IMG/VR virus record: IMGVR_UViG_3300021963_006848
Span: 1-64,000 of that record
Source: a virus
Reading direction: 5' to 3' (one strand)
DNA: 64,000 nt
Shown here: positions 1 to 64,000 of the stretch, one piece after another
How positions within the stretch are numbered: position 1 is the stretch's first letter
How the letters are laid out: each line of letters starts with the position of its first letter
The notes under the pieces: generated by a model
The model's database searches: none
Told to the model about the DNA's origin: nothing
What the model saw: the letters and a program-made list of their open reading frames with translations, nothing else
Made by a program: the position numbers and the translations under genes

Positions 1-26
1 TTTAATCAATTAAAAATGAAAATCAA

Positions 27-278
27 ATGTTCACACTAGTATTAATCACTATAACAGCCATTGTCGCTATTATAGGCAGTATCAAAATGTATAACCAATT
101 AAGTCATATCCAAAGCGATATCTCAGATATAAAGAAAGACAATGAGAGACGAATCGAATTCAATAGACAAAGAAACGAAAAACGAAAAGAATTCAAAACC
201 AATAGAACAGACATCGATAAGACCCTTAAAAGAGCCGATGCTATGTCCAAGATGCCAACGGCTGATAAGAGAGGATAA
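27..278 (+). CDS. Small membrane-anchored coiled-coil protein
   Basis: This 83-residue protein has one N-terminal hydrophobic helix (about residues 2-20) followed by a highly charged Lys/Arg/Glu-rich stretch (about 35-75) that should form a coiled coil on one side of the membrane. I do not recognise the family. It is one of very few plus-strand genes in the window and converges on the minus-strand gene ending at 407, with a hairpin between them. A second frame (142-321) overlaps its 3' half. The minus-strand frame over the same bases looks like a shadow. Confidence 0.55.
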   Translation: MFTLVLITITAIVAIIGSIKMYNQLSHIQSDISDIKKDNERRIEFNRQRNEKRKEFKTNRTDIDKTLKRADAMSKMPTADKRG

Positions 279-321
279 TTTCTGCTATCCATGTGCTATG
301 GATCCTTGGTATACAAGATAA
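142..321 (+). CDS. Short zinc-ribbon protein overlapping the preceding gene
   Basis: This 59-residue frame is offset from the gene at 27-278 and overlaps its last 137 nt. Its unique C-terminal half carries CPRC, 11 residues, then CYPC, followed by a Trp-containing tail, which is a typical four-cysteine zinc-binding layout. The N-terminal half is low complexity, as expected from sharing DNA with another gene. Translation might instead begin at the internal ATG at 238, just before the cysteines. The function is unknown; small zinc ribbons in phages often bind nucleic acid or host polymerase. Confidence 0.45.
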   Translation: MRDESNSIDKETKNEKNSKPIEQTSIRPLKEPMLCPRCQRLIREDNFCYPCAMDPWYTR

Positions 322-344
322 GACATTACCTATATACAAAAAAT

Positions 345-366
345 TCTCCGAAAAAATTTCCGGAGA
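345..366. terminator. Convergent hairpin terminator
   Basis: TCTCCG and CGGAGA form a 6-bp stem around an A/T-rich loop, between the plus-strand genes ending at 278/321 and the minus-strand gene ending at 407. The A-rich and T-rich flanks could serve transcripts from both sides. Confidence 0.45.
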
Positions 367-406
367 TTTCTTGAAAATATACCAAAAAGGTTATTTTGAA
401 AACCGA

Positions 407-613
407 CTATAGGTAATAGTCTTTCTTGTCTTTGGGTTCACCTACGGTTAATATGCCTAATATAAGATTATATAGCATATAATAGACCATAGATAGGAGT
501 GAGACAATTAGAATAGCTTCTACAAAGGCGTGTAGAGGTTCTAAATAAAAAGAGAGGATAAATACTGTAATGATTAGAGCTGTTAAAAAGCCTGCTATAA
601 GTTTCTTTGACAT
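407..613 (-). CDS. Two-helix membrane protein
   Basis: This 68-residue protein is almost entirely two hydrophobic helices (about residues 5-25 and 30-55) with a short charged C-terminus (PKDKKDYYL). No family is recognised. It is the last gene of the leftmost minus-strand run, so it could be a superinfection or membrane-modifying factor, but nothing in the sequence decides this. Confidence 0.6.
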   Translation of the reverse strand: MSKKLIAGFLTALIITVFILSFYLEPLHAFVEAILIVSLLSMVYYMLYNLILGILTVGEPKDKKDYYL

Positions 614-621
614 ATTGTTTA

Positions 622-867
622 TTATTTAGTATCCTGGAAAGTAATTTGTTCTAATTCGACTGAGACATAAGTATCACCTCTTTCAATTAAACACTCATTG
701 GTTAACCATAACTCTCCCATACCCACTATCTGATAGAGATAAAAATTATGACCTTCGGTAGTAGTAAGGTAGATCTTGTCTGTAATACCGGCCTCTTCAA
801 AAAATTCTGCCACACCCATCCAATAATGGAAGAAAAGAGAGGTGTCATTGATTCGTAAATGATACAT
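622..867 (-). CDS. Hypothetical protein
   Basis: An 81-residue acidic protein with no recognised domain and no membrane segment. It sits 8 nt upstream of the two-helix membrane gene and 11 nt downstream of the zinc-finger gene, which suggests one transcript. The alternating hydrophobic residues suggest a small beta-rich fold. Confidence 0.55.
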   Translation of the reverse strand: MYHLRINDTSLFFHYWMGVAEFFEEAGITDKIYLTTTEGHNFYLYQIVGMGELWLTNECLIERGDTYVSVELEQITFQDTK

Positions 868-878
868 ATTATTTTTAT

Positions 879-1112
879 TTATCTTGTTACTTTAACTAAA
901 TTAGATCCCCAACCCTTTCTTTCTATAGACTGTAAGTAGGCGGCCGTTTCTGGATTCTTAATTACTTCTATCTCGCAATACTCTGTCTTACCTGATATGA
1001 TAGTTCTTACATGCCACTTATCTTGAGAGGAACACTTAACACATACACGGGTAGAAGGTAGAGCTTTAAGTCGTAGAGGATTGATAGTATTACCGCAATT
1101 ATTACAATTCAT
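879..1112 (-). CDS. DksA/TraR-like zinc-finger protein
   Basis: This 77-residue protein begins with CNNCG, then a segment reading P.R..ALPSTRVC..C. That is the arrangement of the C4 zinc finger of the DksA/TraR family, in which CxxCG and a downstream CxxC flank an 'RL.A.P' helix start. The long coiled coil of full DksA is absent, so this is only the finger with a beta-rich tail. In known relatives the finger helps docking in the RNA polymerase secondary channel. A role in transcription here is inferred. Confidence 0.55.
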   Translation of the reverse strand: MNCNNCGNTINPLRLKALPSTRVCVKCSSQDKWHVRTIISGKTEYCEIEVIKNPETAAYLQSIERKGWGSNLVKVTR

Positions 1113-1169
1113 AAATTATATATTTATATATTTATATATTACTATAGTTGAAAAATCATCAGAAATATA

Positions 1170-1325
1170 TTCCTAGGTAGGGCCCTCCCGGCTTCTCTCA
1201 CGCCGTCTTAGGGAACAATACCGGCACTGTTATATCACCTTGCCCTAACCTTGCTGTCTAGGTGACCGACTGCCCCCGAAGGGTGACCGGCCTACTCATC
1301 ACAATAGGCTCGGTCAGCGGTTATG
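1170..1325 (-). ncRNA. Candidate structured RNA in a GC-rich gap
   Basis: This gap is far more GC-rich than its surroundings and contains several nested complementary arms. On the minus strand there is an 11-bp bulged hairpin (1284-1316), a CCC-UUCG-GGG tetraloop stem (around 1273-1282), a CACCT/AGGTG pair and a TTAGGG/CCCTAA pair. Such stable UUCG-capped stems usually belong to structured RNA. It is not a tRNA: there is no T-arm or acceptor pairing. No known RNA family was recognised. Confidence 0.35.
1284..1316 (-). terminator. Strong bulged hairpin after the peptidase gene
   Basis: TGACCGAGCCTA pairs with TAGGCCGGTCA (one bulged base) around a 10-nt loop, starting 17 nt after the stop codon at 1333. 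There is no clean U-run, so it may be a 3' stabiliser or part of the structured RNA rather than an intrinsic terminator. Confidence 0.4.
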
Positions 1326-1332
1326 GTCTTGA

Positions 1333-1845
1333 TTAGATTAGGCTTAATTGTTGCTCAGGTGTCTTATCTATCACCTTATAGGCTCCAGTTACCTTACGAG
1401 TAGGCTTATACTCTGTACCTACATTGTCTATCATCACACCATCTACTACAGCAAAGGCATGCTTAGCTACTGTAACGATATATGATCCTTTAGGATAAGA
1501 CTCCATAAAGCTCTTAACAGTCTTCTGTCTATGGATTAACTCTCCATATAACTTATACATGTTAGTGATAGCTTGCTTAGGCATTACCTCGAAGGCTACC
1601 TCTTTGGTACCTATCTTAGCTGTACCTACTTCAGCTAGCTTAGACATATTCTCTACTAACTCTTTGTTAAGTACTCCTTTACGATCTTCTCTATTGAAGG
1701 TCTCTTTAACGAATGAATGAGCTGTATCATAAGTAACACCTATAGAGGCTGCTACTGCTTTGACTACACAGTCATTGTTTTCTTTGTTAGCTACTTTAGA
1801 TGTCTTGATACCAGCGATAACGTCTTTTGAATAATTGAATTTCAT
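1333..1845 (-). CDS. Papain-like cysteine peptidase family protein
   Basis: This 170-residue protein has NDCVVKAVA near residue 25, matching the catalytic cysteine helix of papain-like or C39-type folds. Near the C-terminus GSYIVTVAKHAFAV is followed by a DN, which provides the catalytic histidine and probable Asn/Asp. Small phage proteins of this layout are known; their substrates are generally unknown. It has its own promoter-like site (1874-1911), a 5' leader and the AAAGGTTATG start context. Proteolysis or transpeptidation of a host protein is an inference. Confidence 0.6.
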   Translation of the reverse strand: MKFNYSKDVIAGIKTSKVANKENNDCVVKAVAASIGVTYDTAHSFVKETFNREDRKGVLNKELVENMSKLAEVGTAKIGTKEVAFEVMPKQAITNMYKLYGELIHRQKTVKSFMESYPKGSYIVTVAKHAFAVVDGVMIDNVGTEYKPTRKVTGAYKVIDKTPEQQLSLI

Positions 1846-1873
1846 AACCTTTATTTTATTTTTAATGATTGAA

Positions 1874-1911
1874 TATACCTTAAGATAAGAACCTTTACGC
1901 AGACTTCCAAC
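1874..1911 (-). promoter_or_regulatory. Promoter of the conserved phage class
   Basis: Minus strand: GTTG, 20 nt including CTGCGT, then TATCTTAAGG. The site matches the other copies in the window and lies 29 nt before the start at 1845. Confidence 0.7.
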
Positions 1912-1913
1912 TT

Positions 1914-2249
1914 TTAATTAAGATGTTTTCCGGCAAAGGCCATATGAGCTTCATTCTCATATTCCGTATGTACCTCTTGTAAGGCAGCCTCGAAGTCCTC
2001 TGTAGAGATAACTCTAGGTTCTTCGAACACTACCTCATGCTCTAGGTACTCCAAACGAACATAGTCCGAAGACTTAGCCAATAAGATCTTCTTAATAGCC
2101 TTCACACACTCCTCTGTACAATAGAAGAATGAATCACTATCAGCTCTAAGGCTGAACTCCATACCGCCTTTCGGCTTCCAATAAGGTGACTCTGAAGAGC
2201 CATAATTCTCATAATACTGAGCTGTGATGCGAACTAATGAATTTTCCAT
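1914..2249 (-). CDS. Hypothetical protein
   Basis: A 111-residue acidic protein, start MENSLV. A longer frame upstream exists, but its extra residues (VRILRYIK) are just the promoter read as protein, and the ATG at 2249 carries the usual AACGGTTATG context. It shares a Tyr/Glu-rich composition and repeated promoter layout with the next two genes, each of which has its own promoter. No domain is recognised. Confidence 0.6.
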   Translation of the reverse strand: MENSLVRITAQYYENYGSSESPYWKPKGGMEFSLRADSDSFFYCTEECVKAIKKILLAKSSDYVRLEYLEHEVVFEEPRVISTEDFEAALQEVHTEYENEAHMAFAGKHLN

Positions 2250-2266
2250 AACCGTTGTTGTTTTAA

Positions 2267-2304
2267 TATACCTTAAGATACGAACTATTACGCAGAATAG
2301 CAAC
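2267..2304 (-). promoter_or_regulatory. Promoter of the conserved phage class
   Basis: Minus strand: GTTG, 20 nt containing CTGCGT, then TATCTTAAGGTATA. The GTTG overlaps the TAG stop of the preceding gene. It drives 1914-2249. Confidence 0.72.
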
Positions 2305-2570
2305 TATTTCACCAACTCTTTTTGAATTAAGTTAGTAGTAATTCTAAGCCTTTCTACGATAGATTCCGGAAGGCCAGCCTCTTTAGCTTGACCTAATAGG
2401 TTCCAATATAGATAGCCGTCCCAGATTCCACATAGCTCATTATACAAAGCATTGTACCAGGTCTCGTTGATAGACATATAATAGTCTTCTACCTGACGCA
2501 TGGTCTGGCTGTAGAACTCATGATCTTCGGCAGTGAAGATCTCATGGCGGTTAAATCTGATGGTTTCCAT
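2304..2570 (-). CDS. Hypothetical protein
   Basis: An 88-residue, mostly helical protein rich in Tyr, Trp and Glu. No known domain. The last bases form the -33 part of the next promoter. It belongs to a series of three small genes, each preceded by its own promoter, which is the usual layout of early phage genes that act on the host. Confidence 0.55.
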   Translation of the reverse strand: METIRFNRHEIFTAEDHEFYSQTMRQVEDYYMSINETWYNALYNELCGIWDGYLYWNLLGQAKEAGLPESIVERLRITTNLIQKELVK

Positions 2571-2588
2571 ATCTCTCTTTCTTTATAT

Positions 2589-2621
2589 CTAAATGTACGA
2601 ACTTATACGCAGACTACCAAC
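2589..2621 (-). promoter_or_regulatory. Promoter of the conserved phage class
   Basis: Minus strand: GTTG, 20 nt with CTGCGT, then TACATTTAG, a closer match to the TAnnTTTG form. It lies 19 nt before the start at 2570. Confidence 0.7.
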
Positions 2622-2624
2622 TTT

Positions 2625-2912
2625 TTACTTGTATATTTCCACAATATTATCAAGTATTTCTTGTAAGGCAGCCTCCTGAGTCTTAATCCACTGATGGTAG
2701 GCAGACTGTTCTTTTGAAGGCGTAGCCCAAGGAATATAATAAGTACATATATCCCAGTAATCACCTCCTGATAATTCAAAGTCTCCATACTTAGGCATAG
2801 AGATCTGATATCTACCACCTTCTGAATGCTCTATAGTGGTACCTGGCCATCTCTCACATATCTCTGTAAAGAAGGCTCTCTTGATTGTCTTACGTCTTTC
2901 TGATGATGTCAT
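2625..2912 (-). CDS. Hypothetical protein
   Basis: A 95-residue protein starting MTSSERRK. The upstream extension (NLRILRYIK) is promoter sequence and is excluded. The N-terminus is basic and the remainder aromatic-rich. No family is recognised. It is the first of three singly promoted small genes. Confidence 0.55.
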   Translation of the reverse strand: MTSSERRKTIKRAFFTEICERWPGTTIEHSEGGRYQISMPKYGDFELSGGDYWDICTYYIPWATPSKEQSAYHQWIKTQEAALQEILDNIVEIYK

Positions 2913-2930
2913 AACCGTTAATCTTTTAAT

Positions 2931-2967
2931 GTACCTTAAGATACGAAGATTCTGGCAGAAAGGCAAC
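2931..2967 (-). promoter_or_regulatory. Promoter of the conserved phage class
   Basis: Minus strand: GTTG, 20 nt with CTGC, then TATCTTAAGGTAC, 19 nt before the start at 2912. Confidence 0.7.
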
Positions 2968-3390
2968 TATTTCCCCATATATTTCCCCATATTATGGCCG
3001 GAAAAAAAGTTATATAGAAAGTTGGTCCCCTGGGTAAAAAGGTGCATATACTTCCTTCTTTTCCCTCTATACATTATACCCTGTTTATTCTACACAACCT
3101 CGTATATATCCATATAAACATATATTCATATAAAACTATAGGTATATACATATATCTTTCTTAATAGACTTTATGGTAATGAAGGTGATTTGATTGTGGT
3201 TCTCCCTATGATAGATTGGTTATCTCCGATTATCTCTTGTAACCTTATACCAAGTAGTAACCCAAGTCATACACTCTCAGCCACCATTTATATCTATATC
3301 CAGATATTGCATATTACATTCCCCAATATGTCAAAGAACTTGTCCTTATAGTCCCCCCCGTTGTAGGGTCGATGAAAGGTTTGGACAATA
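2968..3390. other. AT-rich intergenic stretch without a supported gene
   Basis: About 420 bases with no convincing gene. A plus-strand frame (2836-3117) runs in from the gene on the other strand and looks like a shadow: it is rich in Leu, Tyr and Ile and has no plausible start signal. The centre (about 3090-3165) is dominated by ATATA-type repeats. It ends in a C7 run (3353-3359) just before a GC-rich repeat element. An origin or a 3' region are both possible; nothing decides between them. Confidence 0.4.
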
Positions 3391-3436
3391 TGCGCGTGCT
3401 CACTTCGTTCGATGGAGAGGATAAGCCCCCTCCCTC
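3391..3436. repeat. GC-rich CTTCG repeat element, copy A
   Basis: TGCGCG, then ACTTCGTTCG, then GGAGAGGATAA, then a run of Cs. It lies immediately 3' of the minus-strand gene ending at 3446 and matches copies at 3996-4039 and 50829-50880. Confidence 0.6.
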
Positions 3437-3445
3437 TCACTCGTC

Positions 3446-3982
3446 TTACTTTAAATCCCTCCAATTCTTCCACAATTCATAATCATGCTCGTTAATCTCA
3501 TAACCCCAATGTAGTAATGACTGTTGTATACGAGGACTAACATGCCATTCTCCTGTCTTACCCCAATCATTCTTATCTGCTTTATAGAGCTGATAATAGA
3601 TATTGTTTCTCCACCTACCTCCTCTACCGCAAAAGTCCTGCCATCGGGCTATCTGTCTATCATCATCTTCGTGTCTTCTACCCATATCATACTTACACCA
3701 CCACTCAAACCAACCATAAGGGTCATCCTCATGCATCCATCCCATATCCTTCCAATACTCATAATCCATACCCGATCTAACTCCCCATTTGTTATGCTTT
3801 GGTTTGTACTTCTCACCTAAGTAATACTCCACCGGTATATCTTTGAAATGATATTCAAATAAACTATTATAGTCGTAGTTGGTATACTCCTCTATAGGAA
3901 AGCCGAAATAACAGCCTCCAAATGCTCCTGCCTCTATTACTTGTCGAGGTGTTAGGTTAGGATAGAATTCTAATTTTGACAT
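3446..3982 (-). CDS. Trp/Tyr-rich protein with DPYGWF-GRR-DDRQI motif
   Basis: A 178-residue protein with an N-terminal FYPNLTPRQVIEAGAFGG segment and a central DPYGWFEWWC...GRRHEDDDRQIARW block. From memory this pattern recurs in uncharacterised proteins of large DNA viruses, fungi and some phages, without an assigned function. It is flanked on both sides by copies of a GC-rich repeat element. The high Trp, Tyr and Asp content and conserved Arg/Asp residues suggest a soluble enzyme or binding protein. Confidence 0.65.
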   Translation of the reverse strand: MSKLEFYPNLTPRQVIEAGAFGGCYFGFPIEEYTNYDYNSLFEYHFKDIPVEYYLGEKYKPKHNKWGVRSGMDYEYWKDMGWMHEDDPYGWFEWWCKYDMGRRHEDDDRQIARWQDFCGRGGRWRNNIYYQLYKADKNDWGKTGEWHVSPRIQQSLLHWGYEINEHDYELWKNWRDLK

Positions 3983-3995
3983 AACTTGTTAAATT

Positions 3996-4039
3996 TGCGC
4001 GGGTCGACTTCGTCGGAGAGGATAAAGCGCCCCCACTCG
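3996..4039. repeat. GC-rich CTTCG repeat element, copy B
   Basis: TGCGCGGGTCGACTTCG followed by TCGGAGAGGATAA and a GCCCCC run. It lies directly against the stop codon (4040) of the next minus-strand gene, so it would form the 3' end of that transcript. Confidence 0.62.
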
Positions 4040-4282
4040 CTACTTTCCGGACTTCTGTCTTATCCATTTGTACATATAATCTCTATCATATGCTAATGGA
4101 GATGGTAAGTCGCTATATTGACATATCTCTTCTTCTTCTTTGCAAGGACTATCATCAAAGATTGACCTATTGCATTTATCACACCAATCAGTATCATCTA
4201 AGTCTAATAACTCTCCACAACATTCACATGGTTGGGTGTTACTATAGGCATGTCCTACACATGGTGGTATCTTCTTATCCAT
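4040..4282 (-). CDS. Cysteine-rich zinc-binding protein
   Basis: An 80-residue acidic protein with CECC and CDKC pairs, plus further cysteines and a histidine, consistent with one or two zinc sites. The C-terminus is tyrosine-rich. No named family is recognised. The GC-rich repeat element begins at its stop codon. Confidence 0.6.
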   Translation of the reverse strand: MDKKIPPCVGHAYSNTQPCECCGELLDLDDTDWCDKCNRSIFDDSPCKEEEEICQYSDLPSPLAYDRDYMYKWIRQKSGK

Positions 4283-4288
4283 TTATTA

Positions 4289-4531
4289 TTACTTATATAG
4301 TCCGTCGTATAGTCCTTCATCATAACCATCCATCCATACTTCCTGATATACTGCATCTAAATTCTCAGGCTTTCTACCTGTCTTTCTTATCTGGGGATTA
4401 GTCTCTATTATATGAGCTATTGCATGGACTATCTCTTCGGTGCCGAAATGAGTCTTCCAGTCGCATTCATCTGCTACTTGATTTACCCACTCCATATATA
4501 ACCGATGTAGTTCTTCTTTATCTATAATCAT
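4289..4531 (-). CDS. Hypothetical helical protein
   Basis: An 80-residue acidic, mainly helical protein with no recognised motif. The C-terminus (DGYDEGLYDGLYK) is a short acidic repeat. It is tightly spaced with its neighbours (1-6 nt), so it is probably co-transcribed with the glycosyltransferase-like genes upstream. Confidence 0.5.
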   Translation of the reverse strand: MIIDKEELHRLYMEWVNQVADECDWKTHFGTEEIVHAIAHIIETNPQIRKTGRKPENLDAVYQEVWMDGYDEGLYDGLYK

Positions 4532-4532
4532 A

Positions 4533-4715
4533 TTAAGGTTTTTGTCTATCGGCTCTTTCGATATCTCTCTTGAGCTTGTTAACGGTTCTTTGTTTACTTT
4601 TTATTGCTACAGACTTAGCCCACTTACCCATATTATTTACAGGTACTCTCTCTTCCCATTCTTCGAGCTCATGTTGAGCTTTCTTCAATCGTTGCTTTAG
4701 TTTGTTACTTGCCAT
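4533..4715 (-). CDS. Small basic coiled-coil protein
   Basis: A 60-residue Lys/Arg-rich protein predicted as two helices with heptad-like spacing. Its start overlaps the stop of the upstream gene (TAATG), so translation may be coupled. A nucleic-acid-binding role is possible, but nothing specific supports it. Confidence 0.5.
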   Translation of the reverse strand: MASNKLKQRLKKAQHELEEWEERVPVNNMGKWAKSVAIKSKQRTVNKLKRDIERADRQKP

Positions 4716-5356
4716 TATATTAAAACTTCTTTTGATTCTATTCCTAATTTATCTAATACTATGCTTAAAGCTAATCCTTCTGCTCCTCCTAATGCAAATG
4801 GCGTCTTAATGTATGTATCGTTATTCATTAAAGACATATAAGTAAAGACTGGAGCTATTGTTTCTAGCTCATACCTTATTGCTTGATAGTCTATATCATC
4901 TCTAAAGAACATCACATACTCCCATATCGTCTTCCAATCCTTATACTCTATGCCCTTATACTCGCAATAATCTTTTAGATACTTAAAGCATGGATTAACA
5001 TTCTTGTAATGTCCGAAGTCACCTTCCGGCCAGCTACCTTGATAGGTTATCTGATGGTGTTGAGACTTCTCCAGAAAGCTTTTTATTCTATGCTCATCGT
5101 AATACTTGTCGGCATCTAAATGCAGGACACTACAGTCATACTCCTCAATTAAATTTAAACAAAAGAGGAGCTTATCAAGATAAGTAAAGATCTGTCTAGG
5201 GTATACATAAACATCTACTGGGTCAAATAATTCTGGACGGCTAGTTAGTATTTTTACTGTATACCCTTGTTCTTGTAGAAACCTGTAAGTACTTATAGAG
5301 TTACTTACATGATAACTATTAACTCCTACTAAAGATATAATAACATTGTCTTTCAT
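4715..5356 (-). CDS. Glycosyltransferase-like protein
   Basis: A 213-residue protein with a hydrophobic strand at the N-terminus and LHLDADKYY near residue 100, a DxD-type motif typical of GT-A sugar transferases. It resembles the larger protein at 5358-6533, which carries LHIDTDTYIF, and the two are adjacent (1 nt apart). The acceptor is unknown. The C-terminus ends VLI, similar to the TLI ends of the 16.8-24.4 kb operon. Confidence 0.55.
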   Translation of the reverse strand: MKDNVIISLVGVNSYHVSNSISTYRFLQEQGYTVKILTSRPELFDPVDVYVYPRQIFTYLDKLLFCLNLIEEYDCSVLHLDADKYYDEHRIKSFLEKSQHHQITYQGSWPEGDFGHYKNVNPCFKYLKDYCEYKGIEYKDWKTIWEYVMFFRDDIDYQAIRYELETIAPVFTYMSLMNNDTYIKTPFALGGAEGLALSIVLDKLGIESKEVLI

Positions 5357-5357
5357 C

Positions 5358-6533
5358 CTATAATACTGTTGATGGTTTAAACTTAAAACCTGTTATCTCT
5401 TCGTAAAGAAGTTCTCCTCTAGACATGTAAGGTATATCAATCTTATATTTATCCCACACTTTAGTGTAGAAGTTATGCACATTTCTTATATACTGCTCTC
5501 CAAACTGTTCAGCTATTGCTCCGATTGCTAAACATTCAAAGAAAGGAGCCCACTTATTAAAAGTAGGATGCAATACCCCGGTAAAACTATCTTTAAATAA
5601 CTTCTTAAGACCTTCTCCGTCAGCAACTGAGTATTCTTTGTATTTTTGCTTCTCTACTCTATAGCCTGATGCTCTAGCCAGCTGGGCATTAGCTTCTACT
5701 CCTGGGAGGAAGCCGTCTTTAAGCGTATGTAGTTTAAAGTTAACCGGGAATTTATAATGTAGATAGTCTACTAAGTTATCTTTACTACTATAGTTAAATT
5801 GCATAAAGACATCATCACATACAAAATGCTCATTCTTCATTACACTCTGGTAATACTTCGGATTATCTTGCATCATATACAAATGTATTAACATCTGTTC
5901 TACATATACACCCCCGTATGTATTTCTATCGATTACATCTTTATGTCTATCGTAATACTCTAAAGCTTTTCTTGTAGCATAACGCATCAAAGCAGTATCT
6001 TTTACATAAGTTAAATTACCATTAGGTATTTTAAACAAATCTACATTAATAGGGTCTAAATGTTCATGCTCTTCCTCATGTAAGAAAAATAGACTTGTAT
6101 AACACCTTGATATATTATTAATGTACTGGCTTAATCCAGGGGATGAAGTAAGATTCTCGAAATCTACATGTTGATCAGAGTGAGCATAAGTAACTGGGCT
6201 TGTTGATTTAGTAAAATCGATCTTATTAAAGATATAAGTATCCGTATCTATATGTAGATAAGGTAAAGTTAATTCTTTAAATACTCTCATCTTAGGATAG
6301 GTATAACTCTTAGAAACTACTCCGTCTAATAGACTTGTATTAATCTCTGTATAAGGTACCCCAATTTCTTCTATCTGCCTAGCTATAACCTTATTTGTAT
6401 ATAAAGTTATGTTACCATACTCTCTTTGAGCTAATAAAGCGCTTAACATCTGTCCATACATTAGCTCCTTCCAGATTATAGGAGGTACTATTTCTCCTGG
6501 TACTGTAGGTATGTAGGTATGTACTACTTGCAT
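5358..6533 (-). CDS. DUF6734-like glycosyltransferase
   Basis: A 391-residue protein with a GT-A-like N-terminal half: ITLYTNK near residue 45 and the DxD motif LHIDTDTY near residue 95. Related proteins in the window lie at 25811-26773 and 26766-27530, each with the same 'tracks its donor, DxD, histidine-rich C-terminal half' layout. Likely role: adding a sugar to a surface or virion structure. Donor and acceptor cannot be read from sequence. Confidence 0.6.
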   Translation of the reverse strand: MQVVHTYIPTVPGEIVPPIIWKELMYGQMLSALLAQREYGNITLYTNKVIARQIEEIGVPYTEINTSLLDGVVSKSYTYPKMRVFKELTLPYLHIDTDTYIFNKIDFTKSTSPVTYAHSDQHVDFENLTSSPGLSQYINNISRCYTSLFFLHEEEHEHLDPINVDLFKIPNGNLTYVKDTALMRYATRKALEYYDRHKDVIDRNTYGGVYVEQMLIHLYMMQDNPKYYQSVMKNEHFVCDDVFMQFNYSSKDNLVDYLHYKFPVNFKLHTLKDGFLPGVEANAQLARASGYRVEKQKYKEYSVADGEGLKKLFKDSFTGVLHPTFNKWAPFFECLAIGAIAEQFGEQYIRNVHNFYTKVWDKYKIDIPYMSRGELLYEEITGFKFKPSTVL

Positions 6534-6536
6534 ATG

Positions 6537-6794
6537 TTATCGAGTATAGCAGTTTCGTTTAGCTAAAGTATATAACTTTAAGTACTTAAGTGATGTATTA
6601 TCTGCTCTAGTAATAGCAGCATACAAATCATTCTCACAGACTGCTTCAACAAAGCCTCCGCCTTGCCATACTCCGTCTCTATGCATCATAATACTAGCTA
6701 CCATTCTAGTAGCGGTAGGATCTTCTACATCCCATCCTTTTAAAAACTCTTCTGCTGTCTTAAGACACTTCTCATGGTGTGCGTTTCTATCCAT
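6537..6794 (-). CDS. Hypothetical protein
   Basis: An 85-residue protein with several His, Asp and Arg residues near the N-terminus. No recognised family. It lies between the glycosyltransferase-like genes and a run of small genes, overlapping the next start by 1 nt. Confidence 0.5.
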   Translation of the reverse strand: MDRNAHHEKCLKTAEEFLKGWDVEDPTATRMVASIMMHRDGVWQGGGFVEAVCENDLYAAITRADNTSLKYLKLYTLAKRNCYTR

Positions 6795-6979
6795 TATTTA
6801 TTTCTTTTAATGTGTTTTGCTAATGCAAATTTATAATTTAATTCATGATTCAGTTGATCGTTAGCTAAGATTCTATCTTTATTCTTAGCCCACCATACTT
6901 GATATTCTTCTGAAGGAGTAGTTGGTTTAATCAAACCATCTTCTAACATCTCCTTATACTTCTTGATTGAATCGCTCAT
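6794..6979 (-). CDS. Hypothetical small protein
   Basis: A 61-residue charged helical protein. It overlaps the 3' end of the upstream gene by 26 nt. No family is recognised. Confidence 0.45.
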   Translation of the reverse strand: MSDSIKKYKEMLEDGLIKPTTPSEEYQVWWAKNKDRILANDQLNHELNYKFALAKHIKRNK

Positions 6980-7244
6980 ATTCTTGAATTGCTGCTAGTA
7001 AATAAGTCACTTCTTCTTCGTCTAAATACCCTTGTACATCTCCTCCGGCTACTGGATTGTCATAATGTAGCTCTCCATTAGAGTCTAGTACTGCTAATTC
7101 ATACTTGCCGTCTTTACCTCCATAAGAGTATGTATGGCTAACAACAGAGGCTCCCCATCCGTTATCAAACATGATACGGCTTATTTTACCCGACATAAAC
7201 GGGTCTGATAATGTTTCGAATTGTAAATCGTTGAATGTCTTCAT
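6954..7244 (-). CDS. Hypothetical protein
   Basis: A 96-residue protein, probably a small beta-sandwich (alternating hydrophobics, Gly-rich turns). The start has the AAAGGTTATG context. A weak promoter-like site (TATATTTA) lies upstream around 7268-7299. Function unknown. Confidence 0.5.
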   Translation of the reverse strand: MKTFNDLQFETLSDPFMSGKISRIMFDNGWGASVVSHTYSYGGKDGKYELAVLDSNGELHYDNPVAGGDVQGYLDEEEVTYLLAAIQEYERFNQEV

Positions 7245-7298
7245 AACCTTTATTTGATTTCGTTTATTAAATATAAGAAAAATTACGCTAATCTAATA

Positions 7299-7811
7299 CT
7301 ACTTCCAGTGATTGTTTTCCTTCTCCCACCAGAAGGTTAAGTCTTGGGTCTCGTCATCATAGTACTCTGCTATATGGTCGCACTTAAAAGCTGAATGTTT
7401 ATTTTCATAAAGCGAGGTAGTTATGATAGGATTATCCATTTCCAGAGAGGTTCTCATTAGGTTAATTAAAGACTTATAATTACTTCCTCTGATTACTCCT
7501 GCTTCTACTAAGATAACATTCTTAACTCCTATAGCATTCTTATGAAGTAAGAACATGGAACACGCCTCATTAACAAACCTAGTATCCCATTCTTGGTCTG
7601 GGTATGGAACGTCTACTCCAAAGCCATCTGCTATCTCTCCTTCATGAGTAAGCTCATGTCGAATAATCTGTCCGGCTATAGAGGAGTAGTCTGTTGATAC
7701 AGTGACCACTACGCTGTTACTAGCATTATAACCTGCTTTAGTTAAAGCTTCTGCTACTGATTGAATACATCTCAATTCAGTAATCGGGTCAATGTACAAT
7801 TCTGTTCTCAT
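7299..7811 (-). CDS. Phosphoribosyltransferase-like protein
   Basis: A 170-residue protein with NVILVEAGVIRGSNYKSL, which resembles the PRPP-binding loop of type I phosphoribosyltransferases (hydrophobic strand, acidic residue, Gly, Ser/Thr), although the usual first aspartate is Glu. A RHELTH segment near residue 52 could alternatively be a metal site. It is not clearly catalytic. The gene at 61120-61542 is a clearer member of the fold. Confidence 0.4.
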   Translation of the reverse strand: MRTELYIDPITELRCIQSVAEALTKAGYNASNSVVVTVSTDYSSIAGQIIRHELTHEGEIADGFGVDVPYPDQEWDTRFVNEACSMFLLHKNAIGVKNVILVEAGVIRGSNYKSLINLMRTSLEMDNPIITTSLYENKHSAFKCDHIAEYYDDETQDLTFWWEKENNHWK

Positions 7812-7821
7812 ATGATTTAGT

Positions 7822-8088
7822 TTATTTTACAAGTCCTAGAGTCTTAGCTCTATAATAACCTACCATTTTACCTGTAGCAGGATTTAAAAACTGCTGCTGA
7901 CTTTTTGGAAGCTTCTTATTAGCTTTCTTCTGAGCCTGCTCTGGTGATAAATAGTCTTTAGGGTATACATTTTCTACCTCAATAGGTCCTCTTGTAAACT
8001 TATCTAGATCATATTTCCAGATTGTAATTGTTCCGTCTGAGTCTTTAAACTCATGTTGGAACTTTCTAGGGGTATTAACTACATTCAT
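7822..8088 (-). CDS. Hypothetical basic protein
   Basis: An 88-residue lysine-rich protein starting MNVVNTPRKF. A longer upstream start is possible, but that DNA encodes another small gene (8075-8194) in a different frame, so the internal ATG is preferred. The C-terminus reads NPATGKMVGYY. Function unknown. Confidence 0.5.
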   Translation of the reverse strand: MNVVNTPRKFQHEFKDSDGTITIWKYDLDKFTRGPIEVENVYPKDYLSPEQAQKKANKKLPKSQQQFLNPATGKMVGYYRAKTLGLVK

Positions 8089-8194
8089 CGAATTTTTCAT
8101 TTGCATATTCAATAGCTTCTTCATGTGATAGGCCCATTGCTAGGCCGACTTCATAATGGTATTCTAAGAATACCTGATTCTGACTAAGACTCAT
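8075..8194 (-). CDS. Small acidic protein (39 residues)
   Basis: A 39-residue frame with good coding character: an amphipathic helix containing GLSHEEAIEYA, a pattern of small helical phage proteins. It overlaps the upstream stop by 11 nt and the downstream start by 14 nt, as is usual in this genome. It fills a gap that otherwise holds no gene. Confidence 0.5.
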   Translation of the reverse strand: MSLSQNQVFLEYHYEVGLAMGLSHEEAIEYANEKFDECS

Positions 8195-8402
8195 ACTCTA
8201 CCTCCTCTTCTTTGATGATGAAGGTGCCACCTGTCTTGAAGCTTTTCTTAATAGCTTCATAAGCTTCTAGAGCTTCTTCTTCAGTACGCTTTAATGCAAG
8301 GCAGTTATTTCCTGCCCAAACGAAGTACTTGGTTTCCATAGTCATGCTATTAGCATCCCACTTTACTTCTTTTTCGATTTTAAACTTTGTGTAACTTTTC
8401 AT
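8184..8402 (-). CDS. Hypothetical protein
   Basis: A 72-residue protein with beta-strand-rich N-terminus and a short helix. The start has the AAAGGTTATG context. No domain is recognised. Confidence 0.5.
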   Translation of the reverse strand: MKSYTKFKIEKEVKWDANSMTMETKYFVWAGNNCLALKRTEEEALEAYEAIKKSFKTGGTFIIKEEEVEYES

Positions 8403-8431
8403 AACCTTTATTTTATATGTTTTTAATTTAA

Positions 8432-9232
8432 TTAAGCAACAATTGATTCTCTGTAGTAAGAAAGTAAGCTTTCTACCTTATCCATTCTAACCTTATCTGC
8501 AGTAGTAACGTTATCATGGATATTACCATCCCAATCTTTGTAACGGGTAACAACCTCTATGTCAGCAGATTTACCGGAAGCAGTCTTCTTAACAACTTTG
8601 ATCTTACAGATGTTTCTTATTGACCAGTCCCAACGTGCATCTAAGCTTGGGTAATGGTTGTACTTATCAGGAGCAAACTCAACACCTTCTGTCTCAAGTT
8701 TAGCTAAAAGAGCTTGACGTTGTAACTCAGACTTCTCATTATTTAAAAGTCTTAACGCATCACCAAGTCTATAGACTTCTTTCTGTTCAGCAGAATTCCA
8801 AGGTGAAGCGATTCTAAAAGTCTCTATTAGGTTTGTTTTGTTTTCTTTAACAAAAGCTGCTACCTTACCTACGGTAATCAAACGATCGAATTCGAAGTCA
8901 TTATCTACTGTAGTAGAATAAGTACTGATCTGGAAGGGCATACCTTCTTTACTTCCGTAACTTGATCTACAGATATTATAAATCTCTTGACTGTAGTTAT
9001 ACTCTTTTCCAGATCTATCAGTTCTAACCTGAATACGTTTTACTCTGATACCTTCACTGTAATCGTTTTCTAAGATATCACCTTCTTCTAAGATGTTACC
9101 TAACTGAGCAACCCATGTTTCTTTGATAAGATTCTTGTGATTGTCTTCTACTGCATAAAGAGCAGTTTTAGCTGTTTCTAACTGAGCTTCTAAAGAAGCA
9201 ATTTCTGAATTGATGATTTCTAAATTTCTCAT
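8432..9232 (-). CDS. Hypothetical protein with N-terminal coiled coil
   Basis: A 266-residue protein: residues 1-45 form a probable coiled coil, and the rest is mixed alpha/beta with Tyr/Arg-rich segments. No catalytic motif is recognised. It has its own strong promoter-like site (9261-9297) and AAAGGTTATG start, which suggests a well-expressed early protein. Confidence 0.6.
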   Translation of the reverse strand: MRNLEIINSEIASLEAQLETAKTALYAVEDNHKNLIKETWVAQLGNILEEGDILENDYSEGIRVKRIQVRTDRSGKEYNYSQEIYNICRSSYGSKEGMPFQISTYSTTVDNDFEFDRLITVGKVAAFVKENKTNLIETFRIASPWNSAEQKEVYRLGDALRLLNNEKSELQRQALLAKLETEGVEFAPDKYNHYPSLDARWDWSIRNICKIKVVKKTASGKSADIEVVTRYKDWDGNIHDNVTTADKVRMDKVESLLSYYRESIVA

Positions 9233-9260
9233 AACCTTTATTTTTATATGTTTTTCTAAT

Positions 9261-9297
9261 ATACCTTAAGATACGAAATAGTACGCAGACTAGCAAC
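9261..9297 (-). promoter_or_regulatory. Promoter of the conserved phage class
   Basis: Minus strand: GTTGC, CTGCGT at the usual place, TTCG, then TATCTTAAGGTAT. A near-perfect copy of the class. The -33 part lies inside the last codons of the upstream gene. Confidence 0.75.
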
Positions 9298-9406
9298 TTT
9301 TTTCATGATTATTTTCCGGATTTTTCAAGCCTAAATAAACAAAGAATCCGATTACAAATGGAGTAAAAATTGCGATCTCGATTAATAACTCTTGTAAAGC
9401 TGTCAT
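9290..9406 (-). CDS. Small single-helix membrane protein
   Basis: A 38-residue protein beginning MTALQ with one transmembrane helix (about residues 9-30) and a short polar tail. The longer frame (CVRILRY...) is promoter sequence read as protein and is rejected. It has a dedicated promoter, so expression seems likely. Confidence 0.5.
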   Translation of the reverse strand: MTALQELLIEIAIFTPFVIGFFVYLGLKNPENNHEKSC

Positions 9407-9424
9407 AATATCTATCTTTTGATT

Positions 9425-9461
9425 ATACCTTAAGATACGGACACATACGCAGACTAGCAAC
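9425..9461 (-). promoter_or_regulatory. Promoter of the conserved phage class
   Basis: Minus strand: GTTGC, CTGCGT, then TATCTTAAGGTATA, ending 19 nt before the start at 9406. Confidence 0.75.
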
Positions 9462-9501
9462 TTTTTTACATAAAAAATCACGGAAAACCCAAAGATTCTT
9501 G

Positions 9502-9547
9502 ATTGAGAATCAATGAGTTATACCATATTGAGAATCAATGAGTTATA
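9502..9547. repeat. Tandem 21-bp repeat at a gene end
   Basis: ATTGAGAATCAATGAGTTAT occurs twice, 25 bp apart (9502-9522 and 9527-9547). The second unit contains the stop codon of the gene at 9543. A similar unit with one change lies at 11432-11452, again containing a stop codon. Each unit has an ATTGA/TCAAT mini-hairpin. Confidence 0.7.
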
Positions 9548-9848
9548 AAAGCTCTAAAAGTAAGTAAGAAAGCTTATATCCGGCAAATGCTCCGAAAGCA
9601 GACGGTAAAGGAAACATAATCATCTGTCCTAAATCTGTTACATACTTTGGCCGATTAACTATCCTACCCATAAAGTAATAGTACGCAATATAACCTCCTA
9701 GTACTGCTAGGTCTGTTTTAGTTGCAATAAAGACTACTAGAGTTGCTCCAAGAAAGCCGAATGTAAAATTATCTCTAGCAGCTTCCCATATCTCTTTGTA
9801 AGAGGCATCTCTATACTCCTTTACTATCTTTCTAACCTTTACTTTCAT
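9543..9848 (-). CDS. Membrane protein with about three helices
   Basis: A 101-residue protein with a basic N-terminus and hydrophobic segments at about 28-45, 48-62 and 78-98. No family is recognised. It lies 1 nt downstream of the metallophosphoesterase gene and its 3' end runs into a tandem repeat. Confidence 0.55.
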   Translation of the reverse strand: MKVKVRKIVKEYRDASYKEIWEAARDNFTFGFLGATLVVFIATKTDLAVLGGYIAYYYFMGRIVNRPKYVTDLGQMIMFPLPSAFGAFAGYKLSYLLLELL

Positions 9849-9849
9849 A

Positions 9850-10518
9850 TTATTGCTCTCCTTTTAGTCTTTCTTCGTGATGGTCTTTAGGTAATCTGTT
9901 TGCCTGAACTGCTCTTCCGGAAAGCTTCCTAACTATATCATCCATCAGGTAAGGTTTCATATCATTTCCATCCATACCGACATCCATTGATCGACCTCCC
10001 ATTATCTTCTTATCTGAAGGTAAATGAACGTGGCCAAATAGATGAAAGCGTCCTTTATTCATATCATGCCAGCTACACAAAGGGTAATGGTCTATTACAA
10101 ATTCATGTAACTTCTCTCCTTTATGTCCATACACAGTTAGTACTTCATACTGGAATGTCTTTGTAAAGATCTCTTGAATATCTTCTCTGTTATTCTCAAT
10201 ATGATGATCATGATTGCCGTAAGCTAGGTAGATGTTTCTACAAACTATTCTATCTCTAAACTCTTTAATCGATTCAAAGCCACCAAACGACCAGTCACCT
10301 AAGTGGATTAGTATATCATCTTGACCTACTACTTCGTTTATATTATTTACGATAGTAGCATTCATTTTCTCTAAGTCCGGAAAGTCTCTAGTCTGGCTGA
10401 TTGGTATCTCTCCATCTTGGGTTCTCCAGCCAGTTACTCCTCTACAGATGTTCTTATGATTATAATGCGTATCAGAAGTAAAGAAAAGCTTCTGATCTTT
10501 TTCTAATGTAATTCTCAT
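9850..10518 (-). CDS. Metallophosphoesterase
   Basis: This 222-residue protein carries the calcineurin-type set of metal ligands: SDTHYNHKN (residues 15-23), GDWSFGG (about 73-79), GNHDHH (about 100-105) and GHVHLP (about 157-162). It probably hydrolyses a phosphodiester or phosphomonoester; phage relatives act on nucleotides or RNA ends, but the substrate cannot be told from sequence. The start has the AAAGGTTATG context. Confidence 0.8.
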   Translation of the reverse strand: MRITLEKDQKLFFTSDTHYNHKNICRGVTGWRTQDGEIPISQTRDFPDLEKMNATIVNNINEVVGQDDILIHLGDWSFGGFESIKEFRDRIVCRNIYLAYGNHDHHIENNREDIQEIFTKTFQYEVLTVYGHKGEKLHEFVIDHYPLCSWHDMNKGRFHLFGHVHLPSDKKIMGGRSMDVGMDGNDMKPYLMDDIVRKLSGRAVQANRLPKDHHEERLKGEQ

Positions 10519-10532
10519 AACCTTTATTCAAT

Positions 10533-10700
10533 TTACTTTCTACTTCTAACTGCTGCTCCTATAATCGATATAATTAGAGAGATGCCAAATGCCTGAGTCC
10601 ATGATATCGGGTAGAATAAAGATACTGCCCATTTAATCAACAGTAACTCAAAGAAAAAGACTATCACTGCTCCTATTAGGAGGTATACTAATGGTTTCAT
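10533..10700 (-). CDS. Small membrane protein
   Basis: A 55-residue protein starting MKPLVYLL with two hydrophobic helices. A start ten residues upstream is possible but overlaps the preceding gene; the ATG at 10700 sits one nucleotide after that gene's stop. Unknown function. Confidence 0.5.
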   Translation of the reverse strand: MKPLVYLLIGAVIVFFFELLLIKWAVSLFYPISWTQAFGISLIISIIGAAVRSRK

Positions 10701-10701
10701 A

Positions 10702-10881
10702 CTACTTCTTATTACTAGATACAGCTCCAAATAAGCACATAAATCCTACCATGCCACTCATAGCAAAACTAAAAGCTTCATTGAGAGGTTGGATTTCTAA
10801 ACCAGTATTACCTGTTATCAACAAACCTGCCCAAGTAAAGGCAAGTACAGATCCGATTGCGTATAAAATTCTTTGTTTCAT
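10702..10881 (-). CDS. Small membrane protein (59 residues)
   Basis: A 59-residue frame starting MKQRILYAIG with two hydrophobic helices (about 5-22 and 37-53). It fits exactly between its neighbours and overlaps the downstream membrane gene closely, making a pair of small membrane proteins. No family is recognised. Confidence 0.55.
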   Translation of the reverse strand: MKQRILYAIGSVLAFTWAGLLITGNTGLEIQPLNEAFSFAMSGMVGFMCLFGAVSSNKK

Positions 10882-10904
10882 ATCTATAAATATTGAGTGG
10901 TTTA

Positions 10905-11318
10905 TTAAGCTAATACAATTTCTTTAGGTTCATTCATTACAAAGGCTTTACTTGCCCAAGTCGTTGCTTTAACAGCTGCATACTGTGCTTGGCTGTATAG
11001 GTTAGTTTTTAAGAAGTAACAATTAATAGTTCCTACTTCTAACTCAGCTAAGATCTCGCTGTCGATTAAAACTACTTTCTTACCTTTCAAAGCAAATACT
11101 GTAAGCCAGTTATCAGATCCTTCTGCTTTGAATTCTACTGTCTGTAAAGCTCCTTTCTGGAAGCTGTTTAATACTTGAGCACCAGAAGTATAACGACCTT
11201 TAGACTCTGCTATTGTAAAGAATCCGGCCTTACATTTAACTACTGCTCTAAATTCACCTTTACGTCCGTTGATGAAATCTACTGTGTTAATTCCGATTGC
11301 ATTGATGATGTTTTTCAT
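10905..11318 (-). CDS. Hypothetical protein
   Basis: A 137-residue protein, apparently a mixed alpha/beta fold with a conserved-looking GINTVDFINGR start. No recognised domain. It has a promoter-like site at 11369-11405 with a perfect TACCTTAAGGTA palindrome and an AAAGGTTATG start, so it is probably a separately expressed gene. Confidence 0.55.
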   Translation of the reverse strand: MKNIINAIGINTVDFINGRKGEFRAVVKCKAGFFTIAESKGRYTSGAQVLNSFQKGALQTVEFKAEGSDNWLTVFALKGKKVVLIDSEILAELEVGTINCYFLKTNLYSQAQYAAVKATTWASKAFVMNEPKEIVLA

Positions 11319-11368
11319 AACCTTTATTTTTATTGTTTAAGTATCGTTAAAGTATCTATCTCTCTAAC

Positions 11369-11405
11369 ATACCTTAAGGTACGAACATTTGGCCAGAATT
11401 CCAAC
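11369..11405 (-). promoter_or_regulatory. Promoter with perfect palindrome
   Basis: Minus strand: GTTG, 20 nt ending TTCG, then TACCTTAAGGTA, a perfect 12-bp palindrome. Other copies differ by one base. Confidence 0.7.
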
Positions 11406-11447
11406 TAATTCACAAAGTATTTTTCACTTTTATTGAAAATCAATGAG

Positions 11448-11660
11448 TTATGCAGCAAATTCTGCTTGTTTTATATTGTAGAATTCTCTTAAAATTGCTT
11501 GCTTTTCTAGTGCTATGTTAGGGTCTGTACCTAATCCTACTTCAAATCTAGTATAGATTTCTATCATCTTCTCACAAGCTTCGAATTGAAGAATGTTATT
11601 CAATGATTGAATAGTCTTATAGACTTTCATAAATGCAGCTGTCTTTTTCTCGTTATTCAT
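11448..11660 (-). CDS. Hypothetical helical protein
   Basis: A 70-residue helical protein of unknown family with the AAAGGTTATG start context. A copy of the 21-bp repeat (11432-11452) contains its stop codon. Confidence 0.5.
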   Translation of the reverse strand: MNNEKKTAAFMKVYKTIQSLNNILQFEACEKMIEIYTRFEVGLGTDPNIALEKQAILREFYNIKQAEFAA

Positions 11661-11665
11661 AACCT

Positions 11666-12085
11666 TTATTTTTTAACTGTAAGTAATAGTTTATCTTCTA
11701 CAATCTTAATAGCAGTAACAACTCCTTCTAAGCCACCTCCAAAGCGACTCATATCAGTTCCTACACTCATATAAGGACCTCCTGAAGGATCGAACATATC
11801 GATTGTTTCTAAATCTGATGATACTAATGGACCAAATAATTTCATAATCCAGTTCTTACTATCTCTCCATTCATGAACTACTTCTTTAAACTTATCTAAA
11901 GATAGTGGAGTACCGTCTGGGTGTTCGAATACTACATCACAATAAGCCTGATAAGCTTCTGTGTATACATTTGGAAAGCCGTAACGGCAATACTCTGGAT
12001 TATACCCAGACATTATGATAGTATCTTCGTTTTGTTCGAAGACAATCTGATCGCGATAGCGATTAACGTAAGTTTGTTTGATCAT
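11666..12085 (-). CDS. Hypothetical protein
   Basis: A 139-residue protein rich in Tyr, Asp and Gly, with a promoter-like site and AAAGGTTATG start. No domain is recognised. Confidence 0.55.
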   Translation of the reverse strand: MIKQTYVNRYRDQIVFEQNEDTIIMSGYNPEYCRYGFPNVYTEAYQAYCDVVFEHPDGTPLSLDKFKEVVHEWRDSKNWIMKLFGPLVSSDLETIDMFDPSGGPYMSVGTDMSRFGGGLEGVVTAIKIVEDKLLLTVKK

Positions 12086-12103
12086 AACCTTTATCTTTTT
12101 AAT

Positions 12104-12141
12104 TATACCTTAAGATACGAATAATAAAGTTCTAAAGCAAC
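12104..12141 (-). promoter_or_regulatory. Promoter of the conserved phage class
   Basis: Minus strand: GTTGC, 20 nt ending ATTCG, then TATCTTAAGGTATA. The spacer lacks the CTGCGT block found in most copies. Confidence 0.68.
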
Positions 12142-12156
12142 TCTTTTTTTCCGGAA

Positions 12157-12345
12157 CTACTCTTCTTCGTTATTAAAAAAGTAATAGAGAAAAACTGCTA
12201 CTATAATAGGCCAAAGTAAAACGTTTCTAAATCTATCTTCCATATCCCAAGGCGGCCCTATCTGTCTTGATGTTGTAAACCATTCTAACCATGCTCCCCA
12301 TGTCATTCCTAAACAAAGGTAGTAAACTAATAAGTATTGTTCCAT
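12157..12345 (-). CDS. Small membrane protein
   Basis: A 62-residue protein with two hydrophobic helices separated by a Trp-rich loop containing 'GPPWDMEDRFRN'. Unknown function. It lies directly upstream of a promoter that serves the next gene. Confidence 0.5.
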   Translation of the reverse strand: MEQYLLVYYLCLGMTWGAWLEWFTTSRQIGPPWDMEDRFRNVLLWPIIVAVFLYYFFNNEEE

Positions 12346-12354
12346 ATTAAATTG

Positions 12355-12588
12355 TTAAGCTGGCCATTTTCCTTTTGGACAGTTGTTTTGTGCTGGAGTT
12401 GCAGAAGTAAAGACCTTTCCTTTAAGAGGGCAGCCGCATGCATTACATACTTCTAATCCTAAAGCGTTTTCACCTTTAAATTCACAATTTGAACATATTC
12501 CGTATCTAATCTCTGCTAATCTTTTTCTAATAGGGGAAGGATTTATAGCTGTGGACCAAGCTTCTACTATTTCAAAGATTTTGTTCAT
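12355..12588 (-). CDS. Zinc-binding protein, paralogue of 24117-24404
   Basis: A 77-residue protein with CSNC, CNACGC and a final CPKGKW. The order W.T.INP...RL...RY.IC..C...C.CPL.GKVF matches the protein at 24117-24404 along its whole length, so the two are paralogues. Such small proteins occur widely in phage genomes; a zinc-ribbon role is clear from the cysteines, the target is not. Confidence 0.65.
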   Translation of the reverse strand: MNKIFEIVEAWSTAINPSPIRKRLAEIRYGICSNCEFKGENALGLEVCNACGCPLKGKVFTSATPAQNNCPKGKWPA

Positions 12589-12589
12589 A

Positions 12590-12778
12590 TTAGTTAAAGA
12601 TTACAATTTGTTCTTCTGTTTGAGTATTCTGAAGGCGTCTTTTAATAGAACGACCTCTTGGTGCTGATCTTAATCTTTCATATGTAATATCTTCTACTAC
12701 AATATGGTGACCATATTCTACTAAGTCTGCGATCTTAGGAGAGATTCTGGTTGAAGCTACATAATAACTTTTTGTCAT
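12590..12778 (-). CDS. Hypothetical basic protein
   Basis: A 62-residue basic protein with many arginines in its second half (RSAPRGRSIKRR). It may bind nucleic acid. No family is recognised. Confidence 0.5.
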   Translation of the reverse strand: MTKSYYVASTRISPKIADLVEYGHHIVVEDITYERLRSAPRGRSIKRRLQNTQTEEQIVIFN

Positions 12779-12797
12779 AACATTTATTGGTTTTGGT

Positions 12798-13406
12798 TTA
12801 TATATTTTGTTCTTTGTAAATCCTTACATACTTATCTGCCATATTTTTATAGTTCATTCTGAAGCTACTAGGCATTGATTCGTATATGGCTTGGTTTCTA
12901 TAAGGAGAGTTTCCTGGCTTACACCATTTTCTAGAGTAGTACATATAGTTATAAAACTGTACATAAGCATTTGCTCTCTTAATATAATCCTCTATGTCTA
13001 TTGGCAGGTTCCACTTCTTTATTAGCTTTACTGAGCGTTTCTCATTGTCTAATTCAAGGTCTCTACTCTGCCCTAAGTACTTCTTTATATTTCTTACCTT
13101 CTTACCAGATAACCACTCTTCTACAAAAGCCAGTCCATCTGATCCTTTAGCCCATGGTTCACAATTATCTACCCATTGAGTAAGATGAGCGAACTCGTGA
13201 ACTAATAACGGTAACCAGGTATCTTCATTCTTTGTAGCAACTACTAAATGCCTGTTTTCTGAATCAAAGTAACCGCCGCATTTAATCGTCTTATCTAGTT
13301 TAAGGTACCTAACCTTCCTAAGCTCTAGCTTTACTTTATGTTTTTTACACTCTTGTTTAACATACTCTAAGAAAGCTTGAACGTTTGGATCTTTGCGGAA
13401 AAACAT
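12798..13406 (-). CDS. HExxH metallopeptidase-like protein
   Basis: A 202-residue protein with LLVHEFAHLTQW near residue 70, a zinc-metallopeptidase HExxH motif, and a possible third ligand further on. The layout resembles SprT-like or small phage metalloproteases, but an SprT zinc ribbon is missing. The substrate is unknown. It has its own promoter-like site at 13424-13457. Confidence 0.65.
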   Translation of the reverse strand: MFFRKDPNVQAFLEYVKQECKKHKVKLELRKVRYLKLDKTIKCGGYFDSENRHLVVATKNEDTWLPLLVHEFAHLTQWVDNCEPWAKGSDGLAFVEEWLSGKKVRNIKKYLGQSRDLELDNEKRSVKLIKKWNLPIDIEDYIKRANAYVQFYNYMYYSRKWCKPGNSPYRNQAIYESMPSSFRMNYKNMADKYVRIYKEQNI

Positions 13407-13423
13407 AATAGACGTTTTATATC

Positions 13424-13457
13424 TATAAATATATGCTTTTTCACGCTTGATACAAAC
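13424..13457 (-). promoter_or_regulatory. Promoter-like site, TTTG form
   Basis: Minus strand: TTTG, 19 nt, then TATATTTA. This is close to the textbook -33/-7 pattern of Bacteroidota, without the palindrome of the main class. It lies 18 nt before the start at 13406. Confidence 0.55.
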
Positions 13458-13774
13458 TATTTGATGTAGATGTATTCCACTCGCTTTAGCTTTCTAGCCT
13501 GCTCTTCTTCTTCTTTCCATTCCCTAATTACTTCCAAGGCTTTATATCGACTAGTAAATACAAAGTCACTATAGACCCATTCACGTAAAATTTTCCCGTT
13601 AAATACTTTCCTCATTGGAATGTAGATACGGTGTCCGGAATGAGTATACTTTACTGCAATCTTATACTTGTCGTGTCCTACAATAATTTCTTCAACTCTA
13701 TCTTTGAAGTTTAGAGTTTGAGCTACAACACTGCTTACGAAAAAAAAACTTAGAATTGTTAATAACTTTTTCAT
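13457..13774 (-). CDS. Small secreted protein
   Basis: A 105-residue protein with a clear signal peptide (KKLLTILSFFFVSSVVAQ, cleavage probably after AQ at residue 19) and a basic, strand-rich mature part. It should be exported across the inner membrane. Function unknown. Confidence 0.6.
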   Translation of the reverse strand: MKKLLTILSFFFVSSVVAQTLNFKDRVEEIIVGHDKYKIAVKYTHSGHRIYIPMRKVFNGKILREWVYSDFVFTSRYKALEVIREWKEEEEQARKLKRVEYIYIK

Positions 13775-14037
13775 TTATTAGGTTCTTTATTGCCAACAAG
13801 TTGATAAGCATCTGCTAACTTATCCATAGCTTCTTCTACTAGAATAGCTAAATCAGCTTCTTTCATTGTTAACGGGTGGTAAAATATATGATCATTTACT
13901 GTTGAAAGTACTACGTGTAATCTATCCATCAACTCTAGATAATGTCCTGGGTTGATTTCTATTTTAAATTCAGGTATGAATTCATTCTCGTTGAATTGTT
14001 TTTCTTCTTCCCCAAATTCTAATTTATACTGTTTCAT
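13771..14037 (-). CDS. Hypothetical protein
   Basis: An 88-residue acidic helical protein, overlapping the secreted protein's start by 4 nt. No domain is recognised. Confidence 0.5.
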   Translation of the reverse strand: MKQYKLEFGEEEKQFNENEFIPEFKIEINPGHYLELMDRLHVVLSTVNDHIFYHPLTMKEADLAILVEEAMDKLADAYQLVGNKEPNK

Positions 14038-14041
14038 ATTT

Positions 14042-14293
14042 TTATCGCATTAATTCATCTAATACTATTCCGTTATCGTCTAGAATTTCTCGTAATTTTT
14101 CTCTAGTTCGTTCTATTGCTTTATAAGCTTCCTCTGATAGCTCTCCTTCTCTAGTTCCGTACTTCAATTCAGATCTAAGATGTTGATCCATATCCCAAAG
14201 TGCTATTGTCAAAGATAGAGATTTTACAGCTCTTAAATGAGCATCTCTATCATCTACATCGTTCAAGTCGTATTCTAATATTGCTTTAGCCAT
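14042..14293 (-). CDS. Hypothetical helical protein
   Basis: An 83-residue charged helical protein. It overlaps the upstream gene by 8 nt. No family is recognised. Confidence 0.5.
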   Translation of the reverse strand: MAKAILEYDLNDVDDRDAHLRAVKSLSLTIALWDMDQHLRSELKYGTREGELSEEAYKAIERTREKLREILDDNGIVLDELMR

Positions 14294-14675
14294 TTATGAT
14301 AAGTTTATAAGTACTATTAGTTGTATTGAATGTAACAGCTCCTTCTTCTTCTGTAAAAGATTCTACCGTAGTTGTTAACCACCTGTATGTACCGTATTGA
14401 GGATCTACTACTAAGCTTGCTCCTACTCTTGGAGTCTCATGTTCTTTCTTAAAGGTTCCATTCTCATTCCATTCTAACCAAAGTACTTTGTTACCTGTTA
14501 CTGTTAAGTTATCACTAGAACGAATAAGTTTATACTTATAGGAAGGTGTACCGCCATGCTCTTCGCAGTATAAATCTTCAGTCATTCCTTCTGAGATAAT
14601 CTTACGACATTCATGACAAAGAGTAGCTCCTCTTCCTCCGTTAAATTTATGTATGGGTTTAATCTTTTTCGACAT
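14286..14675 (-). CDS. Zinc-binding hypothetical protein
   Basis: A 129-residue protein with an N-terminal CHEC...C..H segment (about residues 19-39) that looks like a zinc site, and a beta-rich C-terminal half. Function unknown. Confidence 0.55.
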   Translation of the reverse strand: MSKKIKPIHKFNGGRGATLCHECRKIISEGMTEDLYCEEHGGTPSYKYKLIRSSDNLTVTGNKVLWLEWNENGTFKKEHETPRVGASLVVDPQYGTYRWLTTTVESFTEEEGAVTFNTTNSTYKLIING

Positions 14676-15030
14676 GTAACCTTTTTTTATTTTCTTGTAC
14701 GTCTTCTCTTCTAAAGCGTTCTTTAAAGCCTATAATTCTATGAAAGTCTCTATAAGCTTCTGGATGGTACTTCTCTAAGTATTCGATACCAAATTCATAT
14801 TCAAATAAGATATCTTCGTATCGATGCTCTTTGCTATCAAAACCTTTATTCTGAAATTCAATTTCAGTCTGTAAGGAGTCAATAACGTGCTGTAGAGAAT
14901 CTACTTGAGTAACATTAGCCGATTGTAAAGGCTCTATAATAGTCTTGCTAGTACATTTATCTACTATAAGTACTATTGCTGTGAGTACAAAAGCAATTCC
15001 TACAATGTAAGGGAAGTTATTCAGTTTCAT
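14659..15030 (-). CDS. Membrane-anchored coiled-coil protein
   Basis: A 123-residue protein: one N-terminal helix (about residues 6-25) and a coiled-coil region (about 35-75). The next gene (15017-15268) has the same design. A pair of single-helix, coiled-coil proteins suggests an envelope role, possibly as a spanin-like or inner-membrane complex, but no lipobox is seen. Confidence 0.55.
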   Translation of the reverse strand: MKLNNFPYIVGIAFVLTAIVLIVDKCTSKTIIEPLQSANVTQVDSLQHVIDSLQTEIEFQNKGFDSKEHRYEDILFEYEFGIEYLEKYHPEAYRDFHRIIGFKERFRREDVQENKKRLHVEKD

Positions 15031-15268
15031 GATTCATATAATTACTAGCCTGCAAAGCGGCTTTAGGATTAACCTCCTGTAAATAGTCTAATGTTAACTC
15101 ATATCTTCCTAGCTGAGTCTTCAATATAAAATTCTCTGCTGCTAAACTATCTGTAGTTTGAGTTAAGGCTTCAACTTGCTGTTTATACTCTATAGATTTG
15201 TTTCTGGTTGATACAGCCCAGAAGCATAGAATAATAACCCCAATAATTAATACTACTGTATTTCTCAT
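15017..15268 (-). CDS. Membrane-anchored coiled-coil protein
   Basis: An 83-residue protein with an N-terminal helix (about 4-20) followed by a coiled coil. It overlaps the related gene at 14659-15030 by 14 nt. The function is unknown; the pair could act together. Confidence 0.55.
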   Translation of the reverse strand: MRNTVVLIIGVIILCFWAVSTRNKSIEYKQQVEALTQTTDSLAAENFILKTQLGRYELTLDYLQEVNPKAALQASNYMNHETE

Positions 15269-15405
15269 TTTTTACGTTTTAAAATGTCTTTTAATTTTTT
15301 ACCTTCTTTAATTACTTTACCGCGTTGGTCTAATGTAGGAGCAGTGTAGTATTCTACTGCTATCCAAATAAACGAAACCAAAGCGCCGATTGCCATTGCT
15401 ATCAT
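15265..15405 (-). CDS. Small membrane protein (46 residues)
   Basis: A 46-residue frame: a hydrophobic helix (about 4-20) and a Lys-rich tail (KKLKDILKRKK). It overlaps the next gene by 4 nt (ATGA) and has an upstream promoter-like site, so it is probably real. Function unknown. Confidence 0.55.
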   Translation of the reverse strand: MIAMAIGALVSFIWIAVEYYTAPTLDQRGKVIKEGKKLKDILKRKK

Positions 15406-15417
15406 ATACTTCCTTTT

Positions 15418-15451
15418 TATAAAGATAAGAAAAAATAAGGTACGATCCTAC
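15418..15451 (-). promoter_or_regulatory. Promoter-like site (weak)
   Basis: Minus strand: GTAG, 20 nt, then TATCTTTA, 13 nt before the start at 15405. The -33 part is imperfect. Confidence 0.45.
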
Positions 15452-15463
15452 AGGTTTATTTCC

Positions 15464-15625
15464 CTATAGAACATGATCTTTATCATCTTCATCAAAGGGT
15501 CCGAATAGATCATCTCCTTTATAGTCCGGATGATTCTTTTGCATATAGTCGATTCCTTCTACCCATCTCCATGAGATTAATGCCACTACTGCAAACATAA
15601 TTCCAAACACTAGTACGTATTCCAT
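15464..15625 (-). CDS. Small membrane protein (53 residues)
   Basis: A 53-residue frame: an N-terminal hydrophobic helix (about 3-20) and a highly acidic tail (FGPFDEDDKDHVL). It fills the gap between the NlpC/P60 gene and the previous small membrane gene. Function unknown. Confidence 0.55.
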   Translation of the reverse strand: MEYVLVFGIMFAVVALISWRWVEGIDYMQKNHPDYKGDDLFGPFDEDDKDHVL

Positions 15626-15634
15626 TTTATATTA

Positions 15635-16102
15635 TTATTTAAGTCTTCCTGCTCCTTTGTATGCTCGCCTATAACGAGGTTCATTTAAACTACTTACTTT
15701 TACTCCTTCAATTCTATTAGATGCATGTATAAAATAAGTGTTACCTAAATAAAAGCCACAATGCCATCCGGAAGGTGATTGCGTACTTCTAAAGAATACT
15801 AAATCCCCAAGCTGTAAGCTGTCTCTCTTAACTCGTTCTGTCTGATTCCATTGCTTATATGCTACATTAGCTAATTGCTTACCATATACATCCATATAAA
15901 GACGTTTTGTAAATTGTGAGCAATCAATTCCCCTTTCTGTACTACCTCCTAACTTGTATGGCTTTCTCATCCAGTGAGTCATAAATTTATTCAAGGTAGT
16001 GTCTGCTGTAACTACATCATTAAATCCATTTTCATACTGTGCTTGTGCATTTACAAAATGTGCCCATAGCATACATATCCACAATATTATTACTCTTTTC
16101 AT
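15635..16102 (-). CDS. Secreted NlpC/P60 cysteine peptidase
   Basis: A 155-residue protein with a signal peptide (about residues 1-20, ending NAQA) and the NlpC/P60 fold: GIDCSQF (catalytic Cys near 61), a WHCGFYLG histidine and FIHAS as third residue. This family cuts D-Glu-diaminopimelate bonds in peptidoglycan. A signal peptide means the host exports it, so it can act on the wall from the periplasm, in lysis or in wall remodelling. The dedicated lysis genes lie 33 kb away. Confidence 0.8.
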   Translation of the reverse strand: MKRVIILWICMLWAHFVNAQAQYENGFNDVVTADTTLNKFMTHWMRKPYKLGGSTERGIDCSQFTKRLYMDVYGKQLANVAYKQWNQTERVKRDSLQLGDLVFFRSTQSPSGWHCGFYLGNTYFIHASNRIEGVKVSSLNEPRYRRAYKGAGRLK

Positions 16103-16114
16103 ATTTTTCTAATT

Positions 16115-16681
16115 TTAATCCCACCACCCTCTCATATCTGACCCATCGTAGTTCTTATTGAACTTTCTAGAGTTTTTAGTACCTTTAAGTATATTCCATA
16201 ACTCTTTCCATTCTTCATCTTCTATCTGTCTTGCTCTTACAAATACCTTTCTGTTATGAGCTTTTTGTTCAGGAGTATCCTTGTCTATGAGCATACCGTC
16301 TTCATTTACGTTCCAATCCCAATCACTCAAAGGACCCAACTCTGCTTCTGCTCGTTCTATAAAGTTATCCTCTCGTGCATTTTTTAAAAGCTCTAAGACT
16401 CTTCTAATAGACTGTACTTTAGCATCTCTACTTTCTGGAACTTCTATACCTTTAGTACTTAAGCCTTTTTCCTGCACATGTAGTGATTTTTCAAAAAGAT
16501 TTAAAGTATACCTATAATCCCACCAACGATGATCCCATAACTCTTTTCTGAAAGTCCATACATTTAGTATGAAATTTTTTAGATCCCATCGCAAGGTTTT
16601 GTAAATCTTATACCACCATGTATTATGTCTTGCTAGTACTTTTAGACTATCAACAAAACTATCTGATATTTGTATTTTCAT
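16115..16681 (-). CDS. Conserved phage protein of unknown function
   Basis: A 188-residue protein, rich in Trp, with a W.Y..L.LFE.SL segment near residue 58 and a C-terminal DGSDMRGWWD. From memory, related proteins with this final motif are widespread in tailed phages, without an assigned function. It is likely soluble and helical. Confidence 0.6.
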   Translation of the reverse strand: MKIQISDSFVDSLKVLARHNTWWYKIYKTLRWDLKNFILNVWTFRKELWDHRWWDYRYTLNLFEKSLHVQEKGLSTKGIEVPESRDAKVQSIRRVLELLKNAREDNFIERAEAELGPLSDWDWNVNEDGMLIDKDTPEQKAHNRKVFVRARQIEDEEWKELWNILKGTKNSRKFNKNYDGSDMRGWWD

Positions 16682-16682
16682 A

Positions 16683-16790
16683 TCAAGTTAATGCTGCTAT
16701 AATTAATGTTACTACTAATCCTAAAAATGCCCAGAACGAAACGTCTTCAGCAAATTTAATTTGGTCGGGTCTTCTTCCTTGATTTTCCAT
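16683..16790 (-). CDS. Small membrane protein (35 residues), apparently leaderless
   Basis: A 35-residue frame starting MENQGRRPDQ with one hydrophobic helix (about 18-34). Its ATG lies about where transcription should start from the promoter at 16789-16826, so the mRNA would be leaderless or nearly so. Alternatively the promoter serves the next gene (16115-16681) and this frame is incidental. Confidence 0.5.
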   Translation of the reverse strand: MENQGRRPDQIKFAEDVSFWAFLGLVVTLIIAALT

Positions 16791-16826
16791 ACACTTAAGA
16801 TACGAAAAAATATAATTAGAAACAAC
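16789..16826 (-). promoter_or_regulatory. Promoter ending the modification operon
   Basis: Minus strand: GTTG, 20 nt ending TTCG, then TATCTTAAG, directly against the 35-residue frame. The -33 element overlaps the stop codon of the sulfotransferase-like gene. There is no CTGCGT block. Confidence 0.65.
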
Positions 16827-17398
16827 TAAATTAGAGTCTTTTTTACCCCTAAATTATCTTTCCTGTACTTGTTATTCTTATCTAATAAAAAACGGTAATT
16901 TTTGCCTGTAATTCCAACATACTTATCTATTGTGTCTAAATCTTCTCCAGTTATATAAACTTTTTCATAAGTTGTTTTAAAATCATCAATACCTTCTATC
17001 TCTTTATATCCATCTTGAAACGATTCTAAATGCTTTTGTATATCTCCTTCCGGAACTTGTTTATCAGTATACATATAAGGTTCGTGCCAATGTTCTTGTG
17101 AATTTTCAAGAGCAGCATATGCAAAACTTTGTGCCTGCTCTAATGTATTTTCTCTCCAGAGTATAATAACTTTATCAAACTTATCTTTCAATTCTTTATA
17201 CCAATAACCTCCTTGTCCCCATATTGATTTTACAACTACATTATCTCTTTCAAAAATATCGTAGTCAGTTAAAGTTGACTGCCAGAATCGGGAATCGTGG
17301 AAAGGCTCTATTGCTACTAAGTAGTTTAAACTTTCTGCCAAGTAATAAGCTAGGTTTGTTGAACCTGTTCTAGGAAGAGCATAAATTAGTATTCGCAT
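16826..17398 (-). CDS. Sulfotransferase-like protein
   Basis: A 190-residue protein beginning with the PAPS-binding loop of sulfotransferases, LPRTGSTNLA (residues 8-17), and containing VIILWREN near residue 78, a plausible 3'-phosphate-binding strand. Sulfotransferases move sulfate from PAPS to hydroxyl or amine groups on proteins, sugars or small molecules. An APS kinase, which makes PAPS, is in the same operon (25377-25814). It ends KKTLI, the C-terminal residues shared by five other proteins here. It is the last gene of the run. Confidence 0.65.
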   Translation of the reverse strand: MRILIYALPRTGSTNLAYYLAESLNYLVAIEPFHDSRFWQSTLTDYDIFERDNVVVKSIWGQGGYWYKELKDKFDKVIILWRENTLEQAQSFAYAALENSQEHWHEPYMYTDKQVPEGDIQKHLESFQDGYKEIEGIDDFKTTYEKVYITGEDLDTIDKYVGITGKNYRFLLDKNNKYRKDNLGVKKTLI

Positions 17399-17772
17399 AT
17401 TGACTTTCCGTAGTTTTTATAATCTCTATTTACAAAGTTAGATTTAAAATACTCTCCTTTGGGCCGTTCTAACTTATATTCTACTACATGGTAACTTACC
17501 GTAATTTCATCTCCTCTATCAATAGGTCTATTGGCATATAAGTTATACCCATTCTCAGTTTTAACTAGCGTAGTATTAGGACGTTCACTATGGTTACAAA
17601 ATCTACCTAACGGATCACTTTCCCATAAAGTTGCTGTGAGCTTTCTTCCTAGTTTACTAGCTCTAGATTCAACATACTCACCTATAAATTCTTCTTCTTC
17701 AAAATAAGCATTTGAAAAAACTCCAACTCCTTTTATTGGTAATACTATAAGAGTAAAATTAGCTTCTATCAT
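17386..17772 (-). CDS. SET-domain protein
   Basis: A 128-residue protein with GVFSNAYFEEEEFIGEYVE near the N-terminus and GRFCNHSERPNTT followed by ANRPIDRGDEITVSY. These are the NHS and Y-motif signatures of SET-domain lysine methyltransferases. Length is close to the minimal SET fold. It probably methylates a lysine of a protein, perhaps another product of this operon, but no target is visible. Overlaps its neighbours by 4-13 nt. Confidence 0.75.
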   Translation of the reverse strand: MIEANFTLIVLPIKGVGVFSNAYFEEEEFIGEYVESRASKLGRKLTATLWESDPLGRFCNHSERPNTTLVKTENGYNLYANRPIDRGDEITVSYHVVEYKLERPKGEYFKSNFVNRDYKNYGKSICEY

Positions 17773-19289
17773 AGTACCTGAATATTATCTATAGAGTTAT
17801 CGTAAATGGTTTTTAAATTTATTTTTAGCTTTTCTCTAAGAGGAGCTAATTTAATATCTAAGTTAAGATCATTATTCTCTTCTATAAGTAATGTATTATT
17901 TAATACCCTTACACCAGCTCCTACTAGGTACCAACTGTACATATCAAATACGTCTGATTTACCTAATACAGATAAGTCCCCATTTTTTGGCGGCCTTATG
18001 CTCCATAACTTTAATAACGCTTTCAGTTTTTCTGGAGTCTCTGTTCTAGTTTTATATGTTCTCCAAAATTCTGTATCTTTTCTTTGAGTCATATAATGGT
18101 AATATAAGAATGCAACACATTCATCATTAAGTTCTCCTATAAGGTTATTGTAGATATCTCGAATACTTTGGTTATCTACTTTTAATGAACTAGGATCTAA
18201 GTTAAGGAGTTGCATTATTACAAGCATTACAGAAGTAGCTTCTAGAGGTTCTGTAAAACCAGCTGATAAGCCGATTGCAATACAATTCTTATGCCATACG
18301 TTTTTAAATCTTCCAGCATTAAATTTAAAGACTTTTGTACTTTCAATTGGGTGCCCTAAAAACTCTTCTACTTCTGCTCTAGCCTCTTGTTCGTTTATAA
18401 ACTTATCATCAAAAATATATCCACACCCCCATCTACCTTTCACAGGAATTTGCCACATCCAGCCATACTTCATAGCTATAGCTCTAGTCTCAGGTCTTAT
18501 AATTTTTTCAGTTTGAGGTAAGAAGAATGGAATAGCAGAATTTACTGTTAGTTGTTTATCGTAAGATACCCACTTTGAATTGTATGCATTACCTATTAAA
18601 AGTCTTTGAAATCCGCTACAATCAAAAATAAAATCACATTCGAAAAATCTTCCATCTTGTATAGATATACCTGTAATCATTTCGGATTCATTCATAAATA
18701 CTTTATCAAATTCTCCATCAACACATATAACACCTCTAGCTTCAGCAACTGAGCGTAAGTACTTAGCAACTTTTCTGGCATTAAAATGAAAAGAATATCC
18801 GACTGAGTTGTTAACTTTGTTACCTTCCTTATAAAAAGGACTTTTCTTTTCTTTAATCAACTTACTTGCAGGTATTACTTCATCTAAATCTTCTTTATTT
18901 GCTAAAGCATTTAGTATAAAGAAAGCACTATTAGTATTAGGTACTCCTGTGTTTGAATTTATATTAAGGTTATTAAGTTGTTTAAAATCTATTGACGAAC
19001 CGGGAGGTGCAGCAAATGGATGTAAGTAGTTTGTTCCATCTCCATTCCAATTTTCAAAATTTATTCCTAGTTTAAAAGTAGCGTCACATTCTTTTTTAAA
19101 CTCACCTAAGTTTATATTTAAACTTTGTAAAAATGCTGGTAATAAAGGTACTGATCCTTCTCCGGCACCTAAGATTCCTACCTTACTGCTTTCTATCAAA
19201 ACTACTCTGGTCTTTTCATAAAGCTGTTTTACTTGTAAAGCTGTTAACCACCCTGCTGTTCCTCCTCCTAATATAACTATATTTCTCAT
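17769..19289 (-). CDS. Flavin-dependent tryptophan halogenase
   Basis: A 506-residue protein, normal length for the family. It has the FAD-binding GGGTAGW (residues 8-14), the catalytic lysine in ATFKLGINFE (Lys73), WMWQIP (about 280), the WxWxIP signature, and the catalytic glutamate in GFTEPLEAT (about 345). All active-site features appear intact. These enzymes chlorinate or brominate tryptophan, free or in peptides, using FADH2 from a separate reductase; none is seen here. Related genes are known in cyanophages with unknown role. Confidence 0.9.
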   Translation of the reverse strand: MRNIVILGGGTAGWLTALQVKQLYEKTRVVLIESSKVGILGAGEGSVPLLPAFLQSLNINLGEFKKECDATFKLGINFENWNGDGTNYLHPFAAPPGSSIDFKQLNNLNINSNTGVPNTNSAFFILNALANKEDLDEVIPASKLIKEKKSPFYKEGNKVNNSVGYSFHFNARKVAKYLRSVAEARGVICVDGEFDKVFMNESEMITGISIQDGRFFECDFIFDCSGFQRLLIGNAYNSKWVSYDKQLTVNSAIPFFLPQTEKIIRPETRAIAMKYGWMWQIPVKGRWGCGYIFDDKFINEQEARAEVEEFLGHPIESTKVFKFNAGRFKNVWHKNCIAIGLSAGFTEPLEATSVMLVIMQLLNLDPSSLKVDNQSIRDIYNNLIGELNDECVAFLYYHYMTQRKDTEFWRTYKTRTETPEKLKALLKLWSIRPPKNGDLSVLGKSDVFDMYSWYLVGAGVRVLNNTLLIEENNDLNLDIKLAPLREKLKINLKTIYDNSIDNIQVL

Positions 19290-19768
19290 ATTAATGTTTT
19301 CTGTTCTTTATGAAGATAAGAATTTTCTGCTAAAAATGCAACTAAAGTATACCTTTGTCCTTCTATTACCGGAAGAACTCTATGTCTTAGAGTAGGTCCA
19401 AATATCATAGCCGTATTTTCTTCTGGTAGTATCTTTGATATTTCTTGATCTATATACTCAAATTCACCACCCGTGAAGTTTTGATTTAAAAAGCAAACTA
19501 AGTTTTCTTTATACTTAATATGATGACGGTGGTAGTTTTCTGTCATCCTTATGTTTTTATCTATTCGTTGAATTCTTAATATATCTATTTCCCCTACTAG
19601 ATTGTGTTTTCTAAATAAGCTTTCTACTTCTACATACAACTCCCCAGTAATATTACAGCCTCTGAAATTATAGATATCATCTTCTACTTTTCTATATTTA
19701 CAGATCTCAGCATATTCTAGAAGATTTCTGTGGAGATCTTTTGGTAAGAAGTTCTTGATAGTTTTCAT
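19286..19768 (-). CDS. Fe(II)/2-oxoglutarate oxygenase-like protein
   Basis: A 160-residue protein. NYHRHHIKYKENLVC..FLN...TGGEFEY and later RHRVLPVIEGQRYTLVAF fit the 2-oxoglutarate-dependent dioxygenase fold of prolyl-hydroxylase type: a metal-binding His, a GGEF strand, a second His and an Arg. It likely hydroxylates a peptide or small molecule. It ends QKTLI. Its start overlaps the halogenase stop by 4 nt. Confidence 0.68.
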   Translation of the reverse strand: MKTIKNFLPKDLHRNLLEYAEICKYRKVEDDIYNFRGCNITGELYVEVESLFRKHNLVGEIDILRIQRIDKNIRMTENYHRHHIKYKENLVCFLNQNFTGGEFEYIDQEISKILPEENTAMIFGPTLRHRVLPVIEGQRYTLVAFLAENSYLHKEQKTLI

Positions 19769-20472
19769 TAAATTAAAGTACTGCTCTTCTTATAAGGAGG
19801 TTCTATAAAATTAAAATAAAAGTCCTCTAAACTACTATCTATTGTTAAGTTACATTCTATATTCTTTGTATGGTTTGTTATAATAAAGTCAAAAGGCTTA
19901 CCTGTAATTTCCTTGACGTACTTTTCTATCTTACTATTTTCTTTTAGGTTAAAGTATAAGATACTTTCATCATTCTCATGCCACCTAGAAGGAGCTGTCA
20001 TTACAGATGAAAAAATCATGTAAGTATTCTTACTATAGGGTAAACCTGTAGGTATTAGTCTTTTGAAGAAATTACTACATTTTTCTATATCCTGTAAATT
20101 AGAACTAAATCCAATTTCGTTCTCCCAAGCGTTAATAAAGTCTAATGTAGTAGTGCTTGTTAAGATTTGAGCAGCTGTTACGTTATATTCAGCAATAAAC
20201 TTTATTACATATTTCCATGCAGATAAGAACCTATCTAAAGGATCTCTATTAATAGCTATTACAGGATAATCATATCCAAAATGTTCTCTTAGTTTTGAAA
20301 TTCGTTCATGTGCATGTCTACGAGGTTCTAAACCTCTGTCCGCCTGTCTTTGTGCTAGTACATTGTTTGTAGGGTACTTAATAGAGAACCCTGCTAGAAA
20401 ACAAGAACGTTCAAATGCTACTGTAGCTGTTCTAGGTATCTTAAGAAACAAAAACTTGTTATCTACTAACAT
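19768..20472 (-). CDS. Sulfotransferase-like protein
   Basis: A 234-residue protein starting with a PAPS-loop-like segment, FLKIPRTATVAFERS (residues 9-23), and VIAINRDPLDRFLSAWKY near residue 83, the 3'-phosphate-binding motif of sulfotransferases. The family resemblance is to the Sulfotransfer_2 and tyrosyl or carbohydrate types. It ends SSTLI. The start overlaps the stop of the next gene at 19768 by one base. Confidence 0.68.
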   Translation of the reverse strand: MLVDNKFLFLKIPRTATVAFERSCFLAGFSIKYPTNNVLAQRQADRGLEPRRHAHERISKLREHFGYDYPVIAINRDPLDRFLSAWKYVIKFIAEYNVTAAQILTSTTTLDFINAWENEIGFSSNLQDIEKCSNFFKRLIPTGLPYSKNTYMIFSSVMTAPSRWHENDESILYFNLKENSKIEKYVKEITGKPFDFIITNHTKNIECNLTIDSSLEDFYFNFIEPPYKKSSTLI

Positions 20473-20489
20473 ATAACCTTTTTATAAAA

Positions 20490-20603
20490 TTAAGATAAGT
20501 GCTTGTCTCTGATCAAACTTATTATAGACTCTATTGCATTTTTCACTTTTACATCTGTTGCGGGTGCTGTGGGTACTACCACAATATCTACTATATTTGC
20601 CAT
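20490..20603 (-). CDS. Small protein (37 residues) next to the Hint protein
   Basis: A 37-residue frame beginning MANIVDIVVVPTAPATDV, with an amphipathic C-terminal half. It starts one nucleotide after the stop of the 627-residue Hint protein, so it may be translationally coupled. It has no Cys or Trp. It could be a chaperone-like peptide or a substrate for the nearby enzymes, but there is no direct support. Confidence 0.45.
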   Translation of the reverse strand: MANIVDIVVVPTAPATDVKVKNAIESIISLIRDKHLS

Positions 20604-20604
20604 C

Positions 20605-22488
20605 TTATTGTAATTTTTTTGCCATGTTATGAACTAGTATTCCTTCTGCTATATAATTCTGAGTATCTTCAACTGAGATATTATATACTAATCCTTTATA
20701 ATCCTCAAATTCTATCGTCTCGATTAGAACCCAGTTCCCCATAAGGTTAATAAAGTACTTATCGGTTTCTAATTTTTCGACTACTAACTCTTTGTGAAAA
20801 TCTTTATCAGCTTCTGGATCTACTGCTGCCCATTTGATATTACCTTCGAAATCTTTAATAGCAAATGGATGTCCTACTGTAGCTTTAGTTCTTATTCCGT
20901 TTATAACTACAAGCTTATCATTGTAGTCTGATTTCCATATACCTTTTACCTTCTTTGTAACTATATCATTAGTATTAAAGTCAAAAGATTGTACTATATC
21001 TCCAACTTCTATATCTTTGATTTCTTTTTCACCATCTGCTGTAAATACTACAGCGTCGCCTACAAAGCATTGTGCTTGACAAGTCCAGCAAGAATTATAA
21101 CAACTCCACCAGCCGCAATTATATCCACTACACCAGCATGGGTTATGTTGTACTAATGCTATATTGGTTGATTCATCTAGAATAGATAAGAAAATATCTT
21201 GTTCTTCTACATCGAGTTCATAAATTAATTTGGTATCGTAAACCGCATCAAGAGCTACTATTTCTTTCTTTAAAAGCTCATTAGTAGCAACATCTAATAG
21301 AATTACCTTATCTCCTAATTCTACTTGACTAAGAGACTTAAACCTAGTTACTGTACTTCCACTAACTTCTGTATAAAAAGTAGATCTAGTAGAATCATCC
21401 CAAGTAGTTCCATCTTCTAAAGTAATATTCAAATAAACTGTTTCTAAACTAGAGCTGATAAATCCTACAACGTTAGCGGAGTTAACCTGTAATGAGCTCT
21501 CCATTTCTGCAAAAGAAGAAGAAAAAGCTAGGACATCAACAGAACCAGTAGGTAGGTTACTAAATTGAACTGATTTTACTACTGTTCCTTCTTCTACATC
21601 TTGGATAGATATATACTCTCCTGTAGGTGTTACAATTTTTGTATCTTCATCTACGTGGTATACGTTCTTCTGATTATCTGTAGAGAGTTTAGAAATCCAT
21701 TTAATTCTAGATTTATTAGTAAGTGCAGTTGTTCCTGCTTGTAATTCATCGGGCCAAATATCTAAACTATAAGGTGATGTTTGGTGATAAGAACCAAGGT
21801 GTAGTGTATCTAAAGTAGAACCATAAACTAAATCTAAACTTCTAATAATAGAATAACGTCCTTGTATAACATTATTTTCTGAATTGATAAACTCTTGTAT
21901 AAAATATGGTGCTGTAGTATTAGCCACTAACGTGTCATATTCAGTTTGATTTGTTATAGTATGTACTTGAGGGTATACTTTTGCATCATACTGAGGCTGT
22001 ACTGATTTAACTACAACGTTGGGTGCTTTAGTAGCATCAAATCCTGCCGGAATAGCGTACGATTGGCTTTGTATAAGTTCTTGTAAGTTTCCTTTATCTG
22101 CACAATACACATCATCTATTAAAGCTGTACTATCGAATGCCTGTCTAAGAATAAACTTCGTGGGAGAATCTTCTACATAAGGTACTGTGGTAGCATAAGT
22201 ACTTACTTGATAAGGAGTGTATGCAATACCTAAGCTCTCACAAATACTCTGTAGCTTTGTACCTAAAGAAAGATTAGCTCTAAACTTAGGATCTGTTACT
22301 AACTGTTGATCATTAAAGATATAAACTAACTCTGCTATAGAATTTGATTGAAGTAATGCTTCAAGCCCAGAAAAATCTAAATGCGGGATCATACTTTGGT
22401 AGATTCCGGCACTTGTATTTAATTCAACAAGCCTTGCGTTTCCATCATCATCAAGCAAGAAGTCACTTCCTATTAAAACAGCTTTCAT
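20605..22488 (-). CDS. ATP-grasp-like protein with two Hint domains flanking a Cys/Trp-rich peptide
   Basis: A 627-residue protein. Residues 1-275 look ATP-grasp-like: GSDFLLDDDGNARLVELNT at the N-terminus is a typical ATP-grasp metal-binding motif, out of its usual order, and YFIQEFINSEN (195-205) a nucleotide-binding one. Hint domain 1 (about 278-449) ends in QHN but has His278 in place of the intein nucleophile and lacks the block-B histidine (STRST). Hint domain 2 (474-621) has Cys474, TVGH (537-540) and HN (620-621), followed by Met, so it cannot splice. Between them, 450-473 holds six Cys, four Trp and two Tyr. Predicted result: the peptide is released or ligated by the flanking Hint domains. 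Confidence 0.75.
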   Translation of the reverse strand: MKAVLIGSDFLLDDDGNARLVELNTSAGIYQSMIPHLDFSGLEALLQSNSIAELVYIFNDQQLVTDPKFRANLSLGTKLQSICESLGIAYTPYQVSTYATTVPYVEDSPTKFILRQAFDSTALIDDVYCADKGNLQELIQSQSYAIPAGFDATKAPNVVVKSVQPQYDAKVYPQVHTITNQTEYDTLVANTTAPYFIQEFINSENNVIQGRYSIIRSLDLVYGSTLDTLHLGSYHQTSPYSLDIWPDELQAGTTALTNKSRIKWISKLSTDNQKNVYHVDEDTKIVTPTGEYISIQDVEEGTVVKSVQFSNLPTGSVDVLAFSSSFAEMESSLQVNSANVVGFISSSLETVYLNITLEDGTTWDDSTRSTFYTEVSGSTVTRFKSLSQVELGDKVILLDVATNELLKKEIVALDAVYDTKLIYELDVEEQDIFLSILDESTNIALVQHNPCWCSGYNCGWWSCYNSCWTCQAQCFVGDAVVFTADGEKEIKDIEVGDIVQSFDFNTNDIVTKKVKGIWKSDYNDKLVVINGIRTKATVGHPFAIKDFEGNIKWAAVDPEADKDFHKELVVEKLETDKYFINLMGNWVLIETIEFEDYKGLVYNISVEDTQNYIAEGILVHNMAKKLQ

Positions 22489-22538
22489 ATTATGAGTTTA
22501 AATTAATTCGTTTATATATAAATATCTAAGCGGACTGT

Positions 22539-22994
22539 TTATATAAGAGTCTTTGTACTTTTAATTCCGCTTCTTCTAAAATAGCTTATAAATAAGTACT
22601 GTGTTCCTTCTTCCACGCTTTCTAACTCTAGATCTATTCCGAAATCAAAGTAAACTGCTTTATTAGCTTCTGGTACAATTATGCTTTCTTTATATCTTAA
22701 TCCACCCCCAGAATAGTTTTCGTTAATAAAATAGATAATAAGTGCGTAATCTAGATCCTTAAATTGCTTATATATAGTCTTTATACCTTTACTTCTCTTA
22801 CTGAAATACATTTTATCACATTGGTAAGGAATACCAACTCCTAAGAACATGTTTTCAAAATCTATTGCAATCTGATGAGATGGGTATGTAAACCTATAAT
22901 AATTACCATCCGTATCATCTAATGCATACTTACCTTCAATATCGATAAGTCTATTTCGAAAATAATCAGGTAGTATGTTATCGAAGATTATCAT
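22539..22994 (-). CDS. Fe(II)/2-oxoglutarate oxygenase-like protein
   Basis: A 151-residue protein whose LIIYFINENYSGGGLRY...VYFDFG order matches the strand layout of the compact 2-oxoglutarate dioxygenases, though the metal-binding His-x-Asp is less clear than in its neighbours. It may be an inactive or divergent copy. It ends TKTLI with a stop codon and codons different from those of the other proteins sharing that ending. It lies 50 nt upstream of the Hint gene. Confidence 0.5.
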   Translation of the reverse strand: MIIFDNILPDYFRNRLIDIEGKYALDDTDGNYYRFTYPSHQIAIDFENMFLGVGIPYQCDKMYFSKRSKGIKTIYKQFKDLDYALIIYFINENYSGGGLRYKESIIVPEANKAVYFDFGIDLELESVEEGTQYLFISYFRRSGIKSTKTLI

Positions 22995-23587
22995 CTAATC
23001 TCTGTTATATTAAAGCTAATGTTTGAACAAATAGCAATTCTAGTTCCTTCTGAATTAGGAGATAAGTTAGGTTTATGTTCTACATCTCCTTTAAAAAATA
23101 TAAAATCTCCTTCGTTTGGCTTAGTTGCATATACCCTACCGTCTTTATCTCTAAGTAACAATGCACCCTCTTCTCCTTGTAAATCATAAGGTACTTGAAC
23201 ATAAAAGCAATAAGTCCAGTCTGTAAGAATAGGTGCATTAATCTTTGTATCCGGAAAGTTAATAGCAGCTGTATGCATATGAAAGCCGTTATCTGGATCT
23301 TTAGAGGTTTTATCTTGTATGTAACTCCATGTTTTACCTACCCAAATTGGTTTAGACTTCTCAGGTATATTGGATAAGCCTTTAGCAATCTTCTTACCGT
23401 ACTTAATAACATGGTCTATTTCTGGGCTATGAACTTTAATCTCTGTTGTATTAAAGTCTGTAGTACCTAATAGCCACTTATTCTGCTTTACTCTATATAT
23501 AATTTCATCTTGTCCGTAGGTCCAATCATATTGAGCTTTATAGATGGTGAGTGTATCACTTACTCTAAATTCTTTTACAGGTATCAT
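22991..23587 (-). CDS. 2-oxoglutarate oxygenase-like protein
   Basis: A 198-residue protein with HMHTAAINFPD near residue 102, VYATKPNEGDFIFFKGDVEHKP near 160 and TRIAICSN near the end, which reads as His...Asp/Glu...His...Arg of the 2-oxoglutarate dioxygenase fold. It lacks the TLI ending seen in its neighbours (ends ITEIR). It overlaps both neighbours by 4 nt. It likely hydroxylates an unknown acceptor. Confidence 0.55.
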   Translation of the reverse strand: MIPVKEFRVSDTLTIYKAQYDWTYGQDEIIYRVKQNKWLLGTTDFNTTEIKVHSPEIDHVIKYGKKIAKGLSNIPEKSKPIWVGKTWSYIQDKTSKDPDNGFHMHTAAINFPDTKINAPILTDWTYCFYVQVPYDLQGEEGALLLRDKDGRVYATKPNEGDFIFFKGDVEHKPNLSPNSEGTRIAICSNISFNITEIR

Positions 23588-24120
23588 ATAAGTGTCTTTG
23601 ATTCTTTTTGCTTAAATTCTATAAAGACTGTAAATGTAAGTCTTCCGTCTTTAATAGAAGTCCCAAACGGCTCTTGTACTGCATGGTTGATATTAGCAGG
23701 ATAGCATACAAATCTATTAAAAACATTTTCTACTTCGTCAATCTGAATATAGTTGTCATCATAGAAAGAAGTTCCGGAATTAGGTACTTGAAACGGAGCT
23801 AGATAAATTACTCCTGCGTAGTCTTTCCTACGGTCTTTATGTATACGGTTCTTACTGTACCCTTTCTCTTTTGTAGTATCTTCTAATGTATAATGGAAAT
23901 AACAATCATAAGCTGCTGTTGCAAACTTAGAATCTCTTTTACTTAATTCAGATTTTACAAGATTGGTTACTTTTAATGTAAGTTCGTTTTGCTTTAAACA
24001 TCTAAAACCCTTCCATCCTTGTTCTTCAAACGGAGGAGTATATTCTAACTCTAAAGCTTGATCTCTGATATCCCAGACGTCTTTTAAAAAATCATCTATC
24101 TGAATTAAACCTTGTATCAT
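23584..24120 (-). CDS. 2-oxoglutarate oxygenase-like protein
   Basis: A 178-residue protein with RIHKDRRKDYAGVIYLAPF near residue 93, GTSFYDD, NINHAVQEPFG and a final GRLTFTVFIEF. This gives the His-x-Asp, distal His and Arg set of Fe(II)/2-oxoglutarate dioxygenases, with normal family length. It ends SKTLI. It overlaps neighbours by 4 nt and is probably co-translated. Confidence 0.65.
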   Translation of the reverse strand: MIQGLIQIDDFLKDVWDIRDQALELEYTPPFEEQGWKGFRCLKQNELTLKVTNLVKSELSKRDSKFATAAYDCYFHYTLEDTTKEKGYSKNRIHKDRRKDYAGVIYLAPFQVPNSGTSFYDDNYIQIDEVENVFNRFVCYPANINHAVQEPFGTSIKDGRLTFTVFIEFKQKESKTLI

Positions 24121-24404
24121 ATTAATGTTTTATCTTGTTTAATTACTGAGCTTTCACTGAGGTATTTATCTTCAACTGGTAGCCATTTATGAAGAGGACA
24201 GCCATCATAGAGACGGCTGAATACCTTTCCTTCAAGTAAGCAAGAACATTCACCACAGTACTCTGACCATTTACGGTTATTAAATAGAGTCTCTCTCTTA
24301 GAACATTGTTCACATATTTCATAACGTTCTTGAGCTAGTTTCTTTTGACTCTCTTTTGGATTTATTTTAGTAATCCAGGCAGAGATAATCTCTTTCATAT
24401 CCAT
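24117..24404 (-). CDS. Zinc-binding protein, paralogue of 12355-12588
   Basis: A 95-residue protein with CEQC, CGEC and a final C, in the same order as the protein at 12355-12588 (INP...QKKLA..RYEIC..C...C..CLLEGKVF). This copy has an extra C-terminal tail of about 20 residues that ends DKTLI, like the nearby enzymes. The function is unknown; an operon-specific zinc protein with the shared tail suggests it works with these enzymes. Confidence 0.62.
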   Translation of the reverse strand: MDMKEIISAWITKINPKESQKKLAQERYEICEQCSKRETLFNNRKWSEYCGECSCLLEGKVFSRLYDGCPLHKWLPVEDKYLSESSVIKQDKTLI

Positions 24405-24405
24405 A

Positions 24406-24741
24406 CTACATACTTAAGTTTCTTATTATAATAGTCAAAGATATACAAATCCATATAGTGTTGAATAGGATTAAGGTAGGTAAACTCTTTCTCATACTAG
24501 CCCATATCAAAGCTGATGATGTAGTTAATGTTAAGAAATGTAACTGCCATACTTCTATTCCAAATATCAAACCTGGTATAATAATAGCTGCTTTAGACAT
24601 CCAAGCTGCTGCTTCTATTATATTATAATCAGTCCAGTAGTCCTTAGATAAATACATTTTGTACCTATCAAGAATCTTATTAAAACCTATAGTTGAATAT
24701 AAAACTGTAAGGAATATAAAAAATGTCAGTACATATATCAT
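24406..24741 (-). CDS. Membrane protein with about four helices
   Basis: A 111-residue hydrophobic protein with segments at about 1-22, 45-62, 67-84 and 87-108. No family is recognised. It lies between the DUF2061 gene and the TLI-tailed zinc protein and might anchor or supply substrate to the operon. Confidence 0.55.
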   Translation of the reverse strand: MIYVLTFFIFLTVLYSTIGFNKILDRYKMYLSKDYWTDYNIIEAAAWMSKAAIIIPGLIFGIEVWQLHFLTLTTSSALIWASMRKSLPTLILFNTIWICISLTIIIRNLSM

Positions 24742-24743
24742 AT

Positions 24744-24956
24744 CTAACTCTTCTTTAGTCCGTATTTAATCCACTTATACCAGACTCTTTCATGTATATA
24801 GTATTGGATAGGTTTCCAAAGTAATTCAGCTATTCCAAATGCTGCTCCAAACTTAACTGAACCTGTAACAGCCCACATTGTAGCAAATCCAATTGCTGTA
24901 CTAACTACTCTGTATGAGATAGTTTTAGCTATATGTCGTTTCTTTTCTACTATCAT
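24744..24956 (-). CDS. DUF2061 membrane protein
   Basis: A 70-residue protein, SYRVVSTAIGFATMWAVTGSV near the N-terminus and RVWYKWIKYG at the C-terminus, which matches the DUF2061 family. From memory this family is often encoded beside sulfate-activation genes (cysC, cysN). Here it overlaps the HxGH nucleotidyltransferase gene by 4 nt and sits next to APS kinase, which fits. Role in sulfate uptake or activation is inferred. Confidence 0.65.
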   Translation of the reverse strand: MIVEKKRHIAKTISYRVVSTAIGFATMWAVTGSVKFGAAFGIAELLWKPIQYYIHERVWYKWIKYGLKKS

Positions 24957-25354
24957 AACTTACCCTCCTCTTTCATCTTATTTCGTATGCCTGTAGCTGA
25001 GATGTCTCTAATCTCTTCTGGTGGCATATGCTCAATAACATCGTAACCAACTCCTCTTCCTATATTGATTGATTCAATATCTGGAATGATAATAATTTTT
25101 AACTTACCTTCTTCAATCAAATCTAATAATTCATTAGTTAGGTTACTCAATACCTCTTGAGGTGTCCATGGATTCTTTTCGTCAGGTTCTACATCTCTGA
25201 TAGCTAGTAGAACTCTTTTACCTTCTTTTAATCTTTGGTCTATCAACCAGCGATGCCCTGCATGCCAAGGTTGCCATCTGCCAATAAACATAGAGTACTT
25301 AACATCGTTAGATGAAGACTGAAATGCGGCAGTTGCTAAATATTTACTACTCAT
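24953..25354 (-). CDS. HxGH nucleotidyltransferase
   Basis: A 133-residue protein with FIGRWQPWHAGHRWLIDQRL (about 23-42), the HxGH motif of cytidylyl/adenylyltransferases, followed by ISATGIRNKM near the end, the second nucleotide-binding motif. Related short proteins are found beside or fused to APS kinases in some phages and bacteria. It could form APS or another adenylyl intermediate; a canonical ATP sulfurylase is not seen here. Confidence 0.7.
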   Translation of the reverse strand: MSSKYLATAAFQSSSNDVKYSMFIGRWQPWHAGHRWLIDQRLKEGKRVLLAIRDVEPDEKNPWTPQEVLSNLTNELLDLIEEGKLKIIIIPDIESINIGRGVGYDVIEHMPPEEIRDISATGIRNKMKEEGKL

Positions 25355-25376
25355 ATCTTAATGTATGAATTTTAAT

Positions 25377-25814
25377 TTAAAGCTCCAACTTATCTACTAA
25401 CTCTCTATAAGTATGGAAAGGATCCTTATTTGTAGTATCGACATCTAAGTAATTTTCCAAAGGCGGTTCGTAATTTTCTACATGAAAATGATTACGTCCT
25501 CTATCTTCAGATGTATGTACATAAATTTCAATTAAATCTTTTCCTAACCTAGCTTTAAAAGCTTCTCGTTGATCTCTATAAGGAGAAACTAAAGATACAA
25601 ATACGCAGTATCCTTTCTCATTTAAAAAGTAAGCTATATTCTGAGCTAGTTCTATATTCTTTCTTCTTCCAGCTTCTGAATAATCTTTGTTTTCAAAAAT
25701 TTCTCTAATATCATCTCCATCAACTGTTATAGCAGAATGATGTACGTGAATTTTCAATGAGGTAGCTAAGGTAGTCTTACCTGCTCCAGGTTGTCCTGTA
25801 AACCAGTATATCAT
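25377..25814 (-). CDS. cysC: Adenylylsulfate (APS) kinase
   Basis: A 145-residue protein with the P-loop FTGQPGAGKTTLA (residues 5-17), VDGDDIREIF (about 36-45) and the conserved RRKNIELAQ stretch, all hallmarks of APS kinase. It makes PAPS, the sulfate donor for sulfotransferases. A PAPS source plus two sulfotransferase-like proteins in one operon makes a complete sulfation module. The C-terminal region is a little shorter than typical enzymes. Confidence 0.8.
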   Translation of the reverse strand: MIYWFTGQPGAGKTTLATSLKIHVHHSAITVDGDDIREIFENKDYSEAGRRKNIELAQNIAYFLNEKGYCVFVSLVSPYRDQREAFKARLGKDLIEIYVHTSEDRGRNHFHVENYEPPLENYLDVDTTNKDPFHTYRELVDKLEL

Positions 25815-26773
25815 AATTTACTTTTTATAACTTTAATATTTTCTTCTGTTCCTTTTGTCCATTTATCAATTACATTCTTTTTATATTCCGGATCAGAATG
25901 TATTCCTATCTTCTCAAACCATACGTGATGGTATTTAACTTCCGGGTACATCCTTCTTATATTATCAAAATGTGTCCATCTAGGTGTATTACCGACTGCA
26001 GAAGATCCAACCGAGTCCGCAAATTGGATATATATTTTATTGATTGCATGACCGACAATAGCATCTTTATCTCTCATTATGTACCCTAGTATATTCTGAT
26101 CTGTCATTAACCATAACTCGTCCGGTACATAGTCATACTTCCTAGTTACAATATCTAAATGAAGTTCTCTATACCTGTCTATAATACTTTTTACCTTTTC
26201 ATTATCATTTATAAATAGGAAACAAGTATTAGGGATTAGCATTGCATCTGCAAATTCTGGAATATCTAATCCGAATTGATCTTTAGCTTTACTAACCGGT
26301 ACGTGTAACCATGCTCTTAGTAACTCCCAGTGAGCATGTACTATATCTTTATCAAAAACCCACTCTGGTATTTCAGCTTGTAAGAAGAAATCTGTATCCA
26401 TAAATAAAAATGGAGGTTTCTCATTACATATAGATAATACCTTACCGCTTGTCCAAAATTGAGCTGCATCTATACGAGTATCTTTGTTAACTAAATTAAG
26501 AAAGTCTGTATCAATTTCATCAAAATACTGTAACATATTCTCTTTACGGTAGTACTCATACCCGGCTGTATCTGTATACATTTTTATTGAAGCGCCAGTA
26601 TATCTTTTAGCTGAGGTAAAGCTATAAATTTGCATAACCTTTTCATACTCCTCTAACTTATAGTCAGGAGCTTCTTCTGGTGCATCTTTGAGGTAGCTTT
26701 TTATACCTGTAAACTTTTTCTTATTGAAATAAGGTTTAGTCCAGTTAACATATATTATTTTAAAATTACTCAT
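25811..26773 (-). CDS. GT-A type glycosyltransferase
   Basis: A 320-residue protein with FLFMDTDFFLQAEIP near residue 122, a DxD metal-binding motif, and late histidines (KYHHVWFEKIGIH). It is similar in design to the adjacent gene and to the 5358-6533 protein. It probably transfers a sugar to a surface glycan or a virion protein. Overlaps the next gene by 8 nt. Confidence 0.6.
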   Translation of the reverse strand: MSNFKIIYVNWTKPYFNKKKFTGIKSYLKDAPEEAPDYKLEEYEKVMQIYSFTSAKRYTGASIKMYTDTAGYEYYRKENMLQYFDEIDTDFLNLVNKDTRIDAAQFWTSGKVLSICNEKPPFLFMDTDFFLQAEIPEWVFDKDIVHAHWELLRAWLHVPVSKAKDQFGLDIPEFADAMLIPNTCFLFINDNEKVKSIIDRYRELHLDIVTRKYDYVPDELWLMTDQNILGYIMRDKDAIVGHAINKIYIQFADSVGSSAVGNTPRWTHFDNIRRMYPEVKYHHVWFEKIGIHSDPEYKKNVIDKWTKGTEENIKVIKSKL

Positions 26774-27530
26774 GAATAAAGTAGATATCTTTGTTAGCTT
26801 TTGTATTAATATAATTATTGAGTATATATTGGGAAGCCCACATATCCCCGTCGCTCTTACCTATACACACCTTAGGTTCAACTTTGTCTATATATTCGTC
26901 TAGACTATGTATATACCTATTAAAATACAGTAGAGCACAAAGCTCTTCTATGTTTGTTGTTAATGTCTTCTCTTTGAATATCCTAAAGAGGTCGTGAGTA
27001 AAAGAAGGATCTCTACTGTATACAAATCCAGCATTAGGTATAGCTAATCCACCATTGTACTCCCATTTACCATATCTTAGTATCTGATACATCATTAGAT
27101 TGAAGTAATGAGTCTTTTCTAAACCTTCTTCTTCTATAAACGGAGTTATAGTTTGAAACTTTTGAATAGCTTTTTGCGGGAAATAGTATAGAGGCATCTG
27201 TATCGACTCTCCTTTTTCTAAAATACTCCAAAAGTTACCATCCAAAGGTTTTTGTTGAATACAGTCCCAATCTAAGTATAGGAAAGGTCCTGTTAAAGAG
27301 GAAAGGCGGAAAGCAGTCAGCTTGTTAACAAACCAGCCCTCCCAGCCTATAGTATTTTCACCCATGTACTTAGTATTATATCCTAGATCCTTGATAAACT
27401 CTAAGTTCTCAAAATCCCAACAATATACTAATTGATCTTTAGGATGTAGTCCGTACTCAATACTAGCTTCTGTACATCGTTTTACTTCCTCATGATGTCT
27501 ATTTCCCCATATACACCTAATTATCCTCAT
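26766..27530 (-). CDS. GT-A type glycosyltransferase
   Basis: A 254-residue protein with FLYLDWDCIQQKPLDGN near residue 94 (DxD) and a preceding GWFVNKLTAFRL donor-binding helix. The layout matches DUF6734-like and GT32/GT8-type proteins. Acceptor unknown. Co-transcribed with the preceding gene from the promoter at 27772-27804. Confidence 0.6.
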   Translation of the reverse strand: MRIIRCIWGNRHHEEVKRCTEASIEYGLHPKDQLVYCWDFENLEFIKDLGYNTKYMGENTIGWEGWFVNKLTAFRLSSLTGPFLYLDWDCIQQKPLDGNFWSILEKGESIQMPLYYFPQKAIQKFQTITPFIEEEGLEKTHYFNLMMYQILRYGKWEYNGGLAIPNAGFVYSRDPSFTHDLFRIFKEKTLTTNIEELCALLYFNRYIHSLDEYIDKVEPKVCIGKSDGDMWASQYILNNYINTKANKDIYFIHE

Positions 27531-27705
27531 CTGGAGCTTTTACTATTACTTCTAGATTAAAACTATCCATATCGACCTTAATACCAACTGGTTCAAGACC
27601 TTGATCTATTAGAGTTTGAAAGAAGGTTTTTAGATCATTCCTAATGAAGATGCCACCCTTTGCAGTATAATCTCCATCCTTCCAAAATATAATCTCATTT
27701 TCCAT
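27517..27705 (-). CDS. Hypothetical protein
   Basis: A 62-residue acidic protein with alternating strands and helix. It is the first gene after the promoter at 27772-27804 and overlaps the glycosyltransferase gene by 14 nt. No family is recognised. Confidence 0.5.
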   Translation of the reverse strand: MENEIIFWKDGDYTAKGGIFIRNDLKTFFQTLIDQGLEPVGIKVDMDSFNLEVIVKAPDEDN

Positions 27706-27771
27706 AATTCTAGTGTTAATGTTGGGTCTGTTAAAATAGCGAGAAAGCTTAGATGCTTCTCACCACATAGA

Positions 27772-27804
27772 CCTAATATATGTAAAATTTCGTGCATAAC
27801 CAAA
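27772..27804 (-). promoter_or_regulatory. Promoter directly behind a terminator
   Basis: Minus strand: TTTG, 20 nt, then TATATTAG. The TTTG is part of the U-rich tail of the terminator at 27805-27840. It should start the 27.7-to-16.8 kb operon. Confidence 0.6.
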
Positions 27805-27840
27805 AATTAAAAAAAGAGCCGGAGGTGAGTCCGGCTCCCT
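27805..27840 (-). terminator. Intrinsic terminator after the DUF932-like gene
   Basis: Minus strand: GAGCCGGA, a 6-nt loop, TCCGGCTC, then TTTTTTT. This is an 8-bp stem with a U-tract, 13 nt after the stop at 27853. A textbook intrinsic terminator. Confidence 0.9.
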
Positions 27841-27852
27841 TATATTTACTAA

Positions 27853-28689
27853 CTAGTTAAGCATTGCAGTTGCTAACTTAAACAACTCTTTATTAACTGT
27901 CAAATCCTTTTCGAAAGATTTAATCTTACGAACCTTGCGAACCTTAGCTCCACGAAGAGCAGCACTAAAACCTCCTTGAGTAACTTTCTCTTGGATTACG
28001 TTAAACACTTTCCAAAGATCATCTCCTTCATCAGCTTTACGCTTTGGAGTTAACATATCACGAAGAGTTTCATCATCGTATCCAACTACAGTTCCTTCTG
28101 GAAGCTTACCTGAACGGATAGTCATAGCTTTAAGAGCTAGATCCATCTTCTCTTCGTCAGTTAAGATGCGTTGTTTCATCTTGTTAAGAACTTCTACCTT
28201 ATTAGGTAAGTCGTTAACTGCTTTAGATACTACACCGCGTAGTTCTTCGAAAGTATACCCTGAGTGACGGATACGGAAGTCAGCAAATTGCTCATCTGCA
28301 ACAACCAAGCCATTAGAACATACTAGTCGGAAGATACCAACAGCAAACTGAAAGGAGTTAAAACCATCGTGAGAGTTAGTCAAGATGATTCGAGGAAATG
28401 CATCATCTCCGTCTGCACCTTTGATTTGAATATCAGGGTTTTGGAAAGAGATCATATGCTTAGAGAAGATCGTATTAGATTTATTCTTACGAGCTTTTCT
28501 TTGAGCAGCTGTAACTGGGAACCAGTTCAACTTAGCTAAATCGTCAACAATAGTCTCAGTATTAACGTGTAAATACTTTCCACTAACTTTTGGGTTAGTA
28601 GGAGCTGAAGCGAATGCTAATGGACATACTTTGTTGATGTCTTCTTTTGTCATGAATGTGTCGAGTGACTTGCTGAATTTTTGTAACAT
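27853..28689 (-). CDS. DUF932-type phage protein
   Basis: A 278-residue protein with FPRIILTNSHDGFNSFQF near residue 103 and FRLVCSNGLVV near 123, matching the DUF932 family that is common in phages and mobile elements and whose biochemical role is unknown. The C-terminal third is basic. It has its own promoter (28721-28758) and a strong terminator, so it is a single-gene unit. Confidence 0.75.
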   Translation of the reverse strand: MLQKFSKSLDTFMTKEDINKVCPLAFASAPTNPKVSGKYLHVNTETIVDDLAKLNWFPVTAAQRKARKNKSNTIFSKHMISFQNPDIQIKGADGDDAFPRIILTNSHDGFNSFQFAVGIFRLVCSNGLVVADEQFADFRIRHSGYTFEELRGVVSKAVNDLPNKVEVLNKMKQRILTDEEKMDLALKAMTIRSGKLPEGTVVGYDDETLRDMLTPKRKADEGDDLWKVFNVIQEKVTQGGFSAALRGAKVRKVRKIKSFEKDLTVNKELFKLATAMLN

Positions 28690-28720
28690 AACCTATTTTT
28701 TTAAGTGATTGATTAATTAT

Positions 28721-28758
28721 TATACCTTAAGATACGGACTTTGATGCAGAAAAGCAAC
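28721..28758 (-). promoter_or_regulatory. Promoter of the conserved phage class
   Basis: Minus strand: GTTG, 20 nt with CTGC, then TATCTTAAGGTATA, ending 31 nt before the start at 28689. GTTG overlaps the upstream stop codon. Confidence 0.72.
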
Positions 28759-29099
28759 TAACTCACCTTATTTTTTTTCTGCTTTTTTCCGGAAGGAGGA
28801 TTGAACATTTCCGTCCATTTAGTACCTCCTACAATCATATTGAGTCCTTTACTCTCAACAACTGTGTTAGTACCTTGATGATAAACCGGTCCAAAATAAT
28901 CGTATGTAATCATCGGGATATCTCTATTTGCTCTAGACACATATTCCGGCTCGGTAATACGTCTCTTTCCGTCGAATGATCTGAATTCTGAAGCTGTAGT
29001 TCTATACCAGTTATCTAAATCTGGGTAGTAGACTTCTAATACTCCTGCTGTATTGAATGGGTATTCAATCTTAACTGTATGACCTCTTTTCTCTGACAT
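28758..29099 (-). CDS. Hypothetical protein
   Basis: A 113-residue protein with a beta-rich body and a lysine-rich tail (GKKQKKNKVS). No domain is recognised. Confidence 0.55.
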   Translation of the reverse strand: MSEKRGHTVKIEYPFNTAGVLEVYYPDLDNWYRTTASEFRSFDGKRRITEPEYVSRANRDIPMITYDYFGPVYHQGTNTVVESKGLNMIVGGTKWTEMFNPPSGKKQKKNKVS

Positions 29100-29103
29100 A
29101 ACC

Positions 29104-29334
29104 TTATTTTAATTTGTAAGAATATAAAGTACCACAATCGTCATCGTCGATATCGTCTTCAACAACCTTGAATCCAAATCCTAACATTTCCTGAAGCTTA
29201 CCTACGTTAACTCGTCTCCAGTATCCAAAGCGAAGGTAAACGCTATTACTTCCGCCCATTACTTGACCGATTTCAAACTCACCAAACTCTGCAGCGATCT
29301 CTGCTACTTTTTTACTACTTAATTTATTCATCAT
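29104..29334 (-). CDS. Hypothetical small protein
   Basis: A 76-residue protein: an N-terminal helix of helix-turn-helix-like length, then an acidic DDIDDDD stretch. A DNA-binding role is possible but unproven. The start has the AAAGGTTATG context. Confidence 0.5.
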   Translation of the reverse strand: MMNKLSSKKVAEIAAEFGEFEIGQVMGGSNSVYLRFGYWRRVNVGKLQEMLGFGFKVVEDDIDDDDCGTLYSYKLK

Positions 29335-29369
29335 AACCTTTATTTTTTAAATTTTAAATACTTTTGAAA

Positions 29370-29531
29370 TTACGCCTCTAAGGCGTCAATCTTGGCTTCT
29401 AACTTAGCCATTAGAGCTTTAGTGCTCTCTACCATAGAAGACCAACCTTTGGCCTTATACTTCTCCAATCTAATGGAGGCTTCTTCTAACTGAGTTAGAA
29501 GCAATTCGAATTTTAAATCATTCTTATTCAT
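29370..29531 (-). CDS. Small helical protein
   Basis: A 53-residue protein starting MNKNDLKFEL, mainly one long amphipathic helix. A start 22 residues upstream exists, but that DNA holds a promoter-like site, so the internal ATG is chosen. Function unknown. Confidence 0.5.
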   Translation of the reverse strand: MNKNDLKFELLLTQLEEASIRLEKYKAKGWSSMVESTKALMAKLEAKIDALEA

Positions 29532-29565
29532 AACACTTACTAAATTTATATCTCTCATTACTCCA

Positions 29566-29597
29566 TAAAGATACGAACTAGTACGCAGAAAAGCCAC
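29566..29597 (-). promoter_or_regulatory. Promoter of the conserved phage class, GTGG form
   Basis: Minus strand: GTGG, 20 nt with CTGCGT, then TATCTTTATGG. The -33 part differs by one base from other copies. Confidence 0.6.
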
Positions 29598-29627
29598 TAC
29601 TTTCTAAATTATTTTTCCGGAAAGAAC

Positions 29628-29665
29628 AAAAAAAGACCCCCTAAAAGGAGGCCTCTTTGATTAAT
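29628..29665 (-). terminator. Intrinsic terminator
   Basis: Minus strand: GAGGCCTCCT pairs with AGGGGGTCT around a short T loop and is followed by TTTTTTT. It lies 10 nt after the stop of 29675-29908. Confidence 0.8.
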
Positions 29666-29674
29666 CCGGAATGC

Positions 29675-29908
29675 TTATTTAGCAGCAGTTAACTGAGTTG
29701 TTAACTTACTGATCTTTGTAGCATTGCTCTCTCTGCGATACAACAAACGATAAGCTGCATTAACGATACGGTCGTTGAAACGAACTCCGTTTAATACATT
29801 TGTGATGTGAGAAGTGCTGTAGTTGTTTTCTAATACTTCACTAATACGTGGAACATCACCGTTGCGGCGCTTGCTTGCGATCTTTGAGATCTTTTGTGTG
29901 TAATTCAT
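29675..29908 (-). CDS. Putative helix-turn-helix regulator
   Basis: A 77-residue basic protein with ISEVLENNYSTSHITNVLNGVRF (about 22-44), consistent with a helix-turn-helix of Xre type, where the second helix reads the DNA. Possibly a repressor acting on the promoter class described in this window. Ends with its own terminator. Confidence 0.55.
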   Translation of the reverse strand: MNYTQKISKIASKRRNGDVPRISEVLENNYSTSHITNVLNGVRFNDRIVNAAYRLLYRRESNATKISKLTTQLTAAK

Positions 29909-29950
29909 CTTATAACTGTTTAATTGTTTATATAATTTAATATATGATTA

Positions 29951-30280
29951 TTATTTTTTAGATGCAACTTTTTTCTTGATAACTTTTCCTGCTTTAATTC
30001 CCTCCTGTAGTTGCCAAACATCTATACATTCATCTGCTCTCTCTTCTTTATGGAAAAATGAAAGGACTGTGTCTAGGACGTTATTCCATTCTGCTTGAGG
30101 AACGCTAACTTCATAACAATAATCAGCATCACCGACTGTAATTTTAAATACATCAGCAGAAGTTCTACCCTCTTTGTGAGCTTCTGAAACAGCTTTATAC
30201 ATCTGCTCTACTAACTGAGCGTTATTGGGGTTAAAGATTTCATCTAACTCACTATAATCCTTTACATTTATTTCTAGCAT
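29951..30280 (-). CDS. Hypothetical protein
   Basis: A 109-residue acidic protein with a C-terminal KKKVASKK tail. No family is recognised. Confidence 0.5.
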   Translation of the reverse strand: MLEINVKDYSELDEIFNPNNAQLVEQMYKAVSEAHKEGRTSADVFKITVGDADYCYEVSVPQAEWNNVLDTVLSFFHKEERADECIDVWQLQEGIKAGKVIKKKVASKK

Positions 30281-30281
30281 C

Positions 30282-30653
30282 TTATCGGATAGATTTTTCT
30301 ATATTAGTTAATAGGCTTACCTCGTTAACGAAAACCTTTCTATCAAATTCTTCCATTTGAGCATGTATAGCATCTCTTACAATAGAAAGAACTTCACTTC
30401 CAAATTCACTACTATATACATGGTTGTAGTTGAACTTAGTATTAGTAATTGTAACTTCAAAATCTGTAACTTTCATATAATAATGAAGCTTTTCGTTAGA
30501 TAGGTAGTAAACATTACTCATTGGGTTACAGACTAAATCTACATCTGTACTGTTAGCCATTTTCTGTACTACCTCTAGAAGCTTAGCTTCCTTATCATTA
30601 TAGATACGTTTTCTCTTAAAGAACTTTTCGATTTTTTGGAAAATGTCGATCAT
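30282..30653 (-). CDS. Hypothetical protein
   Basis: A 123-residue protein, N-terminally basic, mixed alpha/beta. It starts 15 nt after the glucosaminidase stop and ends directly next to the next gene. Function unknown. Confidence 0.5.
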   Translation of the reverse strand: MIDIFQKIEKFFKRKRIYNDKEAKLLEVVQKMANSTDVDLVCNPMSNVYYLSNEKLHYYMKVTDFEVTITNTKFNYNHVYSSEFGSEVLSIVRDAIHAQMEEFDRKVFVNEVSLLTNIEKSIR

Positions 30654-30668
30654 AACCTTTTGTTTTTT

Positions 30669-31223
30669 TTAGTTGAATTTAGATTTAAGTTGTTCATTTT
30701 TAATTAAGTTCTGTACTTTTTCTACGTAAGCAATATCTTCCGCATAGAATTTAGATAAGAACTGGTAATACTCTCTTTCTGTTCTGATATCCTTTAAGTA
30801 ACTAGAATAATAAAGAGCATAATCCATTAGAGATTCAGTCCAATTATCATAGGAAGCATATCCATGTTCTTCTCCTGTAGCTAAAGTTAATCTAGAAGCC
30901 GGTAACTTCATACCAAACATATTATTATTCTGCTTGAATAAGTATGAGCGGAAATTATTGGATTCTAATTTAGCTTGTGCTAAAACAATATGAGGGAATC
31001 TAAAGTTTAGGCCTGCAATCTCTTCTACTAACCTGTCTTCTGAAAATTTATTTATTTCTTGTAAGACGATTAACTTTTGCTCTTCTGGAATCTTAGCTTC
31101 TTGTTTAACAGTATAGCCGAAGACACCAGTTATAATAGCAGTAGCGATTATAGGACGGGCTAATAATTTGAGTTTACTTGTTTTCTCAAAATTTAAAGAA
31201 TTTTTGTTGAACTTGTATATCAT
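30669..31223 (-). CDS. Glucosaminidase-like cell wall hydrolase (GH73)
   Basis: A 184-residue protein with an N-terminal membrane helix (about 20-40) and a C-terminal domain, FPHIVLAQAKLESNNF...NNNMFGMK...YASYDNWTESLMDYA, which matches the GH73/lysozyme-like fold of N-acetylglucosaminidases. It cuts the sugar backbone of peptidoglycan and would be tethered to the membrane, facing the wall. It has its own promoter and is separate from the endolysin at 48702-49316. Confidence 0.72.
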   Translation of the reverse strand: MIYKFNKNSLNFEKTSKLKLLARPIIATAIITGVFGYTVKQEAKIPEEQKLIVLQEINKFSEDRLVEEIAGLNFRFPHIVLAQAKLESNNFRSYLFKQNNNMFGMKLPASRLTLATGEEHGYASYDNWTESLMDYALYYSSYLKDIRTEREYYQFLSKFYAEDIAYVEKVQNLIKNEQLKSKFN

Positions 31224-31240
31224 AATTATTTTATTTAGTT

Positions 31241-31274
31241 AATAAATGTACGAACTTTTCTACTAAATTCCAAC
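31241..31274 (-). promoter_or_regulatory. Promoter of the conserved phage class
   Basis: Minus strand: GTTG, 20 nt ending TTCG, then TACATTTATT, ending 18 nt before the start at 31223. GTTG overlaps the TAG of 31274-31429. Confidence 0.65.
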
Positions 31275-31429
31275 TAGAATAGTTTAAAAAAGTCCGTCTT
31301 GATATTTTTCTCTCGTAACTTTTCGTTACGTTCATGTAACTTAATTAAATCATCTGCTACCTTTCTTTCTAAAGGTTTAGGTCTTTTACCTTTTAATTTA
31401 GGTTTTCCTTTTTTTGATTGTTCTTCCAT
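31274..31429 (-). CDS. Small lysine-rich protein (51 residues)
   Basis: A 51-residue frame, more than one third Lys/Arg (KKGKPKLKGKRPKPLERK near the N-terminus). Charge suggests nucleic-acid or ribosome binding. It fits exactly between its neighbours. No family is recognised. Confidence 0.5.
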   Translation of the reverse strand: MEEQSKKGKPKLKGKRPKPLERKVADDLIKLHERNEKLREKNIKTDFFKLF

Positions 31430-31440
31430 GTACATAAATA

Positions 31441-32079
31441 TTACTGGCGAGTGATATACTCATGACCTATTGGCTTCTCTTCTTCTTCTTTATAAAGTCC
31501 AAGTGATTTTAAATGCTCTAGATGGTACTCGTCTAACTCCCATCCAAACTCTTCCTTAGTCGGTACATAATCTTCCATTCCATCTACCTGAGCATCTGTA
31601 ATAGGTGATGCAGCATATAAGAATGAACAATTATAGCATAAGAATTCTAGATTGTCTAGGTGATAGTTTCTCTGGTTACCGTCTTTATGATTAAGTATCA
31701 AAGGTATTTTATTATCTATTACTCTTCGTTCACTGAAGTCACATTTATTACATTTCTCTTCAATCAAAGCTTCAAAGATAATTCTCTGCTTAATCTTCTT
31801 AGCATCAAAATGCTCTACAGGAATACGTCCTTCTATTAAATCCATTAATGGTGGTTCCTTACCTCCATTACCTAAAAATTTAGGAATACCTTTACCTGAT
31901 TGGTTTAAGTGAGCCTCTAACAAAGTCATACCTGTAGCTTCATCTTTATAAAGCTTAGCATACTTTTTGTAATGATTATAGGAAACATGAAGATACCTAG
32001 CTGCAGCTCGATTAGATCGAGTCATTTTCATTGCACGTAGTAAATCTTCTTTAGATAATATCTTTGATGGTCTTGCCAT
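31441..32079 (-). CDS. HNH endonuclease with N-terminal helix-turn-helix
   Basis: A 212-residue protein: SNRAAARYLHVSYNHYKKYA (about 22-41) is a helix-turn-helix, then CNKCDF...PLILNHKDGNQRNYHLDNLEFLCYNC is an HNH domain with its zinc cysteines and His-Asn-His order. Phage HNH proteins nick DNA and may be free-standing homing or packaging-associated enzymes. The acidic C-terminus is unexplained. Confidence 0.78.
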   Translation of the reverse strand: MARPSKILSKEDLLRAMKMTRSNRAAARYLHVSYNHYKKYAKLYKDEATGMTLLEAHLNQSGKGIPKFLGNGGKEPPLMDLIEGRIPVEHFDAKKIKQRIIFEALIEEKCNKCDFSERRVIDNKIPLILNHKDGNQRNYHLDNLEFLCYNCSFLYAASPITDAQVDGMEDYVPTKEEFGWELDEYHLEHLKSLGLYKEEEEKPIGHEYITRQ

Positions 32080-32080
32080 A

Positions 32081-32497
32081 TTAATCGTCTAATATATCAT
32101 CACCTTCTTCTTCCTCCTCTTCTACAGAGTCGTAATCAGCGTCGTAGACAAACTTAGACTGGTCATCCATTTCTTCATCGTCTATTAAACGTTTTATTAT
32201 AGGTGTTGCTGATTGGGATACTGGGCTTTCATCTGTATCAAAATCTAGTACTTCTATCTCGCCTACTACTTTTCTTCCTAAAGCATTTGCCTCTAGTTCT
32301 AGAATTCTTTGAGCTTGATCTTGTGTAATAATTTCCGTATCTGTCCAGATATCATCTCCAGTCCCAAATGTAATAGTTCGTGCCATTAAAGGTTTTTCTG
32401 TTGAACAATTAACACAGAAGTTGTATCCGTATTTTTCTTTTCTCAACTTAGGCATTGGGGAATTGCACTTGGTGCAGGTAATCATTTCTAATTGCAT
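32081..32497 (-). CDS. Zinc-finger protein with acidic tail
   Basis: A 138-residue protein with CTKC and CVNC (about 8-31), a zinc ribbon, and a strongly acidic C-terminal tail. The beginning resembles the DksA-like finger protein at 879-1112. Function unknown; a transcription or translation regulator is possible. Confidence 0.6.
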   Translation of the reverse strand: MQLEMITCTKCNSPMPKLRKEKYGYNFCVNCSTEKPLMARTITFGTGDDIWTDTEIITQDQAQRILELEANALGRKVVGEIEVLDFDTDESPVSQSATPIIKRLIDDEEMDDQSKFVYDADYDSVEEEEEEGDDILDD

Positions 32498-32521
32498 ATT
32501 ATAACCGTTTTAAATTAATGT

Positions 32522-32557
32522 TCATAAAGATATGAATAATAAATTTCAAAAGCCACT
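32522..32557 (-). promoter_or_regulatory. Promoter-like site, GTGG form
   Basis: Minus strand: GTGG, 20 nt, then TATCTTTATG. It sits between the S21 gene and 32081-32497 and resembles the site at 29566-29597. Confidence 0.5.
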
Positions 32558-32577
32558 ACTTTATAAAAAGAATTTCC

Positions 32578-32769
32578 CTATTGGGTAGGGCCGAATTTCT
32601 TTTGAACGTATTTTGCTTTTAATTTTTCAGCTCTTTTCTTAACTGATGGTTTTACAAATTCCTGACGTTCTCTCAGCTCTTTTACTATACCTATTTTATT
32701 ATGTTTTTGCTTATAGGCTTTTAATGCTTGATCGAGGGATTTGTACTTTTTTAAATCTATTGAAATCAT
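32578..32769 (-). CDS. rpsU: Ribosomal protein S21
   Basis: A 63-residue basic protein: SLDQALKAYKQKHNKIGIVKEL...FVKPSVKKR matches bacterial S21 (bS21) in order and length, with the KPS turn and basic tail of the Bacteroidota type. S21 sits by the anti-Shine-Dalgarno end of 16S rRNA. Phage S21 could replace host S21 and shift ribosomes to phage mRNA; in Bacteroidota S21 helps hide the anti-Shine-Dalgarno, which makes this copy notable. Not previously needed for infection in known phages. Confidence 0.85.
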   Translation of the reverse strand: MISIDLKKYKSLDQALKAYKQKHNKIGIVKELRERQEFVKPSVKKRAEKLKAKYVQKKFGPTQ

Positions 32770-32870
32770 TTTATTAAAATTTACAGAACTTTTATTAAGG
32801 TCTAAAGAATCTTATATTTTTTTATTACTTAATGGATTATTAACAATAGTTATATTAAAATAATTATAAT

Positions 32871-33008
32871 ATGTTAAATTTAATACTCTCTATTTTCTTT
32901 ATCTGTTCTTCTTTCGGTTATGCTATAGCTAAAACCACTCCTCCTATTGGAACGAAAAAACAAAGACAGCATCAAGCTCCTTTGTCTTTAGATAAGGAAT
33001 TATTTTAG
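32871..33008 (+). CDS. Small secreted or membrane protein (plus strand)
   Basis: A 45-residue frame with a hydrophobic N-terminus (about 2-18) and a basic tail. It overlaps the 3' end of 33000-33413 on the other strand and diverges from S21. An AT-rich region upstream could be its promoter. The evidence is weak. Confidence 0.35.
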   Translation: MLNLILSIFFICSSFGYAIAKTTPPIGTKKQRQHQAPLSLDKELF

Positions 33009-33413
33009 AAGCTCAATTACATTCCAAACCTGTTCTGGAGTTCTGAAATCGAAGACTTGTTGTTGAACTTCTCCGTTACCTATCTTTAAGTCTAGTTGCA
33101 ACTTTCCATCCCACTCTGCATCGTGTACTAAGTCGAACAAATAGAGGTTTATTAAAGTTAGTTGCTGCTTATTAAATATCATTTTGAAGAGATTTTCTAT
33201 TACTTGTATGAACTTCTCTTCATACACTGTTGGATCTAATCCAATCTCCTCCTCCATAAAGTCTCTCCTATCTTCTATTTCTCTTAAAATAGTCAAGGTT
33301 TCCATAAACAGCTTCTTATTCATAAGGTCTCTATCTTGTTCTTTAAGCTTGAGCTTAAAATTAACTTTTAAATAATTCTTTACAATTGATCTTATTGCAG
33401 TTTTCTCATTCAT
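33000..33413 (-). CDS. Hypothetical helical protein
   Basis: A 137-residue protein of charged helices with a basic N-terminal third. No recognised motif. Confidence 0.5.
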   Translation of the reverse strand: MNEKTAIRSIVKNYLKVNFKLKLKEQDRDLMNKKLFMETLTILREIEDRRDFMEEEIGLDPTVYEEKFIQVIENLFKMIFNKQQLTLINLYLFDLVHDAEWDGKLQLDLKIGNGEVQQQVFDFRTPEQVWNVIELLK

Positions 33414-33453
33414 GTTTAATCAATTTAAAGTAACTTATTCTAATTACCTACTC

Positions 33454-33837
33454 TTAAGCTGTTAGCTTATCCTCTGGTGCTTCTTCTGGAGCAGCGGTTC
33501 CTGGGTTCTGTCCAGATAATGCTTGACGTACAATCTTATCAATATACTCTATGTAGATAAAGAAACCTACAATAGTCTTATCCTTTAAGTTACGGTCTCT
33601 CTCTACTCTCATACCAAACTCTGCTAGACCTTTTTCAAGTCTTTCTTCTAGTTCAATAGCAATATCATTTTGCTCTGTCGGAGTGATAGCTCCAAACTGA
33701 GTAGGTAGGAACTGCACCTTAATACCTTTCTTTTGAGGATCTTCGTTTACGTCTACCTTTAGAATAAAAGAATGTCCAGCAAAGTTTACTTTTGCTGCTT
33801 CACTTATTACTTGTTTAATTTCTTTAATATACTTCAT
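33454..33837 (-). CDS. Hypothetical protein
   Basis: A 127-residue protein, mixed alpha/beta, with an acidic proline-rich C-terminal tail (about 110-127). No domain is recognised. It lies just downstream of the glycan operon. Confidence 0.5.
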   Translation of the reverse strand: MKYIKEIKQVISEAAKVNFAGHSFILKVDVNEDPQKKGIKVQFLPTQFGAITPTEQNDIAIELEERLEKGLAEFGMRVERDRNLKDKTIVGFFIYIEYIDKIVRQALSGQNPGTAAPEEAPEDKLTA

Positions 33838-33874
33838 AGTGTCTGAAATGTTTTCAATTATGTAAATAAATAGC

Positions 33875-35062
33875 TTAGGATACTTGTATTAGAGAATTTT
33901 GAGACTCAACTAATCGTAAGATTGTTACTGTTAAGTTACCTAACTTAAACTTGCCGTTATGCCCTTGTTCTTTCATTATTTCTGGAAGTATTTGAAGAGC
34001 TTGATAGTCTTGGTTAGTAAAGGCTTTGCCGTCTATCTCTACTACAATATCATCATAGTCAAATGGATTTTGATAACCTAATGTAAAGACTCTCTTATGT
34101 AAATCATAGCTAGTTCTCTTATGTTCATATTCATAATAAGATGCAAATAATACTCCCATCTCATCATCTATGTAAATTCTATCGCACCAAGGTTCTAAAG
34201 TATCTAATAACTTTAAATTACAGCTCTTAACTGCATAGGCAATGTTGTACTTAGGGCTAACGATTGGCTTCATTAGCGACGTGTGATTAACGTTAGACCC
34301 CCATTTGCGAATGAACTCTCTAGTAGAATTATTCATAAGCTGTTGCCATTCTTCGTCTTTCTTTTCTCCTACACTTCCATGTTGGAATTGTCCTCCTCTT
34401 CCTGTAAAGTGGTATACTAAGCTAGACCAAGGCTGTATAAAGCTGAATCCGGCTAAAAGCATTCTATTGAAGATATCTGAATCTTCTCTGGCTGATTTTA
34501 GAATAGGATCATGTCCTCCTAATGTTGAGAAATCTTCTTTATACATCATCCATGGAGCAAAAATACCTTCTGTTACTTCGCTTGAATTATTCTCTCTAGC
34601 TACGAATGTATTAAAAGCTTCTTCTTTAAACTCTTCTGGCCATACTCCAAAGTCCATCAGAATCTTTTCTCCTGCGTTTGGGTGTAGAGGTGGTTCAATT
34701 CGAGTAGAACAAACTACTGTCTTCTTTTGTAACTGATTCCATGCTTGTAGGTCTGCGTTTTTTCCTAATATCATATCAGCATGGAATATCATAAAAGCAG
34801 CTGTTGTGCTCTTATCTATACAGTAGTCATATGCTTTCCCTATACCGTAGAGTTCTTTACCTAGTTTAGGATTTACAAAATAGGTTATTTCGTATTTATC
34901 TTTATTTTCACGCAACCATTCAACTGTACCGTCGTTGTCTGAATCTACAAATACAATTATATCGTGATCTGGTCTAAATGCATTCTTCCTAATAGAAGGT
35001 ATACAGGTCTTTAAGTACCTTAAGTTATTCTTACTAGGGATGCAAAATGTTATTTTTTCCAT
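33875..35062 (-). CDS. Glycosyltransferase family 2 with extra C-terminal domain
   Basis: A 395-residue protein. Residues 1-260 are a GT2-type GT-A fold: ITFCIPSKNNLRYLKTCI, IVFVDSDNDGT, MIFHADMIL (aspartate motif) and an acidic segment ARED. Residues 270-395 form a further domain of unknown type. It starts at the stop of the next gene (1 nt overlap). Part of a run of five transferase-like genes. Confidence 0.75.
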   Translation of the reverse strand: MEKITFCIPSKNNLRYLKTCIPSIRKNAFRPDHDIIVFVDSDNDGTVEWLRENKDKYEITYFVNPKLGKELYGIGKAYDYCIDKSTTAAFMIFHADMILGKNADLQAWNQLQKKTVVCSTRIEPPLHPNAGEKILMDFGVWPEEFKEEAFNTFVARENNSSEVTEGIFAPWMMYKEDFSTLGGHDPILKSAREDSDIFNRMLLAGFSFIQPWSSLVYHFTGRGGQFQHGSVGEKKDEEWQQLMNNSTREFIRKWGSNVNHTSLMKPIVSPKYNIAYAVKSCNLKLLDTLEPWCDRIYIDDEMGVLFASYYEYEHKRTSYDLHKRVFTLGYQNPFDYDDIVVEIDGKAFTNQDYQALQILPEIMKEQGHNGKFKLGNLTVTILRLVESQNSLIQVS

Positions 35063-35892
35063 TATTTTATTCCATTTACCATTCCGTAAGCATCAAAGGT
35101 TGGAAGACCGTTCCACTTACTATAAAATTTTCTTACGTTTTCTGCTTCAGCTCTTTTTTGTCTCTCTGAAGATTGACCTCCATTCTCTTCTAATCGATGG
35201 CTTCCTCTTGCTCCAAAATGCCATACTACAGATTTAGAAGGCATTACAAACTCTACCCCTACTTGCTTCATTCTTAAAAATAAATCCATATCATCCCAGC
35301 TAGTAGGAGCAAATAGAGGATCATTTCCTCCAACCTCGTCCCATACAGCCTTCTTAACTAACCCCGATACTCCTTCTCCTTTTGGTATCTGGAAGTCATT
35401 AAGTAAAGCAAATTCTTTAGCATATTCTTCTAATCTTTCTTTGTCGAAATCGTTTGCGAAAGCGCCAAAATCAGATGGATCAACTAACAATGTTCCCCAA
35501 CGAGTTGGAGAGTTAAACATATTAGGTTCTATTCTAAAAGAATTAACCCATAATTTTTTATCAGGATTAGCTTCATGTACTTTCATTAATTCTAAATCCC
35601 AATTCTCTGTAACATAGAAGTCTGAGTGAAGGAAGTTAATATACTCTGTTTCACATTTCTCAGCGATAAAATTCATTCCCTGTCCTAACCCAGAAGGCTC
35701 TAAGTCTTTTATATAGACTGTTAGGTTGTACTTTACTCCATTATCTGCTAACCATTGGTAAGTTCCATCTGTACAATTCTCTGCATGAATAATAAATGGA
35801 GCGTCTTTGTAGTAGCTATTCTTCCTAACAGATTCAACTGCTAGTTTTAAGTACGGTAGATTGTTGTAAGTACTAATACAATGTGTTAACAT
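35062..35892 (-). CDS. Glycosyltransferase family 2
   Basis: A 276-residue protein with a GT2 N-terminus (TYNNLPYLKLAVES), FLHSDFYVTENWD as metal-binding motif near residue 90, and W.D.DLF.R (about 190-200) as the acidic motif for catalysis. Normal length for a single GT-A domain. Related to its neighbour at 33875-35062. Confidence 0.78.
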   Translation of the reverse strand: MLTHCISTYNNLPYLKLAVESVRKNSYYKDAPFIIHAENCTDGTYQWLADNGVKYNLTVYIKDLEPSGLGQGMNFIAEKCETEYINFLHSDFYVTENWDLELMKVHEANPDKKLWVNSFRIEPNMFNSPTRWGTLLVDPSDFGAFANDFDKERLEEYAKEFALLNDFQIPKGEGVSGLVKKAVWDEVGGNDPLFAPTSWDDMDLFLRMKQVGVEFVMPSKSVVWHFGARGSHRLEENGGQSSERQKRAEAENVRKFYSKWNGLPTFDAYGMVNGIK

Positions 35893-36665
35893 AGTGATTC
35901 TTTTTTCCAGTCAATAAAATATGCCATCCATTTTTCTTCTGCATGAGTTGAATATGCAGTAATCGGGCTTAATAACTTCTTTCCTTTTTTGGCTAGCATT
36001 TTAAAATTAGCACCACCCATTGGTAGAGGCTGCCCTGCATGTAGTTTAAAAAAATCGTCATAATCTTCAACTACGTTCTTAGCTGTAGTAGCCCACGTCA
36101 TTGTAGTACTATCTACTGTTCGCCAATGTGTTGACTTACTTATGTAGATGGTATCTTGTTTACCAACATTATAGATTACTCCTGGTTTTCTAATACCGTT
36201 TTCTTCTACGTCTACCATTTCATGTCCCCATTCGTATCTAGGATCTTTTAAATTCTGATACTTATCTGGATGGTCATAAAGTGTTACATAATCTGCTTTT
36301 AGATCTTCAAAAGCTTCCATTAAGATCTCGTAAGCACCTCTTCTATGTAAGTAATCATCTTCTAGAAAATAGAAGATAGTATCCTCAGGTGCTAATCCTT
36401 CTTTTATTATGTTGTAAGCTAAATCTATACTAGCTAAAAATGAACCGGTGTTGCCGTTATTAGTAAGGTAGATATTCTCTTCTTGAACATACTTCCTGAC
36501 CATATCGTGAGTTTCTTCCGTAACATTATCACACAGTATTATCAGATTCTTATTTGTAAACTCTCGTACATAGACCCTTAAACAGTCTTCCTTACTTGCG
36601 TAATCAGGTTTTACTTTTTCTGGATTACTGTAATCGCTAATTCTATATATTGTTACTAGATTCAT
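35886..36665 (-). CDS. GT-A type glycosyltransferase
   Basis: A 259-residue protein with FYFLEDDYLHRRGAY (about 99-113), an ExDD-type metal motif, and an N-terminal half that looks like a nucleotide-binding Rossmann-like fold. The acceptor is unknown. It overlaps both neighbours by 7-23 nt. Confidence 0.6.
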   Translation of the reverse strand: MNLVTIYRISDYSNPEKVKPDYASKEDCLRVYVREFTNKNLIILCDNVTEETHDMVRKYVQEENIYLTNNGNTGSFLASIDLAYNIIKEGLAPEDTIFYFLEDDYLHRRGAYEILMEAFEDLKADYVTLYDHPDKYQNLKDPRYEWGHEMVDVEENGIRKPGVIYNVGKQDTIYISKSTHWRTVDSTTMTWATTAKNVVEDYDDFFKLHAGQPLPMGGANFKMLAKKGKKLLSPITAYSTHAEEKWMAYFIDWKKESLC

Positions 36666-37536
36666 ATACCTGTCTTAAAAATGTTATCATTGCTTCTTCA
36701 CTCTTCTTTGCATATTCTTTAAACAGCTCGTCATTTCGAGTAGCTGAAGTATTTGCTCTCTTCTTTGGATGCCAGTAGTTATGTCCTTTTAGTCTTGTAG
36801 TTACGCAAATCTGAGGTATTAATTTGGCTTTGAAAAAATTCTCTGCACAAGTATCTTCTCTTACAAAATGCATATCCGCAGGTATCCAAGGATAAGGAAC
36901 TCCTTTAGAAATACAAAGAAGAGCTCCGTCTATTTTTAGCGGTACTTGCTGTAACACTATGTCGCTCTCTTGATTAAACCTATCTAATTGATCTTGTGTT
37001 ATTACGTCTTTATATTTCAATGGCGACTTTAATAATTCAATACAATCTGCTCTATGTTCTGTTCCGCATTTACACGGTTTACTATATCCTTGTAAATTAT
37101 TATGCGTTACAATATCCCAGCTATCATCCCACATTGGTCTAGAAGCAAAGGTTAGTAAGTGAGGAGTATCTATCTCAGTTTGCTGTAGTATATAAAAGAA
37201 ATCTACAGGAAGAAGCGTATCTGTTTCTCCCCAAACTGTATACTTAGCTGCAGGGTTGTATATCTCTCGTCTCCAATCGGCTATATTATAGAAAGCTGAT
37301 CTGTTATCTTTCTCCCAGATCTCAACTCTACTCATTAGAGGATGGTCTATAAACTTTGCTACCATCTCATCTACAGTTACCTCTTGTGGTTGTTCTAAAT
37401 AAGTCTGTTTATTGATACAAAACTTTAAACGTACATCTAAACCTGGTGCTTGTTCTAAAGCAGCTTGTATAGAGTCTAGAGTTTCGTTAACCATCTCTGC
37501 TTCGTACCACATTATATGCATTTGGAATAGTATCAT
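36643..37536 (-). CDS. GT-A type glycosyltransferase
   Basis: A 297-residue protein with YTVWGETDTLLPVDFFY near residue 100, a DxD variant, and a Cys/His pair near 155-165 (CKCGTEHRADC) that may be a zinc site. The rest fits a sugar-transferase fold. Overlaps neighbours by 4-23 nt. Confidence 0.55.
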   Translation of the reverse strand: MILFQMHIMWYEAEMVNETLDSIQAALEQAPGLDVRLKFCINKQTYLEQPQEVTVDEMVAKFIDHPLMSRVEIWEKDNRSAFYNIADWRREIYNPAAKYTVWGETDTLLPVDFFYILQQTEIDTPHLLTFASRPMWDDSWDIVTHNNLQGYSKPCKCGTEHRADCIELLKSPLKYKDVITQDQLDRFNQESDIVLQQVPLKIDGALLCISKGVPYPWIPADMHFVREDTCAENFFKAKLIPQICVTTRLKGHNYWHPKKRANTSATRNDELFKEYAKKSEEAMITFLRQVYESSNNI

Positions 37537-38333
37537 AGTTGCTCTAGAGTTATACGTTCGAATCGTTTATCTGCAGGATTATTATTTGACAATATACGAA
37601 CTTTTATTTCATTTTCCAAGAACCAATCATACATTTTATCCGTACACTCAATTGTGTGAAGTAACTCTTCATACTCAGGACCTCCTCCTACATCTACTTT
37701 ATAAAGATCTTTAGCATGTTGGTCGATCCAATTAGTATCAACTGACATTAAATTGTTAGAAGGATACTTGCTTAAATCTCCAATATCCCAACCTATTGTA
37801 ACTATATCTTTACATCCTAAATGTAATGCTAAAGGAAAACCTGATTCATACATTATACCTGGGCCCCATACTAATTTACCTTCTCCGTATAATTTCCAAT
37901 TATCAAAGTTTCTAGTATACGCAGTAGTCTGATCTTTAGTAACCCAGGGTGTTGAGTAGACAGGAATAGCTAAGTCTATACGTTGGTCCCATTGTTGGAT
38001 ACGGTCTAACTCTCCTTGTATATTCATAGCAGTCAACTGCCAATGTCTAATTGTATTCTCAGAAAAGTATTCGTAAGGCTGGTAATTATATACAGACAGT
38101 AAATGAAAATCTACTACCTCTTTTATATACTCATAAGATTGCTTACAAGCAATTACTAGCTTACCTTCTAACTTTTCTATTAAGGAATCTCTATCATGAG
38201 ATAAAAGAGAAGGACCGCATGTAACTAAGTATGCAGTCTCTCCTTTATAAGTGTCTTTTAATAGCTGTATTCTTTCGAAGGAATCTTCTTGAGATCTTAG
38301 CTTAGCTAATACGCTTGGTGTTGCTGAATTCAT
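37533..38333 (-). CDS. DUF115/GT42-like putative sialyltransferase
   Basis: A 266-residue protein with YLVTCGPSLLSHDR (about 33-46), a 'G.GPSL' motif shared by GT42 sialyltransferases and DUF115 proteins, and a later VTIGWDIGDL. Together with the NeuA and NeuB genes in this operon, a role in adding a sialic-acid-like sugar is plausible. It overlaps the NeuA gene by 32 nt. Confidence 0.5.
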   Translation of the reverse strand: MNSATPSVLAKLRSQEDSFERIQLLKDTYKGETAYLVTCGPSLLSHDRDSLIEKLEGKLVIACKQSYEYIKEVVDFHLLSVYNYQPYEYFSENTIRHWQLTAMNIQGELDRIQQWDQRIDLAIPVYSTPWVTKDQTTAYTRNFDNWKLYGEGKLVWGPGIMYESGFPLALHLGCKDIVTIGWDIGDLSKYPSNNLMSVDTNWIDQHAKDLYKVDVGGGPEYEELLHTIECTDKMYDWFLENEIKVRILSNNNPADKRFERITLEQL

Positions 38334-39009
38334 TATATAAAACCTCTCCTACTTTAAATTGCCAGTCGTAGTCGATATCGAATGCTTCTAATTCTGGCAT
38401 TGTGAATAATTTAATTCCTCCTGGTGCTTGAAAGTCTCCCATAAATCTATCTTGAGCGATAAGATCTAATCTAGAAGCATATAATACGTGAGCTGCTTCA
38501 TAGGTAGGTTCTACTGCTTTAGTATTCATTATAGTCTGATCTTCAGGCCATGGTGTAACTAAAGCACCTTCTTTATTCCAATAGTATTGCTTTTTTTCTA
38601 TAACTGCAAAAAGGTTTTCTTCTTCTTGAACTATAAACTGTCTTACAAAGGAATCAATAGTATCTGTTGTTAGTAGAGGATTACATCCGGAAATTAGAAC
38701 TACATACTTATACCAAGGTGGTAATTTATCATGCCATTCATAAATCTTCTGTAAACTATTATCGTTGTTTGCTGATTCGTGGCTTCTCCCAAATACGTAA
38801 ACTCCTTTTTGTGCTGCTATATTAGATAGCTCTTCTTCGTGTACTGAAGCAACAATGTTATTACGTGGAATTACATCGGAATCCAATAACTTATCTAATA
38901 CTAATTCAAATAGATTTGTATCTGCGAAAGGCTTGATCATCTTTCGAGGTACTCTTTGACTATTAAGTCTTGCCTGTACTACGAATGCAATTTCTGCTAT
39001 ATCTTTCAT
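38302..39009 (-). CDS. CMP-nonulosonic acid synthetase (NeuA-like)
   Basis: A 235-residue protein with FVVQARLNSQRVPRKMIKPF (9-28), the CTP-binding motif of cytidylyltransferases, ISGCNPLLTTDTID near residue 105, and FDIDYDWQF near the C-terminus, the metal-binding motif of this family. It activates a sialic-acid-like sugar with CTP. The sugar type (Neu, Leg, Pse) cannot be told. Confidence 0.72.
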   Translation of the reverse strand: MKDIAEIAFVVQARLNSQRVPRKMIKPFADTNLFELVLDKLLDSDVIPRNNIVASVHEEELSNIAAQKGVYVFGRSHESANNDNSLQKIYEWHDKLPPWYKYVVLISGCNPLLTTDTIDSFVRQFIVQEEENLFAVIEKKQYYWNKEGALVTPWPEDQTIMNTKAVEPTYEAAHVLYASRLDLIAQDRFMGDFQAPGGIKLFTMPELEAFDIDYDWQFKVGEVLYNEFSNTKRIS

Positions 39010-39695
39010 ATTAGTTTTTTTGTTTCTTCTGTTAATGGAAAAAATTCTCTACTGATAGGTGTTCCTATATTGTAATCAAATCCTTCTCCTAGATTTTGTA
39101 AAGTTTCATGTCCTCTAACTCCTTTCAATACTGTATAAGCATCTGTAAAAATACTTAAATAAGACATTGGATGTCCTTCGTAATCTCTCCTAGTATCTGT
39201 AGGCTTTAATCCTTTATGTTTAGTGAAGGCATGTATGTTACTAAAATCTTTATTAAATCCATCAAACCCAGCAAAGTAAATTATATGAGCTTCTGTAGAT
39301 AAAGCAAGCTGTATTAACCTAAAAGCGGCTCCAGATTTGTAAGCTGGGCGGTTATTATCTTTGAAAAACTGTAACTCTGTTTCGTGAATAGGTATATTGA
39401 TAGTTTCTTTAAACTTACGAAACTCTGAAGTGTTTTGCTTGCCGCGGTAATGAGAAGTTTCGAAAACTACTGTTGTATTACTATTAGTAAGTTTCTTAAT
39501 TAACCTTTCTTCTTTAAGGGGAGTTGTGTACGCAAGTACGTAGAAATCAATCTCTTGATTCAAAACTCTAGGCTCTAAATAGAAATCGTTACATGTCCAT
39601 AAATAATCGTAAGGAAGATTCTCCCACTTAGTATCTAAAGTAGATTGCCCTCCTCCTAGTATTAATATTTTTTTATCTTTATACTTTGCTAGCAT
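39006..39695 (-). CDS. GT42/DUF115-like putative sialyltransferase
   Basis: A 229-residue protein with ILILGGGQSTL (9-19), a glycine-rich motif comparable to that of GT42 sialyltransferases, a KSGAAFRLIQLAL helix and IYFAGFDGFNK later, consistent with a Rossmann-like sugar-nucleotide enzyme. It ends in KKLI, similar to the TLI-tailed proteins. It sits between NeuA and the methyltransferase. Confidence 0.5.
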   Translation of the reverse strand: MLAKYKDKKILILGGGQSTLDTKWENLPYDYLWTCNDFYLEPRVLNQEIDFYVLAYTTPLKEERLIKKLTNSNTTVVFETSHYRGKQNTSEFRKFKETINIPIHETELQFFKDNNRPAYKSGAAFRLIQLALSTEAHIIYFAGFDGFNKDFSNIHAFTKHKGLKPTDTRRDYEGHPMSYLSIFTDAYTVLKGVRGHETLQNLGEGFDYNIGTPISREFFPLTEETKKLI

Positions 39696-40410
39696 TATTT
39701 TTCTTTTTAAGAGTGCTCCAGAAAGTATGAGTACTGCCTTCTGCTTCTCTTACTTTTCCTCTGTATCTGTAGTTAAAAATATAATGGTATCCGCTATCAT
39801 ACTGTTCGGACAGCGGTCCAATAAACTCAAAATTATTAAAAATTTCTTCCCATTGAGATTTTTTCTTTATCTCATGAGAAAGATGTAGATTAGTCTTTTT
39901 GTCTACTTTAGAAGGTTCAAACCACGGTGATAAACTAAATGCAAAAATACCTTCATCTGATAAATGGTTATATACGTTCTTTGCAAATGTAGCTAAATTT
40001 TCTGGAGCTATATGTTCAATAACTTCCCATGCATTTATCAGATCAAACTTAACTTCTTTTTCAGATTCTAATATTTGAAAAGGTTTACTGATATCACAAG
40101 TAAATAAATTCTTATTATGTAACTTAGTCCAATTGTCTACCTGATTAATTACAGGCCAGTTACTTCCTTCTAATCCGACTGTTAAACATCCTCTTTTTAA
40201 AAAATCAGATACAAGGTAACCACTTGCGGCTCCTAAGTCTAAAACTCTTAAGTCTGGTTTTTTAAAGTAATCTACAACTTCATCTGCAAACGGATTAAAT
40301 CCATCCGACCAGGTATAATAAGGACCCCCTAAGATATTCTTAGTACCTTGGGGGTAAATATGGTCCGGTGAATCTACCGCTATCGGAAAGTCTGTGAGTA
40401 CTTTAAACAT
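39679..40410 (-). CDS. SAM-dependent methyltransferase
   Basis: A 243-residue protein with DLRVLDLGAASGYLVSDFLK (about 51-70), the SAM-binding glycine motif, and FDLINAWEVIEHI (about 114-126), as in class I methyltransferases that act on sugars or small molecules. Probably methylates the glycan made by this operon. Overlaps the GT42-like gene by 17 nt. Confidence 0.75.
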   Translation of the reverse strand: MFKVLTDFPIAVDSPDHIYPQGTKNILGGPYYTWSDGFNPFADEVVDYFKKPDLRVLDLGAASGYLVSDFLKRGCLTVGLEGSNWPVINQVDNWTKLHNKNLFTCDISKPFQILESEKEVKFDLINAWEVIEHIAPENLATFAKNVYNHLSDEGIFAFSLSPWFEPSKVDKKTNLHLSHEIKKKSQWEEIFNNFEFIGPLSEQYDSGYHYIFNYRYRGKVREAEGSTHTFWSTLKKKNNASKV

Positions 40411-41261
40411 TATCCTCTTAGTTTAGCTCGTACTGGTTTTTCTGATTCTGTAACTTGTATAACACCGTCGCCAAAAGCTTCTTCTAATTCTCTAATACCA
40501 CTTACAAGTTTAAATAATCCTTGCGGCTCTACCGATGCTAAATGATCAGAACCCCACATTTGTCTATCTAATGTAATATGTCGTTCTATAATAGAAGCTC
40601 CTAAGTAAACTGCAGCTACTGTTGTACCTAATCTAAACTCATGACCTGAGTAACCAATTTCAAAGTCTGGATATTCTGCACTTAGAGTCTGAATACCAGA
40701 AAGGTTTAGTTCATTGATTGGAGCTGGATAGGTAGAGTTACAATGTAGTAATCCAATCGTATGAGGATTATTGTGGATTAACTTAGCTTTACGTAACACT
40801 GCTACTGCGTTATCAATTTCTTCTCTTGTAGACATACCTGTCGAAAAGATAACTCTTTTACCTGAAGCTACGCACCCTTCTAATAACTCGTTATTTGTTA
40901 ACATTGCTGATGGTACTTTCAAAAACGGGACATCGTACTGTTTTAAGAATTCTAGAGAATCCATATCCCAAGGAGATGCAGACCATTCAATACCGTGAGA
41001 TTTACAATGAGCATCAATAGCGTCATACTCAGCTTTTTCAAACTCTACCTTATACTTATAGTCTAAGTAAGTCATTTGACCCCATGGAGTATCCCTCATT
41101 ACATTTTTTTGATGCTCAGGTACACATACGTCTGGGTTTCTCTTTTGAAACTTAACTGCATCACATCCAGCGGCGGCTGCAATATCAATTAGTCTTAATG
41201 CGTTTTTCAAGTCGCCGTTATGGTTAATTCCAATCTCGGCAATGATGTAAGTCTTTTTCAT
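40410..41261 (-). CDS. neuB: Sialic-acid synthase (NeuB family)
   Basis: A 283-residue protein: IIAEIGINHNGDLKNALRLI at the N-terminus, DAVKFQKRN, STGMSTREEID, LHCNSTYP and EIGYSGHE are the hallmark motifs of NeuB-type synthases (NeuB, PseI, LegI), which condense an aldose with phosphoenolpyruvate. The C-terminal antifreeze-like domain common in host enzymes is shortened or missing (usual length is about 340). It is the committed step of a sialic-acid-like sugar. Confidence 0.85.
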   Translation of the reverse strand: MKKTYIIAEIGINHNGDLKNALRLIDIAAAAGCDAVKFQKRNPDVCVPEHQKNVMRDTPWGQMTYLDYKYKVEFEKAEYDAIDAHCKSHGIEWSASPWDMDSLEFLKQYDVPFLKVPSAMLTNNELLEGCVASGKRVIFSTGMSTREEIDNAVAVLRKAKLIHNNPHTIGLLHCNSTYPAPINELNLSGIQTLSAEYPDFEIGYSGHEFRLGTTVAAVYLGASIIERHITLDRQMWGSDHLASVEPQGLFKLVSGIRELEEAFGDGVIQVTESEKPVRAKLRG

Positions 41262-41264
41262 ATT

Positions 41265-41576
41265 TTAATCTAAGTAAATTTCTTCAATTCTACAACTCTT
41301 ATCACAGATAAGTAAATCATATGGAGGTTTTTCTCCTACTATGAGGTTATGAAATTTACAACCCCAAGTATTTAATTGGAATAGAGTTAAGTCTTCGTAT
41401 TCTGGAATTCTATCTCGATGTACAGACCCTCTTGCAGTCCAGTAGGTAATTGTATTACCTTCATCGTACAGCTTATTAATTTTTTCTATATTACTAAGGT
41501 TAGGAAGTGCGTACTGGTATTCTCTTTCTCCTTCGTAATAGCAAATCGTTTCATCGATGTCTACGTATATGTTCAT
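41265..41576 (-). CDS. HAD-family phosphatase
   Basis: A 103-residue protein starting with YVDIDETICYY (DxDET, motif I of the HAD fold) and containing ITYWTARGS (motif II). It resembles the short capsule-biosynthesis phosphatases. In the sialic-acid context it could remove a phosphate from a sugar intermediate. Overlap with the neighbouring genes is minimal (1-3 nt). Confidence 0.65.
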   Translation of the reverse strand: MNIYVDIDETICYYEGEREYQYALPNLSNIEKINKLYDEGNTITYWTARGSVHRDRIPEYEDLTLFQLNTWGCKFHNLIVGEKPPYDLLICDKSCRIEEIYLD

Positions 41577-41578
41577 AA

Positions 41579-42205
41579 CTATAAAGTTTCGTAATAACTA
41601 TTTTGTCTCTCTTGACGAGCTATATCTTTTGGATGATATAGAGCTAAACTCTGTTCAGCTGGTAATGGTGCATATGTCTTAAAGCCTTCTAACCTTTCGT
41701 GTACTTTGTTAACCCATTTGATCTCAGGTTTATTTTTCCAAATTCTCCATTGATAGTCAGGCCAATTAACTCTGCCGTTAATATCAACATACCAGCCCCA
41801 TTTATTAATATGCTCCATTGTAAGTCCTTCTACGGTATTTACTCTAGGAACTAAAAGAACTTCTAGATCAGTATTTTCTTCTAGAATTCCTGGAAGAGCA
41901 TCTATTAAGTACTTATGTGGTATTTCATCAGCATCAATCTGAAAAATGTAATCACCGGTGCAGTAAGATGTTAGTTTATTTTTCCAATCTGCAAAATGAC
42001 CTTCAAACCATAAACCTCTCCAAAACTGAATATTAGGGTAGATATTCATCTTAGTTAACCATTCAGCTACTCGCTCATCACCGTTCTTTTGATCATATAA
42101 AATAATTACTTCATCTTGTACTCTTTTATTTTCTTTTAAAAAAGTAACAAGCTTCTGAATTTCTTCATACTCATTGCAGACAGTTATTGCATAACTAATT
42201 TTCAT
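41579..42205 (-). CDS. Glycosyltransferase family 2
   Basis: A 208-residue protein with SYAITVCNEYEEIQKLVTF at the start and YIFQIDADEIPHKYLID near residue 88, the QxDADE motif of GT2 enzymes of the short type. Probably adds one sugar to a lipid or protein-bound glycan. Confidence 0.75.
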   Translation of the reverse strand: MKISYAITVCNEYEEIQKLVTFLKENKRVQDEVIILYDQKNGDERVAEWLTKMNIYPNIQFWRGLWFEGHFADWKNKLTSYCTGDYIFQIDADEIPHKYLIDALPGILEENTDLEVLLVPRVNTVEGLTMEHINKWGWYVDINGRVNWPDYQWRIWKNKPEIKWVNKVHERLEGFKTYAPLPAEQSLALYHPKDIARQERQNSYYETL

Positions 42206-42206
42206 A

Positions 42207-42656
42207 CTATAACTCTACTTGAAAGAATCCAATATATTCTAATGCATCCATGAAATCTCTTTGTCCAAACTTTTTCAAGTTCTGCATATCCATCTTAAAG
42301 TTATGACCTTCAGGATACTTCTTACTATCTAACTCTTCTTGAGTTAGTTTAATAGCACGTACTCCAGCCCAAGACCATTCTTTAGATGTAGTACCATCTA
42401 AAAATACCATTCCTTTTTCTGGTATAGTGATCGTAGCAGGTAACCATGCTAGGTTTGTATCATCTACAAACTTAAGATCTTTGTATAACTCTGGAGAAGA
42501 TTCTACAGCTGTTTTTACAACTGCTCCATTTTCTTGCATTACTGTTGATGTAGTAAAACCACATGCCATACAAAGCCATGTCTTAGTCTTATCGTCTATA
42601 TGCTGTTCATAACAAGCATTACCTCCACATCTTTTACAGGTTGTTAACGTATCCAT
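42207..42656 (-). CDS. Zinc-ribbon protein
   Basis: A 149-residue protein with CKRCGG and CMACGF (about 7-33), a zinc ribbon, and an otherwise unknown C-terminal domain. It lies between a GT2 and a GT4 gene. Function unknown. Confidence 0.6.
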   Translation of the reverse strand: MDTLTTCKRCGGNACYEQHIDDKTKTWLCMACGFTTSTVMQENGAVVKTAVESSPELYKDLKFVDDTNLAWLPATITIPEKGMVFLDGTTSKEWSWAGVRAIKLTQEELDSKKYPEGHNFKMDMQNLKKFGQRDFMDALEYIGFFQVEL

Positions 42657-42657
42657 A

Positions 42658-43935
42658 TTAATCTATTTTTTCTAATTTTGGTAAATTTAATTTAGGGAGC
42701 ATTAGCTCTATCTGTTTAGGGAACACCGGTACGTAATTTGTTAGGATCTCGTCCAAAGCTTCTTTCATCTTATCAAAGCTGAAATTAGTTCTATTTTTAT
42801 ACCCTAACTTCTTAGCATTAACTCGATACTTATCATAATTTTTATACAACTCTTTCATTGCCACAATTGCATGATTATCATAAGGAAAAAACCAACTACT
42901 ACCTTCAACTAAAACTTCTTCTGCTATTGAGCTTTTATGTAGAGGTTTTAATTCTCCACCAACTAAAATCGATAACTCCTTATCAAGAAAATCTATATGT
43001 CCAGACCAAGCTGATGCGATAATAGGTTTATTTACTAAGCTAAATTCTAATAGAGGTCTGCCGAAGCCTTCTCCTTTAGTTAAGCTAACCATAGCTTTTA
43101 CTTTAGCGTTATTATACAACTCATTCATTTCTTCATCTGTCAAGTCTCCATGAAGTAAGTATATATTAGGTAAAGTACCTTTAACTTCGTTTCTGATCTT
43201 TTCTATATTGTTTAAGATCTTATTTCTATCCATAATAGAAGATGTAACCATACTTACCTTTAATATAAGAGCTGGTGGATTAGGCTTATTTTTAAATGCT
43301 TCTAAGAACAATCTAACAAGCAATCCGATATTCTTTCTATCATGACCTAATGCTCCGGGTAGCCAATGCCCTACTGCTAAAAAACAAAAGGCTTCAGGTA
43401 TGTCATTTTTTAAATTAAACCTAGTAGGTAATTCTAATGGACGGTACTTATTTGTATCTGCGCCCTCAAATAGAATCTCAATAGGTTTAGTTACTTCAAT
43501 TTTCTCTCTAGTACCTCTTGCTGTATCTGTCATATCGTACTTACTTTCTTCAAATACTAACTTAGAATGTGCTGAAGATGTTAGTACTAAGTCCATTACA
43601 TTACACCCCATTACCCATTGAGGAGAAGCTAATGTAGTCTCTATACCGGCAGTTACTCCAATATTAAACTTACCTACTCTTTGAAACTCATTAGGTACAG
43701 TAATCTGAATCCAAATATCCGGTTCATAAGTTAACTGCGGTATAATAAGGCTTGCTAGGTCGTCTCGTTTATGATCATCTAAATAACCCTGTCTTGTATT
43801 CCCCCATCGTTGAGATAAGATACGTACATCGTATTTCTCTAATGCTAATAAAGCTTGTACAAAATCTCTTGCTCTAGCTCCATATCCGGAGTAGGTATCT
43901 ACTGGGCAGCTTACTACAACCTTTATCTTACTCAT
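42658..43935 (-). CDS. Glycosyltransferase family 4
   Basis: A 425-residue GT-B protein: an N-terminal Rossmann-like half with YSGYGARARDF, and a C-terminal half with SLTKGEGFGRPLLEFSLVNKP and IASAWSGHIDF, the GT4 donor-binding motif with EGFGRP. Paralogous to the next gene. Overlaps it by 8 nt. Confidence 0.8.
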   Translation of the reverse strand: MSKIKVVVSCPVDTYSGYGARARDFVQALLALEKYDVRILSQRWGNTRQGYLDDHKRDDLASLIIPQLTYEPDIWIQITVPNEFQRVGKFNIGVTAGIETTLASPQWVMGCNVMDLVLTSSAHSKLVFEESKYDMTDTARGTREKIEVTKPIEILFEGADTNKYRPLELPTRFNLKNDIPEAFCFLAVGHWLPGALGHDRKNIGLLVRLFLEAFKNKPNPPALILKVSMVTSSIMDRNKILNNIEKIRNEVKGTLPNIYLLHGDLTDEEMNELYNNAKVKAMVSLTKGEGFGRPLLEFSLVNKPIIASAWSGHIDFLDKELSILVGGELKPLHKSSIAEEVLVEGSSWFFPYDNHAIVAMKELYKNYDKYRVNAKKLGYKNRTNFSFDKMKEALDEILTNYVPVFPKQIELMLPKLNLPKLEKID

Positions 43936-45382
43936 AACTATATTTACTTAATTTATGTTGAATGTAATTTTTATCTAATTTGTCTACTCGGATAATATCG
44001 TACTTACCTCTAGGTGTAAACGTATTAAAAGTTTCATCTATTGCTGCAATTACGTTCTTACCCATGTTGGTAGCTGTCATCATCGCTTCATCAGATAGTA
44101 CCCACTCTCGTCCAGCTGCTCCTCTCTTTACTCTTTCCTCAGGACTCATGTTATAAACTTTCTCTATTGCGAGTGCTATATCTTCTGGTGAACTTCTATC
44201 GTCAAAGATATAAGGTGTTTGTGGGGATCCTACTAACGATAAGTTAGATGGGAAAACCGGTACAGCCCATTCTCCGCATTCTTTGATAGTACCTCTATGA
44301 TTAGATGGAAAGTCTTTAGTTAATTCGACCCATTTACCATCTTTAGAGAATCTCATCTGGTCTTGCATTCCACCGGTTACGTTAGCAATAATCATAGTAC
44401 CTGTCATCATAGACTCTGTTAAGGATAATCCCCAACCTTCGTTAGCTGAAGTAAGTACTGTTACGTCTGCTAAGTTATAAAGCAGGTTCATTTGTGCTGT
44501 GTTTAATCTCTCTGCTGAGAAGAATACATTCACATAAGAAGGATCACATAAAGCTTCTTTTACTGCTGCAAGATCTGTACCGTTTTGGTCTACTACTTGA
44601 GTATGCATAACTAAAGCACATTTCTTAGCTGCTTCTTCTCCGATGTTATCACAGAAGAACCTATAAGCTAAAATTAGATCTTCTACTTTCTTTCTATGTA
44701 TGTTTCGTGAATTAAAGAATACTACATATTGTATATCTTTTCCTTTAAATACCTCTTTTTTAAACTCTACAAACTTATCCCAATCTTCATAACTTTCAGT
44801 AATAGGGAAGAAGTACTTTTCATTTACTCCGTGAGGTACGTACTTAATAACCTTATCTTCAGCTTTATCTCCTAATACAAGCTCGTTAATTAATTTTGTC
44901 TGTTTAGAGATAGCCATTAATAAATCTACCGATTCATAGTAAGGCTTGTTATACATTGGAGTAGGATAATTATCCCAGATATTCAAATAGAAAATAGGTA
45001 TTTTAGACCTGATTTCTCTCTCCATATCAAACAACCATATCCAATATCGAGGATCTGTAAAAATAAAGATAGCATCGGGTTTTTCATCCTTTAATAATTT
45101 TCTAAGCTTAAACGGATCTCCATATCCTGTGCTTGGATAAATTTTAACAGAAGCATCTTCTACCCCTGTTTCTTTTGAAGTATCTTCAGATAGGTCTATG
45201 ATTGTACCTTCTTCTTTGTGTTGAACAGCAGCTCCAAGATTTACCCAATTATAACGATGAGCAGTAGCTAGTACAATTTCTTTAGCCATTGTACCTACAC
45301 CTGAATGTACTCTAATATCATCGCATAAAAGTAAAATCTTTTTACGCTCTTCTTTCTTCAAATAACCAATTCTTTCTTGCAT
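43928..45382 (-). CDS. Glycosyltransferase family 4
   Basis: A 484-residue GT-B protein with an N-terminal HSGVGTMAKEIVLAT segment and, in the C-terminal half, LTSANEGWGLSLTESMMTGTMIIA, a clear GT4 donor-binding motif. Slightly longer than average. Works with the adjacent GT4 in extending a glycan. Confidence 0.82.
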   Translation of the reverse strand: MQERIGYLKKEERKKILLLCDDIRVHSGVGTMAKEIVLATAHRYNWVNLGAAVQHKEEGTIIDLSEDTSKETGVEDASVKIYPSTGYGDPFKLRKLLKDEKPDAIFIFTDPRYWIWLFDMEREIRSKIPIFYLNIWDNYPTPMYNKPYYESVDLLMAISKQTKLINELVLGDKAEDKVIKYVPHGVNEKYFFPITESYEDWDKFVEFKKEVFKGKDIQYVVFFNSRNIHRKKVEDLILAYRFFCDNIGEEAAKKCALVMHTQVVDQNGTDLAAVKEALCDPSYVNVFFSAERLNTAQMNLLYNLADVTVLTSANEGWGLSLTESMMTGTMIIANVTGGMQDQMRFSKDGKWVELTKDFPSNHRGTIKECGEWAVPVFPSNLSLVGSPQTPYIFDDRSSPEDIALAIEKVYNMSPEERVKRGAAGREWVLSDEAMMTATNMGKNVIAAIDETFNTFTPRGKYDIIRVDKLDKNYIQHKLSKYSYE

Positions 45383-45387
45383 GTAAC

Positions 45388-45576
45388 TTATTTAACTTTT
45401 GTGTCTGTTTGATCGTGAATTTTTTCTCTAAACTCCTTATCTGTAATATAAAGAAAAATCGCTCGTGAAGCAAGCTTTTGAAAAGAAAATTTGTACTTTA
45501 CACAGGTAAATTTAAACTGCTGCAATAAATCTTCTTCCAACTGAACTGTTGTTAGTTTTTTAGGACCATTACTCAT
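45388..45576 (-). CDS. Ribbon-helix-helix regulator
   Basis: A 62-residue basic protein: TTVQLEEDLLQQFKFTCVK (a strand, then a helix) and FSFQKLASRAIFLYITD. This is the layout of CopG/Arc-type ribbon-helix-helix DNA-binding proteins. It is upstream of the glycan operon and may regulate it. No partner toxin gene is next to it. Confidence 0.65.
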   Translation of the reverse strand: MSNGPKKLTTVQLEEDLLQQFKFTCVKYKFSFQKLASRAIFLYITDKEFREKIHDQTDTKVK

Positions 45577-45618
45577 AACTTATAGTATTATATACATATA
45601 TAAATATATAGAAAATAC

Positions 45619-46551
45619 CTAAACACCTTGTGGGCATATAGGATTATTTCTGAAAACGCAAAATCTACAACTACTCTCAGATGGAGTAGCTTGAAAATCT
45701 TTATCAAAAAAGTTTCCAGCTTCGTCTAATGTCTCTTTGACAAACTTAGTCATCATAGCAACAGCTTCACCTCTTTTTATTTTACCAGATGGTGGTTTGA
45801 ATTCTTGGATACGTCTTTGCATCGAAGCAAACTCAGCTTCCATTGGAACTTTTCTTTTTAAAATATAATAGACAACTTCAATCTTATCAATATCGATATC
45901 AAATTGCTTAGCAAAGAACTCTTTATACAAGAGTACTTGAGCAATCTTAGTATTATCTTTCTTTACATAATCTGACCAACCTGAAGTAGATGTCTTTAAA
46001 TCTATAATATACCACTTGTCTACTGTTTCGTTATATAAAACAATATCGATTAATCCTTTGAAAAATACACCAGGTCTTAACTCTTGATATAGTAAAGTTT
46101 CTATACCTGCTAGATAAGTATTCTTATTAGAAAAATATAAGACTCTCTTCTTCTTTAAAAAATCAAGAATATGAATTCCATCTAAGTAAAATAGATTCAT
46201 CTCATTCTGATCTGAAAAATGCTCATGACTATACATTACTTTCTGAGCTTTGTAGGCTTTCACCATATTCTCTTGAAGTAGACTATGTAGGTCCATTTCA
46301 TTAGCTTTCTTTATAGTATCATTATAAAGTACATCTAACCAGGACTGTATAGTTTCATGCATAGCTGTACCAAATACAGCATGTATAGAAGGTTTGTAAG
46401 GTGCTAAATTTTTAACATAAGTTAAATACCATTGCTTTGGACATGTTTCAAAACTTGATAATTGACTATAGGAGATATGTTTATTAGCCCTAGTTTGTTT
46501 TATTTTACTTTCCTGTACTAGCTTGACTAGTTGTGGTATTTTCTTGGGCAT
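45619..46551 (-). CDS. RecB/Cas4-like PD-(D/E)XK nuclease
   Basis: A 310-residue protein with SYSQLSSFETCPKQWYLTY (about 24-42), GTAMHETIQSW, KGLIDIVLYN, WYIIDLKTSTS (the D-(D/E)XK core) and a final CRFCVFRNNPICP that matches the iron-sulfur-type cysteines of Cas4 and AddB-like proteins, with the first Cys in the N-terminal CPKQW motif. It probably cuts or unwinds DNA ends. It is probably active. Confidence 0.82.
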   Translation of the reverse strand: MPKKIPQLVKLVQESKIKQTRANKHISYSQLSSFETCPKQWYLTYVKNLAPYKPSIHAVFGTAMHETIQSWLDVLYNDTIKKANEMDLHSLLQENMVKAYKAQKVMYSHEHFSDQNEMNLFYLDGIHILDFLKKKRVLYFSNKNTYLAGIETLLYQELRPGVFFKGLIDIVLYNETVDKWYIIDLKTSTSGWSDYVKKDNTKIAQVLLYKEFFAKQFDIDIDKIEVVYYILKRKVPMEAEFASMQRRIQEFKPPSGKIKRGEAVAMMTKFVKETLDEAGNFFDKDFQATPSESSCRFCVFRNNPICPQGV

Positions 46552-46723
46552 AACCTTTTAATTTTTCTACGTAAACCGCAGCGTCTAATAATTCTTCCTG
46601 TAAATGTGTTAACCAGTCTAAAAAGTTGAGATCATCTCTCTCCATCGTTACACCGTACTTCCGGAAGCCTACATCAGCCCTCTCTAATAATCTCTTGGCA
46701 ATAGCCTCTTCTATTTTGCTCAT
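46505..46723 (-). CDS. dATP/dGTP pyrophosphohydrolase-domain protein
   Basis: A 72-residue protein with KYGVTMERDDLNFLDWLTHLQEE...DAAVYVEKL, matching the small all-alpha domain known from phage nucleotide pyrophosphohydrolases (PF18909-like, from memory). The EE...D metal-binding helix is present. It could cut canonical dNTPs to change the nucleotide pool, which would fit with DNA modification. It has its own promoter and overlaps the nuclease gene by 47 nt. Confidence 0.5.
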   Translation of the reverse strand: MSKIEEAIAKRLLERADVGFRKYGVTMERDDLNFLDWLTHLQEELLDAAVYVEKLKGYAQENTTTSQASTGK

Positions 46724-46744
46724 TATATAACTTTTATTTATTCT

Positions 46745-46777
46745 TTAAAGATATGAAAAATTACGCAGGGTAACAAC
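46745..46777 (-). promoter_or_regulatory. Promoter of the conserved phage class
   Basis: Minus strand: GTTG, 20 nt with CTGCGT, then TATCTTTAAAG, 22 nt before the start at 46723. Confidence 0.68.
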
Positions 46778-46783
46778 TTTACT

Positions 46784-47971
46784 TTATAGGTACCTAATCG
46801 TATTGTCTTCGTCTGGTTTTATATTCTTAGACACCCAACCTTCTTTCCCGTTAGAATACTGTACTCTCATTCTGGAAGGAGTCTTCTGTAAAATCTTAAC
46901 TATTTTTATTTGCTCAGGATGATCTTTGATTTCCTTTCCGGATTCATCTACGATCTTCCAGTCATCTTCTAATAGCTTCTCTTCTTCTAATCTGATAGGT
47001 TCTTCTTGGATCTCTCCTTGTATCTTACTCTCTTTATACCTTTGTGCTGCTTCTTGCAATGCTTCGTTAGGTTTAAAGATCTCATCATCATCTAAACCAT
47101 CAGCTATTGTAGCATCCCATTCTTTCATCTCTTCATGATAAGCTTTCTCTTCATACAAGGTCTCTTTTGGTTTTAACTGAGCAAATGCAAAATTAGCTGC
47201 AATTACTAGTGAGATTGCTAGAGGGTCGAATACGAATATGATAATAAGGAGTAGATAGTTAACGATTTGGTCCATAGGAGCTCCGGTAAGTCCGGAAATA
47301 TACTTCAAAGGTCCTAATTCAGCAGCTATATCACTACCTGTTTTTACTTCTATAATTTGATTATCTAACTCAAAAATTTTAGTATTGATATCATCAAGCT
47401 TTATATTAAGAGCTTCTTGTCTAGTATTAGAAGCATCTAATTGTCTTTCTAAAGACTTTCTATCAGCAGAACTACTTGACTGTATTAAGTTACCTTTCTT
47501 ATCTACATAACTAGTTTTGTTATTAGCTAGCCCTGATTGAAGATTAGTCATACTAGTTACTAACCCTTCTTTCTCTTTTACAAGCAAGTCTCTTTGACCT
47601 ATGTAATTAGTTCTTTTAGTTTCTAATAGAGTAACTTGTGCGTCTACAGTACCAGCTCTATTAGCTGTTTCTTGGTATGCACCAGATAAAAACCCATAAA
47701 TACCCATTGATGTAATCAACATAAGTACTATGGTTGCAATTGAGAGATAAGCTCTAAGTACCTTATTTAAAGTATCCCAATACTGGTACAATAGAGATGC
47801 TATTACTAATTTAGCAACTTCTAAAGAAGAAGCCATAATAATAACTTGCAAAGAAGCTCCAGCAAAAAGCTTACCGAGACCTGATACTGAATAAAAGGCC
47901 GCCGATAAGCTTACTGATAATGCTGAAAATGCAATAATGAAGGGGAATATACCTTTACGTAACTTTTCCAT
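46784..47971 (-). CDS. Membrane protein with long coiled coil
   Basis: A 395-residue protein: helices at about 7-28, 37-60, 72-95, a coiled coil of about 110 residues (110-220), another helix near 235-262, and a C-terminal region including MRVQYSNGKEGWVSKNIKP, an SH3- or Tudor-like segment. Similar proteins are known in several large phages, with unknown role. Its position before spanins suggests an envelope function. Confidence 0.6.
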   Translation of the reverse strand: MEKLRKGIFPFIIAFSALSVSLSAAFYSVSGLGKLFAGASLQVIIMASSLEVAKLVIASLLYQYWDTLNKVLRAYLSIATIVLMLITSMGIYGFLSGAYQETANRAGTVDAQVTLLETKRTNYIGQRDLLVKEKEGLVTSMTNLQSGLANNKTSYVDKKGNLIQSSSSADRKSLERQLDASNTRQEALNIKLDDINTKIFELDNQIIEVKTGSDIAAELGPLKYISGLTGAPMDQIVNYLLLIIIFVFDPLAISLVIAANFAFAQLKPKETLYEEKAYHEEMKEWDATIADGLDDDEIFKPNEALQEAAQRYKESKIQGEIQEEPIRLEEEKLLEDDWKIVDESGKEIKDHPEQIKIVKILQKTPSRMRVQYSNGKEGWVSKNIKPDEDNTIRYL

Positions 47972-47977
47972 TTATTT

Positions 47978-48388
47978 TTATTTAACCAACAACAGCAAAG
48001 TAGACACGATAGCTACTCCAGATCCAATCTTGTAGAAAAATACTCGTGTATTAGCTGCTTTTAAAGCTCTTTCTAAATCCTTAGAAAGCTGTTGTTGTAG
48101 TTTAAACTGCTCATCTTTTCTAAGAATAATCTCATTAAGATTCACAATTTTACTTGATTGCGTTACTATAATACTATCTTTAAGAGCTACCTTTTGTTCA
48201 GTAGCTGCTAAAGTTTGATGTAGGTTAGTGATCTCTACTTGAGAACCATCACCCTTAATCAGATCCTTAATTACGAGACGTGCTATCGGCTTGCGCAGTT
48301 GTATCGCTGATGAGTCCTTTGTAACGTTCTGTGAAAAAACGCTCAAGCTCGTCATCAGTATAAGAATCGACAGAGTTAACTTTTTCAT
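47978..48388 (-). CDS. Spanin-like envelope protein
   Basis: A 136-residue protein: a signal peptide (1-19, ending VFSQ, with no lipobox Cys), a coiled coil in the middle and a C-terminal membrane helix (about 117-135). It overlaps the 3' part of the next gene by 122 nt in another frame, the kind of gene-within-gene layout seen in Rz/Rz1. It may be the partner spanin, but with a C-terminal anchor instead of a lipid. Confidence 0.55.
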   Translation of the reverse strand: MKKLTLSILILMTSLSVFSQNVTKDSSAIQLRKPIARLVIKDLIKGDGSQVEITNLHQTLAATEQKVALKDSIIVTQSSKIVNLNEIILRKDEQFKLQQQLSKDLERALKAANTRVFFYKIGSGVAIVSTLLLLVK

Positions 48389-48650
48389 TTGTTTCTTGTT
48401 TAATTAATACTAATTTGTCTTTTAAGCTCTGAATTTTATCGTCCTGAATTGATACTTCAGTTTCGTATTCAGCAATTTGATCATCTAGTTTGCCGTTCTC
48501 AACATATATAGAATCTACTGTATGTTGAAGAGAGTCGATCTTAACCTCATATCCTTTAACATCTACCTTTATAGGTGCTTGTACAAAGAACAGGATATAA
48601 GCAGCCAAGACCGCTATGATCCCTATTAAGATAATATTTGTTTTCTTCAT
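48267..48650 (-). CDS. Rz-like inner-membrane spanin candidate
   Basis: A 127-residue protein: an N-terminal membrane helix (about 6-24) and a long periplasmic coiled coil (about 35-95). This is the shape of an i-spanin. The gene at 47978-48388 begins inside it in another frame. It lies directly behind the endolysin gene, with its own promoter at 48663-48695, which fits a lysis role. Confidence 0.6.
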   Translation of the reverse strand: MKKTNIILIGIIAVLAAYILFFVQAPIKVDVKGYEVKIDSLQHTVDSIYVENGKLDDQIAEYETEVSIQDDKIQSLKDKLVLIKQETNEKVNSVDSYTDDELERFFTERYKGLISDTTAQADSTSRN

Positions 48651-48662
48651 TTTTTACCTTTT

Positions 48663-48695
48663 AATAATTTACGAAAAAATGCTCAGACGAGCAAC
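48663..48695 (-). promoter_or_regulatory. Promoter of the conserved phage class
   Basis: Minus strand: GTTG, 20 nt ending TTCG, then TAAATTATT, 13 nt before the start at 48650. Confidence 0.65.
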
Positions 48696-48701
48696 TTTTT
48701 C

Positions 48702-49316
48702 TTATGCTTTAACGTATCCGTAGTACTTTAACGTTTTAGCTTTTCTATCCTCTAATCCATGAGTACCACCGTTAACTCTTTTTGTAAGAGCTAAAATAGC
48801 AGCTTCGTTTACACCTTGATCACAAATAGACCATAATTTATTCTTATCGAAAAAGAATAAAGCTGATTCAAATGAATAGTCAGTAGCAACTAAATCTGGA
48901 TTAGTTAAGATCTCAGGTTTGTTGATATGCTTAGAAAATTGAGTGTAGTTGTCTTTACCAGTCAATTGGATTGCTCCACGACCACGGAACTTCCAACCAT
49001 CACCTGATGCTTCATCACCATTACCCATACGAGAAGCATAAACGCGGTTAGCGATTTTCTCTGGTTGGCGAGCATAAGATTCTTCTAAGTTACCTGGGAA
49101 ATACTTTCCAAAGATACCCTGTAAGCCTTGAGCTGAATAGTTCAAGTTTTCATTGTATACTTTAAAGTCACCTGTCTCATGTCCTGTTTGAGCAAAGAAG
49201 TGTGCTGCTCTTTCCGGAGTAAGATTGTAAAATTTCATTGCTGCTTTCATAGTACCTGGACCGAAAGCTCCATCAGCTGTTAAGCCTAATTTGGTTTGTA
49301 GTGCTTTTAAACTCAT
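48702..49316 (-). CDS. GH19 endolysin with peptidoglycan-binding start
   Basis: A 204-residue protein: residues 1-30 contain LQTKLGLTADGAFGPGTMKA, a peptidoglycan-binding repeat; the rest matches GH19 chitinase-type endolysins: FAQTGHETGDF (catalytic Glu), KFRGRGAIQLTGKDNY, and WSICDQG. It cuts the sugar backbone of the cell wall at the end of infection. No signal peptide, so it needs the holin-like protein next to it (49335-49577). Confidence 0.88.
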   Translation of the reverse strand: MSLKALQTKLGLTADGAFGPGTMKAAMKFYNLTPERAAHFFAQTGHETGDFKVYNENLNYSAQGLQGIFGKYFPGNLEESYARQPEKIANRVYASRMGNGDEASGDGWKFRGRGAIQLTGKDNYTQFSKHINKPEILTNPDLVATDYSFESALFFFDKNKLWSICDQGVNEAAILALTKRVNGGTHGLEDRKAKTLKYYGYVKA

Positions 49317-49334
49317 TTTAGTTCTATTTTATAA

Positions 49335-49577
49335 TTATTCTTCGTTATTTTCTGCTTTTTTACCAAAGATTTTACCAACTTCTGCAATACCGAATGCACC
49401 TAATGTGATGTATACGAATGAATTGAAGATGATAGGTTCAATTACTAATGGGTTACCTAAAAAACCTGTTACGATGTCTGCTGCTGCGAATACTACCATT
49501 ACTGCGAATGATGCAAATCCAACGATTGATTTTTCGTTGTAATCATTACTGTCTTTGAAAATGTCTTTAAATGCCAT
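49335..49577 (-). CDS. Holin-like small membrane protein
   Basis: An 80-residue protein with two hydrophobic helices (about 17-40 and 48-68) and a charged C-terminus (KKAENNEE). It is directly upstream of the endolysin. Size and layout fit a class II holin, but holins have no conserved sequence, so this is by position. Confidence 0.6.
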   Translation of the reverse strand: MAFKDIFKDSNDYNEKSIVGFASFAVMVVFAAADIVTGFLGNPLVIEPIIFNSFVYITLGAFGIAEVGKIFGKKAENNEE

Positions 49578-49654
49578 AGCTTTTAATTTTAAGTTTTAAG
49601 TTAAGCTACAACCATGCACTCTAATGCTTTTACGCAACTCTTTGTTATAAATAG

Positions 49655-49692
49655 GCCAAAAAGAAAAGGAGCACGAAATTAATCGTACTCCT
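49655..49692 (-). terminator. Intrinsic terminator
   Basis: Minus strand: AGGAGTACGA pairs with TCGTGCTCCT (one G-U pair), followed by TTTTCTTTTT. It ends the transcript of the 49748-50763 group. Confidence 0.88.
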
Positions 49693-49700
49693 CTCTATAT

Positions 49701-49732
49701 GACCGGGCCTTGCTCCTACCCTCCTCCCGGTC
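49701..49732 (-). terminator. Second hairpin
   Basis: GACCGGG and CCCGGTC form a 7-bp GC-rich stem with an 18-nt loop, ahead of the main terminator. No U-run follows, so it may stabilise the 3' end. Confidence 0.5.
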
Positions 49733-49747
49733 AAGCTTTTAAAAAAT

Positions 49748-49972
49748 CTACTTGCTGAGTTCTTGTACTTCTTGTGGTAGGAATTCAACATTAACATGGC
49801 CGCAGGCCGTGCAAGCAAAAACCGGAATCGGTACATAAGATGGTACCCCAGTTCCTGTTAATAACCCAGATGCTTTTCTAAGATGAAGGACTTGATTGAA
49901 AAAATGTCCCCCGCATTCGTCGCATAAAACCGGGCTTGTTTGGTCGATACCAATATTTAATTTTTGTTCCAT
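49748..49972 (-). CDS. Zinc-binding protein with two CxxC pairs
   Basis: A 74-residue protein with CDECGG near residue 17 and CTACGH near 54, a split zinc ribbon, and a PIPVFAC segment. From memory, similar small proteins occur in T4-like and other large phages, with no known role. Confidence 0.65.
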   Translation of the reverse strand: MEQKLNIGIDQTSPVLCDECGGHFFNQVLHLRKASGLLTGTGVPSYVPIPVFACTACGHVNVEFLPQEVQELSK

Positions 49973-49974
49973 TA

Positions 49975-50226
49975 TTAACGTGGTTGTTTGTAGTATTCAC
50001 CTTTGATAGGTCCTTCTGTTGCAGAAGCAGTTTCCTTCTTCTTACGTGGCGCGGATTTTTTCTTAGGTTTAGCAGCTTTTTCAACTTCGGCTTGTGCCTC
50101 TGCTTGAACTTCTTTAGCTCCTTCTACGATGTTAGCAATTGTTTCGGCGGTATTTTTTGCCGAAGTCTTCAAGTAAATAAACCCACCGATTAATACGATG
50201 GCAGCGAAAATTACAATAATTGTCAT
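49975..50226 (-). CDS. Membrane-anchored basic protein
   Basis: An 83-residue protein: one N-terminal helix (1-19), an alanine/glutamate-rich helix (25-50) and a lysine-rich tail (KPKKKSAPRKKK). Might tether DNA or a partner to the membrane. No family is recognised. Confidence 0.55.
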   Translation of the reverse strand: MTIIVIFAAIVLIGGFIYLKTSAKNTAETIANIVEGAKEVQAEAQAEVEKAAKPKKKSAPRKKKETASATEGPIKGEYYKQPR

Positions 50227-50265
50227 GGTTTTTGAATTGATTGTTTATATAAATAGTTTAATTGT

Positions 50266-50763
50266 TTAAAATTTAGGTACCGGAGTAGGCTTGATCCTAT
50301 ACTTGTCATCCATGTGTAAGAAGAACTTATGCAAGTCCCCATCCCAATTCAACATCTCATCCTCTACCTGCTCCTTTGTTACTCTATAGTTTCTTGTAAA
50401 CTCTCTAATCAACTCTTCCAACTTCTTATTCTCCTCCTTCTCGTGATCTTCAAGTAATCTCTTCCGTCTTGCTCTCATCAAAGATGACTCCTCCACCCAC
50501 TTGGCGTAATCTGGTGACATCTTCTCCCACATCTCATTTAGGTTATGCTCGCACAATTCGGCTTGATACTTCCAATGAGGGTAATCGTAGTCTCCGTTCT
50601 TAATCCTATCTCCTAAGAATGCTCTCGAGGATAAGGGCTTATTAACTGATTCATACATTCTCCACCACGTAAAAGGATTATAATTCAATTTTCGTAATCC
50701 TTTAAGCTTTGTATTGAGGAGCTGCTCACGGGTGTGAACGGGGTTATACATCTGCTGTTTCAT
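50266..50763 (-). CDS. Hypothetical helical protein
   Basis: A 165-residue protein, highly charged, with many Trp and Tyr and a central basic helix. No known domain. It starts close to where its promoter should initiate (50767-50799), so the mRNA may have no leader. Confidence 0.55.
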   Translation of the reverse strand: MKQQMYNPVHTREQLLNTKLKGLRKLNYNPFTWWRMYESVNKPLSSRAFLGDRIKNGDYDYPHWKYQAELCEHNLNEMWEKMSPDYAKWVEESSLMRARRKRLLEDHEKEENKKLEELIREFTRNYRVTKEQVEDEMLNWDGDLHKFFLHMDDKYRIKPTPVPKF

Positions 50764-50766
50764 ATA

Positions 50767-50799
50767 ATAAAGATACGAAATAAAATGATAAGATACAAC
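50767..50799 (-). promoter_or_regulatory. Promoter of the conserved phage class
   Basis: Minus strand: GTTG, 20 nt ending TTCG, then TATCTTTATT, 4 nt before the ATG at 50763. Confidence 0.65.
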
Positions 50800-50828
50800 T
50801 ACTAAATTTCCGGAGACATCTCCATATT

Positions 50829-50880
50829 CGCGCGGGACACCTTCGGTGAAGAGAGGGACAGACGCCCCCCTGCTTCCCCC
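50829..50880. repeat. GC-rich CTTCG repeat element, copy C
   Basis: CGCGCGGG, then ACACCTTCGGTGA (a perfect CACC/GGTG-type stem capped by UUCG on the plus strand), then GAGAGGGACAG and a C-rich run. It lies 7 nt 3' of the groEL stop codon. Confidence 0.6.
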
Positions 50881-50887
50881 TCCGGTT

Positions 50888-52513
50888 TTACATCATACCG
50901 CCAAAGTCGTTTTTCTCTTCTTTATCTTTTTTGATATTAGAGATAACTGCTTCGGTTAGTAAGATTGTACCTGCTACCGATGCGGCGTTTTCTAGTGCTA
51001 AACGTGTAACCTTAGCCGGATCGATAATACCTTCGTCAAACATATTTACTACCTCTTCTGTGCGTGGATTATATCCTACCCATTTATCATTCTTATCGTT
51101 AATCTTTGTAATTACTTCTGAGATTTGCTCTAAGCTATACCCTGCATTTTGTAATATCTTTACAAATGGCTGACGGCAAGCTAACTTAACAAACTGGGCA
51201 CCTAAGTCCTGAGAAGAATGGTTTGTAACTACCGGGTTTTCATCTAGGTACTTAGAAGCATTTAATAATGCAATTCCTCCTCCAGGTAAGATACCTTCTT
51301 CTAGAGCTGCTCGTGTAGCGTGCAAAGCATCGTCTACTCGGTCTTTCTTCTCTTTCATCTCTACTTCAGTATGACCACCTACATATACAATCGCTACTCC
51401 GCCAATAAACTTAGCTAAACGATCTTGTAGATTTTCTTTTTCGAATGGAGATTTAGCTTCGTCGATTTGAGTCTTTAATTCTTCTACTCGACCTGTAATG
51501 GCTGCATCTTCTCCTGAAGCATCAATAATTGTAGTAGTGTCTTTTCCTACCGTTACTTTCTTAGCTTTACCTAACCACTCAGGGTTAAACTTCTCTAACT
51601 TCATTGCTTTCTCTGAAGAGATTACCTGGCCACCTGTCAATATCGCAATATCTTCTAGAACTGCTTTTCTACGATCTCCAAATTCAGGAGCTTTAACAGC
51701 TACACATGATAAGATACCTCTCATCTTGTTAACTACTAATGTAGATAATGCTTCTCCGTCAATATCATCAGCGATGATTAATAGAGATTTATTCTGCGAA
51801 GAACATGCTTCTAATACAGGGAGTAACTCTTTAACAGAGTTTAATCGCTTGTCTGTAATTAAGATCAACGGACTTTGAAGAACGGCTTGCATAGTGCTAT
51901 TATCTGTTACAAAGTACGGGGACTTATAACCTCTGCCGAATTGCATACCTTCTACTGTTTCCAGATAGGTTTCTCCGGTACGTGATTCCTCGATTGTAAC
52001 AACTCCATCTCTGCCAACTTTGTCCATGGCAGTGGAAATCAACTCACCTACTTCGGTGTCGTTATTAGCTGAGATGGTAGCAACCTGTTTAAGCTGTCCT
52101 TCGTCCGTGATTTCTTTAGAGTAATTTTCTGTCAAGTATTCAACTACTGCTGATACTGCTTTATCTACTCCTCTTTTAATTTCTACTACGTTATCTGAGT
52201 CGTCAATTGGTGAATTAGCAATAGCATAAGCTAACAAGGTAGATGTTGTTGTACCATCTCCTGCTTCGTCAGCAGTCTTAATCGATGCTTGCTTTACTAA
52301 CTGCGCTCCAATGTTAGGAACTCTTTCCTCTAATTCAATAGCTTTTGCTACTGTAACACCATCTTTTGTCGAAACAGGACTGCCCATTTCTTGTTCGATG
52401 ATAACGTTACGTCCTGATGGACCTAATGTTGCTACAACTGCATCTGCTAATTGTTTAACTCCTTGCAATAACTCTTCACGAGCTACTTTTGAATATGTTA
52501 CTTTCTTTTCCAT
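50888..52513 (-). CDS. groL: Chaperonin GroEL
   Basis: A 541-residue protein, full length for GroEL, starting KKVTYSKVAREELLQGVKQL with DGVTVAKAI, GDGTTTSTLLAYAI (ATP-binding) and a C-terminal GGMM tail. It forms the 14-mer folding chamber together with GroES. It overlaps the groES stop by one base, so the two are translated together. Phage-encoded full GroEL is known but uncommon; it likely folds virion or modification enzymes. Confidence 0.97.
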   Translation of the reverse strand: MEKKVTYSKVAREELLQGVKQLADAVVATLGPSGRNVIIEQEMGSPVSTKDGVTVAKAIELEERVPNIGAQLVKQASIKTADEAGDGTTTSTLLAYAIANSPIDDSDNVVEIKRGVDKAVSAVVEYLTENYSKEITDEGQLKQVATISANNDTEVGELISTAMDKVGRDGVVTIEESRTGETYLETVEGMQFGRGYKSPYFVTDNSTMQAVLQSPLILITDKRLNSVKELLPVLEACSSQNKSLLIIADDIDGEALSTLVVNKMRGILSCVAVKAPEFGDRRKAVLEDIAILTGGQVISSEKAMKLEKFNPEWLGKAKKVTVGKDTTTIIDASGEDAAITGRVEELKTQIDEAKSPFEKENLQDRLAKFIGGVAIVYVGGHTEVEMKEKKDRVDDALHATRAALEEGILPGGGIALLNASKYLDENPVVTNHSSQDLGAQFVKLACRQPFVKILQNAGYSLEQISEVITKINDKNDKWVGYNPRTEEVVNMFDEGIIDPAKVTRLALENAASVAGTILLTEAVISNIKKDKEEKNDFGGMM

Positions 52514-52824
52514 TAGTTTACTAATTCTGTTTTTTCTTTTACTGTTGCTAAAATTTCTCTATCTTGTGTGATGTAGTATTCATCTCCTTCAAATTCGATA
52601 CGGATTGTACCGATCTTAGGAACTAATACAATATCTCCTACTTTAGCATTAACTCGAATATAATGTCCAAATTCAGATTGACGTCCTGGTCCTATAGCTA
52701 TTACTTGACCCATTTCTGGACGTTCTTTACCCATATCTGGAATTACGATATTACCATACATTTGCTCATCTTCCTCGATAGGTTTAATAAGCACACGGTC
52801 ATTTTGAGGTTCTAATACTTTCAT
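52513..52824 (-). CDS. groS: Co-chaperonin GroES
   Basis: A 103-residue protein: LEPQNDRVLIKPIEEDEQMYGNIVIP is the GroES barrel start with the mobile loop, and GDIVLVPKIGTIRIEFEGDEYYITQDREILA the rest. It caps GroEL. Length and order are normal. It has its own promoter-like site (52850-52880) and a start overlapping groEL. Confidence 0.92.
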   Translation of the reverse strand: MKVLEPQNDRVLIKPIEEDEQMYGNIVIPDMGKERPEMGQVIAIGPGRQSEFGHYIRVNAKVGDIVLVPKIGTIRIEFEGDEYYITQDREILATVKEKTELVN

Positions 52825-52849
52825 GATGTTTATAACTTGTTTATTAAAT

Positions 52850-52880
52850 TTAATATACGAACTATTACTTTAAAATCAAA
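52850..52880 (-). promoter_or_regulatory. Promoter of groES-groEL
   Basis: Minus strand: TTTG, 19 nt ending TTCG, then TATATTAA. The TTTG lies in the 3' arm of a small AAACTC/GAGTTT hairpin (52878-52896) at the end of the upstream hsp20 gene, so a terminator and promoter may overlap. Confidence 0.6.
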
Positions 52881-52897
52881 CTCTAGGGCAGAGTTTT

Positions 52898-53305
52898 TTA
52901 CTTAATTTTTAAAGTTTTTGGTTTAGCTTTTTCCGAAATAGGGATAGCAATTTCTAACAAACCATTTTCAAGCTTAGCTTCTGCTTTACTTAGATCATAC
53001 TTTGCTGAGATTTTGTATCCTAGATCGAAAGAACGTCTTGCTAGACCTCTATGTATTGTTCCGGGATGTAACGTATCATCTTCTTCCGGTTTTTTATAAC
53101 TAATTTTGAGAATATCTTCTTCGATATTCACTTTTACATCTTCCTTTGTAAGACCGGTACATGCGACTTCGAAGTGAAGTTTGTCGTCGGTGTAGAAAAT
53201 GTTTAAGGGGTGTGGTTGTTTTGCCGTTGCGGCCGAGAGAAATCCACTTGTTGGGTGGAAAAAATTGTGAAATAAGATGTCGAATTCATTGAAATTTGTA
53301 CTCAT
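52898..53305 (-). CDS. Small heat-shock protein (Hsp20 family)
   Basis: A 135-residue protein with an alpha-crystallin domain: LHFEVACTGLTKEDVKVNIEEDILKISY (about 51-79), ARRSFDLG and AKLENGLLEIAIPIS, ending in a short KTLKIK tail instead of the usual IxI motif. It should hold unfolded proteins. Placed directly before groES/EL, it completes a chaperone set. Confidence 0.92.
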   Translation of the reverse strand: MSTNFNEFDILFHNFFHPTSGFLSAATAKQPHPLNIFYTDDKLHFEVACTGLTKEDVKVNIEEDILKISYKKPEEDDTLHPGTIHRGLARRSFDLGYKISAKYDLSKAEAKLENGLLEIAIPISEKAKPKTLKIK

Positions 53306-53395
53306 TTGATTTACAGTTTGTGAGGTCCTAAGATCCTCGGTTTAACATTTGGTTAATATAACTACTCGCCCTAGAGTCGATTTAATATAAATATC

Positions 53396-53740
53396 TTATG
53401 TCCAAAAAACCTGCACACCAATAATAGCGCATGCAAGTAAAAGACATACGAATGTTTTGGTTGTAACCGGTTCATTAAATAATGCATAACTCATTATATA
53501 AAAAACTATAATACCTATTCCAAACCCTATCAAACGGCTTGGCCAGATCTCTCCATTAAAAGCAGCTACAAATTTTTCTACTGATTTAATGAATAGAATA
53601 GAAATAGGAATTGATATTAATAAGACCCAAAATGGATATTTAGCATACCACCCCCACTTTATATTTCCTTGGAGTTGTAGGAACGTTATGATTTGAGCCA
53701 ACGTTCCATACAATGCTCCTTCTAGTAATAATTTATACAT
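53396..53740 (-). CDS. Membrane protein with four helices
   Basis: A 114-residue protein starting MYKLLL with four hydrophobic segments (about 4-21, 32-52, 60-85 and 93-113). A start seven residues upstream would overlap the polymerase stop by 11 nt; the ATG at 53740 follows that stop after 7 nt. No family is recognised. Confidence 0.55.
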   Translation of the reverse strand: MYKLLLEGALYGTLAQIITFLQLQGNIKWGWYAKYPFWVLLISIPISILFIKSVEKFVAAFNGEIWPSRLIGFGIGIIVFYIMSYALFNEPVTTKTFVCLLLACAIIGVQVFWT

Positions 53741-53747
53741 AATAATT

Positions 53748-56063
53748 TTAGTGCCCATCTCTCCAGTTATCAGAAATCTCTGGTGGTGCTTTTAGGGTTA
53801 CACCCGGAAGAACTGTTGTAGTCTCCATGATGTTTCGTACTATAGGCGCAAACATCTCTGCGTCTTTTTCCGATACGTTTATAATTAACTGGTCATGTAC
53901 TTGAGCTTGCACTCTAGCATCAATGCCTAGTTCTTTTGCTTTACGGTTAATTTGAACTGCTGCTCGGTTTACTACCGCAGCTGCTAATGACTGTAATTGA
54001 AAGTTAAGACAGTTATTAAGGCCGTTTCGATAGTCTCTATAAAGAGCCATCACATCATCTTTACCGTACTGAGTTGCTAGTTCATTTCTAAACTTCCAAT
54101 CCATAATCTTTTCTCCGTATCTATCGTAAATTCGTTTTACTTTAGGTAAGTGACGAATACGCCCTACGTAGTTAGTAATAAATCCATGCTCTTTAACTTG
54201 CTTTCTAGAGTTCTCTCTCCAAGACTTTAACTCAGGGAAACCATCTAGATAACCTTGTACGAGTTTCTCAGCTTCTTTTTGAGGGATACCTAAAGTCATA
54301 CCTAATGCATAAGCCTCCATACCGTAAGCAATTCCTAACGAGTAAGCCTTAGCTTGATTACGTTTAACAGGGTCAAGTTTCTTAAGATAGTTAGGAGCTT
54401 TCTTATCTGGAGATACGCCTTCTAGTTTTTCAGTCTGAATAGCAACAGTAGAATAGAAGTCCCAACCATTATTAAAGATCTCTTGTAGTTTAATATCACC
54501 AGCTACAGAAGCAAAACAGTGAGGTTCTAGAGACTCGTAATCGGCGTCAATTACCTTACGTCCTTCACCAGCAATCAAAAATGCACGAACTATATTAGTA
54601 TACTTTACAATAATAGGAGCATCTTCCCCCTCTTCTTTCGGTTTAGGTAATTGTTGAGCATCTGAACCGTAACGTCCGGATACTGTACCGTTCTGCTTGA
54701 AGTAGAAATAATAACGTCCGTCTTCTGAGCCGTCAATAAAGCGGTCAATGTAGGTAGATTTAATCTTTAGAAGCTTATTATAGATTCGTAAGTTTTCTGC
54801 CCAAGTATATTCTTTAGATAAGTCCTCTAACATCTCCATATCAAATTGATCAGTTCCTTTAGTAGTCTTAGACTTAGCTTTGATACCCATATACTTGAAT
54901 ACAATCTCACCTAGGTGTTTTTTAGATTGAATGTTAATATACTCACCGTCGTTAGTTTCTTTCCACATCGCCATTGAAATACGAGCAACCTCTAATGGAT
55001 CTAGCAATTTAACATCCCCGGTAAGTAAGAATTCTTTATAGATAGAATCTTCTAGTTCAGAAACAGTCTTATTAGTAATAGAGTATTTACCAGTCTTCTC
55101 AGATCGAGGTAAAGGTAGAGAGTACCTTTTACATAACTCTTGAGCCCAGTTACCTTTATTAGTAGGAGGGTAGTTACTAAATGCAGTATCCATTACCCAA
55201 TTCTTACCATCATCGGTAGCTAATAGACTCTTCATTACGATCTTCTTATTTTCAATAAGATCTGCCTGTATCTCACTGTGAACTTGACGTAATAAATCCA
55301 TATCAAGATCAACGCCATACTCTTCCATCGGAACAGTAACTTCACGGTAGATAGGCATAACCTCTTCTTCAAAGAAGAACTTTTCTAGATTCTCTTGTTT
55401 TAGTTTATCTAAGTATAGGTTGCAAATACGTAACGTTAAATCGGTATCGGCAGCAGCATACTTAGATAGTATCTCCATATCGGCTTTGTAGATCTCGTAG
55501 TTTTCTTTCGTAACAGATCCTCCGTTAGCTTTTATAGATTCTTTAAGTTCTATCTGCTCTTTGTTGGCTGCTTCTTCTACATCTAAACCTAATGCTTTCT
55601 GATTCATAATAGCAATTGATTTCAATCCAAATGGATTACCAAAACCAAAAGCTCCATCTTCTTGAACCGTATGAACAAGTAACCCAGTATCTACCCAAAG
55701 ATCTTCTAACAGGTCAATACCGTAATAGTTTTTTACAAATCGAGTATCGAAAGAGGCGTTATGCATTACAAGCTTTTTACCTTTTAACATTGGTAGTAGC
55801 TTCTTAGTAATAGCATGAGCTCCTCTACCACCGATTAGACATTCCTCTAACTGCTGTGTAGTAGCGTTCCACATTTGAGTAGGTAGGTAAAAACCTATAC
55901 CTTCATCTCCGGATACTGACCAACCTACTATGCTACCTTTTCGCATATTAAGAGAGTCAGTCTCGGTATCGAATGCTATAACTTCAGAAGCATTAATATG
56001 TTCGATCAGTAGGTCTACTAATTCAATAGAGTCTACGGTGTAGTATTTTTTTTCTATATTCAT
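53748..56063 (-). CDS. polA: DNA polymerase, family A
   Basis: A 771-residue protein. N-terminal 3'-5' exonuclease: AFDTETDSLNM (about 31-41), HNASFDTRF and YAAADTDLTLRI. Polymerase: DADYESLEPHCFA (motif A), KAYSLGIAYGM (motif B, O-helix) and VHDQL (motif C, normally VHDEL). No 5' nuclease domain, so it is shorter than host PolA and similar to phage replicative enzymes. It likely copies the phage genome. The position equal to E. coli Phe762 is Leu. Confidence 0.95.
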   Translation of the reverse strand: MNIEKKYYTVDSIELVDLLIEHINASEVIAFDTETDSLNMRKGSIVGWSVSGDEGIGFYLPTQMWNATTQQLEECLIGGRGAHAITKKLLPMLKGKKLVMHNASFDTRFVKNYYGIDLLEDLWVDTGLLVHTVQEDGAFGFGNPFGLKSIAIMNQKALGLDVEEAANKEQIELKESIKANGGSVTKENYEIYKADMEILSKYAAADTDLTLRICNLYLDKLKQENLEKFFFEEEVMPIYREVTVPMEEYGVDLDMDLLRQVHSEIQADLIENKKIVMKSLLATDDGKNWVMDTAFSNYPPTNKGNWAQELCKRYSLPLPRSEKTGKYSITNKTVSELEDSIYKEFLLTGDVKLLDPLEVARISMAMWKETNDGEYINIQSKKHLGEIVFKYMGIKAKSKTTKGTDQFDMEMLEDLSKEYTWAENLRIYNKLLKIKSTYIDRFIDGSEDGRYYFYFKQNGTVSGRYGSDAQQLPKPKEEGEDAPIIVKYTNIVRAFLIAGEGRKVIDADYESLEPHCFASVAGDIKLQEIFNNGWDFYSTVAIQTEKLEGVSPDKKAPNYLKKLDPVKRNQAKAYSLGIAYGMEAYALGMTLGIPQKEAEKLVQGYLDGFPELKSWRENSRKQVKEHGFITNYVGRIRHLPKVKRIYDRYGEKIMDWKFRNELATQYGKDDVMALYRDYRNGLNNCLNFQLQSLAAAVVNRAAVQINRKAKELGIDARVQAQVHDQLIINVSEKDAEMFAPIVRNIMETTTVLPGVTLKAPPEISDNWRDGH

Positions 56064-56527
56064 TATGCAAATTTTTCGATTAAAGGATTCTTATCTACTG
56101 GTAACCATACTCCAATGCTGCCATCTTTTAAATGAGACGTCTTAATACTACGATCTTTTAATCGTTTATCAATGTAACCTCTCATCTCGTTGACGCTATA
56201 AAAGTATATATTCTTAGTATATACACTGTAGCAAAATATCCAATCAGACTTAGTTGTATTAAACCAACCTAACTTACCGGTGCCTTTATAAAGCTCCATA
56301 AACGTAAGTCCTGATTCACCGATATTAGCCTTTGCATCACCTCTATCCCAGGTGTTAGTCTTTCGATTAAAAAATTCGAAATCTAAACCTTTTTGTTGAT
56401 AGCCTTTGAATGCAGAGTAATCGGTTAGGTCTTTTACTTCTGTAATCTGACTTAGAGCTTGAATAACTGCGTATTCCCCTACTCTACCCTTCTCTAACTT
56501 TAATTGAAAATCTTCTTTTGTAGCCAT
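56063..56527 (-). CDS. PD-(D/E)XK-like nuclease candidate
   Basis: A 154-residue protein starting MATKED. GRVGEYAVIQALS, GLDFEFFNR and RGDAKAN give an E...D...DxK order that resembles PD-(D/E)XK nucleases such as Holliday-junction resolvases. It overlaps the polymerase start by one base. The preceding promoter-coded extension (RTLRYN) is excluded. Catalysis is inferred. Confidence 0.55.
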   Translation of the reverse strand: MATKEDFQLKLEKGRVGEYAVIQALSQITEVKDLTDYSAFKGYQQKGLDFEFFNRKTNTWDRGDAKANIGESGLTFMELYKGTGKLGWFNTTKSDWIFCYSVYTKNIYFYSVNEMRGYIDKRLKDRSIKTSHLKDGSIGVWLPVDKNPLIEKFA

Positions 56528-56544
56528 ATTATAACCTTTATTAT

Positions 56545-56582
56545 TATACCTTAATGTACGAAAAAAAAGGGGAAGTTCCAAC
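56545..56582 (-). promoter_or_regulatory. Promoter embedded in a terminator
   Basis: Minus strand: GTTG, 20 nt of mostly C and T, then TACATTAAGGTATA. GTTG lies in the loop of the terminator hairpin and the T-run is part of the spacer. Confidence 0.7.
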
Positions 56583-56592
56583 TGCTTCCCCT
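56561..56592 (-). terminator. Intrinsic terminator overlapping a promoter
   Basis: Minus strand: AGGGGAAG pairs with CTTCCCCT around a 9-nt loop, followed by TTTTTTT. It stands 5 nt after the stop at 56598. Confidence 0.9.
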
Positions 56593-56597
56593 ATTAT

Positions 56598-56861
56598 TTA
56601 ATACTCTCCGTAAAGATCAAATTTCTCTGGTTCCGGAGGGGTAACTGTGATTTCCTGCTCACGGATTGCATAAAGCTTTCCGGCAAGTGGATCTAATCTA
56701 TATGCTCCTTTAAACTTAGTCTTACGTAGGTAGGTTGTCAATGTTGGAACCAACCCTTCTATAACAACTCCTAAATCTATGTTCAGCTCCCAGTTATCAC
56801 CAGGAGGAACACGGGTAGCAATATGCTCTGTGAATTCTTGTTTAATTACTTCTGTTGCCAT
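56598..56861 (-). CDS. Hypothetical protein
   Basis: An 87-residue acidic protein of strands and turns, with no recognised domain. It follows queF directly (1-nt overlap) and ends at a terminator, so it is the last gene of the deazaguanine run. Confidence 0.55.
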   Translation of the reverse strand: MATEVIKQEFTEHIATRVPPGDNWELNIDLGVVIEGLVPTLTTYLRKTKFKGAYRLDPLAGKLYAIREQEITVTPPEPEKFDLYGEY

Positions 56862-57775
56862 TATTGACGTAACGTTTTAGCGATAGTGTATTCTGGTTCT
56901 GTAAAGAAATCTGGGATGTAGCTCTGATGAGTAGCTCGGATAGGGTTAATATCTAAACCTCCTCTACGGGTGTATAAACATGCTACCATTAACTGCTCTG
57001 GTTTATATGCATCAGTTAAATGCTTGAATACCATTTCACAAATCTCTTCATGGAAGTGGGATACAGTTCTATGAGATACAATATACTTTGCTAAAGACTC
57101 AGGAGAAGGCATATTCGTACCTTCCATACGGATGTAAACATCGCCCCAGTCTGGTTGATTTGTTACTCTACAGTTTGAACGTAATAAGTTAGACTTATAC
57201 CGTACTTCTGCTGTTCCTACTTCTGCAACGAATTTAGTTTCTAACTGACTAGCATCAGATTTAAAGGAAGTAAAATCTACTTGATCTAAATCAGCTGCAT
57301 CAGCTAAATCTACATAACCTTCGAATGTAATTGGATTAGCTTCTTCTATCGTTGAATAGAAACTAACTGTAGTAGTGGTATTTAGTAACTCATCTAAATC
57401 TCTCTTTACCCTAGCTTCAATACCTGCAATACAATCTGCTGCTGTTTCTCCGATACGAGTCATATTAAATGAGTTTAGGTATAGTTTAATAGATTTAGAC
57501 TCTACGTGAAACTCTGAAGAAGCAGGGCATACAATCTTCAACATACCTGCTACAGGCTGTCCTTTAGTTGTAATGGCTGAAACCTCATATGCATTCCATG
57601 TATCTACTCCTACGAATTCTTTACCAGATAACTCATAAGCTTCTCGATTTAAGTATCGAGGAATCTTTACTAACAATTCCGGATCATAGGTATCTTTATA
57701 ACCTTCACCACCGACTTTACCTAAATGCTTACCGGCAATGGCTACTACTGCTTCTTGATTTTTTTCGTTTGACAT
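56861..57775 (-). CDS. queF: preQ0 reductase QueF (bimodular type)
   Basis: A 304-residue protein: IPRYLNREAYEL, FVGVDTWNAYEVSAI, ESKSIKLYLNSFNMTR, LRSNCRVTNQPDWGDVYI (with the active-site Cys and Asp), HFHEEICE and CLYTRRGGLDINPIRA. This matches the long QueF of E. coli type, which reduces preQ0 to preQ1 with NADPH. QueF beside a DpdA-type enzyme means preQ1, not preQ0, is the likely DNA base here. About 20 residues longer than the E. coli enzyme. Confidence 0.92.
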   Translation of the reverse strand: MSNEKNQEAVVAIAGKHLGKVGGEGYKDTYDPELLVKIPRYLNREAYELSGKEFVGVDTWNAYEVSAITTKGQPVAGMLKIVCPASSEFHVESKSIKLYLNSFNMTRIGETAADCIAGIEARVKRDLDELLNTTTTVSFYSTIEEANPITFEGYVDLADAADLDQVDFTSFKSDASQLETKFVAEVGTAEVRYKSNLLRSNCRVTNQPDWGDVYIRMEGTNMPSPESLAKYIVSHRTVSHFHEEICEMVFKHLTDAYKPEQLMVACLYTRRGGLDINPIRATHQSYIPDFFTEPEYTIAKTLRQ

Positions 57776-57776
57776 A

Positions 57777-58295
57777 TTATTTTATAAAATTTAAAATTTG
57801 ATCTACTCTTTGCATAGGTGAACCAGTTATAGTTAAGTAAGGTTGTCTAACTGTTTCTAATTCTGATTTAAAACGTTCATCTATCTTCTTTCTCCACTCT
57901 TCATTAACACTTCTCACTCCATCATCTACTGATTCGAATTCAATAGGAAAATAAACATAATGTGTGTATTCTCCTTTGATTCTATTCCAAGTATCTTGAA
58001 TAAAGTCATGAGTACCTCTATCTATACCATCCATGAAACAAGTATAAACTAAAACGTCCATATAGCATCTATCTAAGACTAAGTTATAAGGCTTAAGTAA
58101 AGCTTCTAAGTGAAAAGAACTAATAGCTAACTGAGTAGCATCACTGCCATACTCGTTAATAGGAAAACCATAACTTGCTACAGTTCGAGTAGATTCATTT
58201 ATAAACTCATACTTAGGTAATTTATTCTTAAGAAGCTCATATACCGTAGTCTTACCTGTGCTACTTGCTCCTACTAATGCTATTCTTTTTATCAT
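57777..58295 (-). CDS. P-loop kinase, NadR/AAA_28-like
   Basis: A 172-residue protein with IALVGASSTGKTTVYELL (4-21), a Walker A motif, LDRCYMDVLVY (about 73-83), and a Walker B-like stretch VYFPIEF. It resembles the small ATPases and nucleotide kinases of the NadR-C-terminal type. It may phosphorylate a nucleoside or base related to DNA modification. Overlaps the formyltransferase gene by 4 nt. Confidence 0.65.
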   Translation of the reverse strand: MIKRIALVGASSTGKTTVYELLKNKLPKYEFINESTRTVASYGFPINEYGSDATQLAISSFHLEALLKPYNLVLDRCYMDVLVYTCFMDGIDRGTHDFIQDTWNRIKGEYTHYVYFPIEFESVDDGVRSVNEEWRKKIDERFKSELETVRQPYLTITGSPMQRVDQILNFIK

Positions 58296-58858
58296 GACAA
58301 AACTACTTTTAAAAACTTATACCACATATACAATGCCTTATCTCTTAATGTAAGATAAAAAGCTCGTTCATCCAACCCTTCTTGTAAAAATTCTTCATAA
58401 TCTATAACCTCTCCTTCGTCAACTCCAGCAGTTACTTTATGTAAAACTGCTCCTGCAGTTACATACTGCTTATACGATCTTTCTTGAGGATCTTTACCTT
58501 TTAATTCTGGATACTTTGTAATTAGTCCTGGGTGTCCGTTAAAGATTCTATATCTATCACAAATCTCAGGAGGCATTACTCTCAACCACCCGTGCAAGGT
58601 AACTACTAGTTTCTCAGGAGGAGCTAAATGACTAAATAGGTACTCGTAATCCTGTAATGTAGGTTTATTCGGAGTTACATAGAAAAAAGGTAATTTTAGT
58701 ATCCTCTCATCTACCTTACGTAAATGTTCTGGTCTTTCATTAGTTACAATCAAATTAGGCCATCTACCTAATTTCTCAGACAATGCTACTATCTCAGAAC
58801 CTGTTTGAGAGAAGAAAGCTACCCACTGATTGCTAGTATTTGGTTGATCCGTTTGCAA
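58292..58858 (-). CDS. Formyltransferase-family protein
   Basis: A 188-residue protein with VTLHGWLRVMP (about 85-95) and FNGHPGLITKYPELKGKDP (about 105-123), the HP motif of the formyltransferase (PurN/Fmt) fold, with a later acidic DEGEVIDYEEF. It overlaps DpdA by 26 nt. In a preQ1-making operon the obvious idea is a formyl group put on the preQ1 amine; formyl-preQ1 has, from memory, been reported in phage DNA. Confidence 0.72.
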   Translation of the reverse strand: MQTDQPNTSNQWVAFFSQTGSEIVALSEKLGRWPNLIVTNERPEHLRKVDERILKLPFFYVTPNKPTLQDYEYLFSHLAPPEKLVVTLHGWLRVMPPEICDRYRIFNGHPGLITKYPELKGKDPQERSYKQYVTAGAVLHKVTAGVDEGEVIDYEEFLQEGLDERAFYLTLRDKALYMWYKFLKVVLS

Positions 58859-59636
58859 ATTGTCTAAATCTTTGAATGTTAAATAATACCTTACTTACGT
58901 CTTCTACATTAGCATTAATCATCTCAAATAATTTTTGAGACTCTTTATCCCATAAACCTTCTTCTTTATACTCAATCCCTTTAATACCATGAACTACCGG
59001 GTTAGACGTATCTAGTGAATAAATCCAGTCGTAATTTGCATGCTTATAGAATGCAAACTCTTGAGGTAATCCACATCCAAGTAAATGGTGAGGTTTATCT
59101 ACATTAATAACACCGTCTTTGAGTAGATCTCCAAGTAACTTCACACGTCCTAACATCCAGCTAACATACTTATTAGGATGTGGTACTGATTGTGTATAAT
59201 ACGAGTAGTCAAAAGATATAGCTATCATATCTACGTTAGCTACCTTATCCATATGTTGATAACATTCAACTATCTGCTTATATGTTCTTCCTTGAACTAC
59301 CCCTATCTTTTTATTTTTAATTTCCGAGTACTTACTATTCCACATATCCATAGAAGCCATAGTTTTAACACTATCTTCTAATACGTCTGGCACTATATAC
59401 CAAGTAGGGTTTAGTTTCTTAATCCACCATGCAAATTCTTCTGAATCAAATGCATTTCCTAATTCAAAAATAGAATTATCTAGAATTACCTCTCTACCTT
59501 TCTCAATAGCATCATAAAATAAGTCATAGTACTCATAATCTTCTGCAAATAAATGCACTAAAGCATAATCGTAGTCTGTATACTGTTGAACAGTTTCAAA
59601 AATACTTTTTGGAGATTCGTGAGCTATCTTAATCAT
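58833..59636 (-). CDS. dpdA: DpdA-like 7-deazaguanine DNA transglycosylase
   Basis: A 267-residue protein with VILDNSIFELG (about 50-60), WYIVPDVLEDSVKT (about 77-90), KIGVVQGRTYKQIVECYQ (about 108-125), DMIAISFDY (about 135-143) and HLLGCGLPQEF (about 183-193). These parallel the tRNA-guanine transglycosylase fold (nucleophile Asp, GVVQG, G-C-G loop), in its short phage DpdA form. It swaps guanine in DNA for a 7-deazaguanine. Together with FolE, QueD, QueE and QueF it completes most of the pathway. Confidence 0.82.
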   Translation of the reverse strand: MIKIAHESPKSIFETVQQYTDYDYALVHLFAEDYEYYDLFYDAIEKGREVILDNSIFELGNAFDSEEFAWWIKKLNPTWYIVPDVLEDSVKTMASMDMWNSKYSEIKNKKIGVVQGRTYKQIVECYQHMDKVANVDMIAISFDYSYYTQSVPHPNKYVSWMLGRVKLLGDLLKDGVINVDKPHHLLGCGLPQEFAFYKHANYDWIYSLDTSNPVVHGIKGIEYKEEGLWDKESQKLFEMINANVEDVSKVLFNIQRFRQFANGSTKY

Positions 59637-59823
59637 TTGTTATATCGTTTAGAGTTTTTTGAACATCTTGCAATTGCTCTGCTAACTTGTCAAGTAAATC
59701 ATCTGCTTGCTTTGTTAGGTCAACATTATTTAACAGAGAAATAACTGCCGATAAGGGCACCATTTCAGTCTGGTATGCTTGTACATAGACAGCATGCTTT
59801 TTTATATCTTCTATTAACGACAT
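59629..59823 (-). CDS. Hypothetical helical protein
   Basis: A 64-residue helical protein with leucine spacing typical of a coiled coil (about 30-60). It overlaps DpdA by 8 nt and MazG-like by 1 nt. Function unknown. Confidence 0.5.
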   Translation of the reverse strand: MSLIEDIKKHAVYVQAYQTEMVPLSAVISLLNNVDLTKQADDLLDKLAEQLQDVQKTLNDITND

Positions 59824-60293
59824 TAGAAAAACTTTTTTAGATTTGGTTTAAAATAATTTACCGACTTCATTACCTTTCTATCTCTAGTTCGGTATACAAT
59901 ATAGAAGTCTCCTACCTTCTCGTAATGACAAGGCTCTCCTTGCTGCTCAGAGCGTATATTAACAGTCTCGATAGCCTCTTCTTCTGACTTACAAGCTTTA
60001 GACATATTAGATGCTTGAACTTCCGCATAAGCGTCATTAAACTTATCTTTAAGTCCGTGTAACATTACACCATTACCTAACGATACGTAAGTAATATCAC
60101 ATAAAGCATCTAATACTTCTACAATATCACCTTTCTCACATGCTTCTTTATACTCTTCTAGTTCTTCTAGAATAAAGTTATATACAAATTCCCACTCTTT
60201 ACGTTCAGGTATAACTGGGGTATAGTTATTTGGTTTACCGAAGGTAGCGTTAAACAGCTCTACTTCGTTCACAAAAGGTACGTTATTTTTCAT
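59823..60293 (-). CDS. MazG-like nucleotide pyrophosphohydrolase
   Basis: A 156-residue protein with FNATFGKPNN, ILEELEEYKEACEKGD (about 42-57) and EVLDALCDITYVSLGNGV (about 58-75): the EExxE...D...D metal site of the MazG / PRA-PH all-alpha fold. The C-terminal part is specific to phage members. It may clear host dNTPs, in particular in a phage that changes its bases. Its ATG lies right behind the promoter (60297-60329). Confidence 0.75.
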   Translation of the reverse strand: MKNNVPFVNEVELFNATFGKPNNYTPVIPERKEWEFVYNFILEELEEYKEACEKGDIVEVLDALCDITYVSLGNGVMLHGLKDKFNDAYAEVQASNMSKACKSEEEAIETVNIRSEQQGEPCHYEKVGDFYIVYRTRDRKVMKSVNYFKPNLKKFF

Positions 60294-60296
60294 ATA

Positions 60297-60329
60297 CTTA
60301 ATTTACGAAATTAATCAATAGGAAGCAAC
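60297..60329 (-). promoter_or_regulatory. Promoter of the conserved phage class
   Basis: Minus strand: GTTGC, 20 nt ending TTCG, then TAAATTAAG, 4 nt before the ATG at 60293. Confidence 0.68.
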
Positions 60330-60332
60330 TTA

Positions 60333-61043
60333 TTAGTTGCGACATTTTCCTGCTAATTCTATATTCTTATAGAACTCAGCTCTACAAGAATCTTCTTTTA
60401 AAAATGCTCCTGAAAGTTTAGCTGTCTGCATTGAAGCACCATTATGTTTAGTACCTCGGCAAGATACACAATTGTGTGTTGCATCTACCATTACAGCTAC
60501 TCCTTCGTTACCTTCGCAGATCTTATCAATAGCATGATGAATAGCTACTGTTAATTGCTCTTGGATAGCTCCTCGACGACCGAAGTATTCTACAATACGG
60601 TTTAGTTTAGATAATCCAATAACCTTACCGTCTTTACCTGGAATATAAGCTACACTAACTCGACCTTGAATAGTCTGGTGATGATGTGAACACATCGAAG
60701 TTAAAGGAATGTTACTTTCCTGTACTAATCCGTCATAACCGTCTGATGGGAATGCTGTAATTTCTGGTGGTGCTGAGAATCGACCTGCCCATAGGTCATT
60801 TACGTATGCTTTTGCTACTCGACGTGGAGTATCAGATGAGTTTGGATCATTTCTCCAATCACACCCTAAAGCATCTAAGAACTTACCGAATGCTTCTGCA
60901 GCGTTTGAGATAATTTCATATTTCTCAGAGTCGGTAAGATGAACATCTACCATTTTACTAATTTTTTGCTTTTCAGCTAACTGTGTGGATAAACCATTTG
61001 CGTAACCTGCTTCGGTTACCTCTAACGAATACTTCTTCTTCAT
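60333..61043 (-). CDS. folE: GTP cyclohydrolase I
   Basis: A 236-residue protein: DTPRRVAKAYVNDLWAGR (about 71-88), SMCSHHHQTIQGRVSVAYIP (about 115-134; zinc Cys and His), GLSKLNRIVEYFGRR (about 143-157), and ATHNCVSCRG (about 188-197; second zinc Cys). All signature motifs are present. It makes dihydroneopterin triphosphate, the first step of the 7-deazaguanine pathway, from GTP. Has its own promoter. Confidence 0.95.
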   Translation of the reverse strand: MKKKYSLEVTEAGYANGLSTQLAEKQKISKMVDVHLTDSEKYEIISNAAEAFGKFLDALGCDWRNDPNSSDTPRRVAKAYVNDLWAGRFSAPPEITAFPSDGYDGLVQESNIPLTSMCSHHHQTIQGRVSVAYIPGKDGKVIGLSKLNRIVEYFGRRGAIQEQLTVAIHHAIDKICEGNEGVAVMVDATHNCVSCRGTKHNGASMQTAKLSGAFLKEDSCRAEFYKNIELAGKCRN

Positions 61044-61087
61044 TTTATATGTTTGTTTTTAAAGTGGTGCTACGACACTACTATAAC

Positions 61088-61119
61088 TTAATTTACGAAA
61101 ACTTTGCTTAAGATCCAAA
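61088..61119 (-). promoter_or_regulatory. Promoter of folE
   Basis: Minus strand: TTTG, 20 nt ending TTCG, then TAAATTAAG. Its -7 and spacer match the class; the -33 part is TTTG, the host-like form. Confidence 0.6.
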
Positions 61120-61542
61120 TTATTTCAAGTAATCTTGAACGTAATCACTGTCTTTATTTTCCCAGGGGAATACTAACCATCTAGCATCATCGATTAACTC
61201 GCAATACTTATCCGGAACGTACTTACTATTATGCCTAAATGCTAATGATAAAGTTAAAAATTCATAAGCATCAATTTCTGCAAAAGTAATACCTGTATCG
61301 CATATATCATCTACTACTAGAGTTTTATGTCTCAGTCGAGTAGGTAGTAATTTAGCGTCTGCTAAACTTATATAATTAATTTTGTACCTATGTGAAATTA
61401 GAACTGCAGGAATTAAACCTCCTCTAGGTAAACCTGTAACGTATGCTATAGGTTCTTGACAATCTAGCCACATTCCAATTTTATCAATTTGACTCTCCAC
61501 CCACTCCCAGGTAAGGTCTCTTGTAATAATTACTTCTCTCAT
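61120..61542 (-). CDS. Type I phosphoribosyltransferase
   Basis: A 140-residue protein with VTGLPRGGLIPAVLISHRY (about 34-52) and KTLVVDDICDTGITFAEI (about 71-88), the PRPP-binding loop with its two aspartates. It is close to short xanthine/hypoxanthine phosphoribosyltransferases. It could salvage a purine base, or a deazapurine, in the modification pathway. Confidence 0.78.
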   Translation of the reverse strand: MREVIITRDLTWEWVESQIDKIGMWLDCQEPIAYVTGLPRGGLIPAVLISHRYKINYISLADAKLLPTRLRHKTLVVDDICDTGITFAEIDAYEFLTLSLAFRHNSKYVPDKYCELIDDARWLVFPWENKDSDYVQDYLK

Positions 61543-61937
61543 TTATTAGAAGTAGTGTAGCTAATTGAACTTCCGGACGGATATCCTAAAGTAGTTGATG
61601 TTTTTGTAAATGGCGGTGTAGCATATGTAATTGAACCACCACCCGGTGTTGTTGTAACTACTGCCTGCGTAGTACATGTTCCTGATAATCCTATCGGGTT
61701 AGTAAGTGGTACATCTCCTACATAAAATGGATTTACCTTATGAGGTTCTTGCCATCTTGGATATGATTCATGTACTCTAAAAGTGTTGTGATCTGAAATG
61801 ATACCTCCAAGTGGTATTGAATCGTCTACTTCTTTTAACTTATCTTTTAATGCATCCCATTGTTTTGGAGTTGGTGCGTACTCGTGGCAAGCTTCTACAA
61901 AACCTTGCATCCATGTAACAAATTCTTTTGATGTCAT
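61539..61937 (-). CDS. Hypothetical protein
   Basis: A 132-residue protein: residues 1-80 are helical and polar; 85-132 are a Thr/Ser/Gly/Pro-rich low-complexity tail with repeats such as TTTPGGGSITYATPP and TLGYPSGSSISYT. The tail may be a linker or a virion-surface extension. It overlaps the phosphoribosyltransferase by 4 nt. Confidence 0.5.
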   Translation of the reverse strand: MTSKEFVTWMQGFVEACHEYAPTPKQWDALKDKLKEVDDSIPLGGIISDHNTFRVHESYPRWQEPHKVNPFYVGDVPLTNPIGLSGTCTTQAVVTTTPGGGSITYATPPFTKTSTTLGYPSGSSISYTTSNK

Positions 61938-61942
61938 AACTT

Positions 61943-62542
61943 TTAATTACAATTTATTTTATATTCTTGCCATTTTTTAGTAGGCGGTTGATTCGGAAAA
62001 TAATAACATTCAGTTTTACCGCTCTTAGTAAATTTAATTACTTTATAAAATGCATCAGGTACTGTGGCATTTGTAGGTAGTTTGATAGACTTATCGCTGA
62101 AAATTGCTCTAACTGTTACTTCTAACACTTCTGTATCTGCCCATACTCTCTCTTGTGCTTCCAATAGTCGCCACTCTCCTCTATTTAATCTTTCATTCTG
62201 TAAAGCAGAATTTAGATAGGTAAAAGTCTGTTTTAAGTTCTCTTTGGAGTCGGTAAAATGTGCAGCAGGAGCCATATGTCCTTTATCGTATATGTTTGCT
62301 GCGTAGTCATTATTATCAGATGTATGGTAATCTTTCTCTGTGTAGAAATCTAACCCTTTTCTATCTGCTACTTTTACTATAGGTCTTGCAGTGTATTTAA
62401 CCCAGAGAGGCTGTTCTTTAGTCTCTGAATACATTACTTCAAATATTGGAGTTTTAACTAGTACTGAATCTCGTAATTGCCCGTAAGCAGTTGTTAATGT
62501 TAATAAAAATGCTAAAAGAAGCAAATTCGATTTTCTTCCCAT
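61943..62542 (-). CDS. Secreted DNA/RNA non-specific endonuclease
   Basis: A 199-residue protein: a signal peptide (about 1-21, ending AYGQ), YDKGHMAPAAHF (about 85-96, with the DRGH-type catalytic histidine in DKGH form) and TYLNSALQNERLNRGEWRLLE (about 107-127) with the metal-binding Asn. It matches the NUC1/Serratia-type nuclease family. It is exported, so it could degrade DNA released in the periplasm or outside. Confidence 0.8.
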   Translation of the reverse strand: MGRKSNLLLLAFLLTLTTAYGQLRDSVLVKTPIFEVMYSETKEQPLWVKYTARPIVKVADRKGLDFYTEKDYHTSDNNDYAANIYDKGHMAPAAHFTDSKENLKQTFTYLNSALQNERLNRGEWRLLEAQERVWADTEVLEVTVRAIFSDKSIKLPTNATVPDAFYKVIKFTKSGKTECYYFPNQPPTKKWQEYKINCN

Positions 62543-62802
62543 CTGTAATTGTTTAACTGTTTATAATCGGTTTCTGATAAAATTGTAACATTTTGAGTAT
62601 CTACAGGATGTTCATCTATGTAGTTAATTAACTCTAGGAAAGTTACAGGACCAAATTCTATTTCGTCGTAATCTTCTGTTATTAAGTGAAGGTTACCGTT
62701 CTGTACTTTATAATCCCATACAATCAAACCATCTACTAGTATTTCAACATCTCCCATGTTGTCTATACCCACTTCAAATTTTAATATATCTTCTAAGTTC
62801 AT
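62512..62802 (-). CDS. Hypothetical acidic protein
   Basis: A 96-residue acidic protein starting MNLEDILKF. A longer start overlaps the queE coding region, so the internal ATG is preferred. Function unknown; it overlaps the nuclease gene by 31 nt. Confidence 0.5.
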   Translation of the reverse strand: MNLEDILKFEVGIDNMGDVEILVDGLIVWDYKVQNGNLHLITEDYDEIEFGPVTFLELINYIDEHPVDTQNVTILSETDYKQLNNYRWEENRICFF

Positions 62803-62821
62803 AGTAAATATAAATAGAGGT

Positions 62822-63604
62822 TTACACAGCTCTCTTGGTATCAAAAGCAATAATATGCTCTCTACCTGTAAATCGGTATGCATTTTGAGTACACCATTCT
62901 ATAACTAAAGGATATACTCTAATTAGCTCTTGACGATTATCTCCTGGAGGCATTATAATTACCTTATTTTTAGGTATCTCTAACTCATCCAACCAAGCTC
63001 TTGTCTCTAACCATTCTTCAGGTCTCTCTACTGGATTAGCTACGATTTTAACGTGGTAATCTTTATGGTATGCCAATGTCTCTTTAATTGCTTCTTTATT
63101 GAGACGATGCCTGTTGTGCGTGTCAATAAGCTTCTGGTCCGTAACTGCACCTTGAGGAGTAAGTACCCCCAATACAGGCACACTATTGGTAAACTTAGGA
63201 CTAAGACTAATAAGGTCAATAGGATAGTCGGTAGCGAGGAAATGGCTCCCTTCAGTCTCGATGGTAATAATGATACCTCTTTCATGAGCAAAATGTGTTA
63301 ATTCGTTAACTAAAGCTGGATGCATTGTTGGTGAACCCCCTGTTAACATCATCTCCTTCACTTCTGGGTTCTCATCGTATATCTTAACGATATCGTTGAA
63401 ATTATAAATACCTTTTTCTGGATGTATACTGGTATACCAAGAGTCACACCATCCGCCTTCTCCAAAGTAACAACGGTGAGTACAACCTGTAGTTCTAATT
63501 GCTACAGTTGGGTAGCCAGCTCTTGAACCTTCTGATTGTACGCAAGTGTACAATTCTACGATAGGTAACTTTTTACTATAATCTGTAATTCTTCCTAAAC
63601 TCAT
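62822..63604 (-). CDS. queE: 7-carboxy-7-deazaguanine synthase QueE
   Basis: A 260-residue radical-SAM protein. Near residues 40-53, CTHRC followed seven residues later by Cys gives a CX3CX7C cluster motif, where most QueE have CX3CX2C. MMLTGGSPTMHPALV and TIETEGSHF match the SAM-binding and QueE-specific segments. It makes CDG from the QueD product. Length is normal for QueE with a few extra residues. Confidence 0.88.
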   Translation of the reverse strand: MSLGRITDYSKKLPIVELYTCVQSEGSRAGYPTVAIRTTGCTHRCYFGEGGWCDSWYTSIHPEKGIYNFNDIVKIYDENPEVKEMMLTGGSPTMHPALVNELTHFAHERGIIITIETEGSHFLATDYPIDLISLSPKFTNSVPVLGVLTPQGAVTDQKLIDTHNRHRLNKEAIKETLAYHKDYHVKIVANPVERPEEWLETRAWLDELEIPKNKVIIMPPGDNRQELIRVYPLVIEWCTQNAYRFTGREHIIAFDTKRAV

Positions 63605-63615
63605 TATTTTTTATT

Positions 63616-64000
63616 TTATGCTTGATAAGATGCAGAATTTCTTTCGTGTTCGTAAACTTCTACTTTTACAGCTTTTACTCGTCCTTCGGTTTCTGCTTCT
63701 AAGAACTCATTAATTTCGTTATACAGATACTCTGCAAATCTTTCACATCCTGTTGCAGGAAGTATACGTAACTGTATTATACCGTCTTCATCCATCTGCT
63801 TAAAGTTCTCTAAATATGGATCATCCTCTGCTACTATTGTAGTATGGTCTAATAAGTAGTTAAAGAAGTCTTTAGGTGAACTACCGTACATAGTAGTCTT
63901 TGCTCTCTTCATTCCACCAAAGTCCCATACCCAGTTACGTTCGTCTAATTCTCCTTCGAACCATACTCTAAAAGATACTGCGTATCCATGTAAATACTTA
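63616..64000 (-). CDS. queD: 6-carboxytetrahydropterin synthase QueD (cut by window edge)
   Basis: The reading frame continues past the right edge, so the start is missing; the ATG at 63912 is internal. Visible: KYLHGYAVSFRVWFEGELD, WVWDFGGMKRAK, YLLDHTTIVAEDDP, ILPATGCERFAEYL and a final YEHERNSASYQA. This is the QueD/PTPS fold. The usual LHGH zinc histidines appear as LHGY here. It makes the pterin that QueE converts. Confidence 0.85.
   Translation of the reverse strand, partial: KYLHGYAVSFRVWFEGELDERNWVWDFGGMKRAKTTMYGSSPKDFFNYLLDHTTIVAEDDPYLENFKQMDEDGIIQLRILPATGCERFAEYLYNEINEFLEAETEGRVKAVKVEVYEHERNSASYQA

Follow-up and report, generated by a model that had tools for sequence, protein, structure and literature searches.

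A phage operon that looks like a production line for an extensively modified peptide, with a C-terminal tag shared by most of its enzymes

What might a virus make with a tryptophan halogenase, oxygenase-like proteins, sulfotransferases, a SET-domain protein and an APS kinase encoded in a single operon? These genes lie at positions 16826–25814, all on the minus strand, of a 64,000-nucleotide stretch of viral DNA (IMG/VR record IMGVR_UViG_3300021963_006848, positions 1 to 64,000), referred to here as the window. An earlier note, made from the letters of this stretch, had likened them to a peptide natural-product cluster inside a phage, and every gene class that it named is present. The order and content of the operon recur in relatives beyond chance, and the whole has the look of a production line, owned by the virus, for an extensively modified peptide. 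Our main reading, to which we give a probability of about 0.6, is that the operon encodes a RiPP-like peptide-tailoring pathway, in which a precursor protein (ATPG, the Hint protein of the earlier note) is acted on by tag-recruited enzymes and its core peptide is freed by asparagine cyclisation.

The upstream end of the operon is occupied by an APS kinase (25377–25814; PF01583, E 4e-19) and a nucleotidyltransferase (24953–25354; PF01467), which are probably sulfate-activation helpers and would supply PAPS. Two small membrane-type proteins follow (24406–24956), one of 111 amino acids and one of the DUF2061 family (24744–24956; PF09834, E 7e-15), and then ZR, a small zinc-ribbon-like protein (24117–24404; phrog_13558, E 2e-7). 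Up to four oxygenase-like proteins had been claimed and four are indeed encoded, but only the DUF6445 protein at 23584–24120 (PF20043, E 4e-10; phrog_1644, E 9e-22) has the canonical 2OG-oxygenase pattern HxD...H...R when read by eye. By the same reading, OX2 (22991–23587; phrog_81, E 3e-6) and the protein at 19286–19768 (phrog_61, E 5e-12) have HxH...H...R, and the oxygenase-fold protein at 22539–22994, for which the only match is to PF13640 at E 0.077, lacks the metal ligands; a loose HxD/E...H pattern fits 120 of the 137 tagged oxygenase-like proteins of relatives. The halogenase (17769–19289) matches PF04820 over its full length (E 6e-107) and carries the GxGxxG and WxWxIP (here WMWQIP) motifs of the flavin-dependent tryptophan halogenases. 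Sulfotransferase ST2 (19768–20472) is recognised by PF03567 at E 9e-5, while the sulfotransferase-like ST1 (16826–17398) has no Pfam match and is assigned from a 5′-PSB-like LPRTGST/PRTGST motif seen by eye; between ST1 and the halogenase lies the SET-domain protein (17386–17772; PF00856, E 6e-12). At the centre is ATPG itself (20605–22488), with 627 amino acids arranged as an ATP-grasp-like domain, Hint1, the core and Hint2. Directly after it comes a tiny conserved ORF (20490–20603) of 37 amino acids ending LIRDKHLS, which had been overlooked; a similar ORF follows ATPG in 89 of 89 relatives.

The N-terminal domain of ATPG (amino acids 1–270; 21679–22488) is probably a circularly permuted ATP-grasp domain, an assignment that is weak and comes from sequence comparison. 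Seven residues (D9, E21, N23, R112, D116, K173 and R230 in L150 numbering) are invariant in 47 of 47 members, and eukaryotic glutathione synthetase likewise has an E-x-N motif at its N-terminus. With a permuted profile, all five PDB matches were ATP-grasp enzymes, weakly so at E 0.3–1.1, and RimK was matched in one of eight cases, again weakly, at E 0.0035. Hint1 (21142–21663) is a degenerate intein-like domain with a profile match to the KlbA intein (PDB 2jmz, E 9e-6) and, as in inteins and in bacterial intein-like and class-2 (KlbA-type) Hint domains, it ends in His-Asn; this pair is invariant at the junction with the core in 89 of 89 members (88 by script and one from the printed sequence). 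It differs from inteins in lacking Cys1, where YH[TV]D... is found, as well as TxxH and a fixed +1 nucleophile: of the 88 members parsed, 46 have S or T directly after His-Asn and the others have P, G, A, V or a further residue. Since the residues that serve N-terminal activation have been lost from Hint1 while His-Asn remains, the domain should cleave after the Asn, and we predict C-terminal cleavage only, with no splicing, probably by Asn cyclisation and freeing the N-terminus of the core. A Pro stands directly after His-Asn in 13 of 88 members and could hinder cleavage. The other end of the core may be freed or activated by a second domain. In the window this would be Hint2 (20626–21069; PF14890, E 1.3e-12), a complete intein-like domain (Cys1, TxxH and HN, with Met at +1) that directly follows the core and is found in seven of 47 members, all of the window's clade; in L116 and L139, where ATPG ends in an S74-type chaperone/autoprotease, that domain might serve instead.

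Between the Hint domains lies the core peptide, PCWCSGYNCGWWSCYNSCWTCQAQ (21070–21141). Nearly all ATPG members have a Cys/Trp/Tyr-rich segment after His-Asn, typically of the form SCWCPWNYCGHWCNSWYCPGC; Cys makes up 21.6% of the core and 0.7% of the leader, Trp 9.5% and 0.7%, respectively, and both Trp and Tyr are present in each of 72 CWC-type cores. In an alignment of 47 sequences ATPG has the organisation of a ribosomal precursor, with a conserved leader and a distinct core, as expected of a RiPP pathway. RiPP pathways such as those of graspetides likewise combine a conserved leader and a Cys/aromatic-rich core with tailoring enzymes in one operon and an ATP-grasp domain, which is probable here; the ATPG module differs in having been seen only in viruses, in its leader of ~450 amino acids with ATP-grasp-like and Hint-like domains, and in the C-terminal tags of its enzymes. 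Because Asp and Glu account for 1% each in the 72 cores, the graspetide pattern of Asp/Glu paired with Thr/Ser/Lys in rings is absent. In the pathway that we propose, the leader would present the core for modification by the sulfotransferases, oxygenases and halogenase and, in other phages, also by radical-SAM and methyl- and glycosyltransferase-like proteins. Four records with coreless or nearly coreless ATPG (L010, L014, L015 and L016) have neither ST2 nor a halogenase anywhere along their length. A strict tie between halogenase and Trp was rejected, as L153 and L214 have Trp cores and no halogenase; these cases, like the loss of metal ligands in one tagged oxygenase of the window, count against the proposed pathway. 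A contrast between CWCP cores with a halogenase and CWCS cores without one was also seen and appears to rest on one clade.

Three of the coreless phages (L014–L016) still encode a small number of tagged proteins of methyltransferase, glycosyltransferase-like, oxygenase-like or radical-SAM type, which suggests that the tag may serve enzymes with a different target. Virion proteins could be a target, given that tail-fibre genes adjoin the module in several phages: giant genes of this type lie directly after it in L014, L016, L207 and L225, and that of L207 matches tail-fibre PHROGs. The module might then modify surface proteins of the virion (tail fibres, an adhesin), either with ATPG as a virion or tail-tip protein whose Cys/aromatic peptide remains attached or matures on the particle, or with the enzymes decorating the fibres. 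The S74-type chaperone of L116 and L139 is of a kind found on tail fibres, and phages with the module also have Hint domains in proteins of the tail region (L240). However, most modules, the window's included, were not seen beside fibre genes and ATPG matches no known virion protein, and we regard this explanation as rather unlikely.

The feature that unites most of the enzymes is a C-terminal tag, K-[ST]-[LI]-[IL]-COOH, common to mutually unrelated proteins around ATPG. It had been overlooked in the earlier note, although six genes of the window end in KTLI or STLI: ST1 (KKTLI; tag codons 16829–16840), the oxygenase-like protein at 19286–19768 (QKTLI; 19289–19300), ST2 (SSTLI; 19771–19782), the protein without metal ligands (TKTLI; 22542–22553), the DUF6445 protein (SKTLI; 23587–23598) and ZR (DKTLI; 24120–24131). 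Among 2,532 proteins the tag was observed 312 times against 17 expected, with 86 TLI endings against 1.0 expected and 78 SLI endings against 0.7. When loci were fetched by the ATPG precursor alone, it was carried by 75/75 ST2 proteins, 56/62 of the ZR family, 56/61 (OX2) and 118/153 in the oxygenase-like groups and 24/71 of the ST1 family; together, six modification families were tagged in 339/477 cases, as against 47/1097 other proteins; many of the tagged 47 are radical-SAM or methyl- or glycosyltransferase-like. OX2 is untagged in the window; it ends PSLI in L009. The window's SET, halogenase, membrane-type, nucleotidyltransferase and APS kinase proteins are untagged, and SET proteins, APS kinases and nucleotidyltransferases are (almost) never tagged: counts in these loci were 0/75 for ATPG precursors and 0/102 for APS kinases, nucleotidyltransferases and DUF2061 proteins together (0/28 and 0/36 for the first two families). 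KTLI is encoded by 23 different 12-base sequences followed by all three stop codons, and the tag is kept in 34 of 41 genes that end >60 nt before the next gene; an origin as an artefact of start sites or gene overlaps was rejected on these grounds. Tags are somewhat more alike within a locus (0.602 versus 0.567, p<0.0005), a difference that is no more than suggestive, as the comparison does not control for phylogeny.

This tag may recruit most of the enzymes by docking, with ATPG, the tiny protein or a partner that co-localises as the receptor. ZR is disfavoured as the receptor, being itself tagged and not seen in L014–L016. The tag contains [ST]-x-hydrophobic-COOH and in this resembles class-I PDZ ligands, and like PTS1 (SKL), encapsulin cargo peptides and PDZ ligands it is a short, free C-terminal peptide on unrelated proteins; unlike them, it is found in a prokaryotic virus and is pathway-specific. 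Such an address could instead mark a compartment, gathering enzymes with diverse substrates in a viral compartment or at a membrane. The module often has membrane-type genes (DUF2061/TM111) on its upstream side, which would suit this idea, as would the few tagged enzymes of the coreless phages. The tag is, however, tied to ATPG and not to phages with similar enzymes generally: in phages without ATPG it was found in 1/83 oxygenase-like proteins near halogenases and in 0/72 halogenases, and a general trait of phage 2OG enzymes or halogenases was rejected accordingly. Localisation is thus an improbable account. A further proposal starts from the ATP-grasp domain. RimK and tubulin-tyrosine ligase are ATP-grasp ligases that act on C-terminal carboxylates, and ATPG might activate the carboxylate of ...[ST]LI and ligate tagged C-termini to the core peptide or to an amino acid. 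The invariant E-x-N and basic residues and the exactly C-terminal position of the tag fit this scheme, but with the weak ATP-grasp assignment and the odd stoichiometry of enzymes as substrates we find it very improbable.

Recruitment to the precursor agrees with the way in which the genes are distributed. ATPG forms a virus-only protein family, carried by uncultured viruses of bacteria, with 255 relatives in viral contigs (IMG/VR) and none in 84,980 bacterial and archaeal species genomes. Among isolated phages there was no match to L150- or L115-type precursors or to ST2, and only the Hint2 part of the window's precursor was matched, in Vibrio-phage proteins. The earlier note had placed the enzymes around the Hint protein, and this holds for ST2, both oxygenase groups and the zinc-ribbon protein, which travel with ATPG (present in 59 of 61 ST2 loci with 3 kb downstream). 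For the halogenase it holds in part: coreless ATPG records lack it, but it is widespread and untagged in phages without ATPG, including 16 records of up to 188 kb in which a search with a positive control found no ATPG, and it is therefore an optional member of the module. The window's enzyme belongs to the same family as viral halogenases of cyanophages, of VirX1 type and of pelagiphage HTVC008M. In HTVC008M and others the halogenase lies near 2OG-oxygenase genes, according to the account of Gkotsi 2019 in PMC10452541; none of the viral halogenase loci that we examined has ATPG, ST2 or the tag. Such separate occurrence of halogenases and 2OG oxygenases in cyanophages and other viruses would suit independent auxiliary cargo acting on glycans, DNA or host metabolites, but a tag that runs through the whole pathway, a gene order that is conserved and an almost obligatory association with ATPG strongly disfavour this least probable explanation.

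The likeness to a peptide natural-product cluster is thus supported by co-occurrence and the shared tag, with the peptide, on the strength of co-occurrence and core composition, as the presumed object of modification. A broader proposal, which we hold tentatively and at somewhat less than even odds, is that the pathway defines a virus-specific class of peptide natural products, in which non-homologous enzymes, from oxygenases and sulfotransferases to radical-SAM, methyltransferase, glycosyltransferase-like and sometimes halogenase proteins, convergently gained one address tag that plugs them into a self-cleaving ATP-grasp/Hint precursor, the product being a sulfated, hydroxylated, halogenated Cys-rich peptide. 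We know of no RiPP pathway in which a shared C-terminal tag recruits unrelated enzymes, and no earlier description of the gene combination was found in the searchable open-access literature or among isolated phages. If the tailoring pathway is real, phages make an elaborate peptide natural product of their own by tag-based enzyme recruitment; phage halogenases and sulfotransferases of so far obscure purpose would gain natural substrates, the four residues of the tag would amount to a portable docking code, and it would become of interest how the peptide affects hosts, competitors or virions. A scan for promoters and terminators had one informative outcome, a terminator-like site at 27812–27841.

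The block of modification-type enzymes that the earlier note claimed for nine kilobases of this phage (16826–25814, minus strand) is borne out: tightly packed genes surround a Hint protein (here ATPG; 20605–22488) and encode a halogenase, two sulfotransferase-like proteins (ST1 and ST2), four oxygenase-like proteins, a SET protein, a nucleotidyltransferase and an APS kinase. GxGxxG and WMWQIP are retained in the halogenase; by eye, the oxygenase-like protein at 22539–22994 has lost its metal ligands, and HxH replaces HxD in two of the oxygenase-like proteins. Six proteins of the block, most of them unrelated to each other, end in KTLI or STLI, a shared C-terminal tag that had previously gone unnoticed. 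Across the rest of the full virus record (97,038 bases), no other plausible gene has a KTLI or STLI end; one spurious antisense ORF ends in PTLI.

The tag is conserved at the protein level, since it drifts to KSII, KSLI, KTVI and KTFI across relatives. Across the non-identical predicted proteins of the fetched loci (2,532 in all), C-terminal [ST][LIVF][ILV] is observed 312 times, where internal tripeptides would predict 17, and lysine is preferred at positions -4 and -7 of tagged termini. KTLI is spelled by 23 different 12-base versions, and all three stop codons occur. Derivation from a start-site motif is rejected, as the tag is equally frequent in genes that leave a gap of over 60 bases to the next one (34/41) and in overlapping genes (232/302).

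To guard against bias, tagged proteins were counted per family only in loci fetched via the Hint protein family. The tag is borne by ST2 (75/75), the oxygenase-like families OX2 (56/61) and OX (118/153), the small zinc-ribbon-like ZR (56/62), ST1 (24/71) and the halogenase (10/55); many other tagged proteins are of modification type (by Pfam or by eye), including radical SAM proteins, methyltransferases, glycosyltransferase-like proteins and one SET protein. It is found in one of 74 SGNH-type proteins and in none of the Hint proteins (0/75), APS kinases (0/28), nucleotidyltransferases (0/36) or DUF2061 proteins (0/38) of these loci. By contrast, where a halogenase locus lacks the Hint protein (76 loci), the tag ends 1/83 neighbouring oxygenase-like proteins and 0/72 halogenases. 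Kinship within families makes Fisher values overstate independence; the contrast is in itself qualitative. For 16 such halogenase phages no Hint protein was found across the whole record, with a positive control run.

ATPG opens with some 270 residues carrying IGSDFL...dG..kflEiNTN at the N-terminus, as arranged in eukaryotic glutathione synthetase, whose ATP-grasp is permuted. Permuted to the usual order, the family profile matches five PDB chains, all ATP-grasp and led by homoglutathione synthetase, at weak E-values (0.3–1.1), and one of eight members matches RimK at 0.0035; from these similarities, the domain is probably an ATP-grasp. The middle is a Hint domain (Hint1; KlbA intein match, E 9e-6) that is not a splicing intein: Cys1 and TxxH are missing, though His-Asn is kept in 89/89 members. 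Nearly all members continue after His-Asn into a core whose Cys content is 21.6% and whose Trp content is 9.5%; in the leader, both residues stand at 0.7%. In the 72 cores of CWC type, Cys averages 6.2 residues, and Trp and Tyr are always present. The core is the protein C-terminus in most members, and is followed by a complete second Hint (Hint2) in the window clade and by an S74 endosialidase-type chaperone/autoprotease, in place of Hint2, in two relatives (L116:327–2252, Pfam E 0.006; L139:28–1107, assigned via similarity). A self-processing-type domain before every core, and after some, argues from sequence that the core is destined for excision. ATPG C-termini have a second short conserved end, K-[LIVAF] (62/89), which differs from the enzyme tag. 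Hint domains with a starting Cys also occur elsewhere in ATPG-phage genomes (L240:5852–7513, L241:4621–5124), one of them in a 553-aa protein near a tail-sheath-like gene.

Four records from two lineages of the tree have a coreless or nearly coreless ATPG, and lack ST2 and halogenase over 55–169 kb. One (L010) retains tagged oxygenase-like proteins; the others (L014, L015, L016) retain a few tagged proteins (methyltransferase, glycosyltransferase-like, oxygenase-like or radical-SAM). The tag is thus tied to ATPG or its neighbour, and not to the core. A tiny ORF (...KHLS) immediately follows ATPG in 89/89 loci, the window copy being unannotated and 37 aa long (20490–20603, minus strand); its product or ATPG itself is the candidate tag receptor. 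In the proposed mechanism, enzymes would dock via their C-termini on ATPG or the tiny protein and modify the core, which Hint1 would free through Asn cyclisation, while Hint2 or the S74 domain would trim or activate the other core end; PAPS would be supplied by the APS kinase encoded upstream and, probably, by the nucleotidyltransferase. The product may decorate adhesins, affect competitors or serve host takeover. Virion proteins stay viable as an alternative target of the module, because tail-fibre genes lie close to it in some phages.

The ATPG system, with its core, works like RiPP pathways but departs from RiPP classes in leader, release and recruitment, and we know of no class that fits it. 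It is not a graspetide system, as acidic residues are almost absent from the core. No description was found in the open-access literature, the coverage of which is incomplete. The family has 255 confirmed IMG/VR matches; the four carrier records in which a capsid gene is clear are T4-like, matching Gp23 at E about 1e-77. Searches with two typical members gave no ATPG match in isolated phages, where the window protein matches in its Hint2-like parts only, and no ATPG was found in bacterial and archaeal species genomes.

Several other genes were observed on the minus strand of the window. DUF6734/glycosyltransferase-like genes adjoining the module (25811–27530), glycosyltransferase genes (42658–45382) and a small protein similar to tagged ZR (12355–12588) are untagged. 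The phage also encodes GroEL and GroES (50888–52824), and QueF, GTP cyclohydrolase I and QueE-like genes of the 7-deazaguanine pathway (56861–63604), perhaps for modified bases. In the closest relative, a radical-SAM/SPASM-like protein (by eye; L008:17650–18927, plus strand) lies just past the module and has no counterpart in that of the window.

Follow-up and report, generated by a model that had tools for sequence, protein, structure and literature searches.

What is made by a phage gene that encodes a short peptide rich in cysteine and tryptophan between two Hint domains, and by what chemistry could that peptide be released? We addressed this question in the window, a stretch of 64,000 nucleotides that is part of a 97-kb virus record, in which the minus-strand ORF at 20605–22488 encodes a protein of 627 amino acids. 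Translation confirmed the original prediction that residues 450–473, with six Cys, four Trp, and two Tyr, lie exactly between H448-N449 at the end of one Hint domain (Hint1) and C474-F475 at the start of another (Hint2). The layout of the protein and the relevant neighboring genes are listed in table 1; the wider system around the Hint gene is more unusual than the original prediction implied.

Table 1. Features of the Hint protein and of neighboring genes in the window
Feature	Position	Strand	Basis
Sulfotransferase-like protein, C-terminus GVKKTLI (tag)	16826..17398	-	Clusters with a protein weakly matching sulfotransferase families
Flavin-dependent Trp-halogenase-type enzyme	17769..19289	-	PF04820, 5.6e-107
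2OG-Fe(II) oxygenase-like protein, C-terminus KEQKTLI (tag)	19286..19768	-	PHROG 61, 5e-12
Sulfotransferase, C-terminus KSSTLI (tag)	19768..20472	-	PF03567, 9e-5; PHROG 3347
Lys-containing C-terminal tail MAKKLQ plus stop	20605..20625	-	Similar tails after Hint2 in relatives
Hint2, residues 474–621, intact Hint/intein-like	20626..21069	-	PF14890, TIGR01445, TIGR01443; Foldseek 6y75
Cys/Trp/Tyr-rich peptide, residues 450–473 (PCWCSGYNCGWWSCYNSCWTCQAQ)	21070..21141	-	Translation; homologous peptides
Hint1, residues 278–449, degenerate Hint	21142..21657	-	hhalign to Hint2; Foldseek; invariant H448/N449
N-terminal domain, residues 1–277, ATP-grasp-like, probably circularly permuted	21658..22488	-	Weak RimK match; invariant residues
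2OG-oxygenase-like protein, C-terminus KSTKTLI (tag)	22539..22994	-	PF13640, weak (0.077)
2OG-Fe(II) oxygenase-like protein, this copy untagged	22991..23587	-	PHROG 81, 3.1e-6; cluster 4, 27/38 tagged
DUF6445 protein, C-terminus ESKTLI (tag)	23584..24120	-	PF20043, 3.6e-10
Small Cys-rich zinc-ribbon-like protein, C-terminus KQDKTLI (tag)	24117..24404	-	PHROG 13558; homologue in 54/71 loci

Domains of the Hint protein

No Pfam model matched Hint1, and its identity was assessed by comparison of profiles and structures. Aligned with hhalign, the Hint1 profile matched that of Hint2 with a probability of 96.6% (E = 4.9e-10). In addition, an AlphaFold2 model of a relative, L030, that consists only of N-domain, Hint1, and peptide (pLDDT 84) had the Hedgehog autoprocessing domain 1at0, the BIL2 domain 6y75, and the RecA intein 2in0 among its best Foldseek matches in the PDB, with TM-scores of 0.71–0.79 by target length. 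Because of this profile alignment and these structural matches of a model in which Hint1 is the only Hint domain, Hint1 is predicted to be a genuine Hint fold, and the alternative that it is not a Hint domain was rejected. Both flanks of the peptide are thus Hint folds, as had been claimed, on the evidence of Pfam for Hint2 and of profile and structure comparison for Hint1.

Hint1 is nevertheless degenerate. Alignments and homologues agreed with the original prediction that it has lost the N-terminal nucleophile and the block-B His but kept its terminal HN: position 1 is His278 in the window and His or another residue elsewhere, and the block-B His is replaced. In 45–50 diverse homologues, H448, N449, D393, and D431 were invariant, and the positions of Hint1 conserved at or near totality are only H448-N449, two Asp, and one Gly; D431 aligns with the block-F His of the KlbA intein, a position at which Asp is invariant in Hint1. 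Of the features of a functional intein or BIL domain, Hint1 therefore has the fold and the C-terminal HN and lacks the N-terminal nucleophile and the block-B His, and on this sequence it could perform at most the last step of intein cleavage, Asn cyclization. The residue that follows HN varies widely among relatives (S, P, G, A, V, T, Q, N, F, E, or I), which fits a cut site rather than a contact within the fold. This +1 residue is Pro450 in the window; the other members that have both the Cys peptide and Hint2 show Pro or Val there. Pro is restricted to members with Hint2 (the window clade, L064, and L009, which has a short segment in place of the peptide), and Ser or Thr is restricted to relatives that have no Hint2. 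With Pro at this position, as in the window and its subgroup, Asn cyclization may be slower.

Hint2 appears intact. It matched the Pfam model Intein_splicing (PF14890) at 1.3e-12 and the NCBIfam models of the N-terminal and C-terminal intein regions (TIGR01445 and TIGR01443), and T537, H540, H620, and N621 were invariant in an alignment of four sequences (A1). These matches and the sequence itself upheld the claim that the domain keeps Cys474, TVGH, and HN, with Met622 after it; Phe, Asn, or Lys takes this +1 position in relatives, and among these it is never a nucleophile. The top PDB match of Hint2 in Foldseek was 6y75, the BIL2 domain of Tetrahymena BUBL1 (E = 1.3e-11, 27% identity), and 2lwy was also matched. 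With Cys at position 1, TxxH in block B, HN, and a non-nucleophilic +1 residue, Hint2 has the sequence features of class A BIL domains such as 2LWY, which are cleaving Hint domains that likewise have HN and no nucleophile at +1. Because the +1 nucleophile is absent, no splicing is expected of Hint2, and judged by its motifs it should instead cleave or transfer at Cys474. The protein as a whole differs from class A BIL systems in its fixed fusion to an ATP-grasp-like domain and in Hint1, which without Cys1 and block-B His could at most cleave at its C-terminus. The expectation that only cuts on the peptide side of each domain are chemically favored was upheld.

The N-domain resembles an ATP-grasp enzyme weakly. 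Its first residues (1–31; 27–31 in members) matched positions 142–171 of the 188 in the RimK ATP-grasp profile, with E values of 0.012–0.025 in three members, short of the Pfam cut-off and in permuted order. D9, E22, N24, R115, K161, and R216 were invariant in 45–50 homologues, and no PDB fold matched the N-domain among the 50 best matches listed for the L030 model. We regard the N-domain as a putative circularly permuted ATP-grasp domain, with candidate roles in Mg and ATP binding for D9, E22-x-N24, K161, and R216. ATP-grasp enzymes couple carboxylates to amines.

Relatives, peptide variation, and the second Hint domain

Alignment-guided scans of viral contigs yielded a family of about 70 loci, all on metagenomic phage contigs; tblastn detected no homologues of the N-domain or Hint1 in 50,697 phage records and no family homologues in the genome contig collection. 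The constants of the family are the ATP-grasp-like N-domain and Hint1 with its invariant HN, accompanied in most members by the Cys-framework peptide. The dominant architecture, of about 495 residues, consists of the N-domain, Hint1 ending in HN, and the Cys-rich peptide as the C-terminus, and such a free peptide without a second Hint domain was found in about 50 loci (37 of the 55 distinct sequences in the tree). The peptide is followed by Hint2 in the window and eight others and by a peptidase-S74-like chaperone in L071–L073 and L075. In L009 and L077, a short segment that does not show the usual framework precedes Hint2; in L009 this segment is seven residues long, has no Cys, and is still bordered by HN and Cys. 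The S74 domain occurs without the peptide in L019, and the peptide is entirely absent from L017, L018, and L020. The S74-like intramolecular chaperone that takes the place of Hint2 at the C-terminus of L019, L071–L073, and L075 is also a link to tail-fiber maturation.

Recurrence in relatives argues against a chance Cys pattern in the window protein. A chance cluster was rejected because 43 distinct homologous peptides share a nearly fixed pattern, with six Cys in 37 of them, eight in five, and nine in one, and with C-x-C-x4-C-x3-C-x4-C-x2-C as the commonest spacing. The original prediction would have been weakened by homologues with variable cysteines and without the HN and Cys borders; the homologue search instead found that framework and borders recur in all close relatives with Hint2. 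Over 96 sequence pairs, Cys was identical in 591 of 592 comparisons, and the residues at other positions were identical in 1000 of 1864 (54%). The pN was 0.257 in the peptide, about twice the 0.13 of Hint1, and pN/pS was below 1, a rough ratio because the pS of the peptide is near saturation. We read this pattern as that of a conserved scaffold whose surface changes fast, and the protein shows the conserved leader and variable core of RiPP precursors. Two extra Cys (in CWCC and CGxxCC) occurred together in six of six cases (L024, L027, L036, L049, L058, and L062), and this pairing in the eight-Cys variants suggests disulfides or thioether cross-links. A pattern scan for the peptide in DNA gave at least 46 in-frame matches, all in the Hint family among the matches listed; occurrence beyond the family was rejected, as the remaining matches listed were short or out-of-frame chance stretches.

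All 33 free-ended peptides, those without Hint2, contain a single Lys within their last four residues as well as a motif of CG, a small set of residues, and then an aromatic residue, and they finish in a stretch that is often rich in Gly or Pro. Lys also recurs in the tails after Hint2 in relatives (FAKKLA, MAKKFQ, FEKKA, KKF, and KK). Because a Lys-containing tail comes after Hint2, this domain seems to be a BIL-type insertion that separates the peptide from the Lys tail. On the maximum-likelihood tree of the N-domain plus Hint1, the state of peptide plus Hint2 required at least three changes. In addition, Hint2 of the window clade shared only about 30% identity with the Hint2 of L009, the nearest relative outside the clade, and L009 Hint2 was 53–55% identical to Hint2 of L041, L064, and L078. 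The tree changes and these identities across clades indicate that Hint2 is, as far as the sequences tell, an optional and exchangeable module. Hint2-like domains of Vibrio, Mycobacterium, and other phages sit in unrelated proteins, for example helicases and terminases.

Tagged enzymes around the Hint gene

The carrier is probably a phage of flavobacteria: the DNA polymerase of the window shared 74% identity with its counterpart in Flavobacterium phage immuto (NC_055915), and gene order was partly common to both. The stretch at about 11.7–27.7 kb of the window, which includes the Hint gene, had hardly any equivalent at the syntenic position in immuto, where other small genes come after the DUF932 gene. 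Because of this near absence, we consider the island a likely accessory cassette.

Around the Hint gene (about 4 kb, and a wider stretch for the window locus), the neighbors in 71 loci comprised two clusters of 2OG oxygenases (58 and 48 loci), the zinc-ribbon-like protein (54), sulfotransferase-type proteins (50 and 48), the Trp-halogenase-type flavoprotein (33), and radical SAM proteins (19). A fiber-like gene family (cluster 13, assigned by eye) was near the Hint gene in 11 loci. The halogenase was found in 22 of 40 whole records and not in the other 18, some of which may be fragments and which include long peptide-bearing ones, and it was present in L019 and L077, from which the usual peptide is absent; a strict link between halogenase and peptide was thus not supported. 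The window halogenase carries the WxWxIP motif. It belongs to the family of the phage Trp halogenases (VirX1 of cyanophage Syn10, HTVC008M, and P-SSM2), with 39% to HTVC008M, and like these it is accompanied by 2OG oxygenases. Unlike the window, HTVC008M and P-SSM2 showed no detectable Hint protein of this family, and the neighbors checked there had no tag.

The window halogenase also gave weak NCBIfam matches, below cut-offs, to QhpG (2.6e-7) and LodB (1.6e-5). QhpG dihydroxylates a Trp of a peptide already cross-linked by a radical SAM enzyme (PMC7876137), and the parallel with the window halogenase is no more than suggestive. Resembling RiPP systems and CTQ maturation (QhpC, QhpD, and QhpG), the family has modification genes beside the peptide, namely those for a flavin Trp enzyme, a twitch radical SAM protein, and 2OG oxygenases. 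The radical SAM protein is a feature of some relatives' loci, for example L024 (6231–7304), and one example matched the twitch-domain family at 6.8e-18, below the family cut-off.

The island enzymes are of types that modify proteins or sugars, and many of them, although unrelated, end in (K/N)(T/S)(L/I)(I/L/M), also written (K/N)(T/S)LI. This C-terminal tag was found in 252 of 657 same-strand neighbor ORFs; in five genomes it occurred in 30 of 105 ORFs within 8 kb of the Hint gene and in 0 of 171 beyond 12 kb; and it occurred in 149 of 493 ORFs in the family contigs listed by a pattern scan versus 0 of 541 in unrelated control contigs, counts that are not independent since the loci share ancestry. 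A DNA signal, such as a gene overlap or promoter motif, was rejected as its origin: the codons vary, those for Ser, Thr, and Leu being of many kinds, and an ATGA end was found in just 61 of 194 cases. Because the codons vary, the tag appears to be a protein motif. Homologues of some of the island enzymes in HTVC008M and P-SSM2 do not have it, and no tag was seen nearby in the peptide-less genomes G039 and G035. Enzymes of peptide-less loci carry looser forms (for example KKII and KNLI); the association with the peptide is thus weaker than it seemed at first sight, and the tag goes with the island, not strictly with the peptide.

Release of the peptide and competing explanations

Based on the motifs and models described above, we tentatively propose, with a confidence that falls just short of an even chance, that the gene encodes a self-processing precursor that releases a ribosomally made, tailored Cys-framework peptide by Asn cyclization. 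A cut by Hint1 at 449|450 would free the peptide at its N-terminus. Most relatives would need no further cut, since their protein already ends with the peptide; in the window subgroup, Hint2 would cut or transfer at Cys474 via a thioester, giving a linear peptide of 24 residues. Before release, the halogenase-type flavoprotein, 2OG oxygenases, and sulfotransferases, joined in relatives by the twitch radical SAM protein, might modify the Trp, Tyr, and Cys or other residues of the peptide, and the common C-terminal tag might bring these enzymes to one partner, perhaps the Hint protein; it is from proximity that we infer both the action on the peptide and the recruitment. As in RiPP precursors fused to a maturase or leader, a constant framework and a variable core lie beside modification genes; unlike in RiPP systems, release is proposed to occur by a Hint domain and not a protease, and modification of the peptide is here putative. 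The system matched none of the known RiPP families.

A fuller picture is a phage peptide factory, in which a precursor with its own ATP-grasp-like enzyme and self-cutting Hint is served by tag-docked modifying enzymes, and a hypervariable, decorated Cys/Trp-rich peptide is freed during infection; we regard this elaboration as speculative and rather unlikely as a whole. We know of no phage system of this kind, and our search found no published texts that combine ATP-grasp and Hint domains in phages. Should release and modification both take place, phages would make their own tailored peptides, with a Hint domain doing the work of a protease; in some relatives these peptides would plausibly be halogenated or sulfated, and they would, if real, represent a new type of modified peptide from phages. 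Such a peptide would also propose a substrate for the Trp-halogenase-type enzymes of marine phages, for which we know of no natural targets, and the locus would have revealed a short C-terminal tag by which enzymes of no common origin are grouped. Against the precursor, the penultimate His and the Asn could be conserved for structure; against tailoring, phage sulfotransferases and 2OG oxygenases could target glycans or virion proteins instead.

The main rival, which we judge possible but on the whole unlikely, is that Hint1 is a dead structural domain and that the peptide stays attached as a metal-binding or disulfide tip for adhesion or assembly, for example of a virion protein, with Hint2 or S74 trimming what comes after the tip in the manner of tail-protein maturation modules. 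S74 chaperones occur in tail fibers and spikes, and their presence at the same place in some relatives, typical of tail proteins, counts against the precursor. The loss of Cys1 and the block-B His from Hint1, the exchangeability of the C-terminal module (none, Hint2, or S74, the S74 members leaving room for a tip), the nearby fiber-like genes, and a variable surface on a fixed framework, which would also suit a receptor-binding tip, are in line with this rival. A mere linker would not need the HN, however, and HN is invariant even in the peptide-less L017, L018, and L020, whose proteins stop five residues later; likewise, the N-domain is enzyme-like, with invariant putative Mg and ATP residues. 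Nor did AlphaFold2 fold the peptide onto Hint1: it was predicted to be disordered in both models, that of the window protein (pLDDT < 50 at residues 453–472) and that of L030.

Conjugation as in ciliate BUBL proteins is an improbable alternative to the self-processing precursor. BIL2 of Tetrahymena BUBL1 delivers a ubiquitin-like domain in the form of an isopeptide (PMC8616854), and Hint2 might similarly pass the C-terminus of the peptide from its thioester, with no need for ATP, to an amine on some other protein or molecule. The ciliate BIL domains (6Y75/6TMM) are the nearest solved structures to Hint2 and share its fold, Cys1, block-B His, HN, and missing +1 nucleophile, and in both systems the payload adjoins such domains. 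The payload here is not ubiquitin-like but a Cys/Trp-rich peptide of 24 residues, the upstream Hint is degenerate, the protein is phage-encoded, and Hint2 is optional; its absence from most members implies that conjugation by Hint2 is not the general function.

Head-to-tail cyclization by the joint action of the two Hint domains, a natural counterpart of SICLOPPS (engineered split-intein peptide cyclization), seems less probable again. The claim that the gene has the arrangement used to make cyclic peptides held for the domain order in the window and its subgroup, where the peptide has the C-terminal end of one Hint before it and the N-terminal end of another after it, and a freed N-terminus could possibly still aminolyse the Hint2 thioester. 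The cyclization itself fared worse, because SICLOPPS-type chemistry requires a +1 nucleophile where the window has Pro and no Cys, Ser, or Thr, each Hint domain is complete and not a split half, and most relatives have no second Hint. Finally, a phage protein-tagging system, in which the ATP-grasp-like domain would join the freed peptide or some other group onto the C-termini of tagged enzymes, is very improbable: in five genomes the tag was confined to the vicinity of the Hint gene and ATP-grasp chemistry joins carboxylates to amines, but the ATP-grasp assignment is weak, we know of no acceptor, and the tag is equally readable as a simple docking motif. Apart from these readings, L078 and L080 have no Cys-rich peptide and carry three Hint domains in tandem, with few residues between them.
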